From an uncultured Oscillospiraceae bacterium (GTDB taxonomy: Bacteria; Bacillota; Clostridia; Oscillospirales; Oscillospiraceae), in contig CANQKA010000006.1 of NCBI GenBank assembly GCA_947624395.1, forward strand, positions 1 through 46,810: a stretch of DNA of 46,810 nucleotides. Direction: 5' to 3'. A program made the position numbers and the translations under genes. This document shows, one piece after another, positions 1 through 46,810 of the stretch (within the stretch, counting starts at the first letter, position 1; each line of letters opens with the position of its first letter). The notes below the pieces were generated by a model. That model searched no databases. It saw nothing but the letters and a program-made list of their open reading frames with translations, and had not been told where the DNA came from.

Positions 1-696
1 ACGCTGCTGGACCGGCCCGTGGCCGGGATATTGGTGGAGGGGTCCAAGACGGCCCTGCCCAGTCCCAACGCGGACCTGTATCAGAGCCTGCAGCGGGCCA
101 GCGTGCCCATGGTGTTCCTCCACGGGGCGTACGCGGAGCTGAGCGGCATCCCCTGCATTTCCGACGACAATTACGGCGGCGGGTATAAGCTGGCCCGCTA
201 TCTCATCGACAAGGGCCACCGCTCTATCGGCGGCATCTTCAAATCCGACGACGCCCAGGGACCCCAGCGTTATTACGGCTGCATCTCCGCCATCCGTGAC
301 CGGGGTCTTCCCATCCGTGACCGCAGCTTTTGCTGGTACGACACCACGGACAGGGCGGAGATGCTCTCCGGCGGGGACGGCGGTATGCTCCGCCGTTTTC
401 TCACCGAGCGGCTGGACGGCGTAACGGCGGTGGTCTGCTACAACGACGAGGTGGCATTTCTTCTCATACGGGAAATGCTGTCCATGGGCCGCCGGGTGCC
501 GGAGGATATGGCCGTGGTCAGCTTTGACAACAGCTACTACAGCCAGGTAGGCCCTGTGCACATCACGTCCCTCTGGCACCGGCACAGCCGCATGGGCCAG
601 GAGGCGGCGGAGGAACTCATGCGCATTTTGCAGGGCCAGCCGGGTGTTTCCCGCAGCCTGGATTGGGAGCTTATGGAACGGGCCAGCAGCCGTTGA
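1..696 (+). CDS. AraR-like GntR/LacI-type sugar repressor, C-terminal part (5' end outside window)
   Basis: The reading frame is open from base 1, so the gene begins upstream and only the effector-binding half is visible. The visible part is a periplasmic-binding-protein-like sensor domain of LacI type: a SDDNYGGGYKLARYLI stretch, then GHRSIGGIFKSDDAQG, a CYNDEVAFLL segment and a VSFDNS segment near the end. The GIFKSDD-QG pattern and the ALPSPNADLY stretch near the start are what I associate with AraR-type regulators, which join a GntR winged helix to this sensor and respond to arabinose or a related sugar. The DNA-binding part is not visible, so the GntR assignment is inferred. It ends 24 bp before the AraC-type gene and is probably co-transcribed with it. 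A GTG at 19 is in frame but is not a believable start because homology continues before it. Confidence 0.8.
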   Translation, partial: TLLDRPVAGILVEGSKTALPSPNADLYQSLQRASVPMVFLHGAYAELSGIPCISDDNYGGGYKLARYLIDKGHRSIGGIFKSDDAQGPQRYYGCISAIRDRGLPIRDRSFCWYDTTDRAEMLSGGDGGMLRRFLTERLDGVTAVVCYNDEVAFLLIREMLSMGRRVPEDMAVVSFDNSYYSQVGPVHITSLWHRHSRMGQEAAEELMRILQGQPGVSRSLDWELMERASSR

Positions 697-720
697 CGCC
701 GGAGAAGGAGGGAGGCAGGT

Positions 721-1920
721 ATGACGCTGGAAGACGCGCTCCGGGACCCGGAGCTCATTCCCCATGTGCGCCGGTGGCTTTTTGAGCAGTTGGCCGGTGG
801 CCTTATCGCCCCGGACAGGGCCGTTGCCATCGCCCGACGCATCGGCGTGGACCTGACGGCGGGCGGGTACGCGGTGGCGCTGTTCGATTTGCCCCAGCGT
901 GACCGGAACGCCGGACCGCTGGACGATACGGCCGCCAGGGTGCGGCAAACGCTGCTGGCCTATTTTTTGAAGTACTCGGAGTATATGCCTGTGCAGCTGG
1001 CCCCTGACATGGGCGCGGTGCTCATCAAGGGCGAGGTCCGGCAGATGCCGGAGCTGACGGAGCGGTGCGTGTGCCGGGTCCGGGAGGAGTTGGACCGGAG
1101 CGGCAGTGGGAACTGGCACCTGGCCGTCAGCGATCCAATAGAGGGCCTGGAGGCGCTGCCCGCGTGCTTTCAACAGGCAGCCGGACTGTGGTCCCTGCGG
1201 GTGCTGTGGCCGGACAGGCGGGTCCTGCGGCCGGGTATGGAGCGTTCTGCACAGCCGCCGGAGGACGAGGACGGCATACCGGACGTGGACCCGGCGCTGC
1301 TGGACCCACGGGACCTGTGCGCCTTTCTGGAGAGCGCCCAGCGGGAGGACGTGCCCGCCTTCGCGGAACACTATTTAACATCCCTGCGGCCGGCGGCAAG
1401 CTCCCGGACCATGCGGTCGTACGTGCTGCTAAATGCCCGGTTCGCCGCGGAGCGGTTCGTGATGGACCTGGGCATCCCGCGTCAGGCTTATATAGAACGC
1501 CTCGGTCCATGGGACAAGCTGCCTGACGAGCCGGAGCGGGCGCTGACCCAGGCGCTTCTGGCCGCTGTAGATGTGCGGAACGATACCGTCGGCGGCGTCC
1601 GTGCCGGGACGCTGGGTGCGGCGCTGGACTATGTGGACCGGCATTATACGGACCCGGACCTGACCCTGGCGGAGGCGGCGGAAGCGTCCGGCGTCACGCC
1701 CAGCTATCTGTCTGCCCTTTTTCGGAAGGAAATGGACCGCACGTTTTCCGACTATGTGACCGGCCGGCGCATGGAGCTGGCCCGACGGCTGCTGCTGACC
1801 ACGGACAAGCGTCCCGGCCAGATCGCCCGAGCGGTGGGCTATCGGGACGGCCACTACTTCAGCGCCGTCTTCAAGAAGACCCAGGGCCGCACTCCCACGG
1901 ACTTTCGTGCTGGTAAGTAA
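721..1920 (+). CDS. AraC-family transcriptional regulator
   Basis: A 399-residue protein whose last ~100 residues form a two-helix-turn-helix AraC/XylS DNA-binding domain: LGAALDYVDRHYTDPDLTL, then SGVTPSYLSALFRKEM (first HTH) and IARAVGYRDGHYFSAVFKK (second HTH), ending in the usual GRTPTDFR. The first ~290 residues resemble the middle and linker part of YesN-type response regulators, but there is no receiver domain with a phospho-Asp, so it is not an ordinary two-component output protein. The ATG at 721 follows a good SD (GGAGGGAGGCAGG). With the AraR-like gene just upstream it probably controls sugar-utilisation genes located outside the window to the left; the target is not visible. Confidence 0.85.
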   Translation: MTLEDALRDPELIPHVRRWLFEQLAGGLIAPDRAVAIARRIGVDLTAGGYAVALFDLPQRDRNAGPLDDTAARVRQTLLAYFLKYSEYMPVQLAPDMGAVLIKGEVRQMPELTERCVCRVREELDRSGSGNWHLAVSDPIEGLEALPACFQQAAGLWSLRVLWPDRRVLRPGMERSAQPPEDEDGIPDVDPALLDPRDLCAFLESAQREDVPAFAEHYLTSLRPAASSRTMRSYVLLNARFAAERFVMDLGIPRQAYIERLGPWDKLPDEPERALTQALLAAVDVRNDTVGGVRAGTLGAALDYVDRHYTDPDLTLAEAAEASGVTPSYLSALFRKEMDRTFSDYVTGRRMELARRLLLTTDKRPGQIARAVGYRDGHYFSAVFKKTQGRTPTDFRAGK

Positions 1921-1928
1921 ATAAGTAT

Positions 1929-1970
1929 AAATCATCCGCGGCAGGGAACACTTGCCTCGGGTGATTTTTT
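1929..1970 (+). terminator. rho-independent terminator of the AraC-type gene
   Basis: A 14-bp imperfect stem (aatcatccgcggca against tgcctcgggtgatt, one mismatch) with a 9-nt loop is followed by six T residues at 1965-1970. It lies 9 bp after the AraC stop codon. The next gene's GTG begins directly after the T run. Confidence 0.8.
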
Positions 1971-2606
1971 GTGGACGACGTAAAGACGGAGGACATCAGA
2001 GAGCTGGGGACCAGCGCGCCGTCGGCCATCCAGGTGCTCACCGTTATCGGCCAGATCGAGGGTCACCAGGTGTTGGCGGAGGAAAACAAGACCACGAAAT
2101 ACGAGCACGTCCTGCCCCTGCTGGCGGCGGTGGAGGAATCGCCCGACGTGAAGGGGCTTCTCATCCTCCTTAACACCGTGGGTGGGGACATCGAGGCGGG
2201 CCTTGCCATCGCGGAGCTGATCGCGGGCATGAAAAAGCCCACCGCGTCGCTGGTGCTGGGCGGCGGGCATTCCATCGGCGTGCCCCTGGCGGTGGCGGCC
2301 AAGCGCAGCTTCATTGCCCCCAGCGCCTCCATGACCATCCATCCCGTGCGCATGAACGGCACGGTCATCGGTGTAAGCCAGACATACGAATACTTCGCCC
2401 GGACCCAGGAGCGCATCGTCCGCTTCGTGACCGCCAACTCCCACATCGGCCGGGATAAGTTTCTGGGCTACATGCTCAAGACCGGAGAGCTTGCCAACGA
2501 CGTGGGCAGCATCATCGACGGGGAAGAGGCTGTGGCCTGCGGGCTGATGGACTCGCTGGGAAGTCTGGCCGACGCCCTCGCCTGGTTGCACGGACAGGCA
2601 AACTGA
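1971..2606 (+). CDS. tepA: ClpP-fold serine protease of the TepA (translocation-enhancing) type
   Basis: A 211-residue ClpP/crotonase-fold protein. Seen: the VIGQIEGHQ stretch near residue 25-33, LLILLNTVGGDIEAGLAIAE (63-82), the presumed nucleophile Ser101 in GGGHSIGVPLA, and His124 in MTIHPVRMNG; these match the TepA/YmfB family, cytosolic ClpP relatives linked in Bacillus to secretion and sporulation-related proteolysis. The frame has a stop (TGA) at 1962, so translation cannot begin earlier than that. The first possible start is GTG 1971, directly after the T run of the preceding terminator and without a clear SD. An alternative start further in would cut into conserved sequence. Function beyond the fold is inferred. 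Confidence 0.82.
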   Translation: MDDVKTEDIRELGTSAPSAIQVLTVIGQIEGHQVLAEENKTTKYEHVLPLLAAVEESPDVKGLLILLNTVGGDIEAGLAIAELIAGMKKPTASLVLGGGHSIGVPLAVAAKRSFIAPSASMTIHPVRMNGTVIGVSQTYEYFARTQERIVRFVTANSHIGRDKFLGYMLKTGELANDVGSIIDGEEAVACGLMDSLGSLADALAWLHGQAN

Positions 2607-2647
2607 AAAAAGGATGGCCCCCGGGCGCAAATTTGGCAGATTTGTGC

Positions 2648-2676
2648 TTGACAATTCCGGAAAACAATGGCATAAT
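2648..2676 (+). promoter_or_regulatory. sigma-A type promoter of tRNA-Gln
   Basis: TTGACA at 2648-2653, a 17-bp spacer and CATAAT at 2671-2676; the predicted start is about 12 bp before the tRNA. Confidence 0.8.
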
Positions 2677-2694
2677 ACACACCGTTCCGAATAT

Positions 2695-2768
2695 AGCGGG
2701 ATTGTGTAAAGGTAGCACAGCGGACTCTGACTCCGTATGTGAGGGTTCGAATCCTTCTCCCGCTGCCA
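2695..2768 (+). tRNA. tRNA-Gln (CTG anticodon)
   Basis: Full cloverleaf: acceptor AGCGGGA (2695-2701) pairs with TCCCGCT (2758-2764), discriminator G2765, encoded CCA 2766-2768. The anticodon stem GCGGA/TCCGT encloses loop CTCTGAC, giving anticodon CTG. The T arm contains GGTTCGAATCC. Confidence 0.95.
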
Positions 2769-2771
2769 GCG

Positions 2772-2804
2772 AAAACCCCTGTGACCCACGGTCACAGGGG
2801 TTTT
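2772..2804 (+). terminator. terminator of tRNA-Gln
   Basis: A perfect stem, AAAACCCCTGTGACC against GGTCACAGGGGTTTT, with a 3-nt loop, four bases after the tRNA CCA. The symmetric A and T runs mean it could stop transcription from both sides. Confidence 0.9.
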
Positions 2805-2874
2805 ATTTGGTGTCTTTAGACGTGGAAATAAACCCTTGGTTCTGCCAGGGGAAGAGAAAAAGCTTTAGCATGAG

Positions 2875-2946
2875 AAAAACCTCCTATTGCTGTATACTGG
2901 TAACGGTTTGGCGACCGCATTACCAAGAAAGCAATAGGAGGTTTTT
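2875..2946 (+). promoter_or_regulatory. IS200 left-end hairpin masking the tnpA ribosome-binding site
   Basis: A perfect 16-bp inverted repeat (2875-2890 with 2931-2946) is followed immediately by the tnpA ATG. The right arm contains the only SD, AGGAGG at 2936-2941, so the RBS is locked in the stem; an inner TGGTAA/TTACCA pair (2898-2903 with 2920-2925) extends the structure. In characterised IS200 elements such a hairpin also blocks transcription coming from outside and keeps transposase synthesis very low; the same role is inferred here. Confidence 0.85.
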
Positions 2947-3438
2947 ATGCAGATCAAGAAAAGCGACAGAGAAGAAGTAAAAAGTACAGCCCACTCAAAG
3001 TACAGATGTCAGTACCACATAGTGTTTGCCCCAAAGTACAGGAGGAAGGAAATATACGGACAACTGAAGCGGGATATAGGAGAGATCTTACGAACGCTGT
3101 GCAAACAGAAGAATGTAGAGATACTGGAAGCGGAAGCGTGCCCGGACCACATACATATGCTGGTGAGCATCCCGCCGTACTTGAGTGTAGCACAGTTCAT
3201 GGGATTTCTCAAGGGAAAGAGCAGCCTGATGATATTTGACAGGCATGCGAATCTGAAGTACAAGTACGGGTCGAGGAATTTCTGGTGCAGAGGGTACTAC
3301 GTGGACACTGTGGGACGCAATAAAAAGATCATCGCAGAATACATCCGCAACCAACTGGAAGAGGACTATGCGGCGGACCAGATGAGCATAAAGGAATATT
3401 ATGACCCGTTTACGGGTGACAAGAATAAGAAGGCATAA
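2947..3438 (+). CDS. tnpA: IS200/IS605-family transposase TnpA (Y1 HUH)
   Basis: A 163-residue single-domain HUH transposase of normal family length. Seen: the metal-binding HUH motif as HIH at residues 68-70 within CPDHIHMLVS, and the candidate catalytic Tyr132 with Gln136 in AEYIRNQLEE. The family moves as single-stranded DNA, cutting next to hairpins at both ends, usually as a dimer and linked to replication. The ATG follows directly on the RBS-masking hairpin, so translation is expected to be low. There is no frameshift or truncation, so the copy is likely competent. It is not related in function to its neighbours. Confidence 0.95.
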   Translation: MQIKKSDREEVKSTAHSKYRCQYHIVFAPKYRRKEIYGQLKRDIGEILRTLCKQKNVEILEAEACPDHIHMLVSIPPYLSVAQFMGFLKGKSSLMIFDRHANLKYKYGSRNFWCRGYYVDTVGRNKKIIAEYIRNQLEEDYAADQMSIKEYYDPFTGDKNKKA

Positions 3439-3494
3439 AAAGACAGCCGCTTGAAGCGGCTGCCCGAGATGGTAATGCGGTGTCAAACTTTCAG

Positions 3495-3564
3495 AGCCCC
3501 TTCCAGGGGCTACGTCCGTATCTGCCCCTTCTAGGGGCTACTCATGCCACCAGTTTACTGGTGG
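3495..3564 (+). repeat. IS200 right-end hairpin cluster
   Basis: Three consecutive small foldbacks: AGCCCC/GGGGCT (3495-3511), GCCCC/GGGGC (3524-3538) and CCACCAG/CTGGTGG (3547-3564). A further AGCCGC/GCGGCT hairpin sits just after tnpA at 3445-3461. One of the distal ones is probably the TnpA recognition hairpin; which one is not decided by sequence alone. Confidence 0.7.
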
Positions 3565-3602
3565 TCATGGCTGTGTCCGGAAAGCCTTGGCGCGCTGCAT
3601 TT

Positions 3603-4229
3603 TCATGCCTCTGGCAAACGTTTTGCCACTGCCTTCACAGGACACACCGCGGCGCAGTTGCCGCAGTGCAGGCAGTTGGTCTGCCGGATGGCGTATGGCG
3701 TCCCAGGTTCGATGCACCGCTGGGGGCAGTTTTTCAGACACTTGCCGCAGCCGATGCACCTGTCTGAAATGGCATATCCCTTTTTCGTGACGTTCCCCGC
3801 CCCGATAGCATAGCTCTCCCGGAAGATGGGGTTGACGCCCAGATTGAAATACTCGATCTGGCCGTCCTGTATCTCAAAGACGATGCCTGCCAGCTTCCTC
3901 GTATCGCCGGGATAGACGTTGGAAAGATAGGGCTGTTCGGCAAAGATCGTTTCGATCCATTTCTCCTGCTCATCGTCCGGCACCGGGACCGCTCTGCCGG
4001 CCAGCCGGATCATCTCTTTGTACTTCGTGTATCCCAGCACCTGCACCCGGCCGTCGGCCAGAAGTTCCCGGCAAAAATCCTTGCCTTTTGCGGTGAAAAA
4101 GAGCATCCTGTCCGGCTCATAGTGGATAGCGGAGATATTGCGTATCTGCGGCGCACCGTCTTTATCCACCGTAGCAAAGGCCAGCACGCCCACATATTCC
4201 AGCTTCTTCAAACAAGTCTGTGCGTCCAT
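3603..4229 (-). CDS. flavin split-barrel (PNPOx-like) protein fused to a 2[4Fe-4S] ferredoxin
   Basis: A 208-residue fusion. Residues 1-~140 look like an FMN-binding split barrel of the pyridoxamine-phosphate-oxidase-like superfamily (VLAFATVDKDGAPQIRNIS, then MLFFTAKGK). Residues 155-200 form a bacterial-type ferredoxin with two complete clusters: Cys158, 161, 164, 168 and Cys186, 189, 192, 196. Such proteins are expected to be cytosolic electron carriers or flavin reductases. It is the last gene of the leftward operon precursor - radical SAM - nitroreductase - this gene, 10 bp after the nitroreductase stop, with SD GAGGGAG before the ATG. A role in feeding electrons to the radical SAM enzyme or nitroreductase is inference from operon position only. 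Confidence 0.8.
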   Translation of the reverse strand: MDAQTCLKKLEYVGVLAFATVDKDGAPQIRNISAIHYEPDRMLFFTAKGKDFCRELLADGRVQVLGYTKYKEMIRLAGRAVPVPDDEQEKWIETIFAEQPYLSNVYPGDTRKLAGIVFEIQDGQIEYFNLGVNPIFRESYAIGAGNVTKKGYAISDRCIGCGKCLKNCPQRCIEPGTPYAIRQTNCLHCGNCAAVCPVKAVAKRLPEA

Positions 4230-4239
4230 TTATTCTCCC

Positions 4240-4824
4240 TCAAAATCGCAGTATACGCCCGTCTTTTCTGGGCTTTGGCGTGGGGTGCGGGTCGCCCTCT
4301 TTGGGATAGCCAAGCAGCAGCTGCATCACCGCATAATAGTCCGGGCGGATGGCCAACTTTTTCAATACCTCCTGGCCGTATGGGTCCGCGAAAGCCGTCC
4401 AGCCCTGGCCGATGTAGCAGGAACCCACTCCCAGCTCGTCCGCCATGAGCATCATATTTTCAGCCGCACAGGCGCAGTCCTCCGCCGCGAACAGAAAGTT
4501 CTTCGGCGCGAAAAAAGTGATGACCGTGGGCGCGTCATAAAAGGCGTTGATGAGGTTCGGGTCGTCCGCGATGCTGGGCTGTTCTTTGGACACATAGCGC
4601 GTGGCCGTGGCCATGCTGGGGTCAGAGTTGGCCCGCTTGATCTTTCCAAGCCGCTCATTCACCTCCCGGTCCTGGCACACCGCGAACAGCACCCCTTGCC
4701 GTCCGCCTGCGCTGGGGGCGTAAAGCCCCGCCTCCAATATCTTTTGAAGCGCGTCCTCGTCCACTTGCCGGACGTCGAACCGACGGATGGCCCGCCGATG
4801 CTTCATTAATTCCAGCAGTTCCAT
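4240..4824 (-). CDS. nitroreductase-family FMN oxidoreductase
   Basis: A 194-residue protein of the nitroreductase fold: MELLELMKHRRAIRRFD at the N-terminus (the RxSxRxF-like flavin-binding start), APSAGGRQG near 36-44, then a mid segment DELGVGSCYIGQGW and a C-terminal LLLGYPKEGD. These proteins use FMN and NAD(P)H; substrate cannot be read from sequence. Start chosen at the ATG at 4824 because a perfect AAGGAGGT lies 8 bp upstream and the family motif begins there; the longer open frame upstream is not coding. Its ATG lies one base from the radical SAM stop, so the two are tightly coupled. Co-transcription with a RiPP maturase suggests a peptide-modifying or redox-supply role, but an independent detoxification role is possible. 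Confidence 0.87.
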   Translation of the reverse strand: MELLELMKHRRAIRRFDVRQVDEDALQKILEAGLYAPSAGGRQGVLFAVCQDREVNERLGKIKRANSDPSMATATRYVSKEQPSIADDPNLINAFYDAPTVITFFAPKNFLFAAEDCACAAENMMLMADELGVGSCYIGQGWTAFADPYGQEVLKKLAIRPDYYAVMQLLLGYPKEGDPHPTPKPRKDGRILRF

Positions 4825-4825
4825 A

Positions 4826-5860
4826 TCAGGATACCTCCTTCCAGCATTGTGGGTCCGGGGCGTAGAAATCGCCGTTGGTCCCTTTCGCCACGGCGGGGCA
4901 TCCCCGGCACCAGGGCATAAGCTCGCACCTGGCGCACTTTTCAAACCTGCTGTAGTCCCGGTACTGCTCCATCTGGCACACCCACACATCTGCCAGCCGG
5001 TCCTCCAGTACGTTGCCCACCTTGCTGTCCGCCACCCGGCGGCAGGCGTACACGTCCCCGGTGGGCAGGATGGTGATGTGACAGTTGCCGCAGTTGCAGC
5101 CGCCGTAGATCATGCCCTCTTGGGCGTTTTCCGGGATGGCGAACGCGCCTGTCTCGTACTCGTAAAGGGTCCAGAGATGGTCCTTTTTGTTGAACCAGGT
5201 CTTGCACCCCCGGGCCTCGTATTCCTTGAATTTCCTGTCGCACACCGCAAGCAGGTCCCGGTATTCCTGAGCCGTCATAGAGGCGTCCAGGTCACCGCCG
5301 CTGGGGACATAGCGGGAGAAGGCGAACACGTCTGCGCCCGCCGCCACCGCCGCGTCGATGATGCCGGGGACCTCCATGCGGTTGGTCCTGGACACCGTTG
5401 TCATGATGACGGCCCGGATGCCAGCCCGCTTGATGCAGCCGATCTTCTCCAAAGTGCAGTCATAGGAACCGGGCTTGCGGAACCAGTCGTGGGTCTGGCG
5501 AAGGCCGTCCAGGGACAGCTGGTACTTTTCACAGCCCAGGGCTTTCAGCTCCCGGCACACCTGGTCGTTCAGGTGGAAGGGATTGCCCAGGATGGTAAAG
5601 GGCACGTCATGCCCGTGCAGCAGCTCCAGCAGCCGCCAGAAGTCCGGGTGGAGGATGGGGTCGCCGCCGGTGATGTAAAAGTAGGGCAGCCGGTCATAGA
5701 CGGCACAGAAGTCCAGGCAGTTATAAAACGTGTCCTCCATCTGCGCCCAGGTCATGCAGTCCAGCTGCTGATGCCCACCGCCGGAGAAGATGTAACAGTG
5801 CTTGCACCGCTGGTCGCATGCGTCCGTGACGTGCCACTGAAAAGAGAAATACGAACTCAT
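4826..5860 (-). CDS. radical SAM/SPASM peptide maturase of the ACG-repeat (ACGX) RiPP type
   Basis: A 344-residue protein. The radical SAM motif CxxxCxxC is Cys15, Cys19, Cys22 within TDACDQRCKHCY, followed by YITGGDPILHPDF (62-74), a typical SAM-binding GGDP segment. The C-terminal SPASM region has Cys255, 257, 260, 273, 309, 312, 318, 321 and 339, enough for two auxiliary [4Fe-4S] clusters. SPASM enzymes of this build modify ribosomal peptides, often by thioether or C-C crosslinks. It lies directly downstream of a precursor with repeated Ala-Cys-Gly units; protein family databases describe an ACGX-repeat peptide system with such an enzyme, and I assign it there from memory. The ATG at 5860 follows GAGGA. 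The product chemistry is unknown. Confidence 0.9.
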   Translation of the reverse strand: MSSYFSFQWHVTDACDQRCKHCYIFSGGGHQQLDCMTWAQMEDTFYNCLDFCAVYDRLPYFYITGGDPILHPDFWRLLELLHGHDVPFTILGNPFHLNDQVCRELKALGCEKYQLSLDGLRQTHDWFRKPGSYDCTLEKIGCIKRAGIRAVIMTTVSRTNRMEVPGIIDAAVAAGADVFAFSRYVPSGGDLDASMTAQEYRDLLAVCDRKFKEYEARGCKTWFNKKDHLWTLYEYETGAFAIPENAQEGMIYGGCNCGNCHITILPTGDVYACRRVADSKVGNVLEDRLADVWVCQMEQYRDYSRFEKCARCELMPWCRGCPAVAKGTNGDFYAPDPQCWKEVS

Positions 5861-5885
5861 ATCGCGTCCTCGAAATAACGTATTG

Positions 5886-5911
5886 TTCCCGGCGGGATGA
5901 CCCGCCGGGAG
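5886..5911 (-). promoter_or_regulatory. strong intercistronic hairpin between precursor and maturase genes
   Basis: A perfect 9-bp GC stem (CCCGGCGGG/CCCGCCGGG) with a 4-nt loop, extended by A-T and G-T pairs, lies in the 56-bp gap. There is no U run on the minus strand, so it is more likely a 3'-end stabiliser or partial attenuator that lets precursor mRNA exceed maturase mRNA than a full terminator. Confidence 0.7.
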
Positions 5912-5916
5912 TGGTC

Positions 5917-6141
5917 TTACTTGTCCCCTGCCCCACAGGCAGAGCCGCAAGCCGCAGGCTTCTCCGCGGGCTTGTCAGATGCTCCACAGGCTGCGGGCTT
6001 CTCTTCCGGCTTGCCGGCAGCCCCGCAGGCGGAACCGCAGGCCGCAGGTTTTTCCTCGGGCTTGTCAGCCGCGCCACAGGCAGCGCCGCAAGCCGCGGTC
6101 GCCTTGTCCTGGGTCCAGGACGCCAGATCGGAAAGTGCCAT
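5917..6141 (-). CDS. ACG-repeat RiPP precursor peptide (seven Ala-Cys-Gly units)
   Basis: A 74-residue peptide. Residues 1-16 (MALSDLASWTQDKATA) form a short leader; the rest is a repetitive core with seven cysteines at 18, 22, 35, 39, 52, 65 and 69, every one in an Ala-Cys-Gly setting. Pairs spaced by four residues (ACGAACGA, ACGSACGA) alternate with charged KPEEKPA or KPAEKPA linkers. There is no export signal or obvious double-glycine cleavage site. The ATG at 6141 follows AAGGAGGACGG; the longer open frame upstream is not supported. As first gene of the operon, next to the radical SAM/SPASM gene, it is the likely substrate. It would be missed or mis-started by automatic gene callers because of size and composition. 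Confidence 0.9.
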   Translation of the reverse strand: MALSDLASWTQDKATAACGAACGAADKPEEKPAACGSACGAAGKPEEKPAACGASDKPAEKPAACGSACGAGDK

Positions 6142-6193
6142 CGTACCGTCCTCCTTGTCAAATTCGGAAAGCTGTCCGCCTCCCGTGGTTTCC

Positions 6194-6221
6194 ATTATAG
6201 GGACATTTTCACACCCCACAA
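6194..6221 (-). promoter_or_regulatory. promoter of the RiPP operon
   Basis: On the minus strand, TATAAT at 6199-6194 with TTGTGG at 6221-6216 and a 16-bp spacer. The predicted start is about 46 bp before the precursor ATG. The -35 abuts the palindromic operator. Confidence 0.75.
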
Positions 6222-6260
6222 GTACGCACAAAAAGGTGGGGTACGCACCTTTTTGTAACT
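6221..6260. promoter_or_regulatory. palindromic operator between RiPP operon and HxlR gene
   Basis: A perfect 11-bp inverted repeat, ACAAAAAGGTG (6228-6238) and CACCTTTTTGT (6246-6256), is overlaid by two direct copies of GTACGCAC (6222-6229 and 6241-6248, 19 bp apart). It fills the space between the two divergent -35 elements. HxlR/YodB-type proteins bind palindromes of this kind as dimers, so this is the likely binding site of the adjacent regulator. Confidence 0.8.
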
Positions 6261-6262
6261 GA

Positions 6263-6291
6263 TTGACAGTGGCGGTGCAGCGCAGTAGAAT
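6263..6291 (+). promoter_or_regulatory. promoter of the HxlR-family gene
   Basis: TTGACA at 6263-6268, a 17-bp spacer, TAGAAT at 6286-6291; it begins 2 bp after the palindromic operator, consistent with autoregulation. Confidence 0.85.
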
Positions 6292-6331
6292 CCAAGTGTA
6301 ACACTCGATTTCGACTGTATGGAGGCGCGAT

Positions 6332-6673
6332 ATGAAAACAAAGGCCGAACTGCTGCCCGAATGCCCCGTAGCCACCACCGTGCAGCTCATAGGCAACAAG
6401 TGGAAGCTGCTGATAATACGAAACCTCATGGTCCGTCCCTGGCGGTTCAACGAGCTGCAGCGGGACCTGGACGGCGTGAGCCAGAAGGTACTCACCGGCA
6501 GCCTGCGGTCCATGGAGGCGGATGGGCTGGTCAAGCGCACCGTGTTTCCCGAGGTGCCGCCGCGGGTGGAATATTCGCTGACCGACTTGGGCCGGAGCCT
6601 TCAGCCCATTCTGGACGCCATGCGGGCCTGGGGCGAGGAATACCGCGCCGCCAAGATAGAGAAAACCCTGTGA
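6332..6673 (+). CDS. HxlR-family winged-helix regulator
   Basis: A 113-residue HxlR/MarR-like regulator of usual length: CPVATTVQLIGNKWKLLIIRNL, then RFNELQRDLDGVSQKVLTGSLRSME (recognition region), a DGLVKRTVFPEVPPRVEYSLTDLG wing and a C-terminal dimer helix. Cys11 is in the N-terminal position used for thiol/quinone/aldehyde sensing by YodB and HypR relatives, so redox sensing is plausible but not shown. The SD GGAGG lies before ATG 6332. It is divergent from the RiPP operon with one palindrome between them, the usual layout for a local regulator that controls its neighbour and itself. Confidence 0.9.
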   Translation: MKTKAELLPECPVATTVQLIGNKWKLLIIRNLMVRPWRFNELQRDLDGVSQKVLTGSLRSMEADGLVKRTVFPEVPPRVEYSLTDLGRSLQPILDAMRAWGEEYRAAKIEKTL

Positions 6674-6702
6674 CCGTGAAGGCCACAGGGTCTTGTTTTT
6701 TT
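6665..6702 (+). terminator. terminator of the HxlR gene
   Basis: ACCCTGTG (6665-6672) pairs with CACAGGGT (6684-6691), followed by CTTG and seven T. The stop codon of the gene lies inside the hairpin. The convergent sugar kinase gene ends 12 bp further on. Confidence 0.8.
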
Positions 6703-6713
6703 GCGTCTTGCCG

Positions 6714-7670
6714 TTATTCGGCCAGCTTTTGCAGCACCTCGGCGTATTCCGGAACGCTGGATATGCCGCCGAAGCGGGTGGTGGAAAGGCCCGCGCTGGC
6801 GCAGGCAAAGCGCGCCGCGTCGGCCAGGTCCTCTTTGGTAAGGGTGCGAACGTCCCGGCCAAGCTGCAAGAGCTTCCACACCGCGCTGCCGCCGAAGATG
6901 TCGCCCGCGCCGGTGGTGTCGGCTACCTGAATGCCGGCAAGGCCGGGTACGCGGCCCTCCGCCACGGGGTTTTTGAATACGCAGCCGTCCGGGCCGCAGG
7001 TGACGAACACCAGCCCAACGCCAAATTCCTTTAAAATATGCCGTGCGCCGTCCTCCGGCGTCATGCCGAACAGAAAGTCCACTTCCTCGTCGCTGATCTT
7101 CACCACGTCCGCCTGCCCCAGGCCCCACAGCATCAGCTCCCGGGCCTCGTCCATGCTGCGCCAGAGGGGTTTGCGCAGATTGGGGTCAAAGGTGATGAGC
7201 TTGCCCTTTTTCCGGGCGTAGGCCACCGCACGGGCCGTGGCGCCACGGGCCGGTTGGTCGGTCAGGGACAAGGTGCCGAAATGAAACGCTCTGGCCTGGT
7301 CTATAAGCCCCAGGTCCAGCTCCTCAAAGCGCAGACACGTGTCCGCCCCCGGCTTTCTGGCGAAGGAAAATTCCCGGTCGCCGCTCTCGTCCAAGGTGAC
7401 GAAGGCCAGCGTCGTGAACACATCCGGGTCCGTCACGACGCCGCGGGTGTCGATACCGGACCGGGCCAGGGTCTTGCGCAGCATCATACCGAAGGCGTCA
7501 TTGCCCACTTTGCCCAGCAGCGCCGTCTTAGCGCCGAATTTCGCCAGCGCCGCCAAAAAATTCGCCGGCGCGCCGCCGGGGTGGGCCGCCATGGTGGGGT
7601 AGCCGTCGGCATCCGCGCTGAGAGTGGTGAAGTCGATGAGCAGTTCGCCAAGCGCAACAACGTCGATCAT
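6714..7670 (-). CDS. PfkB-family sugar kinase, fructokinase-like
   Basis: A 318-residue ribokinase-fold protein: VVALGELLIDF at the N-terminus, AHPGGAPANFLAALAKFG (first PfkB signature), FDPNLRKPLW in the middle and the second signature DTTGAGDIFGG with the catalytic Asp. The GELLIDF and PGGAPAN patterns fit fructokinases (ScrK-type) that make fructose 6-phosphate from fructose and ATP; substrate is inferred. Three in-frame ATGs lie at 7688, 7676 and 7670; the SD GGGGAGG is 9 bp from the ATG at 7670 but only 3 bp from 7676, so 7670 is chosen. Monocistronic, convergent with the HxlR gene and divergent from rsmA. Confidence 0.87.
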   Translation of the reverse strand: MIDVVALGELLIDFTTLSADADGYPTMAAHPGGAPANFLAALAKFGAKTALLGKVGNDAFGMMLRKTLARSGIDTRGVVTDPDVFTTLAFVTLDESGDREFSFARKPGADTCLRFEELDLGLIDQARAFHFGTLSLTDQPARGATARAVAYARKKGKLITFDPNLRKPLWRSMDEARELMLWGLGQADVVKISDEEVDFLFGMTPEDGARHILKEFGVGLVFVTCGPDGCVFKNPVAEGRVPGLAGIQVADTTGAGDIFGGSAVWKLLQLGRDVRTLTKEDLADAARFACASAGLSTTRFGGISSVPEYAEVLQKLAE

Positions 7671-7801
7671 AGTCATGTTCCTCCCCATTGTTATCCTCTG
7701 TCCGTGGGCGGTCGTTTATGCGTGGTATCAGTCCGATCACATTGTACTTCCCGAGGCAAAAAAAGTCAATCGCCGGACCTGCGGGACCGGGAATTTTGCT
7801 G

Positions 7802-7830
7802 TTGCTTTTGGCGGGGCGCGGTGGTAAAAT
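7802..7830 (+). promoter_or_regulatory. promoter of rsmA, possibly giving a leaderless mRNA
   Basis: TTGCTT at 7802-7807, a 17-bp spacer and TAAAAT at 7825-7830. Only six bases separate the -10 from the ATG at 7837, and there is no SD, so transcription could begin at or next to the start codon. Confidence 0.6.
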
Positions 7831-7836
7831 CTCCGC

Positions 7837-8700
7837 ATGGAAAAAAAGACATTGGACCTGTGCGATCTGAACGCGATGCGGCCTCTGCTGCAAAAGGCGG
7901 GGTTTCGCTTTTCCAAAGGGAAGGGCCAGAATTTCCTGACCGCCGCCTGGGTGCCGGAGCGCATCGCAGAGGCGGCAGACCTGGGTCCTGGCGACGGCGT
8001 GGTGGAGATCGGCCCCGGCGTGGGTTGTCTCACCAGGGCGCTGGCCGCCAGGGCCGCCAGGGTGCTGGCCTATGAGGTGGACACGGCCCTGAAGCCCGTG
8101 CTGTGTGAGACCGTGGGGGACCTGACCAATCTTGAGATCGTCTATGACGACGTGATGGGCCGGGACCTGCGGGCCGACTGCGGCGAGAAGCTGGCAGGGC
8201 TGCGCCTTTCCGTGTGCGCCAATCTGCCCTACAGCATCACCACCCCGGTGCTGACGAAGCTGTACCGGGCTGGGTGCTTTTCGCGTATGCTGGTGATGGT
8301 GCAAAAGGAAGTGGCCCAGCGCATGTGCGCCGGAGCGGGGGAGAAGGACTACGGGGCCTTCACTCTGCTGACCCAGTGGTACGCCCAGCCGGAGATGCTC
8401 TTCACCGTGGGGCCGGAGTGCTTTGTGCCAAGGCCAAAGGTGAAAAGCGCCGTGGTCCGCCTCACCATGCGGGATACACCGCCCGTCCAGACGGATGAGG
8501 CCGCCTTTTTCCGGGTGGTCCGGGCGGCATTTAATCAGCGGCGAAAGACACTTGCCAACGCCCTGGAGGGCGTGTGCGGCAAAGAAGCGGCGGCTGCGGC
8601 GCTGGCTTTCTGCGGGCTGGACAGCCAGGTCCGTGGCGAGGCGCTGGGCCTGGAGGACTTTGCCGCGCTTACGAATGCGTTACAAAACTCTGTGATATAG
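7837..8700 (+). CDS. rsmA: 16S rRNA adenine(1518/1519)-N6-dimethyltransferase RsmA (KsgA)
   Basis: A 287-residue KsgA/Dim1 methyltransferase, typical length. It dimethylates two adjacent adenines in the 3' hairpin of 16S rRNA late in 30S assembly. Seen: GQNFL near residue 31, SAM motif I VVEIGPGVGCLTRALA, the NLPYSITTPV catalytic motif (family N-[LI]-P-[YF]), VPRPKVKSAVVRL and FNQRRKTLANAL in the C-terminal domain. It ends 13 bp before pckG, which has its own strong SD; the two are probably co-transcribed. No SD precedes the ATG at 7837. Confidence 0.95.
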   Translation: MEKKTLDLCDLNAMRPLLQKAGFRFSKGKGQNFLTAAWVPERIAEAADLGPGDGVVEIGPGVGCLTRALAARAARVLAYEVDTALKPVLCETVGDLTNLEIVYDDVMGRDLRADCGEKLAGLRLSVCANLPYSITTPVLTKLYRAGCFSRMLVMVQKEVAQRMCAGAGEKDYGAFTLLTQWYAQPEMLFTVGPECFVPRPKVKSAVVRLTMRDTPPVQTDEAAFFRVVRAAFNQRRKTLANALEGVCGKEAAAAALAFCGLDSQVRGEALGLEDFAALTNALQNSVI

Positions 8701-8713
8701 GGAGGAATACACA

Positions 8714-10477
8714 ATGGCACTGACATCCAACAAGCATGTATTGGACTGGGTACAGCGGTGCGCAGACCTTTGCCAGCCGGACGAGATCGTCTGGCTCACC
8801 GGCAGCGAGGATGAACTGGAAGCTCTGCGGCGGCAGGCGGTGGCGGACGGCACGCTGATAAAGCTCAACGAGGAAAAGCTGCCCGGCTGCTATTATCACC
8901 ACAGCAATCCCAACGACGTGGCCCGTGTGGAGGGGCGCACGTTCATCTGCTGCGAGAAGCAGGAGGACGCCGGCCCTACCAACAACTGGATGGCCCCCGC
9001 CGAGATGAAAGAGACGCTGCGCAAGATATACAAAGGCTCCATGAAGGGCCGGAAGATGTACGTGGTGCCCTATTCCATGTCCGTGGTGGGCTCACCTTTC
9101 GCCAAGTACGGCTTTGAGCTGACCGACAGCATCTATGTGGTGCTGAATATGGCCATCATGACCCGCATGGGCAAGCAGGTCTACGACGCGCTGGGGGACA
9201 GCGCCGGCTTCATCAAGGGCCTGCATTCCTCGGCGGATATGGACCCGGACAAGCGCTACATCGCCCACTTCCCCCAGGAAAATTACATCATGACCGTCAA
9301 CTCCGCTTACGGCGGCAACGCCCTGCAGGGCAAGAAGTGCTTCGCCCTGCGTATCGCCTCCTGCCTGGGCCGGGACGAAGGGTGGCTGGCCGAGCATATG
9401 CTGATATTGGGCATCGAAAAGCCCGATGGGGAGATAACCTATGTCTGCGCCGCGTTCCCCTCCGCCTGCGGCAAGACCAATCTTGCCATGCTCATCCCGC
9501 CGGAAATTTACCGGAAGAAGGGCTGGAAGTGCTGGACCGTGGGCGACGATATCGCGTGGCTGCGGCCCGGTCCCGACGGGCGGCTGTGGGCCGTGAACCC
9601 GGAGAACGGCTTCTTCGGCGTGGCCCCCGGCACCAGCGTCAAGTCCAACCCCAACGCCTTGGAAAGCACCAGGAAGAACACCATCTTCACCAACGTGGTC
9701 CTGAAAAAGGACGGTACCGTCTGGTGGGAGGGAATGGACAAGAACCCGCCCACGGACGCGGTCAACTGGAAGGGCGAGCCCTGGGACCCCGCCGACGGCT
9801 CCAAGGGTGCGCATCCCAACTCCCGCTTCACCGCCCCGGCTGTCAACTGCCCCTGCATCAGCCCCAAGTTCAACGACCCACAGGGCGTGCCCATCTCCGC
9901 CATCATCTTCGGCGGCCGTCGGGCCAGCACCGTGCCTCTGGTGTACCAGAGCAAGAGCTGGGCCCACGGCGTATTCGTCGGCTCTGTCATGGGTTCGGAG
10001 AAAACCGCCGCCGCCGAGGGCAAGGTGGGCGAGCTGCGCCGCGACCCGATGGCCATGCTGCCCTTCTGCGGCTATCACATGGCCGACTACTGGCAGCACT
10101 GGCTGGACATGGAGTCGAAGCTCGCGAATCCGCCCAAGATTTTTAATGTGAACTGGTTCCGCACCGACGACAAGGGCAATTTCCTCTGGCCGGGCTTTGG
10201 GGAGAACCTGCGGGCCCTGGAGTGGGTGCTTGGCCGCTGCGACGGCTCCGCCCAGGCTGTGGAGACGCCCATCGGCTTTGTGCCCCGGGCAGAGGATATC
10301 AACCTGGAGGGCCAGGACGAGGTCACGCCCGAGACGCTCCAAGAGCTGCTCGCGGTGGACAAGGACCAGTGGAAGGCCGAGGTGGCCGACATCCGGACCC
10401 ACTACGCCAAGTTTGGCGACAAGCTGCCCCAGGCGCTGCGGGAGTGCCTTGCGTCGCTGGAGAGTTGGGTCGGGTGA
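8714..10477 (+). CDS. pckG: phosphoenolpyruvate carboxykinase, GTP type
   Basis: A 587-residue enzyme that interconverts oxaloacetate + GTP with phosphoenolpyruvate + GDP + CO2. It is the GTP (PckG) class, not the ATP class: NSAYGGNALQGKKCFALRIAS, the P-loop FPSACGKTNLAML (248-260), GDDIAWLR, ENGFFGVAPGTS and WWEG all match. In fermenting anaerobes it commonly runs toward oxaloacetate, fixing CO2 on the way to C4 acids, but direction is inferred. The SD GGGAGG lies before ATG 8714. Many Clostridia carry the ATP-type enzyme, so the GTP-type form is informative about lineage. Confidence 0.95.
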   Translation: MALTSNKHVLDWVQRCADLCQPDEIVWLTGSEDELEALRRQAVADGTLIKLNEEKLPGCYYHHSNPNDVARVEGRTFICCEKQEDAGPTNNWMAPAEMKETLRKIYKGSMKGRKMYVVPYSMSVVGSPFAKYGFELTDSIYVVLNMAIMTRMGKQVYDALGDSAGFIKGLHSSADMDPDKRYIAHFPQENYIMTVNSAYGGNALQGKKCFALRIASCLGRDEGWLAEHMLILGIEKPDGEITYVCAAFPSACGKTNLAMLIPPEIYRKKGWKCWTVGDDIAWLRPGPDGRLWAVNPENGFFGVAPGTSVKSNPNALESTRKNTIFTNVVLKKDGTVWWEGMDKNPPTDAVNWKGEPWDPADGSKGAHPNSRFTAPAVNCPCISPKFNDPQGVPISAIIFGGRRASTVPLVYQSKSWAHGVFVGSVMGSEKTAAAEGKVGELRRDPMAMLPFCGYHMADYWQHWLDMESKLANPPKIFNVNWFRTDDKGNFLWPGFGENLRALEWVLGRCDGSAQAVETPIGFVPRAEDINLEGQDEVTPETLQELLAVDKDQWKAEVADIRTHYAKFGDKLPQALRECLASLESWVG

Positions 10478-10504
10478 AAAATCGCAAAAATCGCAAAATT
10501 GCGA

Positions 10505-10561
10505 TTGACAATTTCCATGAGATGTGATATGTTATTTGGGCGTTCGAGAGAGCGCCCAAAT
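10505..10561 (+). promoter_or_regulatory. promoter and hairpin leader of tRNA-Leu
   Basis: TTGACA (10505-10510), a 17-bp spacer and TATGTT (10528-10533). Between promoter and tRNA is a hairpin, ATTTGGGCG against CGCCCAAAT (10534-10560), which would sit at the 5' end of the precursor RNA. Just before the promoter ATCGCAAAATTGCGAT (10490-10505) is a small palindrome. Confidence 0.75.
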
Positions 10562-10565
10562 ACTT

Positions 10566-10653
10566 GCGCGAGTGGTGGAATTGGCAGACTCGCTAGATTC
10601 AGGTTCTAGTGTCCACTCCGGACGTGCGGGTTCAACTCCCGCCTCGCGCACCA
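10566..10653 (+). tRNA. tRNA-Leu (CAG anticodon)
   Basis: Acceptor GCGCGAG (10566-10572) pairs with CTCGCGC (10643-10649), discriminator A, encoded CCA (10651-10653). The anticodon stem encloses TTCAGGT, giving CAG. A long variable arm (TGTCCACTCCGGACG) marks it as class II. The T arm contains GGTTCAACTCC. Confidence 0.95.
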
Positions 10654-10657
10654 AAAA

Positions 10658-10680
10658 CCACGGGCATTGCCCGTGGTTTT
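10658..10680. terminator. bidirectional terminator between tRNA-Leu and the giant surface-protein gene
   Basis: CCACGGGC/GCCCGTGG with a 3-nt loop, A run on the left and T run on the right, so it can end transcripts from the tRNA and from the leftward giant gene. Confidence 0.85.
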
Positions 10681-10727
10681 CCATATCCAAACAGGCGCGG
10701 CGGCACCGGATGGTGCCGCCGCTGGCA

Positions 10728-13700
10728 TTATGGGTCTTTTCTTCTTCTGCGGCGCAGCGTCACCGCCGCGAGCGCCGCCAGGGACAGGCCGAACACCGCC
10801 AGCCAGGGGAGGAGCGCCGTTTCATCCCCGGTGGGAGGCGCCGTGGGGCTGCCGCTGGGCACAGGCGACCAGAACGGTTCGGAGGTGGCGACCGGTCCGG
10901 GCGTGGCGTCAGGCTCGGGGGTGCCGAATGGCTCCGAGGACGCAACGGGAGGCTCGGTGGGCGCGGGACTGGCCGTGGCGTCCGGGATATCCGTTGGCAC
11001 AGGCGTGGCGTCCGGAACAGCCGTAGGCTCAGGCGTAGTGTCCGGGCTGTCGCTTGGCGCGGGCGTGGCGTTCGGCTCGTCGCTTGGCGCTGGTGTAGCC
11101 GTAGGCTCCGGGGTGGCGGACGGCTCAGGGGTAGCGGATGGCTGCGGCGAGGCCGTGGGCCGGACGGGTCCGGGGTCGGGAGGCGCCTGTTTATGATTGG
11201 TGAAGGCGGCGTTGGCCGTATCGCCGTTGGGAATCGTACCGCTGGTGCCGCTGCTGGTGGTCACGTAGCCGGACTCGGACGCCTGGATGACGGCGTAGGT
11301 CGTATCAGCGGGCAGGCCTTGGAAGAAGATGCTCTCGCCGCCCTTCAACTCGAAGGTCGCCTTGCCGTTTTTAAACCAGGGGGTGGACCCGCCTTCCGGG
11401 TCCTCGCTGCGGGGACCGTTGATGGGATTGGCTAAACTCACGGTGAAATTGAACTGCTTGTTCGGGTCGGCGCGGTTGCCGGTCACGGTGTTGGTGACTG
11501 TGAGACCACCGCCGTTGTAGGTGTTGGTGACCGTCACTTCCTCGGTTCCATCCGCCGGGATCGTACCTTCCTTGTTTTCGTACGCAACTGTGTACCCATC
11601 CGCGTAGCGCTCTGTGACGGTATATTTCATCTCCGCCGGCAGGCCCCTGGCCGTGCGGCTCTCGCCGCCTTTCAGCGTCACAACGGCTTTGCCGCTCTCA
11701 AAGGTCATGTCGCCGTATGTCCCGCCGAAAGTGGTATCGTGCAGTTCCACATCAATGGTGAATTCCCGCTGGGTATTGCCGCCCGTGGTGAGCACCTTCT
11801 TGACGGTCAGGTCGCCGGTATGATAGGTGTTGACAAAATTCGCCTCTGCCGTCTTTTGATCTTCGATTTTACCGGTCTTCGGCCCGTCGCCGGTATAGCT
11901 CATGCCGGGGGTATCTTCCTCGACGGTATAGGTCGTCCCGGCGGGCAGACCGTTGGCGGTGCAGCTCTCGCCACCTTTCAGGGAGAACTTCGCCACGCCG
12001 TTTTCAAACTTCATGCCGCCGTATTCGCCGTTGATGCTGTCATTGTCCAGCTTCACGGTGAAGGCAAACGCCCTGGTGGGGTCTGCCCTCGCGCCGTCAA
12101 CGACCTTGGACACGGTCAGGTTTCCGGTCTTATATCGGTTGAGGAAATTCACCGTCACCGAATTGCCATCTATGATGGTTCCCTCGGCATTGGTGCTGGT
12201 GGTGGCATAGCCGTCCGCCGGGGCCTGTACGACCGTGTACGTCCCCGCGGGAAGGTTCTCGGCTTTTATGCTCTGGTTGTTTGTCAACTTAAACGTCGCG
12301 ATGCCGTTTTCAAACTTCATCGCTCCATCCGATTTGGTGAAGGTCGTATCACTGAGGGTGACAGTATAGTTGAATTCCTGGTCGGGGCCGGTGACGGTAT
12401 TGGTGACGGTGAAGCTGCCGGGCTGATAGGTGTTGGTGAACGCGGCTTCAGCCGCGTCGCCGTGGGGGATCGTGCCGCTGGCGTCGGTGCTGGTGGTCAC
12501 GTAACCGTCCGCGCCCACATCCTCTTCCGTCACGGTGTAATGCGCCCCGGCGGGCAGTCCGGGAATTTCGATGGTGCCGCCATCCCCCAGCGGGAACGTC
12601 GCTTTGCCGCCGACAAATTCCACGGGACCCCGAGGACCATGGACCGTCTTGTCGTCCAGCGTCACGGTGAAGTTGAACTGTCTCGTTTCCTCAGTTTTAC
12701 CAGCGACGGTCTTTTTGACGATCAGGGAGCCGCCTTTATAGGTGTTGGTGACCGTGACCTCCGCAGTGCCATCCGCCGGGATTTTGTCGGCGGAAGCAAC
12801 AATAGCGGTGGTATAGCCCTCCTCTGCCTGCTCGGAAACGGTGAAGCCCGCGCCCGCGGGCAGATCATCCGCGGTGACGCTCTGATCGTGCCGCAGGGTA
12901 AAGGAGGCCAGACCGTTTGTGAACGTCATGCCGCCATAGGTACCGGTGATGCTCCCGTCAACCTGCCGGACATAGATCTTGAAATCGTGCAGCTGGTTGC
13001 CGCCCACTACTTTCTGCGTGACGGTCAGACTGCCGGTGTGATAGGTGTTGATGAATTCGGCTTTGGCCTCGCCGCCGTTGGAGATCGTGCCGCTGGTGTT
13101 GGTGCTGGTTGTCACATAGCCGCCTTTGTTCGCGTCGTCTTCCGTGACGGTATATTCCGTCCCGGTGGGCAGACTGCTGGCGGTGAGGCTCTCGCCGCCT
13201 TTCAGAGAAAACCGCGCCACGCCTTTTTCAAACTCCATGCGACCGTATGTGCCGGTGATGGTCTTATCAGACAGCGTCACGGTGAAGTGGAAATCTTTGG
13301 TCTTGTCCGCGCTTGCGCCCTCGACCAAGTTGGTGACGGTCAGCGAGCCGGTCTGCCGTTCGTTGACGAACGACGCCACCGCCCCCACGTTGGAGATCGT
13401 CTCTTCCCAGTTGGCGCCGGTGACGGTATAGCCGTCGTGGTTTGTCTCTGTGACCTTGTACGTCGCTCCCATGGGCAAGCCGGTGAGAGACACGCTCTCG
13501 CCGCTCTTCAGGGCAAACTTGGCAACGCCGTTGGCGAATTCCACGCCGCCAAAGGTGCCACTGATGGGCGTATTGTCAGCCTCCCGCAGCTCCACGGTAA
13601 AAGGGAAATCCTTGGTCGTATCGCCGCCGGGACCCGTCACGATCATCGTGACCCGCAGAGAACCGGACCGCCGGATATTGGTGAAATCCGCTTTCACGCC

Positions 13701-16700
13701 GTCTGCCGCATCCGTAATGGTCCCTGCCGCGTTGCTGGCGTAACTGTAATAATTGGCCTGCGGCTCCTCCGTGACGGTGTAGCCCACATGGATGGGCAGA
13801 CCGGGGATGGACTGGCTCTTGCCATCGGACAGATCGAAGGTGGCGACGCCGTTTGTGAATTTTACATCGCCAAAGGTATCGTTGATCTGCTCGGAGAGCG
13901 TCACGATAAAGGTGAAATCCCTGTCCGTCTCCGCGCCGGGACCCGTCACGGTGTTGGTCACCGTGAGATTGCCTGTCGCAACGGTATTTTTGACCGCCGC
14001 TGCGGCGGTCGTGTTGACTTCAACCGTGCCACTGTCACCCGTCACCTCCGCCGTAAAGCCGACGGGCGGCGTCTCGCTCACCGCGTACTCCGTACCAGCT
14101 GGCAGCGTAAAGCTGGCGGTCTGATCTTTTTTCAGCCGGAGCGTGCCGGTATATTGCCGGGTGCTGCCCGCTCGGGACAGCGTCAGGTTGTCAGGTTCAC
14201 CGCCGATGGTGTATGGGACCTTATATTCTGACATGCCGAAATACGCCGTCTCACTGCCCGTGGTGTTTGCATTCTCCGCTGGCAGGGTGAAGGTGACGGT
14301 GACGGGATAGGTCGTGTCATCCTTGGCCCAGGGGGCCGTCGCGTCACCGTCCACGCTCTTTGTCACTTCCAGCGTGCCCAGTGTATTGATGTTGGTAAAC
14401 TCTTTGTCACCCGCCTCCGTGGGCGTGACGGTCAGGGTGCCGTCTCCTTTGTTTGTAACTTCATAGGTGACCGTGTATGCGTGACCGTCATACTCTGTGT
14501 ACGACGGGCCCGTCGGCTGATCCTCCCGGACCATGACCGTGTAGGTCCCCGGCGCGGTAAATTTAATATCCCCGAAAGATATGTTGCCGTCCGCGTCGTT
14601 CGCCACAGTCGCCGGGTCCGGCAAAGTGACACCCTCGGTCTTGTCCACGGTCATGGTGAACGAAAAGTCGTCACCTTTGAGCGTCCCATTCGTCAGCTTC
14701 TTGGTCAACTGCGGCCCTGTCGTTGCCTTGGGCATCAAATCATATGTGTTGACGAACGCGGCCGTGGCCACCTTGCCGTCTTCGATGTTGCCGTTGAGCG
14801 GACTGGTGGTCGTATATCCAGTTTCTGCCGTTTCCGTGACAGTATAGCCCCCTGTGGGCAGGCCGGTGATGAGCTTTTCCTGGCCGTGAGCGAGTTCAAA
14901 GGCGGCGACGCCGGCTTTGAACGCCACATCACCGTAAGTGCCGGTTTTTTTGTCGTCCAATTCCACGGTAAAGGTAAATGGCTTGGATTTATCCGCGTAT
15001 GGGCCCTCGACCTTATTCGTGACCCGCAGGCCGCCTGTGTCCTGTCGTATCGCCATGACCTTGTTGGAGGTGAAGCTGTACGCATGGCCGTCAAAGGTCA
15101 CGGTCGCCTGGTTTTCCAGGGCCTTGCCATCAGCCCCCACGGTGGCCTCGAAGGTCAGGTTCCGGCTCTGTCCAGCGGGTATGTTATCGATGTTCCAGGT
15201 GATGGTCTTTGTACTGCCATCCACCGTCATGCCATCGGGCAATTCATCGGTCACCGTGAGCGGGCCGGTCCCGTGGGCTGTGTCCGCGTTTGTGACGGTG
15301 ACGGTATAGGTGACAACATCATTGGCTTTGACAGAGATCGGGTCCCTGGTCGCGTCGCCGCTGCCCGCCTGCTGGGTCATCGCCACGGTCACATAGGGCG
15401 TATAGACGGTGGCGCTGGCTTTGCGCCAGGTGTAATTTCTCGACGGGTTGCCGTACTGTACCTCCACGGTGTTTGTCCACGTCTTGGGCTCTGTCACCGC
15501 CGGGACCTTGACTTTATACTTTATGGTTCCCTGCTCCGCAGTATTGGCAGTTTTGAACCGGCCGATCTTCACCGTAAGTGTCTGGCCGTCGATCTGTGCC
15601 GCAACGGAGGCCAGATCGTCCGACGTCTCGACAAGCTTTCCATCCGACCCTTCCACAAGTGTCAGCCCGTCCGGGATGGTGTCCGTGACGACCAGATCTC
15701 TGACCTCGACGGTGTTGCTGGTCAAAGCGATCGTAAATTCGACCTCTTCGCCGGGGAACACAACCGACCTCTCAGCGGTCTTGCTGATTCCTGTTATATC
15801 TGCAGCATACCACCTGTTTTTGAACGCCATGTCATCAGTATTGGTACGCACGCGCAGCGCCCCGTTATCATCCGTGACCGTGAAGGTCACCGTCCGCACG
15901 GCTGTGTCGTATTCCATGGTGGGGTGGTGGTCCTCCGGCTCCACCTCCCACACGTTCACTGTATAGGTCCCCGGCTTTGTGAACGTGAGCTCGTCCGCAA
16001 AGGTCACGGCCGCCGCGCCTGCTTTCCCTTTATTCGGGTTCGTGACGGCCACGTTCGCTTTCCGATTCGTCGGCATCCGAACGCCGTCCGCAGGGACCGC
16101 CGAGGCCAGTTCCATTTGGAACTGGAAGGGCGGGACGCTGTTGTCCGTCAGACCGCCGTCCATAACTTCTTTCAGGGAAAAACCGTCGTTGTTGCTGTCG
16201 TCGGTAAAGCCTTTCGTGAACGCGGGCATAGCCGCGGTCACGGGGTTAAAGACATAGGTATTCGTCACCGTGACGGCGCTGGGGGTCTGGTAGCTGACGG
16301 CGCCGGTGATGAGACGGCCATTCAGATCGTTCGTGTATTGCCCCTTTCCGGTTAAGCCCGCGTTGATCTGCGCCAGGCTCTCGTCCACGGAATACGCCGT
16401 CCCATGGGGCAGATAGAACAGGGCCTGCTCCCCGGCTTTCAGTTCCAGTGTGCCGGTATAGTCCTGCCCGGACCTCGCGAGCGCCAGCGTACGCTCCTGG
16501 CCGAAGACGGTGTAAGAGACGGAGCTGCCGGTGAAAAAGCCGCTGGCCGCGTCCGGCAGGGTGAAGCGGACGGACAGGGGGAACGCCTCGGTGTTGCCCC
16601 GGCCCTTCACCGCCTTCGTCACCGACAGTCTGCCCAGCCGCGTGTTTGTAAAGGTCCAGGCGTCCCGGCGGGTAAAATCGATGGAGCCGGACCCGTCCCT

Positions 16701-19700
16701 GCGGGCCGTCCCGCCCGCGAATACCGCGCTCTGGGCGTAACTCTGTTTAGATGTTTCCTGGACAGTATATCGCATGTTCTCCGGCAAGCCGTAGATGACG
16801 ATGGCCTGTCCTTCCTGCAACGTAAAGGTCATCTCGCCGTCGTTCACCTGAAGCGTTGTGGCCGTGGGCGCGGTCACGCCCCGGTCCTCATAGCCGGCGG
16901 CGACCTGGCCCACATAGGGATACTCTGTGCCATCCGTCGCCCCGTCTATATCCACGGTGAAGGTAAACGCTTCATTCAGGGCGGAGCCCATGGGGGACAC
17001 CGTCTTTTCCACCCGAAGCCAGTCCAGCAGCGCGGTCAAGCTGACCGTGTTGGACCGGACCGTTTTATCCTCGCCGTTGCAGATATAGACCGCCGTCGCC
17101 TGGTTTTCGATGATCCGCTTTTGCGTCCCGTCCGGGACGATGACCGCCTGGAAGGAGAACGTCCGCGTCTCGCCCGGCTTAAGGATAGCGGCGGGCCAGG
17201 TCACGGTCCGGCTGGTTTCGTTGTATGTCCCGCCGGAGTTCGGGACATACGTCATGCCCGCGGGCACCTCGTCGGACAGGGTGAGCGTCACGTCGTCCGC
17301 GGCGTTTCGGTTGGTGACGGTTATCTCGTAGCGCACCGTGTCGCCGGTGCTGACCGTCAAAGGGCCGGCGGTCGGCTCGCCGCCCGCAAGGGCCTGTTTT
17401 TTGATGACGTCCACGCCGATGGGTGTATTGGTAAAGCCCGCCGCCGAAACGCTGCCTGCCGACACGGTGCCGGTCTTTTGCCTGTCCGCCTCCGGGATGC
17501 TGTAACGGTCCTCAATGTCGGTCAGGTCCTCCGAGACCTCATACACCGTCCCGTCGGGCAGTTCAAACCCGGCGGTCTGCCCATTACGGATGGTGAACGT
17601 GCCGGTGTAGGTGTAGGTATCCCCCTTTTGTGTCAGCGCCATGACCTGCTCAGTCTCGCCGCTGCCGTCGGCGTTGGCCACCGTATAGCGGACGGTGTTT
17701 CCCGCGCCGAAGAACGTTTGCGTGTCTTTGTCATAGCTGGGCAGGGTAAAGGTCACGTCGAACTTGAAATCCGTATCGGTGGGGTCCGCGCCTTTCACCG
17801 TCTTGGTCACGTTCAACCGGCCCAGGGTTGACTTGAACCACACGTCCACCTCGCCGCCGTTGGGCACGTTCCGCCACAGGTAGCCGTGGTTGCTCTTGTC
17901 GTCATAGGTGAACCACTTCCACTGACCGGAAAGCAGCTTTTGGGCGGCGTCGGCCTGCTTGTCGTAGGTGATGGTCAGGCCTTCCATTTCTCCCAGATTG
18001 AAAAAGCTCTCCCGTTTGGCCATATAATACTGGGCGGTGGTATAATTTGCCGAGCCGCCCGCCGCCACGTCGGCGGCCGTAAAGCGCTTGGCGCTGGCGC
18101 TGCCGCCGCTTACGCGGCAATGCTTCGCGCCCGCTGCGTCCGTATAGTTGAACGTGACGTAATAGGAGAAGGGCGCCGAATCCACGTCCCACCAGGCGGT
18201 GAGGAACACGGCGCGCTTTTGCGCCTCGTTGTTATACAGCGTCGCCGCAGACACAAGCGTGCGCAGGTCCACCTGGTCCGTGTTGGCGATGACCCGGTAT
18301 TCGCCCGGTACCGCGGTGTACAGCGGCTTGCCGTCGCTGCCCAGCACGAACTGACGGGCGGAAGCGTCCCACTTATAGGGGCGGCCGTCGCTGTCCGTCA
18401 CCACCCAGCCGCTGAAGGCGGCGGGCCGCTCGGGACCGACGTTTTTCGGCACGTTGTTCGGCACCGTGATCCGGTTGCTGCCCTCGCCGCCGCTGTAACC
18501 GCCCGCGCCGGCCACCACGGAGTAAAAGTGGTCCCCGTTGGTGTCCTGCCAGCGGCCATTCTGCCCCTCGATGGCATCACCCGGCATATTCTCGACCGTT
18601 CCGGTCAGATCGGGGTTCAGTTCCTTACCGGCTTCGGCGCCGTCCTGATAGACCACCAGGTATTGCATCAGCTGCGCCCGTGCCTCCAGCAAATAGATGT
18701 TGCACGTGTCGTCGGCCGCCCCTTCCGCATCATTCGCGTACAGGTTTTTCAGGGTGGTGTAATACCACCCCTCGCTGTCGGGGCCGTCGATCGCAAGCGT
18801 GCACTTAGCCGCGCCGGCGGTCGCCTCTTTGATCTCCGCACCTTCCATCTTTCCCCGCAGGGTCAGCGTGGGCTCCTTCTCCGTGCCCATGGGCACGCCG
18901 CCGGCGAAGTTATACCCATCCTCCGGCCTGAAGCGGATGTTGCCGGTATATGTTTTTCCCCCGTCCGACACCGTGCTGGTCACGTTGTAGAGGAAGTTTA
19001 CGTCATAATACTTCCCGTCGGGCCTTATAAAGGTGTCGAGAGTATATGAATCCTTATTGCGTGTGCACAGCGCCTGTCCGGGCTGCAGCGCGTACCATCC
19101 GGGGGTGGTATGCGTTCTCGCGTTCGCCTTGGACCAGGCCTCCACCTGCACGCCGTACAGGGCGGAGACGACCATCTCCTTGTAGCTCTCATTGCCGGAA
19201 GTCAGCGACCCGCCTGTGACCACCACGTCCCGGGTCGCGCCGCTGATCGTGATCGTGTATTGCCTTACGTACACCTGCTCGCTCTTATTATTCGTGACTT
19301 CCACCGCCCCCACGGTGAGCGTCACCTCAGCGCCGGAGGGAAGGGTCGTTTTGGCCGATCCCGTTGCGTCTTTTGTGCTTGCCAACGGGTTTGCTATGAA
19401 GGGGATAGCCAGCGCCGCCCCGTTGATCTGCAGGGAGCGCAGTTCCAGGTTCGACCCGTCGGCATGGTTGGGGTTCACGGTAAAGGACCAGGAAAGTTCT
19501 TTATTCGGCGCTCCTGACACCGTCCAATTGCTGACATCTGTGACCTTTTTGCTTGTTTCCGGCGATTGGCCGCCGGTCTGCATATCCTTCCACAGCAAGG
19601 CGTCGAATGTGACCTCTGTCTTCTCCGTCAGCACCACCCGGACGGTCTGGTTTGCCGTGGCCGGGGCGCCGCCGGGACCGCGGGAGTCATAGCTGCCGGT

Positions 19701-20828
19701 GAGGGTGTAATAGGGAGGGGTCGTCTCGCTCTCTATCACATCGATCCGCGCCGTGGCGCTGGAGTTATTGTTGAGCAGTTCATATTTGGGGTCGACGCCC
19801 AGGCCGTAATTGCCGTAGTCCGCCTCCCGCGGGAACCGCTCGGTCAGAGTGCTGCCTCTGTCCCCGATAAACACGCGGCCGGTATAGCCCGCGGGGATGG
19901 CCACGTCCACGCCGAACCAGCCGTCCGCCGTGGTTGTGGCCCGCTGGCTGCCGAAAATCGAATCCAGGCTGAACCCGTCGGCGTTGGCGTCCTTCTTCTC
20001 GTCGCCCACGTAGACCTCATAATCGACCTTGTATTCCGCCGGCACATACCGCACCTCAATGGGCGGGATATCGTATGTGTCGCTGGACAGCACCACCGTG
20101 CTCATGCTGCCCGTCTCGTCCAGGGCGGAGAAATAGACGTATGTCTTTTCCACCTGCGCGCCATTCTCCGTAACGGTGACGGTGACGTTGCCCATCGTGC
20201 CGATGGACGTGCCGTGGATGCGCACGGAGGACAGGGAATACCCCCGCACCAGGGGGAACTGATTCGCCGCTTCCGTATTGTCCGACAGGGCCGCGCCGCT
20301 CGCCGGGCCGGGCCAGCCGCCCGAGGTCACGACGCCGGCTTCCTGCATGGCCGTGAAGCTGTTGTAGGTGATATTCACCCCCGCCTCGTTGGCGGACATG
20401 AGGGAGAAGCAGAAATATTTCGGGTCCACCACGCCGCCGGTAATATCCACCGGGGCGACCCCCTCCAGCGCGTCCTGCAGCGCCGTCAGCTCGATGCCGC
20501 TGCCGATGATGGCGTCCAGCGCCGTCACGGTCAACGGCTCCGGGGGGGTTGAAACCTCCGGTTCTTCCGTGGCAGCAGGTTCTTCCGTCGCAGCAGGTTC
20601 TTCCGTGGCAGCAGGTTCTTCCGTGGCAGCGGGCTCTTCTGTCGCAACGAGTTCTTCCGTCGCAAAAGGCTCCGATGTTGCGATAGGTTCCGGCGTTTCC
20701 ACAGCCTCCGGCGTCGGGTCAGGGGCCTCCGCCAGAACGGGCAGACCTTCCGCTAAAGATATGACCATCGTGAGACACAGCAGCGCCGTGAGCGTCCGCC
20801 GCCAGATGTCCCTGTTTCTCCTTTTCAT
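10728..20828 (-). CDS. giant (3366 aa) repeat-built cell-surface protein with sortase-type C-terminus
   Basis: An uninterrupted 10.1-kb gene. Order: Sec signal peptide (1-~33, MKRRNRDIWRR then a hydrophobic core ending VLAEA); a TEEPAA hexapeptide tract (~55-90); a unique head (~95-1000); a stalk of immunoglobulin-like modules, some of DUF11 type (~1130, ~1680, ~1810; e.g. VTYTVTVTNADTAHGTGPLTV), some like Spy0128/FctA pilin isopeptide domains (e.g. FTAPGTYTVMVRE), and about ten ~105-residue modules of the NTYHTG-SLTVTN type, nine in direct tandem (~2284-3212); a Pro/Thr/Ala/Glu wall-spanning spacer; then PPTGDETA, a membrane helix and RRRRRKDP. PPTG is an LPXTG variant. A wall-anchored adhesin is the inference. 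The start at 20828 is chosen because the signal peptide begins there; the SD (GGGAAGGGA) is weak. No sortase is in the window. Confidence 0.9.
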   Translation of the reverse strand: MKRRNRDIWRRTLTALLCLTMVISLAEGLPVLAEAPDPTPEAVETPEPIATSEPFATEELVATEEPAATEEPAATEEPAATEEPAATEEPEVSTPPEPLTVTALDAIIGSGIELTALQDALEGVAPVDITGGVVDPKYFCFSLMSANEAGVNITYNSFTAMQEAGVVTSGGWPGPASGAALSDNTEAANQFPLVRGYSLSSVRIHGTSIGTMGNVTVTVTENGAQVEKTYVYFSALDETGSMSTVVLSSDTYDIPPIEVRYVPAEYKVDYEVYVGDEKKDANADGFSLDSIFGSQRATTTADGWFGVDVAIPAGYTGRVFIGDRGSTLTERFPREADYGNYGLGVDPKYELLNNNSSATARIDVIESETTPPYYTLTGSYDSRGPGGAPATANQTVRVVLTEKTEVTFDALLWKDMQTGGQSPETSKKVTDVSNWTVSGAPNKELSWSFTVNPNHADGSNLELRSLQINGAALAIPFIANPLASTKDATGSAKTTLPSGAEVTLTVGAVEVTNNKSEQVYVRQYTITISGATRDVVVTGGSLTSGNESYKEMVVSALYGVQVEAWSKANARTHTTPGWYALQPGQALCTRNKDSYTLDTFIRPDGKYYDVNFLYNVTSTVSDGGKTYTGNIRFRPEDGYNFAGGVPMGTEKEPTLTLRGKMEGAEIKEATAGAAKCTLAIDGPDSEGWYYTTLKNLYANDAEGAADDTCNIYLLEARAQLMQYLVVYQDGAEAGKELNPDLTGTVENMPGDAIEGQNGRWQDTNGDHFYSVVAGAGGYSGGEGSNRITVPNNVPKNVGPERPAAFSGWVVTDSDGRPYKWDASARQFVLGSDGKPLYTAVPGEYRVIANTDQVDLRTLVSAATLYNNEAQKRAVFLTAWWDVDSAPFSYYVTFNYTDAAGAKHCRVSGGSASAKRFTAADVAAGGSANYTTAQYYMAKRESFFNLGEMEGLTITYDKQADAAQKLLSGQWKWFTYDDKSNHGYLWRNVPNGGEVDVWFKSTLGRLNVTKTVKGADPTDTDFKFDVTFTLPSYDKDTQTFFGAGNTVRYTVANADGSGETEQVMALTQKGDTYTYTGTFTIRNGQTAGFELPDGTVYEVSEDLTDIEDRYSIPEADRQKTGTVSAGSVSAAGFTNTPIGVDVIKKQALAGGEPTAGPLTVSTGDTVRYEITVTNRNAADDVTLTLSDEVPAGMTYVPNSGGTYNETSRTVTWPAAILKPGETRTFSFQAVIVPDGTQKRIIENQATAVYICNGEDKTVRSNTVSLTALLDWLRVEKTVSPMGSALNEAFTFTVDIDGATDGTEYPYVGQVAAGYEDRGVTAPTATTLQVNDGEMTFTLQEGQAIVIYGLPENMRYTVQETSKQSYAQSAVFAGGTARRDGSGSIDFTRRDAWTFTNTRLGRLSVTKAVKGRGNTEAFPLSVRFTLPDAASGFFTGSSVSYTVFGQERTLALARSGQDYTGTLELKAGEQALFYLPHGTAYSVDESLAQINAGLTGKGQYTNDLNGRLITGAVSYQTPSAVTVTNTYVFNPVTAAMPAFTKGFTDDSNNDGFSLKEVMDGGLTDNSVPPFQFQMELASAVPADGVRMPTNRKANVAVTNPNKGKAGAAAVTFADELTFTKPGTYTVNVWEVEPEDHHPTMEYDTAVRTVTFTVTDDNGALRVRTNTDDMAFKNRWYAADITGISKTAERSVVFPGEEVEFTIALTSNTVEVRDLVVTDTIPDGLTLVEGSDGKLVETSDDLASVAAQIDGQTLTVKIGRFKTANTAEQGTIKYKVKVPAVTEPKTWTNTVEVQYGNPSRNYTWRKASATVYTPYVTVAMTQQAGSGDATRDPISVKANDVVTYTVTVTNADTAHGTGPLTVTDELPDGMTVDGSTKTITWNIDNIPAGQSRNLTFEATVGADGKALENQATVTFDGHAYSFTSNKVMAIRQDTGGLRVTNKVEGPYADKSKPFTFTVELDDKKTGTYGDVAFKAGVAAFELAHGQEKLITGLPTGGYTVTETAETGYTTTSPLNGNIEDGKVATAAFVNTYDLMPKATTGPQLTKKLTNGTLKGDDFSFTMTVDKTEGVTLPDPATVANDADGNISFGDIKFTAPGTYTVMVREDQPTGPSYTEYDGHAYTVTYEVTNKGDGTLTVTPTEAGDKEFTNINTLGTLEVTKSVDGDATAPWAKDDTTYPVTVTFTLPAENANTTGSETAYFGMSEYKVPYTIGGEPDNLTLSRAGSTRQYTGTLRLKKDQTASFTLPAGTEYAVSETPPVGFTAEVTGDSGTVEVNTTAAAAVKNTVATGNLTVTNTVTGPGAETDRDFTFIVTLSEQINDTFGDVKFTNGVATFDLSDGKSQSIPGLPIHVGYTVTEEPQANYYSYASNAAGTITDAADGVKADFTNIRRSGSLRVTMIVTGPGGDTTKDFPFTVELREADNTPISGTFGGVEFANGVAKFALKSGESVSLTGLPMGATYKVTETNHDGYTVTGANWEETISNVGAVASFVNERQTGSLTVTNLVEGASADKTKDFHFTVTLSDKTITGTYGRMEFEKGVARFSLKGGESLTASSLPTGTEYTVTEDDANKGGYVTTSTNTSGTISNGGEAKAEFINTYHTGSLTVTQKVVGGNQLHDFKIYVRQVDGSITGTYGGMTFTNGLASFTLRHDQSVTADDLPAGAGFTVSEQAEEGYTTAIVASADKIPADGTAEVTVTNTYKGGSLIVKKTVAGKTEETRQFNFTVTLDDKTVHGPRGPVEFVGGKATFPLGDGGTIEIPGLPAGAHYTVTEEDVGADGYVTTSTDASGTIPHGDAAEAAFTNTYQPGSFTVTNTVTGPDQEFNYTVTLSDTTFTKSDGAMKFENGIATFKLTNNQSIKAENLPAGTYTVVQAPADGYATTSTNAEGTIIDGNSVTVNFLNRYKTGNLTVSKVVDGARADPTRAFAFTVKLDNDSINGEYGGMKFENGVAKFSLKGGESCTANGLPAGTTYTVEEDTPGMSYTGDGPKTGKIEDQKTAEANFVNTYHTGDLTVKKVLTTGGNTQREFTIDVELHDTTFGGTYGDMTFESGKAVVTLKGGESRTARGLPAEMKYTVTERYADGYTVAYENKEGTIPADGTEEVTVTNTYNGGGLTVTNTVTGNRADPNKQFNFTVSLANPINGPRSEDPEGGSTPWFKNGKATFELKGGESIFFQGLPADTTYAVIQASESGYVTTSSGTSGTIPNGDTANAAFTNHKQAPPDPGPVRPTASPQPSATPEPSATPEPTATPAPSDEPNATPAPSDSPDTTPEPTAVPDATPVPTDIPDATASPAPTEPPVASSEPFGTPEPDATPGPVATSEPFWSPVPSGSPTAPPTGDETALLPWLAVFGLSLAALAAVTLRRRRRKDP
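11192..13980 (-). repeat. nine tandem ~310-bp protein-module repeats in the giant gene
   Basis: Nine consecutive units each encode a ~100-residue module with the same skeleton: hydrophobic L-V-T-x-x-V, F-F-T-V-x-L, T-G-x-M-x-F-x-x-G-x-A-x-F-x-L-x-x-G-x-S, a GLPAG-like turn, Y-T-V-T-E, then G-T-I and F-x-N-T-Y. They are diverged at the DNA level, so homologous recombination between them should be limited but possible. Confidence 0.85.
20562..20669 (-). repeat. six 18-bp tandem repeats encoding TEEPAA units
   Basis: Six back-to-back 18-bp units (first unit 20562-20579; units 1, 3 and 4 nearly identical, units 5 and 6 more diverged). They encode the low-complexity TEEPAA tract just after the signal peptide. 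Such in-frame repeats usually vary in copy number between strains. Confidence 0.85.
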
Positions 20829-20931
20829 GCTCGTCCCTTCCCGGCATATGCCTGTCCGCGCCGCTATAAGCCTCGTGCAATTTACATTTATTACTAACAA
20901 ATTATGCATCTTGCCCAACTATTCAGACAAC

Positions 20932-20960
20932 ATTATACATTAATTTTTAGCAAATTGCAA
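20932..20960 (-). promoter_or_regulatory. promoter of the giant surface-protein gene
   Basis: On the minus strand, TTGCAA (20960-20955), 17-bp spacer, TATAAT (20937-20932). It sits in an AT-rich island (about 20875-20970) that stands out from the GC-rich surroundings. The leader would be about 97 nt. Confidence 0.7.
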
Positions 20961-21112
20961 GCAGCTATCTCACCCCGCGGCGCCACCAAAAGTCCTGTGG
21001 TAGATGATGCGTATTGTTAAATCCAGACGAAAAGTATATAATGCGGTCAGACCGTATCAAAACAGAAGTACAGCATGCAGAGCGTGCAAATATGCAGGGA
21101 GGGCGGCTTGTT

Positions 21113-23662
21113 ATGAAAGGTTCGGAGGCAAGACTGATCGACTATATGGAAGGGGCCGGCAAGCGCTATATCATCCCCGTATACCAAAGGAAATACGACT
21201 GGAAAGAGGACAACTGCCGCCAGCTTTACGAGGACCTGAAAAAGATCGTCCGGGACGGCCGGGAGAGCCACTTTTTCGGGAGCGTCGTCTCGTCCGTCGT
21301 GGGCAACGGCGCCGTCACGGAGTATCACATCATCGACGGCCAGCAGCGCCTCACCACGGTCACGCTCCTGCTTCTGGCGATAAGGAACCTCATCCGCCAG
21401 AAAAAGATCGCCGCCCGGGCCAACAGGCTGGACGAGCAGATCAACGACCGTTTTTTGGTATCCCCCTGGGCGGAGGATGGCGAGCAGATCAAGCTGCGCC
21501 CGGTCAAAGGGGACAGGGCGGCGCTGGCCAGGCTGTTCGGCGCGGAGGAGGACTATGACCCGGCCTCCAATCTGACGCTGAATTACCGCTTTTTCTGCGG
21601 CCAGCTGCTGAAAGGGGAGGTGCCGGTCGATGAGCTGTACGGTGCGATCGGCAAACTGGAGATCATCAGCATCACCCTGGATCAGAGCGACAACGCCCAG
21701 CTAATCTTCGAGAGCCTCAACTCCACCGGCCTTGCCCTGACAGAAGGGGATAAGATCAGAAACTATATCCTGATGGGCCAGCGTCCGTCGGAGCAGAACA
21801 GGCTCTATGATACATACTGGACGACCATCGAGCGCTGCGTGGAAAACGATGTCAGCAGCTTTGTCCGGGACTATCTCAGCGTCAAGCAGCAGCTCACGCC
21901 CACAGTCAGCAAGGTCTACCGGGCCTTCAAGGACTACGCCGAACAGAAGCAGCTGCCCATGGAAGAGCTTCTGGCCGACCTTTGCCTGTATGCGCGCTTT
22001 TACGAAAAGCTTCTCACATGCACGAGCGGCCTGGGGGTGAAGAAGCTGGACGACTGCCTGTACCGTATGGCACGGCTGGAGGTGGTCGTCACAAGGCCGT
22101 TTCTTATGGAGGTACTGCGGCTGCATAAGGATGCGAAGCTCTCCGCCGGCGATGTGCTGCAGATCTTTTTGATAACGGAAAACTATCTGTTCCGCCGGAA
22201 TATCTGCGAGGTGCCCACCAACGCCCTGAATAAGATCTTCCTGAACCTGAACAGGGAGATATTGCGCTACGACGGCACCACGGACAACTATGTGCAGAAA
22301 TTCATATATGCGCTTTTGTCGAAGAAGGACAGCGGACGGTTCCCGGACGACGGGGAATTTACCGCGGCGCTGGCGGGCAAACAGGTGTACCTGATGCGCG
22401 GCAAGTATAAGGCGTATCTCTTTGAGCGCTTTGAAAACTACGGGACCGTTGAGACGAAAGATGTCTATACGCACTTGGACAACAATACGTATTCCATCGA
22501 GCACATCATGCCCCAGCATTTGACGCCGGCATGGACGGAGGCGTTGGGCGCCAACGCCGCGGAGATACACGCCACCTGGCTCCATCGGCTGGCAAACCTC
22601 ACGATCACCGGGTATAACCCTGATCTCGGCAACAGGACGTTTGCGGAAAAGCGCGACGATCCTGAGGGCGGCTACAGGGTCAGCGGCCTGCGCATGAACC
22701 AGAAGATCGCCACCAGGCAGTCCTGGGGTCTGCCGGAGCTGGAGGAGCGCAATGAGGAGATGATCGCGCTTGCCACTAAGATATGGGCATACCCGCAGAC
22801 AGCTTTCGTCCCGGCGGAGAGGCAGTTCGATTCCTGCACCCTGGACGACGAGAATGTGGAGCTGACCGGGCGGGACATCGCCAAATACAGCTACCAGAAC
22901 GTGGAGCAGCCTGTGAGCAGCTGGGCGGATATGTTCGAGCACGTGGTGAAGTATCTGCACGGCCGGGACGGGAGCGTGCTGTCCCGTTTGGCCTATGAGC
23001 CCGACGCGGCTGCGGGCCTTGCCAGCTATGTGAGCGGCACGGCGGCAGGGCTGCGCCACCCGTTGAAGATTGACGACAACATCTACATGGAGCGCAATAC
23101 GAGCACGGTGATGAAGATATCGGTCCTGCGCCGGCTGTTCGCGCTGTACGGCGCCGATCCGACGGACCTGGTCTTCTACCTGAAGGACGCGGGCGGCGAG
23201 AGGTCCGGGGAGGCCAGCCGTTATGAGATACGAAAGCGCTACTGGACGTATGCCCTTCCGCTCATGCAGGAGCGCAACGCCCACCGGGGCACTTTCGGCA
23301 ACTGCAATCCGATCACCTCCAACACGATAGCCGGTTCTTTCGGCATCAGCGGGTTCAGTATCTGCTGTATCGCCAATTACGACTGCGCCCGGATCGACTT
23401 CTATATGTGTAAGTCCGACGCGGCGCAGAATAAGGCGGCCTTTGACCTGCTCCATGCGCACAAGGACGAGATCGAGGCGGAGCTGGGCATATCCCTGACC
23501 TGGGAGCGGGCCAACGAGTATAAGTCATCGTGGCTGTCCTATACCCTCCGGGACGTGAGCGTCACCGACGAGGCGGACTGGCCAAGTATGGCCAAGTTCC
23601 ACGCGGAATGGAGCGACAAAATTTGCAACGCCGTTTTGCCGTATTTACAAAATAAAATGTAG
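21113..23662 (+). CDS. GmrSD-type (DUF262 + DUF1524) nuclease with C-terminal DUF4268-like domain
   Basis: An 849-residue protein. DUF262: IPVYQRKYDW (21-30) and DGQQRLTT (75-82), the nucleotide-binding/hydrolysing motif, with FESLNSTGLALTEGDKIRNY after it. DUF1524: SIEHIMPQH around residue 460 followed by LANLTITGYNPDLGNR, the His-Asn-containing HNH-like nuclease motif. The last ~115 residues, with RKRYWTYALPLMQER, resemble DUF4268. GmrSD and relatives (BrxU, SspE) cut phage DNA with modified bases, so an antiviral role is inferred. The gene is alone: no methyltransferase or partner is next to it. The start at 21113 is chosen because it follows a GGGAGGG SD; an in-frame ATG lies further upstream but without an SD. 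Confidence 0.88.
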   Translation: MKGSEARLIDYMEGAGKRYIIPVYQRKYDWKEDNCRQLYEDLKKIVRDGRESHFFGSVVSSVVGNGAVTEYHIIDGQQRLTTVTLLLLAIRNLIRQKKIAARANRLDEQINDRFLVSPWAEDGEQIKLRPVKGDRAALARLFGAEEDYDPASNLTLNYRFFCGQLLKGEVPVDELYGAIGKLEIISITLDQSDNAQLIFESLNSTGLALTEGDKIRNYILMGQRPSEQNRLYDTYWTTIERCVENDVSSFVRDYLSVKQQLTPTVSKVYRAFKDYAEQKQLPMEELLADLCLYARFYEKLLTCTSGLGVKKLDDCLYRMARLEVVVTRPFLMEVLRLHKDAKLSAGDVLQIFLITENYLFRRNICEVPTNALNKIFLNLNREILRYDGTTDNYVQKFIYALLSKKDSGRFPDDGEFTAALAGKQVYLMRGKYKAYLFERFENYGTVETKDVYTHLDNNTYSIEHIMPQHLTPAWTEALGANAAEIHATWLHRLANLTITGYNPDLGNRTFAEKRDDPEGGYRVSGLRMNQKIATRQSWGLPELEERNEEMIALATKIWAYPQTAFVPAERQFDSCTLDDENVELTGRDIAKYSYQNVEQPVSSWADMFEHVVKYLHGRDGSVLSRLAYEPDAAAGLASYVSGTAAGLRHPLKIDDNIYMERNTSTVMKISVLRRLFALYGADPTDLVFYLKDAGGERSGEASRYEIRKRYWTYALPLMQERNAHRGTFGNCNPITSNTIAGSFGISGFSICCIANYDCARIDFYMCKSDAAQNKAAFDLLHAHKDEIEAELGISLTWERANEYKSSWLSYTLRDVSVTDEADWPSMAKFHAEWSDKICNAVLPYLQNKM

Positions 23663-23674
23663 CAATAACCACAC

Positions 23675-23706
23675 AGCCAGCGGTCTGACCGCTGGCTGCA
23701 TTTTTT
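23675..23706 (+). terminator. terminator of the GmrSD-type gene
   Basis: AGCCAGCGGT/ACCGCTGGCT with a 3-nt loop followed by GCA and TTTTTT, 13 bp after the stop codon. Confidence 0.9.
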
Positions 23707-23740
23707 ATTGTGTCCCGACTCAGACCCCACGGCCCCGCAC

Positions 23741-23769
23741 TTGATATTTTTCCGGGACGTTGCTATAAT
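23741..23769 (+). promoter_or_regulatory. promoter of the M3 oligopeptidase gene
   Basis: TTGATA (23741-23746), 17-bp spacer, TATAAT (23764-23769); predicted leader about 26 nt with an AAGGAGGAAG SD. Confidence 0.85.
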
Positions 23770-23801
23770 CAACTTTACTGCGATTTAAGGAGGAAGTTCC
23801 C

Positions 23802-25505
23802 ATGAAGTTTTCCCAGATGCCCTATGCGCGCCCGGACATTGCCCAGGTGAAGCAGTCGCTGGCGGCGCTGACCGAGCAGCTGAAGGCCGCGCCGGACTAC
23901 CCGGCGGCCAAGGCGGTATTTCTGCAAAAGGAGCAGGAGCAAAAGCACCTGTCCACTCAGGTCAACCTTGCCCACATCCGCCACACCATCGACACCCGGG
24001 ACGCGTTTTACGACGGGGAGATGAAGTTCTGGAACACGGCTCTGCCGGAGCTGCAGGAGTACCAGCAGCAGTGGACCATGGCCATGCTGCAAAGCCCTTT
24101 CCGGGCGGACTTCACCGCGGAGTACGGCGATCTGATGTTCGTCAACGCGGAGATCGCGCTGAAGGCGTTTTCGCCGGCGATCATCCCGGAGATGCAGCAG
24201 GAGAACGACCTGACCCAGGAGTACGAAAAGCTTTTGGCCTCTGCCCAGATACCCTTTGAGGGCAAGGTGTACACCCTGAGCCAGCTCACACCTTATAAAA
24301 ATGACCCGGATGACGCACGCCGTCTTGCTGCCTGGAAGGCGGAGGGCCAGTGGTACAAGGACAACCAGGCCCAGCTGGACGAGATATACGACAAGCTTGT
24401 CCACCTGCGGGACGCCATGGGCAAGAAGATGGGCTACGAGGGGTACACCACCCTGGGCTACTACAACATGGGCCGCAACTGCTACGACCGTCAGGACGTT
24501 GAGAAGTTCCGCGCCGCCGTGGTGAAGTATCTTGTGCCCGTGGCGGACAAGATCTACCGCCGGCAGGCCCAGCGTCTGGGCAAGAGCTATCCCATGAGCT
24601 TTGCGGACAACGCCCTGGAGTTCCGCTCCGGCAACCCGCGGCCGCAGGGCACGCCGGACGATATTCTGGCGGCGGGGAAGAAGTTCTATAACGAGCTGAG
24701 CGCCGAGACGGGCGAGTTTTTCAACACCATGCTGGACATGGAGCTTCTGGACGTTCTGTCCACGGAGGGCAAGGAGGCCGGCGGGTACTGCACCAGTCTT
24801 GCCGATTACGGCGTGCCTTTCATTTTCGCCAACTTCAACGGCACCCAGCACGACGTGGAGGTCGTCACCCACGAGGCCGGCCACGCCTTTGCCGCCTGGA
24901 CCAACCGGGACCGCATACCGGCTCAGTACATCTGGCCCAGCATGGAGGGCTGCGAGGTCCACTCCATGAGCATGGAATTTATGGCTTGGCCCTGGGAGGA
25001 GGACTTCTTTGGCCCGGACGCCCGGAAGTTCCGGTACAGCCACCTGGCCGGTGCGCTGACGTTCATCCCCTACGGCACCATGGTCGATCACTTCCAGCAC
25101 GAGGTCTACGATCACCCGGACATGACCCCGGCGGAGCGCCACGGTGTGTGGAAGCGTCTGCTTGGCGTGTACATGCCCTGGATGAAGCTGGACGGGGATA
25201 TCCCGTTCTACAGCGAGGGGGAGGGCTGGCAGCGCCAGCACCACATCTATTCCAGCCCCTTCTATTACATCGACTACTGCTTGGCCCAGACCGTGTCGCT
25301 GCAGTTCTGGGCGCTGCTGCAAGGCGACCAGAAGGCCGCGTGGGCGAAATACATGGCCTACACCCGCCAGGGCGGCAGCCGTGTCTTCACGGAGCTTCTC
25401 GCCAACGCCGGCCTGGAGAGCCCCTTTGAGGAGAGCTGCCTGCGTGGCGTGTGCGAAAAGGCCAGCGCGTGGCTGGACGAATACGACCTGAGCGGCATCG
25501 TCTGA
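23802..25505 (+). CDS. M3-family oligoendopeptidase (PepF/thimet-like)
   Basis: A 567-residue cytosolic metallopeptidase with the zinc motif HEAGH at 357-361 (EVVTHEAGHAFAAW) and a downstream Glu-rich third-ligand segment GCEVHSMSMEFMAW. The length fits the M3 clan oligoendopeptidase group. These enzymes cut short peptides after import. It stands directly upstream of the oligopeptide transporter operon, which makes a peptide-uptake and -degradation pair likely, but it has its own promoter and the 370-bp gap contains another promoter, so it is a separate transcript. Start from the SD AAGGAGGAAG at ATG 23802. Confidence 0.92.
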   Translation: MKFSQMPYARPDIAQVKQSLAALTEQLKAAPDYPAAKAVFLQKEQEQKHLSTQVNLAHIRHTIDTRDAFYDGEMKFWNTALPELQEYQQQWTMAMLQSPFRADFTAEYGDLMFVNAEIALKAFSPAIIPEMQQENDLTQEYEKLLASAQIPFEGKVYTLSQLTPYKNDPDDARRLAAWKAEGQWYKDNQAQLDEIYDKLVHLRDAMGKKMGYEGYTTLGYYNMGRNCYDRQDVEKFRAAVVKYLVPVADKIYRRQAQRLGKSYPMSFADNALEFRSGNPRPQGTPDDILAAGKKFYNELSAETGEFFNTMLDMELLDVLSTEGKEAGGYCTSLADYGVPFIFANFNGTQHDVEVVTHEAGHAFAAWTNRDRIPAQYIWPSMEGCEVHSMSMEFMAWPWEEDFFGPDARKFRYSHLAGALTFIPYGTMVDHFQHEVYDHPDMTPAERHGVWKRLLGVYMPWMKLDGDIPFYSEGEGWQRQHHIYSSPFYYIDYCLAQTVSLQFWALLQGDQKAAWAKYMAYTRQGGSRVFTELLANAGLESPFEESCLRGVCEKASAWLDEYDLSGIV

Positions 25506-25604
25506 CCTGTGGGCATAATCACCTGTTTCGCGGCGAACGAGCCGTCGATTTATGGGCAAAGTGCCATGATTGCTTGAAAACCGCTGAATTTCCACGAAGT
25601 TCCC

Positions 25605-25633
25605 TTGACGTTACTGTTTTAAGGTAGTAAAAT
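25605..25633 (+). promoter_or_regulatory. promoter of the oligopeptide transporter operon
   Basis: TTGACG (25605-25610), 17-bp spacer, TAAAAT (25628-25633). The transcript would have a leader of roughly 240 nt. Confidence 0.75.
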
Positions 25634-25693
25634 AGCACAAATCGCGTTATTTGATTCGTGGATATTTGTCCGCGCACGGCGGACAGGGGGAGC

Positions 25694-25837
25694 TCGAGGG
25701 GGCGGGAGCCCGCCTCGAATGAGATCAGCCGTCAAAACAGCATTTTGACGGCTCGCACGCGAAAGGGACATGTCCCTTTCTGCTTGTATCGCAGATACAA
25801 GCAGAACAAGACTTGTGAACGATGGGCGGGCGCGCCC
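25694..25837 (+). other. hairpin-rich structured leader of the transporter operon
   Basis: Between promoter and first gene lie five stems in a row: 25694-25718 (TCGAGG...CCTCGA with inner GCGGG/CCCGC); 25728-25752 (GCCGTCAAAA/TTTTGACGGC); a perfect 20-bp palindrome at 25761-25780; 25781-25803 (TGCTTGTATC/GATACAAGCA); 25824-25837 (GGGCG/CGCCC). No known riboswitch consensus is recognised and there is no terminator-like U run. It could be a regulatory leader or an intergenic repeated element; the stretch 25506-25604 shows nothing else. Confidence 0.7.
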
Positions 25838-25876
25838 TGTTCATAGAAGGTATTGTATGACGAAGGAGGTCAAACA

Positions 25877-28057
25877 ATGAAGAACGCGAAGAAACTTCTT
25901 GCGCTCGTGATGGCTCTGGCCATGTGCCTGAGCCTGGGCGCGACTGCTTTCGCCTCTGAGGGGGAGGAAGAGGTCGTTTCCATCGCCGGCAAGGAGTACG
26001 GCACCGACTATGTGGAGCTGTACGAGCAGTTCTCCGACGTGACCATCGACGAGGTCATCGAGGACGAGGCTACCGGTCTGGCGTACATCGAGCGCGACGG
26101 CGAGCAGTATGAGCTGGGCATGGACTTCCTGTCCATGGCTATGGTCTACAACTGCACCGTGCCCGAGGGCGGCGTCTGGGAGACCGAGGACGACGTGTAC
26201 GCCACCTGGTGGCGGCTGTACATCCAGCGCTGGAACTACCTGCTGCCCGAAGTGCCTCTGTACTCCAACGAGTACTATGATGTGTACAACGCGCAGATCA
26301 AGGGCGTGGAAGAGCATCCCACCAACCCCTACTGGGGCCCCGCTGCCGCTGTGATCGACTGGTCCAGCGAGAAGGAGGACAACTCCATCATCCTGGGCAA
26401 CTCCACGGAACTGTCCGGCCGTTTGCGCAGCGCCGCTTTCGGCGTGTCCAGCCCCGGCGCCGGCGACCTGGACGTGGAGAACCTGATCACCGGTCTGGAG
26501 ACCGTCTCCACCACCAAGGAAGGCGGCTACGAGGTCAACCCCACCGTCGTGGAGAATATGGAGACCGTTGACAACGAGGACGGCTCCCGCACCTACACCA
26601 TTCATCTGTATGACGACCTGAAGTTCTCCGATGGCAGCGCCATCACCGCCAAGAACTACCTGGTCAGCATGCTGGCCAACTGCGGCCCCGTGGCCGTGCA
26701 GGCCGGCAGCCAGGGCACCGGCGGCATGAACTTCGTGGGCTATGAGGCCTTCAACGCCTACGACGGCACCAACGACGGCGACGAGGCCAGCAAGACCTTC
26801 TCCGGCGTGCGTCTGCTGGACGACTACACCCTGCAGGTCACGGTCGACGCCCAGTATATGCCTTACTTCTATGCCATCACCTACGCCGGCTTCTCTCCCC
26901 AGCCCGTTGAGCTGTGGTTGGGCGACGCCGACATCATGGACGACGGCGAGGGCGTCTATCTGACCGACAACTTCTATGAGAAGGACGGCGACTCCTACAC
27001 CCACGCGCAGCAGATCAGCGACGCCGTGTGGGATCACTCTCAGGATTATCCTTACTCCGGTCCTTACATGATCGAAGAGTGGAACGAGGCCGACAAGTCC
27101 GTCACCCTGACCAAGAACCCCGAGTTCAAAGGCAACTATGAGGGCACCGTTCCCTCCATCGAGAAGATCGTCTACAAGCGCATCATCGCCGAGACCCAGC
27201 TGGCCGACTTTGAGGCCGGCGGCGTGGACGTGCTGAGCGGCATCACCGGCGGCAACGAAACCAACGAGGTCATCGCCCTTGTGGACGCCAATCCCGACAA
27301 GTATGTGACCACCCACTACAGCCGCGCTGGCTACGGCAAGCTGGGCTTCCGCGGCGACCTGGGCCCCGCCCAGTTCGTTGAGGTCCGTCAGGCTATCGCC
27401 TACTGCATGGACCGCGCCACCTTCGCCAAGGACTTCACCGGCGGCTACGGCGGCGTCACCGACGGCCCGTACTACACCGGTTCCTGGATGTATGAGGCGG
27501 CTATGGCCGACGGCATGCTCCTGAACGCCTATGACACCTCTGTGGACAGCGCCATCGCGGTCCTGGAGGCTGGCGGCTGGGTGTACAACGCCGACGGCTC
27601 CGACTACTCCGGCGAGGGTGTCCGCTACAAGAAGATCCCCGCCGACCAGATGTATGATTACGACATCACCTACGCCTCCATCGACGGCGCTTACAAAGTG
27701 GAGAAGGTGGGCGACGACTACTACATGCCGCTGGTCCTCAACTGGTACGGCACCTCTGACAACACCTTTACCGACCTGCTGGTGACCGGCTTCATGGAGA
27801 ACGACAACATGAAGGCCGCCGGCTTCGTGGTGCAGCAGACAATCGGCGAGTTCAACCCGATGCTCGACGAGCTGTATCAGGGCGCTCTGGGCGTCAGCTA
27901 CAGCGGCACTCCCACCTACAACTGCTTCAACTTCGCCACCGGCTTCACCTCCGCTGCCTATGACTACAGCTGGAACTGGCGTCTCGATCCCTACTGGTTC
28001 GAGAACAACTCCGTCTGCTACATCAAGGATATGGCCGACGTGTACTGGCTGAGCTGA
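25877..28057 (+). CDS. oligopeptide ABC transporter substrate-binding protein (OppA-like), unusually long
   Basis: A 726-residue extracellular binding protein of the SBP-5 (peptide/nickel) family; typical members are about 500-600 residues. Seen: signal peptide 1-~27 (MKNAKKLLALVMALAMCLSLG, cut after AFA), an acidic N-terminal insert, then the family segments NPTVVENMETVDN.., YTIHLYDDLKFSDGSAITAKNYL, PYSGPYMIEEWNEADKSVTLTKNPEF and a VRQAIAYCMDR segment. A Cys at 17 is preceded by LAM, not a normal lipobox, so ordinary lipidation is doubtful. SD AAGGAGGT lies 7 bp before ATG 25877. First gene of the operon; ligand not decided by sequence. Confidence 0.9.
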   Translation: MKNAKKLLALVMALAMCLSLGATAFASEGEEEVVSIAGKEYGTDYVELYEQFSDVTIDEVIEDEATGLAYIERDGEQYELGMDFLSMAMVYNCTVPEGGVWETEDDVYATWWRLYIQRWNYLLPEVPLYSNEYYDVYNAQIKGVEEHPTNPYWGPAAAVIDWSSEKEDNSIILGNSTELSGRLRSAAFGVSSPGAGDLDVENLITGLETVSTTKEGGYEVNPTVVENMETVDNEDGSRTYTIHLYDDLKFSDGSAITAKNYLVSMLANCGPVAVQAGSQGTGGMNFVGYEAFNAYDGTNDGDEASKTFSGVRLLDDYTLQVTVDAQYMPYFYAITYAGFSPQPVELWLGDADIMDDGEGVYLTDNFYEKDGDSYTHAQQISDAVWDHSQDYPYSGPYMIEEWNEADKSVTLTKNPEFKGNYEGTVPSIEKIVYKRIIAETQLADFEAGGVDVLSGITGGNETNEVIALVDANPDKYVTTHYSRAGYGKLGFRGDLGPAQFVEVRQAIAYCMDRATFAKDFTGGYGGVTDGPYYTGSWMYEAAMADGMLLNAYDTSVDSAIAVLEAGGWVYNADGSDYSGEGVRYKKIPADQMYDYDITYASIDGAYKVEKVGDDYYMPLVLNWYGTSDNTFTDLLVTGFMENDNMKAAGFVVQQTIGEFNPMLDELYQGALGVSYSGTPTYNCFNFATGFTSAAYDYSWNWRLDPYWFENNSVCYIKDMADVYWLS

Positions 28058-28093
28058 GTTGACCCCGCGTAAAACTGGCATTTGACCCAAGCG

Positions 28094-28126
28094 CCGCAGG
28101 ACGGGGGCGCGACCCCTGTCCTGCGG
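28094..28126 (+). promoter_or_regulatory. intercistronic hairpin after the binding-protein gene
   Basis: CCGCAGGAC...GTCCTGCGG with an inner GGGG/CCCC pair, no U run, in the 146-bp gap before the permease. Such structures commonly protect the abundant binding-protein mRNA and reduce distal expression. Confidence 0.75.
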
Positions 28127-28203
28127 TGTTCTATAAACAGAGTGTGCGCTGTGCGTGAACATCTGTCCGCTGCGCGCGTTCTGGAAGAGAGCGAGGAACG
28201 AAT

Positions 28204-29247
28204 ATGGCAAAATACGTTCTCAAGCGTATCGGGTATATGCTGGTGGTGCTGGTCATCCTGTCGTTCATCCTGTTTATGATCTACAGCCTTGTGCCGGCCA
28301 ACCGGGCCTATACCGACGCGCAGACGGAATTGAAAACGCTGAAAAACTCCATCCCCAAGGGGCAGGAGCAGGAATATTTCGACCAAATTTATCTGCGCTA
28401 TCAGCGCGCGTACGGTACCGATACCAACAACAAGATCATCCGCTATCTGCGGTGGGTCGGGCTGTACCCCCTTTACGACGGAAGCTACGATGGCCTTCTC
28501 CAGGGCAATCTGGGCTACTCCTACGACTATAAAAAGCCGGTCGTAGACGTGGTGGCCCAGCCCATGGTGAATACCATTAAACTCAATATATACGCCACGA
28601 TCCTGGCCCTGGGCATCACCATACCCCTTGGCATCCACTGCGCGGTGAAGCGGGGGACCAGGTTCGACCAAGGCATCCAGGTGTTCACCATCATCGGGTA
28701 CAGTTTGCCCACGTTCCTGATTGCCATTTTGTTCATCTGGATATTCTGCTCCAAGCTGCATATCTTCCCGCCCAGCGGCATGAAGACGCCGGGTACCAAC
28801 TTCACGGGCTTCGCCAAGTGGAAGGACGAGATGTATTATATGTGTCTGCCCCTGATCGTGGAGACCTTCTGCTCCCTGGGCGGCATGACCCGTTACGTCC
28901 GTGCCTCCATGATCGAGGCCCTGAGCATGGACTGCATCAAGACCGCCCGGGCCAAGGGCCTGCGTGAAAAAGTGGTCATCTACTCCCACGCCTGGCGCAA
29001 CGCCCTCATCCCCATCGTCACCCTGGTGGTGGGCTGGTTCCTTGGCATCTTCGGCGGCTCCATCGTCATTGAGAACATCTTCGGCTGGAACGGCATGGGC
29101 CGGCTCATGTTCCAGGGCCTGCAGGTGGCGGACTACGACGTGGTCATGCTCATGCAGATGTTCTACATAGCCGTGTCCCTGATAGGCACGCTTGTCATCG
29201 ACCTGATTTACGGCCTGGTCGATCCGCGTGTCCGGGTGAATAAGTGA
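28204..29247 (+). CDS. oligopeptide ABC transporter permease (OppB-like)
   Basis: A 347-residue inner-membrane permease of BPD_transp_1 type: N-terminal MAKYVLKRIGYMLVVLVILSF, a ~70-residue extracytoplasmic loop (QTELKTLKNSIPKGQEQ...), further helices, then the coupling EAA-like segment YVRASMIEALSMDCIKTARAKGL and a conserved C-terminus VIENIFGWNGMGRLMF. Partner of the OppC-like permease immediately downstream (17-bp gap). The DLIYGLVDPRVR end is typical of OppB/DppB. ATG 28204 is preceded by GAGCGAGGAACGAAT, a modest SD. Confidence 0.92.
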   Translation: MAKYVLKRIGYMLVVLVILSFILFMIYSLVPANRAYTDAQTELKTLKNSIPKGQEQEYFDQIYLRYQRAYGTDTNNKIIRYLRWVGLYPLYDGSYDGLLQGNLGYSYDYKKPVVDVVAQPMVNTIKLNIYATILALGITIPLGIHCAVKRGTRFDQGIQVFTIIGYSLPTFLIAILFIWIFCSKLHIFPPSGMKTPGTNFTGFAKWKDEMYYMCLPLIVETFCSLGGMTRYVRASMIEALSMDCIKTARAKGLREKVVIYSHAWRNALIPIVTLVVGWFLGIFGGSIVIENIFGWNGMGRLMFQGLQVADYDVVMLMQMFYIAVSLIGTLVIDLIYGLVDPRVRVNK

Positions 29248-29263
29248 GAGGGGAGGCAGTAAA

Positions 29264-31216
29264 ATGAGCAAGAAACCTGGAAAGAAAAACGCCTCCTGGA
29301 TCGTCCGCCTGTTCCGGGGCGGCTCCAACACCCTGGCCGACGAGATGGACGCGGCGAAGGCCGCCGACGTGGAGGCCATCGTCAGCCCCGTGCGCCAGAT
29401 CGTCAACAACTTCCTGGAGAGGAAGCTGGCCGTTGGCGCGCTTATCCTGCTGATATGCATGTTCATCTTCGTGTTCGTGGGTCCTCTGTTCATGCCCAAG
29501 TATAAGGACGCCTACACCGAGGTCACCCAGCAGAGCATGGCCCCCAATATGCGCCTGATGAGCGTGCCGAAAGAGCTGAAAAACGACATCAAAATGATCG
29601 ACAGCTACGGCTCCTTCACCGTGGGCCTGTCCAACGCGGGCAAGGTCTACATCTGGGGCTCCACCCAGCTTGGCACCACCGGCATCGACATCGGCGATAT
29701 ACCCGAGGAGGTCCAGAACGCCAAGATCGCCATGGTGGCCGCCGGCATCGACCACGTTGTCGCCATCGGCGAGGACGGTCACATCTACTGCTGGGGCGCC
29801 AATACCCTGGGCCAGTACGGCACCGAGGCGGAGGCCGAGGCCAGCACCAAGGGCGTCAACCCCAATATCGCCTATATGCCGCAGGAGCTGGCGGACGAGG
29901 GCGTGGACGTGGCCAACGTGAAAAAGCTCACCTGCGGCTACCAGGCCACCGCCATCCTCATGAACGACGGCAGCTTCTACCTGTGGGGCAATAAGCTTAC
30001 ATACGCCAACATGGACCGTTACCTGGCCATGCCCACCATCGAGGACATCGACTTCACCCTGAACTACATCGTGGGCCTGACCGCCAAGCGCAACGCCGTC
30101 TATACCGGCTCCCGCGACCTGTACACCACCGTCCGGGCCAACGTGGGCGGCACGGGCGTGCCCATCAACGACTTCCTGGACGGGCGCAAGATCGAATCCA
30201 TCACCGCCACCAACACCAGCATGTGCCTGCTGCTGGACGATGGCTCTGTGTGCTTCGCCGGCGACTTCCCCCTGGACGCCACCAAGGTCCCGGAGCTGGA
30301 AGAAGGGGAGGACTTCATCCAGATCGTGGGCGGGTCCTACCACTACTCCGGCCTGACCAACAAGGGCCACGTGTACTCCTGGGGCAGCGACGCGCTCAAC
30401 CAGTGCCAGGTGCCCTCGTCGGCGGATAGCGCCACGGAGCTGTTCTCCGGCTCCTTCCAGACCTACGCCAAGGACGCCAACGGCGACCTGTGCGCCAAGT
30501 GGGGCCTGAAGGGCTACCTGTTCGGCACCGATACCCGCGGCGCCGACATCTTCCAGCGCATCATCGCCGGCGGCAAGATGACCATGACCGTTGGCGCCGT
30601 GGCCGTCATCATCTCCACCATCATCGGCATCATCATCGGCTGTCTGGCCGGGTACTTTGGCGGCAAGGTGGACGTGCTCCTGATGCGTGTGGCCGAGATA
30701 TTCTCCGCCATCCCGTTCCTGCCTTTCGCCATGATACTGTCGGCCGTCATGAGCCGGATGGTCCTGTCGGAGACCATGCGTATCTTCATCATCATGTGCA
30801 TCCTGGGCGTGCTGTCCTGGCCTGGGCTGGCCCGGCTGGTCCGCGGCCAGATACTGGTGGTGCGCGAGAGCGAATACGTGGTGGCGGCCCAGTCCATGGG
30901 CGTGAAAGAGGCCACCATCGCCTTCAAACACATCCTGCCCAACGTCATGAGCGTCATCCTGGTCAGCCTGATGCTGGACTTCGGTACCTGCATGCTCACC
31001 GAATCCTCCCTGAGCTACCTGGGCTTCGGCGTGGCCTACCCTCGTCCCACCTGGGGCAATATGCTCAACGGCGCCAACAACGCCACCATCATCAACGCCT
31101 ACTGGTGGCAGTGGGTGTTCACCTCCATCTTCCTGGCCGTGACCACCGTCTGCATCAACATCGTGGGCGACGCCCTGCGCGACGTGATGGACCCCAAGTC
31201 CAGCGTGGAAAAGTGA
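29264..31216 (+). CDS. OppC-like permease with an inserted RCC1-type beta-propeller
   Basis: 650 residues; OppC/DppC permeases are usually near 300. N-terminal tail 1-54, first membrane helix 55-77, then an extracytoplasmic insert ~100-415, then the normal permease from LFGTDTRGADIFQRII (419-434, the OppC HPLGTDxxGRD signature) through the coupling loop YVVAAQSMGVKEA (538-550) to 640. The insert shows six or so RCC1-like blades: GLSNAGKVYIWGSTQLGTTG (121-140), AIGEDGHIYCWGANTLGQYG (167-186), LMNDGSFYLWG (232-242), LLLDDGSVCFAG (322-333), GLTNKGHVYSWGSDALNQ (363-380) and a remnant at 400-415. The frame is continuous and codon use does not change. The domain would sit outside the membrane; a role in peptide capture or docking of the binding protein is inferred. 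Confidence 0.9.
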   Translation: MSKKPGKKNASWIVRLFRGGSNTLADEMDAAKAADVEAIVSPVRQIVNNFLERKLAVGALILLICMFIFVFVGPLFMPKYKDAYTEVTQQSMAPNMRLMSVPKELKNDIKMIDSYGSFTVGLSNAGKVYIWGSTQLGTTGIDIGDIPEEVQNAKIAMVAAGIDHVVAIGEDGHIYCWGANTLGQYGTEAEAEASTKGVNPNIAYMPQELADEGVDVANVKKLTCGYQATAILMNDGSFYLWGNKLTYANMDRYLAMPTIEDIDFTLNYIVGLTAKRNAVYTGSRDLYTTVRANVGGTGVPINDFLDGRKIESITATNTSMCLLLDDGSVCFAGDFPLDATKVPELEEGEDFIQIVGGSYHYSGLTNKGHVYSWGSDALNQCQVPSSADSATELFSGSFQTYAKDANGDLCAKWGLKGYLFGTDTRGADIFQRIIAGGKMTMTVGAVAVIISTIIGIIIGCLAGYFGGKVDVLLMRVAEIFSAIPFLPFAMILSAVMSRMVLSETMRIFIIMCILGVLSWPGLARLVRGQILVVRESEYVVAAQSMGVKEATIAFKHILPNVMSVILVSLMLDFGTCMLTESSLSYLGFGVAYPRPTWGNMLNGANNATIINAYWWQWVFTSIFLAVTTVCINIVGDALRDVMDPKSSVEK

Positions 31217-31228
31217 GGAGGGAAGAAC

Positions 31229-32242
31229 ATGCCACTGCTTGAAGTGAAAAACCTGCGGACCTTTTTCAAAACGAAAAGGGGCATCGTCAAGGCAGTCAAC
31301 GACGTGTCCTATTCCCTGGAACCCGGCAAGACCATCGGCATCGTTGGCGAGTCCGGCTCCGGCAAGTCCGTCTCCGCCATGAGCATTCTCCAGCTGCTGG
31401 ATGAAAACGGCTATATCGACTCCGGCGAGATCATCTTTGAGGGCACGGAGCTGACGAAACTTTCCCGCGAGGAGATGTACCACATCCGCGGCAACGCCAT
31501 CTCCGTCATCTTCCAGGAGCCTATGACCAGCCTGAACCCGGTGTTCACCGTGGACCGGCAGCTGTGCGAGCCGTTCATCATCCACCAGGGCATGAACAAA
31601 AAACAGGCCCATGAACAGGCCCTGAAGATGCTCTACGACGTGCAGATACCCAACCCGGAGTCCGTGATACGCCAGTATCCCCACCAGCTTTCCGGCGGCA
31701 TGCGCCAGCGGGTGATGATCGCCATGGCCCTGGCATGCCGGCCCAAGATTTTGATTGCTGACGAGCCCACCACTGCGCTGGACGTGACCATCCAGGCCCA
31801 GATACTGCGGCTGATGAACGACCTGCAAAAGGAAAAGGGCACCAGCATCATTTTCATCACCCACGACCTGGGCGTCATCAACGAGATGGCCGACGACGTG
31901 GCGGTGATGTACTGCGGCCAGGTGGTGGAGAAGGCCACCGCACGGGTGATCTTCTCCGACTGCCCCGTGAGCCATCCTTACACCGAGGGGCTGATGATGT
32001 CCATCCCCCGGCTGAACGCCATCGACAAGAAGATCGAACCCATCCCCGGCGTGGTGCCCCATCCGCTGGCGCTGCCCAAGGGCTGCAAGTTCGCGCCCCG
32101 GTGCAAGTACTGTACGAAAAAATGTATGGAGGAGGAGCCGGAGCTGCTGGACGTGGGCAACGGCCAGCTCATCCGATGCTTCTATCCGGAAAAGGAGGTA
32201 AGGTGCAGTGAAGAGCACAAAAAAATTACTGTCCATCAGTAA
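31229..32242 (+). CDS. oligopeptide ABC transporter ATPase (OppD-like)
   Basis: A 337-residue ATPase: Walker A GESGSGKS near 40-47, Q-loop [12 protein letters not shown], signature LSGGMRQRV, Walker [15 protein letters not shown]-loop ITHDLGV, then the Opp-type C-terminal extension with a Cys cluster ([15 protein letters not shown] ... RCF), which in related ATPases can hold an Fe-S cluster. Energises the transporter from the cytosolic side. The SD GAGGAGGG lies before ATG 31229. The last 35 bases overlap the start of the next gene, in a different frame. Confidence 0.95.
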
Positions 32243-33824
32243 TCTGAAAAAATACTTCCCTGTGGCAAAGACCTCCCTGTTCCAGCGCGAGCAGCTCTAT
32301 GTCCGCGCCAACGAGGATATTTCCCTGGACATATACGAGGGCGAGACCCTTGGCGTGGTTGGCGAATCCGGCTGCGGCAAGTCCACTCTGGGCCGCGTGC
32401 TGCTCCAGCTCTATCCCCAGACCGCCGGCAACACCATGTATTACGGCTCCACCCTGGCCGACACGGCGCCGGAGTATGTGGAGCACACCCTGAAGCACCT
32501 GGACCAGTACAAGGAAAAGCTGAAAAAGGCGTCCGCCAAGGTCGCGGAGCTGGACAAACAGGTCCAGGACGCGGGCGGCGAGGACAACGCCGGCTTCTAT
32601 CTGCTCCAGGAGCAGAACCTGGCCCGCTGCGAGGAAAAGACCTGTCTGACGAACATCGTGAAGATCATGGGCGGCTTCTTTGCCGTGGACGAAAACGGCG
32701 CCGGCCGGGAGCTGCTGCTCAAGCAGCACGGCGAACAGGTCAAGCGCCGCAAGGCCAACGAGGCCTATCTGGCCGCCAAGCTGGACCATGACAGTCTGGC
32801 CGCCGACGCGGAGGCCGGTTCCAGCAAGGCCAAGAGCCAGCTGGCCGGTACCCAGGCGAAGATGGACGCCGCGAAAAAGCAGTTCGACGCCTGCGACGCG
32901 GCCGTGGCCGCTGTGGACGCGGAGCTGGACGCCCTGCGGGCCAAGTATGCGGACAACGAGGAGTTTGCCAAGTACGAGGCCATGCGGGACGACGGCATCG
33001 ACCTGGCGCGGCTGAAATACAATGAGATGCGGCTGTTCCGGAAGGACCTGCAGATCATCTTCCAGGACCCCTATTCCAGCCTGAACCCCCGCATGACCAT
33101 CGGCCAGATCATCGAGGAGGGCCTGCTGACCCACAATTTCTTCAAGCACGGCTCTGACAAGATGCGCCAGCACATCGTCAACACCATGGAGATGTGCGGT
33201 CTGCAGGAGTACATGCTCCACCGCTATCCCCACCAGTTCTCCGGCGGCCAGCGCCAGCGTGTGGCCATCGCCCGCGCCCTGGCCGTGCAGCCGAAGTTCA
33301 TCGTGTGCGACGAGTGCGTGTCCGCCCTGGACGTGTCCATCCAGTCCCAGATCATCAACCTGCTTCAGGAACTGCGGGAAAAGCAGAACCTGACGTATAT
33401 GTTCATCAGCCACGACCTTTCCGTTGTGCGCTATATCTCCGACCGCATCTGCGTCATGTACCTGGGCAACGTGGTGGAGCTGGGGGAGAGCGAGACCATC
33501 TTCAACGACCCCCGCCACCCCTACACCGTGGCGCTGCTCAGCGCCATTCCCACCACGGACGCGGACAGTCTGCAGCGGGAGCGTATCCTGCTGGAGGGCA
33601 ATATACCCAGCCCCATCAAGCCGCCCTCCGGCTGCAAGTTCCACACCCGGTGCTATATGGCCTGCGAAAAGTGCAAGACGGTCATCCCGGAGCTGCGGGA
33701 GATCGAACCCGGTCACTTCCTGGCCTGTCACTTCCCGGAGCGCAAGATCGACGCGGACGGGCATTATCTGTTCGAGCTGCCCAAGATGACCACCGTGGCG
33801 CGGGACACGGACAAGGCGGATTAA
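32208..33824 (+). CDS. OppF-like ATPase with a large helical insert
   Basis: 538 residues; OppF/DppF are usually ~320-340. Walker [10 protein letters not shown] is at 52-60. The Q-loop [15 protein letters not shown], normally ~40-60 residues later, is only at 283-297, because about 190 residues (~85-270) are inserted. The insert is rich in Ala, Lys, Glu and Asp and reads as helical coiled coil: [20 protein letters not shown] (93-112) and [20 protein letters not shown] (208-227) are examples. After it come signature FSGGQRQR (344-351), Walker [13 protein letters not shown] (364-375; Cys replaces the usual Pro after DE), H-loop His402 and a Cys-rich tail. GTG 32208 has a perfect AAGGAGGT SD 8 bp upstream. 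All catalytic motifs are present, so it should be active. Confidence 0.92.
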
Positions 33825-33837
33825 ACCGCCCAACCGT

Positions 33838-34032
33838 ATGATCTGGAACCGTATCAAACCGCCGGACCCTGAGAAAGAAGAGCAGTTTCACCAGCAGATG
33901 AAGGACGTGAAGCTGTCCTGGAAGGATAAGCTGGCGATGGTCCTGTCCGCCTTTGTGGTGTTGTTCCTGCCGGCGCTGCTGGTGGTGCTCGGCATCGCCC
34001 TGCTGGCGCTGTGGGCCTTTGGGGCCCTGTGA
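33838..34032 (+). CDS. small single-pass membrane protein at the end of the transporter operon
   Basis: A 64-residue protein: charged, soluble first 32 residues (MIWNRIKPPDPEKEEQFHQQ...) and one strong membrane helix (VVLFLPALLVVLGIALLALW). It begins 13 bp after the OppF stop, before the operon terminator. There is no good SD, so it may be translated by coupling or may not be expressed. I know no characterised family. A small accessory subunit of the transporter is conceivable; that is inference. Confidence 0.55.
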   Translation: MIWNRIKPPDPEKEEQFHQQMKDVKLSWKDKLAMVLSAFVVLFLPALLVVLGIALLALWAFGAL

Positions 34033-34054
34033 GAAAACCCGAAAACCCAACGAT

Positions 34055-34085
34055 AAAAGCCCTCGGCGAGCTCGCCGGGGGCTTT
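34055..34085 (+). terminator. terminator of the transporter operon
   Basis: AAAGCCCTCGGCGA/TCGCCGGGGGCTTT with a 2-3 nt loop (one G-T pair), 20 bp after the small membrane protein. Confidence 0.75.
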
Positions 34086-34144
34086 GACCTGTTGTCTATC
34101 ATGCCGAATCTGTCTTCATGTGGGGGACAAAGGAAAAGAAACAG

Positions 34145-34173
34145 TACACAACCGGTCGAACGTGTAGTATAAT
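34145..34173 (+). promoter_or_regulatory. probable promoter of the MATE exporter gene
   Basis: TATAAT at 34168-34173 is clear; the -35 (TACACA at 34145-34150, 17-bp spacer) is weak. Confidence 0.55.
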
Positions 34174-34220
34174 CATCTCTGCGACAAGCGCAGGAAAGAA
34201 GGGCGGAGAGCTTGCATTTT

Positions 34221-35597
34221 TTGAAGGCGGACGGACACGCCGCCACCCGGGACCTGACCCAGGGCAATCCCTATACCCAGATGGTGGGCTTTGCCATGCC
34301 CATATTCCTCAGTCAGGTATTTCAGCAGCTTTATAACACGGCGGACGCGCTCATCGTGGGCCGCTTTCTGGGCACCAACGGTCTGGCGGCCGTCACCAGC
34401 TCCGGTACGCTGATATTCCTGATGACCAGCTTTTTCATGGGCACGGCCATGGGCGCGGGCGTGGTCATTTCCCGGTACTTCGGTGCCCAGGAGCGCCGCC
34501 AGGTGTCCCGCGCCATCCACACGATCATGGCCCTGGGCCTGGTCAGCGGCGTTGCCCTCACGCTCATCGGCGTGCTGTTCACGCCCCTGTTTTTAAAATG
34601 GATGCAGACGGACCCGGAGGTGCTGCCTGACGCCATCGAGTACTTCCGGTACTACTTCCTTGGCTCGCTGGCCCTGGTGATGTACAACGTCTGCCGCAGC
34701 GTCATGAACGCCCTGGGTGACAGCCGGCGGCCGCTTTATTACCTGATATTCTCGTCGCTTCTGAACATCGCGCTGGACCTGCTGTTCATCGCGCTGTTCC
34801 ACTGGGGCGTATGGTCCGCCGCGGTGGCCACGGTGATATCCCAGGCGGCCAGCGTGGTGCTGTGCATGGTCCACCTGCTGGATAAGCGCAGCGAGTACGC
34901 CGTGCAGTGGCGGCTCATACGCTTCCACAAGGGGATGCTGCTGCAGATCCTGCACTACGGTCTGCCCGCCGGTGTGCAGAACTCCGTCATTGGCTTTGCC
35001 AACGTGATCGTCCAGTCTCAGATCAACTCCTTCGGCAAGCTGGCGATGGCGGCCTACGGCACCCACTCCAAGATAGAGGGTTTCGCCTTCCTGCCCATCA
35101 CCAGCTTCAATATGGCCAGCACAACGTTTATCAGCCAGAACCTGGGGGCCAAACAGTACGACCGGGCAAAGCGCGGGGCGCGCTTTTCCATCCTGTCGGC
35201 CATGCTCCTGGCGGAGCTCATCGGCGTGGCGCACTATCTTCTGGCGCCGCAGCTTGTCCGGATATTCGACACTACCCCCGGCGTGGTGGAATACGGCGTG
35301 CGTCAGGCGCGGACCGTGGCGCTTTTCTACTGTCTTCTGGCGTTTTCCCACTCGGTGGCGGCGGTATGCCGCGGCGCGGGCAAGGCCTTCGTGCCCATGT
35401 TCGTGATGCTGTCCATCTGGTGCGTGGTGCGTATTTTGTACATCATGCTCGTCATGCGCTTTAAAGGCGAGATCGGCTATATCTATTGGGCCTATCCGCT
35501 CACCTGGGCCATCAGCTCGGTCATCTACCTTATCTATTACCTGAAAGCGGACTGGATACACGGTTTTGAGACGGGCCGTGCCGCTGCGCGAACTTGA
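34221..35597 (+). CDS. MATE-family multidrug/metabolite exporter
   Basis: A 458-residue, twelve-helix MATE protein: TQGNPYTQMVGFAMPIFLSQ, LYNTADALIVGRFLGTNGLAA, GTAMGAGVVISRYFGA in the first half and YGLPAGVQNSVIGFANVIVQ, FLPITSFNMASTTFISQNLGA in the second. Members exchange Na+ or H+ for cationic drugs or metabolites; substrate cannot be read. TTG at 34221 is chosen as start: the SD GGCGGAGAG ends 10 bp before it, whereas the earlier in-frame TTG at 34212 is only one base from that SD. Confidence 0.92.
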   Translation: MKADGHAATRDLTQGNPYTQMVGFAMPIFLSQVFQQLYNTADALIVGRFLGTNGLAAVTSSGTLIFLMTSFFMGTAMGAGVVISRYFGAQERRQVSRAIHTIMALGLVSGVALTLIGVLFTPLFLKWMQTDPEVLPDAIEYFRYYFLGSLALVMYNVCRSVMNALGDSRRPLYYLIFSSLLNIALDLLFIALFHWGVWSAAVATVISQAASVVLCMVHLLDKRSEYAVQWRLIRFHKGMLLQILHYGLPAGVQNSVIGFANVIVQSQINSFGKLAMAAYGTHSKIEGFAFLPITSFNMASTTFISQNLGAKQYDRAKRGARFSILSAMLLAELIGVAHYLLAPQLVRIFDTTPGVVEYGVRQARTVALFYCLLAFSHSVAAVCRGAGKAFVPMFVMLSIWCVVRILYIMLVMRFKGEIGYIYWAYPLTWAISSVIYLIYYLKADWIHGFETGRAAART

Positions 35598-35622
35598 CGC
35601 TGCGCGGCGTTTGCTGTATACT
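35594..35622 (+). promoter_or_regulatory. promoter of rfbAB
   Basis: TTGACG (35594-35599), 17-bp spacer, TATACT (35617-35622); the -35 overlaps the last codons of the MATE gene. The leader holds a small hairpin GCCTCA/TGAGGC (35649-35662). Confidence 0.8.
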
Positions 35623-35690
35623 GATTTGAATAATAATGCGCATTTTTCGCCTCAAATGAGGCTAAACCCGCCCGGAAGGAGTGCGAAACG

Positions 35691-36566
35691 ATGAAAGGTA
35701 TCATACTGGCAGGCGGCTCGGGGACGCGGCTTTATCCCCTGACCAACGTCCTGTCCAAGCAGCTTCTTCCCGTGTATGACAAGCCCATGATCTATTACCC
35801 CCTGTCCACGCTGATGCTGGCTGGTATCCGGGAGGTACTGGTCATCTCCACGCCCCGGGACATGCCGGTATTAGAGCAGTTGCTGGGCGACGGGAGCCAG
35901 CTGGGTATGCGTTTTTCCTACGCCGTGCAGGAGCGGCCCAACGGTCTTGCCGAGGCGTTTTTGATAGGGGAGAAGTTCATCGACGGGGACCGGGTCGGTC
36001 TGGTGCTGGGCGACAATGTCTTTTATGGCAGCGGTTTTTCCTCCTTCCTGGCCCAGGCGGTGTCCATCCGGGAGGGCGCGGTGATTTTCGGTTATCCGGT
36101 GCACGATCCCACCCAGTTCGGCGTGGTGGAGTTTGACGAGAGTGGCCGTGTGCTATCCCTGGAGGAAAAACCCAGCCGGCCCAAGTCCAAGTACGTGGTG
36201 CCGGGGCTTTACTTCTACGACGGCCAGGTGGTGGATATCGCCAGACATATCCGTCCCTCCGAGCGGGGCGAGCTGGAGATAACGGCCGTGAACAACGAAT
36301 ACCTGCGCCGGGGCCAGCTGCGGGTGGTGAAGTTCTTCCGTGGCATGGCATGGCTGGATACGGGTACATATGACGGCCTGCAGGAGGCGTCTCAGTTCGT
36401 GAACATCATCCAAAAGCGCCAGGGCATGTATGTTTCCTGCATCGAGGAGATCGCCTACCGGCGCGGGTTCATTGACCGGGCCCAGCTGCGGCGGCTGGCG
36501 GAGCCCATGCTGCAGACGGAATACGGCCAGTATTTGCGGGCGATCGCCGAGGGGGAAGACGGGTGA
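35691..36566 (+). CDS. rfbA: glucose-1-phosphate thymidylyltransferase (RfbA/RmlA)
   Basis: A 291-residue nucleotidyltransferase: [16 protein letters not shown] with the Rossmann-type GGSGTR nucleotide loop, [31 protein letters not shown] and EEKPSRPKS. It makes dTDP-glucose from dTTP and glucose 1-phosphate, the first step of dTDP-rhamnose and other deoxysugars. SD GGAAGGAG before ATG 35691. It overlaps rfbB by four bases (GTGA), a coupled arrangement. RfbC and RfbD are not nearby, so the final sugar is not decided here. Confidence 0.96.
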
Positions 36567-37582
36567 AAATGCTGATAACCGGCGGCGCCGGTTTCATCGG
36601 GAGCAACTTCATTTTCTACATGCGCCGGATGCACCCTGACTATGATCTTGTCTGCGTGGACAAGCTGACCTATGCCGGCAATATGGAGACCCTGGCACCC
36701 GTCATGGGACAGCCGCGCTTTACATTCGTCCGGGCCGATATCGCGGACCGGGCGGCGATGTATGCGCTTTTCGAGGCGGAAAAGCCCGACGTGGTGGTGA
36801 ATTTCGCCGCGGAGAGCCACGTGGACCGCTCCATCGAGGCCCCGGCCGTCTTTTTGCAGACCAACGTGCAGGGCACCCAGGTACTTCTGGACGCCAGCCG
36901 GAAAACCGGCGTGCGGCGCTATCACCAGGTGTCCACGGACGAGGTATACGGCGACCTGCCCCTGGACCGGCCGGACCTTTTCTTCACGGAGAAAACGCCC
37001 CTGCGCGCCTCCAGCCCCTATTCGGCCTCCAAGGCCGGGGCGGACCTGCTGTGCGGGGCCTATCAGCGCACCTACGACATGCCCATTACCATAAGCCGCT
37101 GCTCCAACAACTACGGCCCCTATCAGTTCCCGGAAAAGCTCATACCTCTCATGATAGCCAACGCCCTGGAGGGAAAGCCCCTGCCCGTGTACGGCGACGG
37201 ACTGAACGTGCGGGACTGGCTGTATGTGGAGGACCACTGCGCGGCCATCGACCTGATCCTGGAAAAGGGCAGGGTGGGCCAGGTATACAACATCGGCGGT
37301 CACAACGAACAGCACAACATCGACATCGTGAAAGCGGTCCTGCATATCCTGGACAAGCCCGAGAGCCTCATCACCCACGTGACGGACCGGAAGGGCCACG
37401 ACCGGCGTTATGCCATCGACCCCACCTTCATCCACGATGAGCTGGGCTGGCTGCCCCAGACAGCGTTTGAGGACGGCATCGCCAGGACCGTGCGCTGGTA
37501 CCTGGACAACAAGCCCTGGTGGGAGAAGATAGTCAGCGGCGAGTACCGGGATTACTACGAGCGCATGTATGCCCACCGCTGA
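36563..37582 (+). CDS. rfbB: dTDP-glucose 4,6-dehydratase (RfbB/RmlB)
   Basis: A 339-residue short-chain dehydrogenase: NAD site [12 protein letters not shown], catalytic segment STDEVYGD with the YSASKAG Tyr-Lys motif, [12 protein letters not shown] and [10 protein letters not shown]. It converts dTDP-glucose to dTDP-4-keto-6-deoxyglucose, the step after RfbA. The GTG at 36563 overlaps the rfbA stop (GTGA); an in-frame ATG two codons later is an alternative. No terminator hairpin is evident before the tRNA-Ala promoter. Confidence 0.96.
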
Positions 37583-37614
37583 GCGCGGGACCACAGGTTT
37601 TTTCACAAGAGGAC

Positions 37615-37642
37615 TTTACAAATCCGGAAATTGTGTTATAAT
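37615..37642 (+). promoter_or_regulatory. promoter of tRNA-Ala
   Basis: TTTACA (37615-37620), 16-bp spacer, TATAAT (37637-37642). Confidence 0.8.
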
Positions 37643-37659
37643 GCTCTAGCGAAACATGT

Positions 37660-37735
37660 GGGGGCGTAGCTCAGCTGGGAGAGCGTTCGGTTCGCATCCG
37701 AGAGGTCGAGGGTTCGAATCCCTTCGTCTCCACCA
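37660..37735 (+). tRNA. tRNA-Ala (CGC anticodon)
   Basis: Acceptor GGGGGCG (37660-37666) pairs with CGTCTCC (37725-37731) with two G-T pairs; discriminator A, encoded CCA 37733-37735. The anticodon loop TTCGCAT gives CGC. The T arm contains GGTTCGAATCC. Confidence 0.92.
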
Positions 37736-37740
37736 CGTCA

Positions 37741-37804
37741 AAACGGCTCTGGAGATGCCAGGACCTCGCAAGCGAGGCCCTGCGCATCGGCCAGAGCCGT
37801 TTTT
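37741..37804 (+). terminator. long-stem terminator of tRNA-Ala
   Basis: AAAACGGCTCTGG (37741-37753) pairs with CCAGAGCCGTTTT (37792-37804); an inner CTCGC/GCGAG hairpin fills the loop. T run at the end. Confidence 0.7.
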
Positions 37805-37811
37805 CCTTTAT

Positions 37812-37961
37812 CCCAACGGGCAGGCATGCCCGTTGGGAGCCCTGGGAACAAGGTGTCGCCGCCAACGGCGGCGATTTGATTACATGTGCGGTAAGCGTGC
37901 CCGTTGGGAGCCCTGGGAACAAGGTGTCGCCGCCTGACAGGCGGCGATTTGATCATATGTG
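37812..37961. repeat. two copies of a ~62-bp hairpin-containing intergenic repeat (REP-like)
   Basis: Copy 1 is 37827-37888, copy 2 is 37898-37961. Both start TGCCCGTTGGGAGCCCTGGG, continue AACAAGGTGTCGCCGCC, carry a variable 3-5 nt loop, then the mirror arm GGCGGCGATTTGAT and end TATGTG or CATGTG. The GTCGCCGCC...GGCGGCGA arms fold into a hairpin. The first copy is preceded by an inverted copy of its first 11 bases (37812-37822, CCCAACGGGCA). The loop differs while the arms are kept, as in REP-type elements. Not coding. Confidence 0.8.
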
Positions 37962-37983
37962 ATACGGAAAGAGAGATGGTATT

Positions 37984-38703
37984 ATGATCGGACTTGGCAC
38001 GGTCCTCAACGCGGTTGGCATCGTGCTGGGCGGGCTGCTGGGGATGGCGTTTGGCCGGTTTTTGCCCAGGCGGGTCCAGGAAACGCTGAATATGGCCTGC
38101 GGCGTGAGCGTACTGTTTCTGGGCGTGGCCGGGGCGATGGAGGGCATGCTGTCCATCAAAGACGGCGCCCTTGCCAGCGGCGGGACCATGATGATCGTGG
38201 GCAGTCTGGCCCTGGGCGGTCTGGTGGGGGAGCTCGTGGACCTGGAACGCCTCATTGAGCGCTTCGGCGAATGGCTGAAGGTCAAGACAGGCAATGCCAA
38301 AGAGCAGCGGTTCGTGGAGGGCTTCGTCACCGCGTCGCTGACCGTGTGCGTGGGGGCGATGGCCATCGTGGGCGCCATCGAGGACGGCATGTTCGGGGAC
38401 TGGTCCATCCTGGCCGCCAAGGCAGTGTTGGACCTTATCATCGTGCTTGTGATGACCTGCTCGCTGGGGAAGGGCTGCATTTTCTCTGCCGTACCCGTGG
38501 CGCTTTTGCAGGGGGCGGTGACGGCACTGGCCCGGTTCATCCGGCCCGTCATGACCGACGCCGCGCTGGCAAACCTCTCCACGGTCGGTTCTATCCTCAT
38601 CTTCTGCGTGGGCCTCAACCTGGTCTGGGGCAAAAAGGTCCGGGTGGCGAACCTGCTGCCGGCGGTGCTGTTCGCGGTGGCGTTCGCGTTTTTGCCACTG
38701 TGA
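37984..38703 (+). CDS. DUF554-family membrane protein
   Basis: A 239-residue polytopic membrane protein of the DUF554 (YdfK-like) family: MIGLGTVLNAVGIVLGGLLG, then hydrophobic helices, VEGFVTASLTVCVGAMAIVG and a C-terminal SILIFCVGLNLVWGKKVRVANLLPA. Function is not established. The SD GAAAGAGAG is moderate. It directly follows the intergenic repeats and has no partner gene nearby. Confidence 0.88.
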   Translation: MIGLGTVLNAVGIVLGGLLGMAFGRFLPRRVQETLNMACGVSVLFLGVAGAMEGMLSIKDGALASGGTMMIVGSLALGGLVGELVDLERLIERFGEWLKVKTGNAKEQRFVEGFVTASLTVCVGAMAIVGAIEDGMFGDWSILAAKAVLDLIIVLVMTCSLGKGCIFSAVPVALLQGAVTALARFIRPVMTDAALANLSTVGSILIFCVGLNLVWGKKVRVANLLPAVLFAVAFAFLPL

Positions 38704-38707
38704 GGCA

Positions 38708-38736
38708 TTGACAGGCCGGGAACAAAACGGTAATAT
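38708..38736 (+). promoter_or_regulatory. promoter of the ArsC/Spx-type gene and gpsA
   Basis: TTGACA (38708-38713), 17-bp spacer, TAATAT (38731-38736). A second TTGACA at 38741 has no clear -10. Confidence 0.75.
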
Positions 38737-38775
38737 CCTGTTGACAGCAATAAGGCGAACACGGAGGGTTGCCAG

Positions 38776-39093
38776 GTGAATATCCAGATATTCGGCAAGA
38801 ACAAGTGCTTTGACACGAAGAAGGCCCAGCGGTACTTCAAGGAGCGGCGTATCAAGTTCCAGTACGTGGACATACAGCGTTTTGGGCTGAGCCGGGGGGA
38901 GCTGACCAGCGTGAAAAACGCGGTGGGCCTGGCGCCCCTGAGCGACGCGCCGGAGGTGGGATATCTTGCCTACGACGAGGATAAACTGGAAAAGCTGCTG
39001 GACTGCCCAGAGCTTCTGAAAACGCCCATCGTGCGAAACGGCAAACAGGCCACCGTGGGCTACTGCCCGGACATCTGGAAAAATTGGGAGTGA
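38776..39093 (+). CDS. ArsC/Spx-family thioredoxin-fold protein
   Basis: A 105-residue protein of the ArsC/Spx/YffB group: IQIFGKNKCFDTKKAQRYFKERR at the N-terminus with Cys10 at the catalytic position, EKLLDCPELLKTPIVRNG in the middle and the cis-Pro TPIV. It has the single-Cys layout of arsenate reductase-like proteins rather than the CxxC of Spx. Role unknown; no arsenic genes are nearby. GTG 38776 follows CGGAGGG. It ends 4 bp before gpsA, so the two are one transcript. Confidence 0.88.
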   Translation: MNIQIFGKNKCFDTKKAQRYFKERRIKFQYVDIQRFGLSRGELTSVKNAVGLAPLSDAPEVGYLAYDEDKLEKLLDCPELLKTPIVRNGKQATVGYCPDIWKNWE

Positions 39094-39097
39094 TACG

Positions 39098-40105
39098 ATG
39101 AACATATTTGTCTACGGCAGCGGCGCCTGGGGCACGGCCCTGGCCATGCTTCTTTGCGACAACGGCCACGCCGTCACGCTCTGGACCCACGACCCGGAAA
39201 AGGCGGCGGCCATGGTCAGGACCCGGAAAAACCCCGCCCTGGCAGGATCCAGGCTGCCCAAAGAGCTGGCCGTCACCGCCGACCCGGCGGGGGCCGAGAG
39301 CGCGGAGCTGGTACTGTTCGCCTCGCCTTCCAACATCCTGCGCCGCACGGCGCACACCGCCGCGCCTTATATAAACCCGGGCACGGTGCTTGTCTCGGCG
39401 GCCAAGGGCATCGAGCAGGGGACGAACCTGCGCATGAGCCAGATCATCCGCCAGGAGGTGGGCAAGGACTGCCCTGTGGCGGCTTTATCCGGCCCCTCCC
39501 ACGCGGAGGAAGTGTCCCGCCGGATGGCCACCGGCTGCGTGGCCGCCTGTGCGGACCGGGCCGTGGCGGAGCGGGTGCAGGCGGCTTTCATGAACGACAT
39601 GTTCCGGGTCTACGTCAACCAGGACGTGGTGGGCGTGGAGCTTTGCGGCGCGGTGAAGAACGTGATCGCCTTGGGCTGCGGCGTCATTGACGGCCTGGGC
39701 CTGGGGGACAATGCCAAGGCGCTTTTTATGACCCGCGCCATGGCGGAGATCGCACGGCTCTGTCAGGCCGCCGGCGGCCAGCGCAGCACCTGTTCCGGCC
39801 TTGCCGGCATGGGGGACCTGATCGTCACCTGCCTTTCGCCCCACTCAAGGAACCGTCAGGCTGGCCTGCTCATTGGCCGTGGCGCACCGGTGGCGCTGGC
39901 CCTGCGGGAAGTAGGCGCGGTGGTAGAGGGCTATTACGCCGCCGCCAGCGTGAAGGAGCTGGGGGAGAAGCTGGGCGTGGAGCTGCCCATATGCCGGAGC
40001 GTGTACGGCCTTTTGTACGAGGACCAGGAGCCGGAGGAAGCGGGACGCCGCCTGATGCAGCGTGACCGCCGGAGCGAGTTCGACTATAACTGGGACAAAA
40101 TGTAA
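39098..40105 (+). CDS. gpsA: NAD(P)H-dependent glycerol-3-phosphate dehydrogenase GpsA
   Basis: A 335-residue enzyme: N-terminal NAD(P) loop VYGSGAWGTALAMLL, LVSAAKGIEQGT, LSGPSHAEEV, the catalytic Lys region GAVKNVIALGCGVIDGLGLGDNAKA and TCSGLAGMGDLIVTCLS. It reduces dihydroxyacetone phosphate to sn-glycerol 3-phosphate, the phospholipid backbone. Typical length, all motifs kept. Strong terminator directly downstream. Confidence 0.97.
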   Translation: MNIFVYGSGAWGTALAMLLCDNGHAVTLWTHDPEKAAAMVRTRKNPALAGSRLPKELAVTADPAGAESAELVLFASPSNILRRTAHTAAPYINPGTVLVSAAKGIEQGTNLRMSQIIRQEVGKDCPVAALSGPSHAEEVSRRMATGCVAACADRAVAERVQAAFMNDMFRVYVNQDVVGVELCGAVKNVIALGCGVIDGLGLGDNAKALFMTRAMAEIARLCQAAGGQRSTCSGLAGMGDLIVTCLSPHSRNRQAGLLIGRGAPVALALREVGAVVEGYYAAASVKELGEKLGVELPICRSVYGLLYEDQEPEEAGRRLMQRDRRSEFDYNWDKM

Positions 40106-40120
40106 TATGTATTGTGCGAT

Positions 40121-40152
40121 AAGCGGTACGCGGACGGCGTGCCGCTTTTTTT
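40121..40152 (+). terminator. terminator of gpsA
   Basis: AGCGGTACGC/GCGTGCCGCT, 5-nt loop, then seven T. Its T run touches the ECF-type -35 of the next gene. Confidence 0.9.
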
Positions 40153-40180
40153 GAAACGATTGGGCCATTTACTGCGAATA
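40152..40180 (+). promoter_or_regulatory. possible ECF-type autoregulatory promoter
   Basis: TGAAAC at 40152-40157 and CGAATA at 40175-40180 with a 17-bp spacer resemble the SigW-class pair TGAAAC ... CGTA. It lies about 16 bp before the likely sigma-factor start. There is no good housekeeping alternative in the gap. Confidence 0.5.
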
Positions 40181-40195
40181 TATAAACGAAGGGAC

Positions 40196-40744
40196 GTGGA
40201 CATACTGGCGCGGGAGCAGGAGCAAAAGTGGATACGGGCCATCGTGCGCCGCGGCGATAGGACGGCGGCGGACGCGCTGGTGCGGGCCCACTACGACGCC
40301 CTTTACGCCTATATCTGGCGGCAGGTGGGCCAGGCGGAGGACGCCCTGGACCTGACCCAGGAGAGCTTCATCGCCGCCCTGCAAAGCCTTGGGTCATACG
40401 ACAGGCGCAAGAGCGCCTTTCGCACCTGGCTTTACCATATTGCTGCCCACAAGATCATCGACCACCGGCGAAAGCGCCGGGTGATCACGGAGCCGTTGAC
40501 GGAGGACATATCCGCGCCGGAGGATTTCACCGCCCTCGTCCACGACCGGGCGCTGTCCGCCCAGGCGGAAGAGCTGGTCCGCCGGGAGGACCCCTTGGAG
40601 CAGGAGATATTTCGCCTGCACATTTACGGCGATTGCACTTTTCCCCAGATCGCCGCCGTCACCGGTCAGGCGGAGGCCAAGATCAAGAGCCGGTATTACC
40701 GCCTCATAGCGCGGCTGAGAAAGGAGATGACCGACGATGCGTGA
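40196..40744 (+). CDS. ECF-family RNA polymerase sigma factor
   Basis: A 182-residue sigma-70-family group 4 factor. Region 2: DALVRAHYDALYAYIWRQVGQAEDALDLTQESFIAALQSL with SAFRTWLYHIAAHKIIDHRRKRR; region 4: PLEQEIFRLHIYGDCTFPQIAAVTGQAEAKIKSRYYRLIARL. GTG 40196 is chosen since family members begin ~10 residues before the WIRAIVRRGD segment; a longer open frame begins at 40112 but would run through the gpsA terminator. The SD (AAGGGA) is close. The gene overlaps the next, a membrane protein, by eight bases and heads a four-gene operon with an ABC exporter. Confidence 0.88.
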   Translation: MDILAREQEQKWIRAIVRRGDRTAADALVRAHYDALYAYIWRQVGQAEDALDLTQESFIAALQSLGSYDRRKSAFRTWLYHIAAHKIIDHRRKRRVITEPLTEDISAPEDFTALVHDRALSAQAEELVRREDPLEQEIFRLHIYGDCTFPQIAAVTGQAEAKIKSRYYRLIARLRKEMTDDA

Positions 40745-41450
40745 CGCCATCCCGTACCCGGATGAAGCGGCCAAGGAGCGCAGCATAACCGCCATTCTGG
40801 ACGCCGGCGTGCCCGAGCCCCGCCAGAGCTTTTGGGGCTTTCTGGCCGATGTGTTCCATTTTGAATGGCTGCCCATCGTGGGCTTTCAGGCCGTCGCGCT
40901 GCTCCTTGCGGGGCTTTACTTATACGGCGCGTCGAAGGACCTGAAATATCTGCCCGTGTTTATCCCACTGTTCATTCTGGCCGCTGTTCCCGCGCTTTTT
41001 CAAGGGCAATACTTTGGGACGAGCGAGATGGAGGCGGTGACCCGTTCCTCCGGGGCTAAGATCGTGCTGGCAAAGCTGGTCCTGGCTGGCGCGGCCGATC
41101 TCATATGCATGACCATGCTGCTGTGGCTGGAGGTCCGCCTGACCGGGAGCGTCCGGGACCTGGGGCGCATGATTTTATACTGCCTGGTGCCCTATCTGGT
41201 CTGCATGACCGTTCTTCTGCACCTTATCCGGAGCGGGAGAAAAAACGGCATGACGCTGGCCATTGTCGCGTCGCTGGGTTCGTGCCTTTTCTGGCGAATT
41301 TCTTCCCGCATAGTGCCGGGGTTGTACGAACTGTCGGCGGTGGGGGTGTGGTTCGCCGCGTTCACCGTCTTCTCAGCGTTCTTTGCGCGGGAGATATGTT
41401 TACTCATCAAAGCCAACAAGGAGGGCAGAATGTATGGAACTGTCGTTTGA
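40737..41450 (+). CDS. membrane protein co-transcribed with ECF sigma factor (candidate anti-sigma factor)
   Basis: A 237-residue protein: a ~40-residue cytosolic start (DAIPYPDEAAKERSITAIL...) and about six membrane helices. It overlaps the sigma gene by 8 bases (ATG inside the sigma tail), the classical position of an anti-sigma factor. There is no zinc HxxxCxxC motif, so it is not a standard ZAS anti-sigma protein. ABC ATPase follows with overlap. Function is inferred from position only. Confidence 0.7.
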   Translation: MRDAIPYPDEAAKERSITAILDAGVPEPRQSFWGFLADVFHFEWLPIVGFQAVALLLAGLYLYGASKDLKYLPVFIPLFILAAVPALFQGQYFGTSEMEAVTRSSGAKIVLAKLVLAGAADLICMTMLLWLEVRLTGSVRDLGRMILYCLVPYLVCMTVLLHLIRSGRKNGMTLAIVASLGSCLFWRISSRIVPGLYELSAVGVWFAAFTVFSAFFAREICLLIKANKEGRMYGTVV

Positions 41451-42300
41451 CCGTCTGACAAAACACTACGGCAGCAAGATCGCCGTGGACCGGGTGAGCG
41501 CCACGCTGACCCCCGGCGTCTACGGTCTCTTAGGCGCCAACGGCGCGGGCAAGACCACGCTCATGCGGATGCTGTGCGCAATTTTGGAGTCCACCTCCGG
41601 CGAGGTATTTTTCAACGGGGAAGAGGTGACGGGCATGGGCGCGGCGTACCGGAACGTGCTGGGCTATCTGCCGCAGGACTTTGGCTATTACCCCCACTAC
41701 ACCGCCGAGGAATTTCTCGCCTACATCGCCACGCTGAAAGGGATACCCCGTGGCACGGCCCAAAGCCGTATCCGGGAACTGCTGGGCACCGTGGGGCTGT
41801 CGGGCGCGGCAAAGAAAAAGCTGCGCACTTTTTCCGGCGGCATGAAACAGCGTGTGGGCATCGCCCAGGCTTTGCTAAACGACCCGAAGGTGCTTATCCT
41901 GGACGAGCCCACGGCGGGCCTGGACCCCAAAGAGCGGGTGCATCTGCGCAATCTCCTGGCGGACTACGCCGGGGACCGTATCGTGATATTGTCCACCCAC
42001 ATCGTGTCCGACGTGGAGGCCATCGCGGACCAGGTGTTCGTGATGAAAAACGGACAGTTTATTTTGCGGGGCACTGTCCCGGAGCTTGTCCGACAGGCCG
42101 GCGGCAAGGTCTGGGAGCTGACCGTTCCCGAGGCCCAGGCCAGGACGTGGGAGAAACGGTTTACGGTGGCGAATTTCCGCCATGAGGGGGACAATGTGGT
42201 GCTGCGCATCATATCCGACCAGCGGCCCTCGGAATTGGCCGTGACGTGCAAGGCGACGATGGAGGACCTGTATCTCTATCATTTTGGCGGGGAGGCGTGA
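41434..42300 (+). CDS. ABC transporter ATPase (exporter type)
   Basis: A 288-residue ATPase: Walker A GANGAGKTT, Q-loop YLPQDFGYYP, signature FSGGMKQRV, Walker B VLILDEPTAGLDP, H-loop STHIVSD. The layout, single nucleotide domain with a C-terminal ~75-residue tail, fits the CcmA/drug-exporter group. SD GGAGGG precedes ATG 41434; the first 17 bases overlap the end of the membrane protein. Functions with the permease downstream. Confidence 0.93.
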   Translation: MELSFDRLTKHYGSKIAVDRVSATLTPGVYGLLGANGAGKTTLMRMLCAILESTSGEVFFNGEEVTGMGAAYRNVLGYLPQDFGYYPHYTAEEFLAYIATLKGIPRGTAQSRIRELLGTVGLSGAAKKKLRTFSGGMKQRVGIAQALLNDPKVLILDEPTAGLDPKERVHLRNLLADYAGDRIVILSTHIVSDVEAIADQVFVMKNGQFILRGTVPELVRQAGGKVWELTVPEAQARTWEKRFTVANFRHEGDNVVLRIISDQRPSELAVTCKATMEDLYLYHFGGEA

Positions 42301-42301
42301 C

Positions 42302-43525
42302 ATGGAGCTTTTTCGACTGGAACATAAGAAATTATGGCGTAAGACCAGCGTGCGGGTCTGCGTGTTACTTTGCTTTGCCTATGTGGTGCTGTTCGGCGGC
42401 TTTCTCTCTTACCAGTGGTTCGAGTTTGGCAGCTCCAATGATGTCACCAGCGCTTTCGGCAACCGTTTCGATGGCTGGACAGAGATACGTGCCAGCCAGG
42501 CCCAAGCGGCCCGGTACGGCGGTCTGCTCACGGACGAGTCTTTCCAGCAAATGGTGTCGGACCTACAGCAATATGACGCCGCAGGAATGGAAAGCGGGCT
42601 GGGACGCAGCGAGCGGACCCTGCTCAACGGCTGGCTCAGCCAGCTCTATCCGGAGCTGGAGGAGCAGGACCGGGGGCTCTACTCCGTCCTGATGGCCTAC
42701 TATGTGGACACGTCGCGGTTAACGGATTTTTACGCACGACGGGACGCGGTGCTGGAAGATTTTCTGCACAGCCAAGGGCAGTGGACCGGACCGGAGGGGG
42801 AACTGCTGCGAGGGATGGACGCCCAGGTGGAAAAGCCCTTCCGATATCAGTGGATAAGCGGCTGGCAGAAGGTGCTGGGTGATGCGTTGCCGGATCTGGG
42901 CATAGTCATGGCCCTGTTCCTTGCCATTATCCTCTCGCCGACTTTCGCGGGGGAGTGGCGCAACAACACCGCGCCGCTGCTCCTGACCACGGACGGGGGC
43001 TGGCGTCGCCTGGCGCTGGCAAAGATCCTCAGCGGCCTGACCTTCGCGGTGGAGTTATTTGCGCTTCTGGCCATAGGCGGCGTCACGGCACAGCTTATCT
43101 TTCTGGGCACCAGCGGGTGGGATATGCCCATCCAGACCATGAAGCTTTTAGCCGTGGCCCCGTGGAATATGCTGCAAGCGGAGATATACGAATACGGTTT
43201 TACCCTGCTTGGCGTCATCGGCTATGCCGGGGTGGTGCTGCTCCTGTCCGCGCTGGTAAAAAGCAACGTACTGGCGCTGCTTTTGAGCCTGGCGGCGGTG
43301 TACGGGCCCATGGTGGCCGCCCAGTACCTGCCCATGGGCGCGCAGAAAGCGCTGGAACTGCTTCCCCTGGTAGGCAGCGCATCGGACATATTCCGCACCA
43401 ATACATTCCACATCTTCGGCAAATACATTTGGTCCCCCTGGCTGCTCGTCACCGTCCCGTTCGTGATCGGCCTTATCTGCATCCCCTTTGCCATTTTGAA
43501 ATGGTCCCGGCGGCAAAAAGCGTAA
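42302..43525 (+). CDS. ABC transporter permease (ABC-2 type)
   Basis: A 407-residue membrane protein: one N-terminal helix (VCVLLCFAYVVLFGGFLSYQ), a ~150-residue extracytoplasmic loop, then five C-terminal helices (IVMALFLAIILSPTFAGEWR, VELFALLAIGGVTAQ, ...). It starts one base after the ATPase stop, with SD GGGGAGG. Likely exports a peptide, lipid or drug under ECF sigma control; substrate unknown. Confidence 0.88.
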   Translation: MELFRLEHKKLWRKTSVRVCVLLCFAYVVLFGGFLSYQWFEFGSSNDVTSAFGNRFDGWTEIRASQAQAARYGGLLTDESFQQMVSDLQQYDAAGMESGLGRSERTLLNGWLSQLYPELEEQDRGLYSVLMAYYVDTSRLTDFYARRDAVLEDFLHSQGQWTGPEGELLRGMDAQVEKPFRYQWISGWQKVLGDALPDLGIVMALFLAIILSPTFAGEWRNNTAPLLLTTDGGWRRLALAKILSGLTFAVELFALLAIGGVTAQLIFLGTSGWDMPIQTMKLLAVAPWNMLQAEIYEYGFTLLGVIGYAGVVLLLSALVKSNVLALLLSLAAVYGPMVAAQYLPMGAQKALELLPLVGSASDIFRTNTFHIFGKYIWSPWLLVTVPFVIGLICIPFAILKWSRRQKA

Positions 43526-43540
43526 CGCCGCCGCACAACA

Positions 43541-43576
43541 AAAAACCGCCTCCCCGACGGGGAGGCGGAACTTTTT
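43541..43576. terminator. bidirectional terminator between exporter operon and secG
   Basis: CCGCCTCCCC/GGGGAGGCGG with a 3-nt loop, A run on the left, T run on the right; serves both converging transcripts. Confidence 0.88.
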
Positions 43577-43584
43577 GCATTATA

Positions 43585-43812
43585 TCAGATGAAGTTCAGC
43601 GCCAGAGTCAGCGCCACGAACACCAGCGCGACCCACTTGGTCATCTTCGCCAGCTTGGCGTCCCATGTTTTGGCCTTTGTCTTGGTCATGAACGTGTCCG
43701 CGCCGCCGGCGATGGCGCCGGACAGGCCGGAGCGCTTGCCGCTCTGGAACAGGATAACGACGATCAGGAACAGGCAGGAGAGAAGATGCAATATCGAGAT
43801 GGCAATGGTCAT
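43585..43812 (-). CDS. secG: preprotein translocase subunit SecG
   Basis: A 75-residue protein of two membrane helices flanking a short cytosolic loop: MTIAISILHLLSCLFLIVVILFQ then SGKRSGLSGAIAGGAD, the conserved SecG glycine-rich loop, and VALVFVALTLALNFI. It aids SecYEG-dependent export. Start at ATG 43812, 8 bp after AAGGGTG; the upstream TTG frame is less likely. Monocistronic. Confidence 0.92.
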   Translation of the reverse strand: MTIAISILHLLSCLFLIVVILFQSGKRSGLSGAIAGGADTFMTKTKAKTWDAKLAKMTKWVALVFVALTLALNFI

Positions 43813-43846
43813 GATAGTTTCACCCTTTTTCAAAATTAGCTAAACT

Positions 43847-43875
43847 AATATAGCACACCTGTCCCATGAAATCAA
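43847..43875 (-). promoter_or_regulatory. promoter of secG
   Basis: Minus strand TTGATT (43875-43870), 17-bp spacer, TATATT (43852-43847). The leader has an ATTAG/CTAAT inverted repeat (43835-43850). Confidence 0.8.
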
Positions 43876-43910
43876 GCCTTTTTTGCCCTTTTTTTCATTT
43901 TTTCCCGCCC

Positions 43911-43939
43911 TTGCGCAGCGCGCCCCGATGGCCTATAAT
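43911..43939 (+). promoter_or_regulatory. promoter of the RluA-type gene
   Basis: TTGCGC (43911-43916), 17-bp spacer, TATAAT (43934-43939). Only 18 bp separate the -10 from the start codon. Confidence 0.7.
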
Positions 43940-43957
43940 CAAGGCGCGAGGTGCGAT

Positions 43958-44599
43958 ATGGAATTTCTCTATCTGGATAAACGCGTGGCTGTCTGCGTCA
44001 AACCGGCGGGGGTGCTGTCCACCGACGAACCGGGTGGCATGCCGGACCTGATACGGCAGGCCCTTGGGGACGAGCACGCCTGTGTGCGCACGGTCCATCG
44101 CTTGGACCGTGTGGTCGGCGGCGTCATGGTGTTTGCCCGGTCTGTCTACGCGGCCCGGGAACTGAGCCGCCAGGTCCGGGACGGCCAGTTTGAAAAAGAG
44201 TACCTGGCCGTGGTCCACGGCACGCCGGAGCCGTCCAAGGGCAGGATGGAGGACCTTCTGCGCCGGGACACGCTTGCGCGCAGGACGTATATCGCCGACG
44301 GTCCCGGCAAGGACGTGCGTCCGGCCGCGCTGGAATACGAGACGCTGGCAATTCGCCAGGGCTTGGCCCTTGTCCGCGTAAAGCTGCTCACCGGCCGGAC
44401 CCATCAGATACGCTGCCAGTTCGCCAGCCGCGATTTGCCTCTGGTGGGGGACAAAAAATACGGCGACGGCGCTGACCCCTGCGGCATTGCATTGTGGTCG
44501 CATAAAGTCCGGTTTATGCACCCCGAGACAGGGGAGAAGATGGAGTTTATGCAGCCGATTCCGTATGTTTATCCATTTTTCCTGTTTTTGGGCGAATAA
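43958..44599 (+). CDS. RluA-family pseudouridine synthase
   Basis: A 213-residue enzyme; catalytic segment HRLDRVVGGVMVFARS holds the conserved Asp of RluA proteins (HRLDxxTSG). Further: YLAVVHGTPEPSKGRMEDLL, LLTGRTHQIRCQF and LVGDKKYGD. It isomerises uridine in rRNA or tRNA; the exact site is not readable. Start at ATG 43958, preceded by GCGAGG, because homology begins at LYLDKRVAVCVKPAG; the open frame upstream runs through the promoter. The motif has V-G in place of the usual T-S. Confidence 0.9.
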   Translation: MEFLYLDKRVAVCVKPAGVLSTDEPGGMPDLIRQALGDEHACVRTVHRLDRVVGGVMVFARSVYAARELSRQVRDGQFEKEYLAVVHGTPEPSKGRMEDLLRRDTLARRTYIADGPGKDVRPAALEYETLAIRQGLALVRVKLLTGRTHQIRCQFASRDLPLVGDKKYGDGADPCGIALWSHKVRFMHPETGEKMEFMQPIPYVYPFFLFLGE

Positions 44600-44655
44600 C
44601 CGGCGTATAATCGGTCCTTGCGATCATTTTTGCTTTTGGAAATATACATTATATA

Positions 44656-45492
44656 TTACTTCAACTGTCCGGGGCTGACGCCGAAGCACTCCCGGAATGC
44701 CCGGAAAAAGGTGGAGTATTCCTCGAAGCCGCTGTCGGCCGCGGCCTTGCTGGCGTCCACGCCGGTGCGGATGAGCTGGGCGGCGTACAGGAGCCGCCGC
44801 TGGCGCACGTAGGCGTGGACGGTGGTGCCGGTCTGGGCCTTGAACAGCCGCATGAAGTGATACTTGCTCAGATAGACCCGCTCGGCCAGCTCCTCCGCGG
44901 TCAGGGGTCGGCTGAGGTTTTCCTGAATGTAGGAGAGCGTATCGGCGATTTTTGGGTCGTATTGGGGGCTTGGGTCCGGCTGCTGGCTGCCGCCGCTGAG
45001 GGATATGCGGTTGATGAGGATGAGAAGCTGCATCACCAGCGTGTCCCGCAGGGTCTGTGCGCCGAACTGGCCGTCGTCCCCGGCCTTTTCCAGCGCTGCC
45101 AGCAGCGCGCCCAACGACTGTGCGTCCGGCTGGCCGGGAGAGAGCCGGTACTGGCCCTGCTTGTCGGCCCGCTCAAAGCACCCCGTCAACGCCGCCTCCG
45201 GCGATGCCCGCTCGATAAACTGCCGGTCCAGATAGAGGATCACCCGCTCATATGGCTTTGACTGGTCGATCAGCGCCTTGTGTATCACGTGGTGCTGGAT
45301 GAGCAGAATGTCCCATGGCCGCAGGGCGTATGTCTGGCTCTCCACCAGATAGTTCACGTTCCCGGCCAGCAATATGACGATCTTGTCGAACTCGTGGAAG
45401 TGGAAGTCCCGCTCCTGTCCGGCGGTGTCCCGCAGGTGGAACAGGTGATAGTTCTCGGTGAGATAGCCCTCCCGGCTGTAGCTGCTGCGCAT
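44656..45492 (-). CDS. AraC-family regulator with cupin sensor domain
   Basis: A 278-residue regulator. N-terminal cupin-type sensor (DFHFHEFDKIVILLAGNVNYLVE, then RPWDILLIQHHVIHKA). C-terminal ~100 residues: two HTHs, TAEELAERVYLSKYHFMRLFKAQTG and SKAAADSGFEEYSTFFRAFRE, ending FGVSPGQLK. The start at 45492 is the ATG that follows AGGGGGT; a longer open frame upstream is non-coding. Transcribed toward the RluA gene, divergent from nrdD. Ligand and targets unknown. Confidence 0.9.
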   Translation of the reverse strand: MRSSYSREGYLTENYHLFHLRDTAGQERDFHFHEFDKIVILLAGNVNYLVESQTYALRPWDILLIQHHVIHKALIDQSKPYERVILYLDRQFIERASPEAALTGCFERADKQGQYRLSPGQPDAQSLGALLAALEKAGDDGQFGAQTLRDTLVMQLLILINRISLSGGSQQPDPSPQYDPKIADTLSYIQENLSRPLTAEELAERVYLSKYHFMRLFKAQTGTTVHAYVRQRRLLYAAQLIRTGVDASKAAADSGFEEYSTFFRAFRECFGVSPGQLK

Positions 45493-45520
45493 GATATGAC
45501 CCCCTGTCAGACCAGAAAAC

Positions 45521-45549
45521 AGCATACCGCATTTTTTGCATGATAGCAA
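45521..45549 (-). promoter_or_regulatory. promoter of the AraC-type gene
   Basis: Minus strand TTGCTA (45549-45544), 17-bp spacer, TATGCT (45526-45521). About 28 bp before the start. Between here and 45712 I see no further feature. Confidence 0.65.
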
Positions 45550-45712
45550 GTGCATTTTTCGTCCCGCATTGCGGTTTTGAAAAAACCTGCCGGTCGGCTT
45601 GTGGCAGGAAGCGGAAAAATTTTTTGCCCGCCGCTTGGGAGATACTGATATAAATATTACAAAAAATTACGAAAATCCAGCGTTTCCAGGACTTTGCGGC
45701 CCTTTTTCAGCG

Positions 45713-45766
45713 CAACAAAATATTGTCACAAAACTTATTGACAGCCACAACATCTTGTGCTAATAT
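45713..45766 (+). promoter_or_regulatory. nrdD promoter with two NrdR boxes
   Basis: TTGACA (45738-45743), 17-bp spacer, TAATAT (45761-45766). Two 16-bp near-palindromes match the NrdR box pattern (ACA...TGT): CAACAAAATATTGTCA at 45713-45728 and CCACAACATCTTGTGC at 45745-45760, start to start 32 bp, about three helical turns. The second fills the -35/-10 spacer, so NrdR binding would block polymerase. Confidence 0.85.
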
Positions 45767-45834
45767 TGATTCCGCTGGCGTTATGTAACCACACGCTATG
45801 CCCCAGAGAGATAGAGGAGAAGAGGTCGTTACCC

Positions 45835-46810
45835 ATGAAGATCATCAAGAGAAACGGTTCCGAGGTCACATTCGATATAACGAAGATCATCGCCGCCATC
45901 AGCAAGGCCAACGACGTGGTGGACGAGGATATGCGCATGACCGCCACCCAGATACGCCGTATCGCAGATTCGGTGGAGAAGGCCTGCGTGGAGCTGGGGC
46001 GTTCTCCCTCCGTGGAGGAGATACAGGACATGGTGGAGGAGCAGATCATGGCCCACGGCGCCTATGAGGTCGCCAAGCGGTACATCACCTACCGGTACAC
46101 CCGCAGCCTTGTCCGCCAGTCCAACACCACGGACGACAAGATACTGTCCCTGATCGAGTGCAACAACGAGGAAGCCAAGCAGGAAAACTCCAACAAGAAC
46201 CCGGTGGTCAACTCCACCCAGCGGGACTATATGGCCGGCGAGGTCAGCCGGGACATCACCAACCGTCTGCTGCTGCCCAAGGAGATCGTGGAGGCCCACG
46301 AGGAGGGCATCATCCACTTCCATGACGCGGACTACTATGCCCAGCACATGCACAACTGCGACCTGGTGAACCTGGAGGACATGCTGCAAAACGGCACCGT
46401 CATCACCGACACCCTGATCGAGCGGCCTCACAGCTTTGCCACCGCCTGCAACATCGCCACCCAGATCGTGGCGCAGGTGGCCTCCAACCAGTACGGCGGC
46501 CAGTCCATCTCCCTGGCCCACCTGGCGCCCTTTGTCCAGGTCAGCCGTGAGAAGATACGCTCCATCGTCCGGGACGAGATCAGCACCCTTGGCGTGGTCC
46601 CCACCACCGAGCAGGTGGACCAGATCGTGGAAAAGCGCCTGCGGGAAGAGATACGCCGCGGCGTGCAGACCATCCAGTACCAGGTGGTGACCCTGCTGAC
46701 CACCAACGGACAGGCCCCCTTTGTCACCGTTTTCATGTACCTGAACGAGGCCAAGAGCGAGCAGGAGAAGAAGGACCTGGCCATCATCATCGAGGAGACC
46801 CTGCTGCAGC
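45835..46810 (+). CDS. nrdD: anaerobic ribonucleoside-triphosphate reductase NrdD, N-terminal part (3' end outside window)
   Basis: The frame is open from ATG 45835 to the window end (325 codons). Residues ~1-90 are an ATP-cone domain (IIKRNGSEVTFDITKIIAAI, ending YRYTRSLVR), the allosteric site. Then QRDYMAGEVSRDITNRLLLP, IIHFHDADYYAQHMHNCDLVNL and NQYGGQSISLAHLAPFV, matching class III ribonucleotide reductases. It makes dNTPs from NTPs anaerobically using a glycyl radical; the radical Gly lies in the missing C-terminus. The SD GAGGAGAAGAGG lies before ATG. NrdR boxes upstream fit dNTP-responsive control. Confidence 0.94.
   Translation, partial: MKIIKRNGSEVTFDITKIIAAISKANDVVDEDMRMTATQIRRIADSVEKACVELGRSPSVEEIQDMVEEQIMAHGAYEVAKRYITYRYTRSLVRQSNTTDDKILSLIECNNEEAKQENSNKNPVVNSTQRDYMAGEVSRDITNRLLLPKEIVEAHEEGIIHFHDADYYAQHMHNCDLVNLEDMLQNGTVITDTLIERPHSFATACNIATQIVAQVASNQYGGQSISLAHLAPFVQVSREKIRSIVRDEISTLGVVPTTEQVDQIVEKRLREEIRRGVQTIQYQVVTLLTTNGQAPFVTVFMYLNEAKSEQEKKDLAIIIEETLLQ

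Follow-up and report, generated by a model that had tools for sequence, protein, structure and literature searches.

An OppC-type permease with a predicted RCC1-like beta-propeller in its outer loop, in an uncultured Oscillospiraceae bacterium and its relatives

The stretch of DNA analyzed here, referred to as the window, comprises 46,810 nucleotides from an uncultured Oscillospiraceae bacterium, which we take to be a gut bacterium. Between positions 25877 and 33824, it contains an operon in the order oppA-oppB-oppC-oppD-oppF, and the third gene encodes a permease with a predicted RCC1-type beta-propeller (Table 1). Judged by its sequence matches and operon partners, this protein is the OppC-type permease of a peptide ABC importer, and peptide import is predicted.

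Table 1. Features of the opp operon in the window and of the gene upstream of it; residue numbers refer to the 650-residue OppC.
Feature	Position	Strand	Basis
M3-family peptidase, upstream of operon	23802..25505	+	PF01432
oppA, SBP_bac_5, signal peptide without lipobox	25877..28057	+	Pfam; start is the ATG of MKNAKK
oppB permease	28204..29247	+	BPD_transp_1
oppC with predicted propeller, 650 aa	29264..31216	+	open frame; Pfam order OppC_N / RCC1 / BPD_transp_1
TM1, approximately residues 55-76	29426..29491	+	hydropathy centre 64; AlphaFold2 helix 54-75 (low pLDDT); OppC_N
RCC1-type propeller, residues 95-416	29546..30511	+	AlphaFold2, VIA-align, Pfam
Propeller strand groups, residues 109-132, 155-178, 219-243, 261-291, 310-333, 351-374, 392-414			
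Junction, residues 414-423, last blade to pre-TM2 GTD motif	30503..30532	+	23-sequence alignment
Permease core and remaining membrane segments, residues 417-650	30512..31213	+	BPD_transp_1; E. coli OppC 8z21_B
oppD ATPase	31229..32242	+	ABC_tran, oligo_HPY
oppF ATPase, ~170 extra residues	32208..33824	+	ABC_tran, oligo_HPY; borders from comparison with L132 and L136

The oppC frame has no inner stop and a single terminal stop, and GC3 is uniform along it (0.894 for the N-terminus and TM1, 0.925 for the propeller and 0.915 for the permease core). In Pfam, OppC_N is matched at residues 41-84 (28.9 bits, cut-off 23.9) and BPD_transp_1 at residues 455-645 (106.6 bits, cut-off 26.4), and the middle of the protein matches RCC1_2 and RCC1 with 78.1 and 53 bits (cut-offs 22 and 21.7, respectively). 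WD40_RLD reaches 106.2 bits, which is below its 150-bit cut-off, so that the protein is not assigned to this family. The best NCBIfam match is the Opp4C equivalog, with 290.5 bits and thus below the cut-off of 350; the insert may lower this score. Among PDB sequences, residues 417-646 match residues 81-301 of the Escherichia coli OppC chain 8z21_B (whole-sequence E 4.4e-49), and the middle part matches UVR8, RCC1 and BLIP-II. In addition, a blade motif that was devised post hoc from the sequence occurs four times in the insert; in 2000 shuffled sequences, it is found 0.0035 times on average and never more than once.

AlphaFold2 places seven strand groups in the middle of the protein, with pLDDT values of 68-96, mostly around 90, in 10-residue blocks over residues 101-420, and the propeller is accordingly modelled as seven-bladed. 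The permease-core blocks (residues 421-650) reach pLDDT values of only 32-56, and because of this poor prediction the model does not fix the placement of the propeller on the permease. Hydropathy gives one segment ahead of the insert and all others behind it. The TM1-TM2 regions of both DppB and DppC of E. coli are periplasmic, as described in a part of PMC12136057, and the OppC insert should therefore face the cell exterior. The last propeller blade enters the conserved pre-TM2 motif without a linker, and G414, L415, G417, Y418, G421 and T422 at this junction are invariant in the alignment (n=23). The original prediction had described an RCC1-type propeller inside an OppC permease, inserted in the outside-facing TM1-TM2 loop, with a continuous frame and both permease halves intact, and this is borne out by the above-cut-off Pfam matches and their order, the hydropathy, the open frame and the whole-protein model. 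The insert that it had delimited at 29561-30509 corresponds to residues 100-416, a few residues off the modelled domain, and the twice normal length also holds (650 aa compared to 302 aa for E. coli OppC in the PDB).

The same insertion is present in homologs. A scan of genome contigs resulted in 27 loci, 25 of which contain the whole propeller and permease; in the remaining two (L053 and L056), the gene begins internally at a contig end. The isolate Acetatifactor muris DSM 23669 has the same fusion, with 73% identity. Since identical borders recur in independent assemblies and in this isolate genome, an assembly artefact or a fusion of two genes can be dismissed, and the architecture is genuine, as had been proposed. 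The propeller-OppC gene lies between oppB and oppD-oppF for all 35 genes in 34 chosen regions, and oppA lies upstream in 34 of these 35 operons, the contig of L142 ending first. At a threshold of E <= 1e-15, the propeller profile matched 31 of 400 genomes in the family, representing 20 of 106 genera, as well as 15 of 391 in the class and 9 of 299 in the phylum. These counts are rough: a small number of the matches belong to RCC1 proteins of another kind, with open frames of 8036, 855, 827 and 510 aa, and divergent propellers are missed, such as the one in G670, which had no match in the class survey. The distribution is patchy, with scattered relatives. A scan of viral contigs for the insert gave three pattern matches, none of which was confirmed.

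The origin of the propeller permeases was studied in a tree built from 95 permease cores after removal of the insert (L172 and L173 not included). In this tree, which has long outgroup branches, 70 propeller-match rows together with the contig-cut L056 are separated from all other rows by a branch with 100/99 support. Close OppC proteins without a propeller were sought by the core alone in 291 class genomes, which resulted in 48 rows, and all 13 rows with at least 48% identity carry the propeller. Among the 35 remoter OppC rows (<= 46% identity), 16 were fetched, and none of these 16 has a propeller-profile match at E <= 1. A single gain of the propeller fits best, and the architecture persists across different families of the phylum.

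Known OppC/DppC importers, such as E. coli OppBCDF (8z21), Mycobacterium tuberculosis OppABCD (8j5q-8j5t) and E. coli DppABCDF (as far as described in a part of PMC12136057), share the TM1 domain, the permease core and the operon partners with the window importer. However, the matched OppC-type chains in the PDB have 287-302 aa and no propeller or anything comparable, whereas the window OppC is approximately 320 residues longer. The propellers of BLIP-II, UVR8 and RCC1 are not membrane-inserted, whereas the window propeller sits inside a permease, and with BLIP-II the fold alone is common. Both the RCC1 propeller and the OppC permease are known families; it is their combination and location that are new. 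No description of an RCC1-type propeller in an OppC or oligopeptide permease was found among the papers listed in searches of open-licence literature, which also covered BLIP-II and insertions in OppC loops; automatic domain databases may list the combination. The accessible part of PMC9218822, on RCC1/BLIP-II, does not mention a permease.

A different domain occupies the same OppC loop in other permeases. In L016 (853-1503), L012 (2194-2844) and their relatives, alpha+beta repeats form a domain there that is 215-287 aa long (11 aligned), and the carriers include L012-L016, L174-L177, L181, L184 and others. These permeases resemble the window OppC in having an extra outer domain in this loop but differ in that alpha+beta repeats are present in place of the propeller. 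A degenerate propeller is ruled out by the predicted model (pLDDT 84.5), which is not a propeller. This insert has no Foldseek match at E <= 0.001 and, in the four that were scanned, no above-cut-off Pfam match. In the tree, the alpha+beta group (L012-L016) adjoins the propeller clade with 99/96 support, a long-branch join that is possibly false according to a warning of the tool. In the congeners G025 (L190) and G024 (L191), opp operons with different OppC outer domains are found in the same slot; the flanking genes are 87-92% identical, and the whole operon differs, not the domain alone. As the TM1-TM2 loop also takes an unrelated domain, adaptation of nutrient importers in these bacteria may occur at this site.

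Taken together, sequence and model describe a complete OppABCDF importer in which OppC carries a predicted seven-bladed, RCC1/BLIP-II-like outer propeller between TM1 and TM2. This propeller could well be an ectodomain that contacts OppA in the manner of MalF-P2, a proposal made with about even confidence. MalF-P2 comprises residues 91-271 of MalF and is an unrelated domain in another loop and another importer family, not a propeller. Like the window propeller, it forms a folded domain on the outer side within a loop of a permease, and a part of PMC3150292 describes it as large, with a segment that contacts the binding protein; by analogy, a likeness of role may be inferred. In the Dpp importer of E. 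coli, DppA sits as a cap over both permeases, and a scoop of DppB enters the DppA cleft (PMC12136057). Both this scoop and the window insert lie outside on the TM1 side of a peptide permease, but the scoop has approximately 30 residues, belongs to the B subunit and contains no propeller.

From its topology, the propeller would be next to the external opening of the transport pathway, at the docking site of OppA, and would contact OppA there. Because no linker separates the last blade from the pre-TM2 motif, the propeller could transmit the docking of OppA to the membrane domain, or it could hold OppA near, comparable to MalF-P2 and its binding protein MalE. Most OppA partners are already lipid-anchored through a lipobox, which makes tethering by the propeller unneeded and counts against the holding of OppA. 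The peptide path would be unchanged, from OppA to OppB/OppC, with the propeller as an accessory and not as a channel. The way in which binding proteins engage such permeases is still under study, and the propeller, fused without a gap to the pre-TM2 motif of OppC, would be a natural removable domain for asking whether the C subunit controls docking.

Contact with OppA was also approached through distances between six parts in 51 operons, giving 1275 pairs, which are non-independent as the operons are related; the set excludes L031, L130, L133, double-propeller loci and loci in which a partner is missing or short. The propeller diverges fastest, with a mean corrected distance of 1.03, and OppA is second with 0.89. 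The linear partial correlation between the two is 0.60 (bootstrap 0.49-0.67). With a cubic control for the other parts, propeller-OppA (0.50) is third, after OppD-OppF (0.62) and OppB-OppC core (0.52), and the counterparts of these two pairs are in contact in the E. coli Dpp importer (PMC12136057). For close pairs (346 of 1275, propeller p-distance < 0.55), propeller-OppA reaches just 0.17, compared to 0.53 for the propeller and its own core and 0.40 for OppB-OppA. A permutation test gave 0/2000 for propeller-OppA and 0/1000 for each of OppB-OppA (0.26) and core-OppA (0.23); this test does not set the propeller apart, since the control pairs pass too. Between its own two halves, the propeller shows a correlation of only 0.27. 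As the propeller and OppA diverge faster than the other four parts, a shared rate could explain the covariation, which is a hint of contact and no proof. Among the ligands that had been proposed originally (peptide, the cell wall or the binding protein), this indirect and mixed sequence evidence favors the binding protein somewhat.

Contact with OppA, at roughly even confidence, is preferred over three other roles. The propeller might capture peptides outside the cell, or a protein by which peptides are released or carried, and thereby feed or guard the importer, in the way that BLIP-II, which it resembles in structure, binds beta-lactamase. A common fold proves no function, however, and RCC1-type propellers have many partners. 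As a clue to the substrate, the neighbor genes offer no more than an M3 peptidase at some of the operons: it is near 15 of 55 evaluable propeller operons and absent from 40, several of the positives are near-copies of the window, and in L036 it lies downstream on the other strand. A capture role is considered unlikely. Attachment of the importer to the wall or to polymers of the cell surface would fit a propeller that faces outside, but no known wall-binding domain is present among the Pfam matches of the window OppC, and this role is regarded as improbable. Equally improbable is an ectodomain with little role in transport that is swapped as phages, bacteriocins or neighbors recognize the importer. 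The fast divergence of the propeller and the operon with another OppC outer domain in the same slot of a congener (G025 and G024) are in line with this variation, but the junction of core and propeller is invariant (n=23), the architecture is retained over different families of the phylum, and the two congeners differ by the whole operon and not by the domain only.

The lipid anchoring of OppA was followed in 62 propeller operons; in seven of these, the start of OppA could not be read, and without L150 this leaves 54 readable OppA partners, of which 47 contain a strict lipobox. The OppA proteins of the window, its near-copy L031, L032, L034 and L039 have a signal peptide and no lipobox, and those of L126 and L146 have a near-lipobox, counted as non-strict. 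The window genome has lgt and lspA and encodes seven SBP_bac_5 proteins, with a readable N-terminus in five (L058-L061 and L064, among them the OppA of the window; not L062 and L063). By eye, none of these five has a strict lipobox, signal peptides are present, and the N-terminus of L060 has a cysteine in SLGC. For four of the five, the OppC of the operon has no propeller. Since the lipobox is kept in 47 of 54 partners and is missing in propeller-free operons of the window genome, its loss follows lineage and not the propeller. Therefore, the suggestion in the original prediction that the propeller might replace the lipid anchor, which the five lipobox-free OppA proteins would favor, is contradicted as a general role by the lipobox counts, and with the same lack in propeller-free operons and the presence of lgt and lspA it is very hard to credit.

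Beyond contact with OppA as such, a wider and rather doubtful reading is that these proteins form a distinct importer class in the phylum, in which a propeller acquired once would be an OppA clamp or sensor that gates docking. The outer domain would then be the functional variable, and propeller and alpha+beta operons would swap in one slot beside the M3 peptidase.

Two partners of the window OppC have unusual features of their own. In OppF, approximately 170 extra residues (32475-32993) lie between Walker A (residue 52) and the Q-loop (residue 284); this stretch is coiled coil-like by eye and missing in L132 and L136. A coupling of the propeller to it was rejected, as L128, L132, L133 and L136 combine a propeller with an OppF without the stretch. 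The window OppA (segment 26111-26356) resembles a natural circular permutant, in that residues 87-168 are similar to the C-terminal end of the L123 OppA (654-723 of 730, 54%, E 7e-22) and its residues 177-715 to residues 67-617 of the same protein, and L121, L129 and L144 agree. A search of the open-licence literature found no paper on circular permutation of substrate-binding proteins. Both OppA orders are found among propeller operons, so that a coupling of the propeller to the permuted OppA was also rejected.

In L131 (G363), two propeller-type opp operons are present in divergent orientation within one 20 kb stretch. Elsewhere in the window, a GmrSD-type restriction protein (GmrSD_N, GmrSD_C and DUF4268) is encoded at 21014-23662. 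The minus strand contains a 3396-residue open frame at 10728-20918 with 14 DUF7601, nine DUF5979 and FctA-type stretches, the product of which is probably a giant surface protein.
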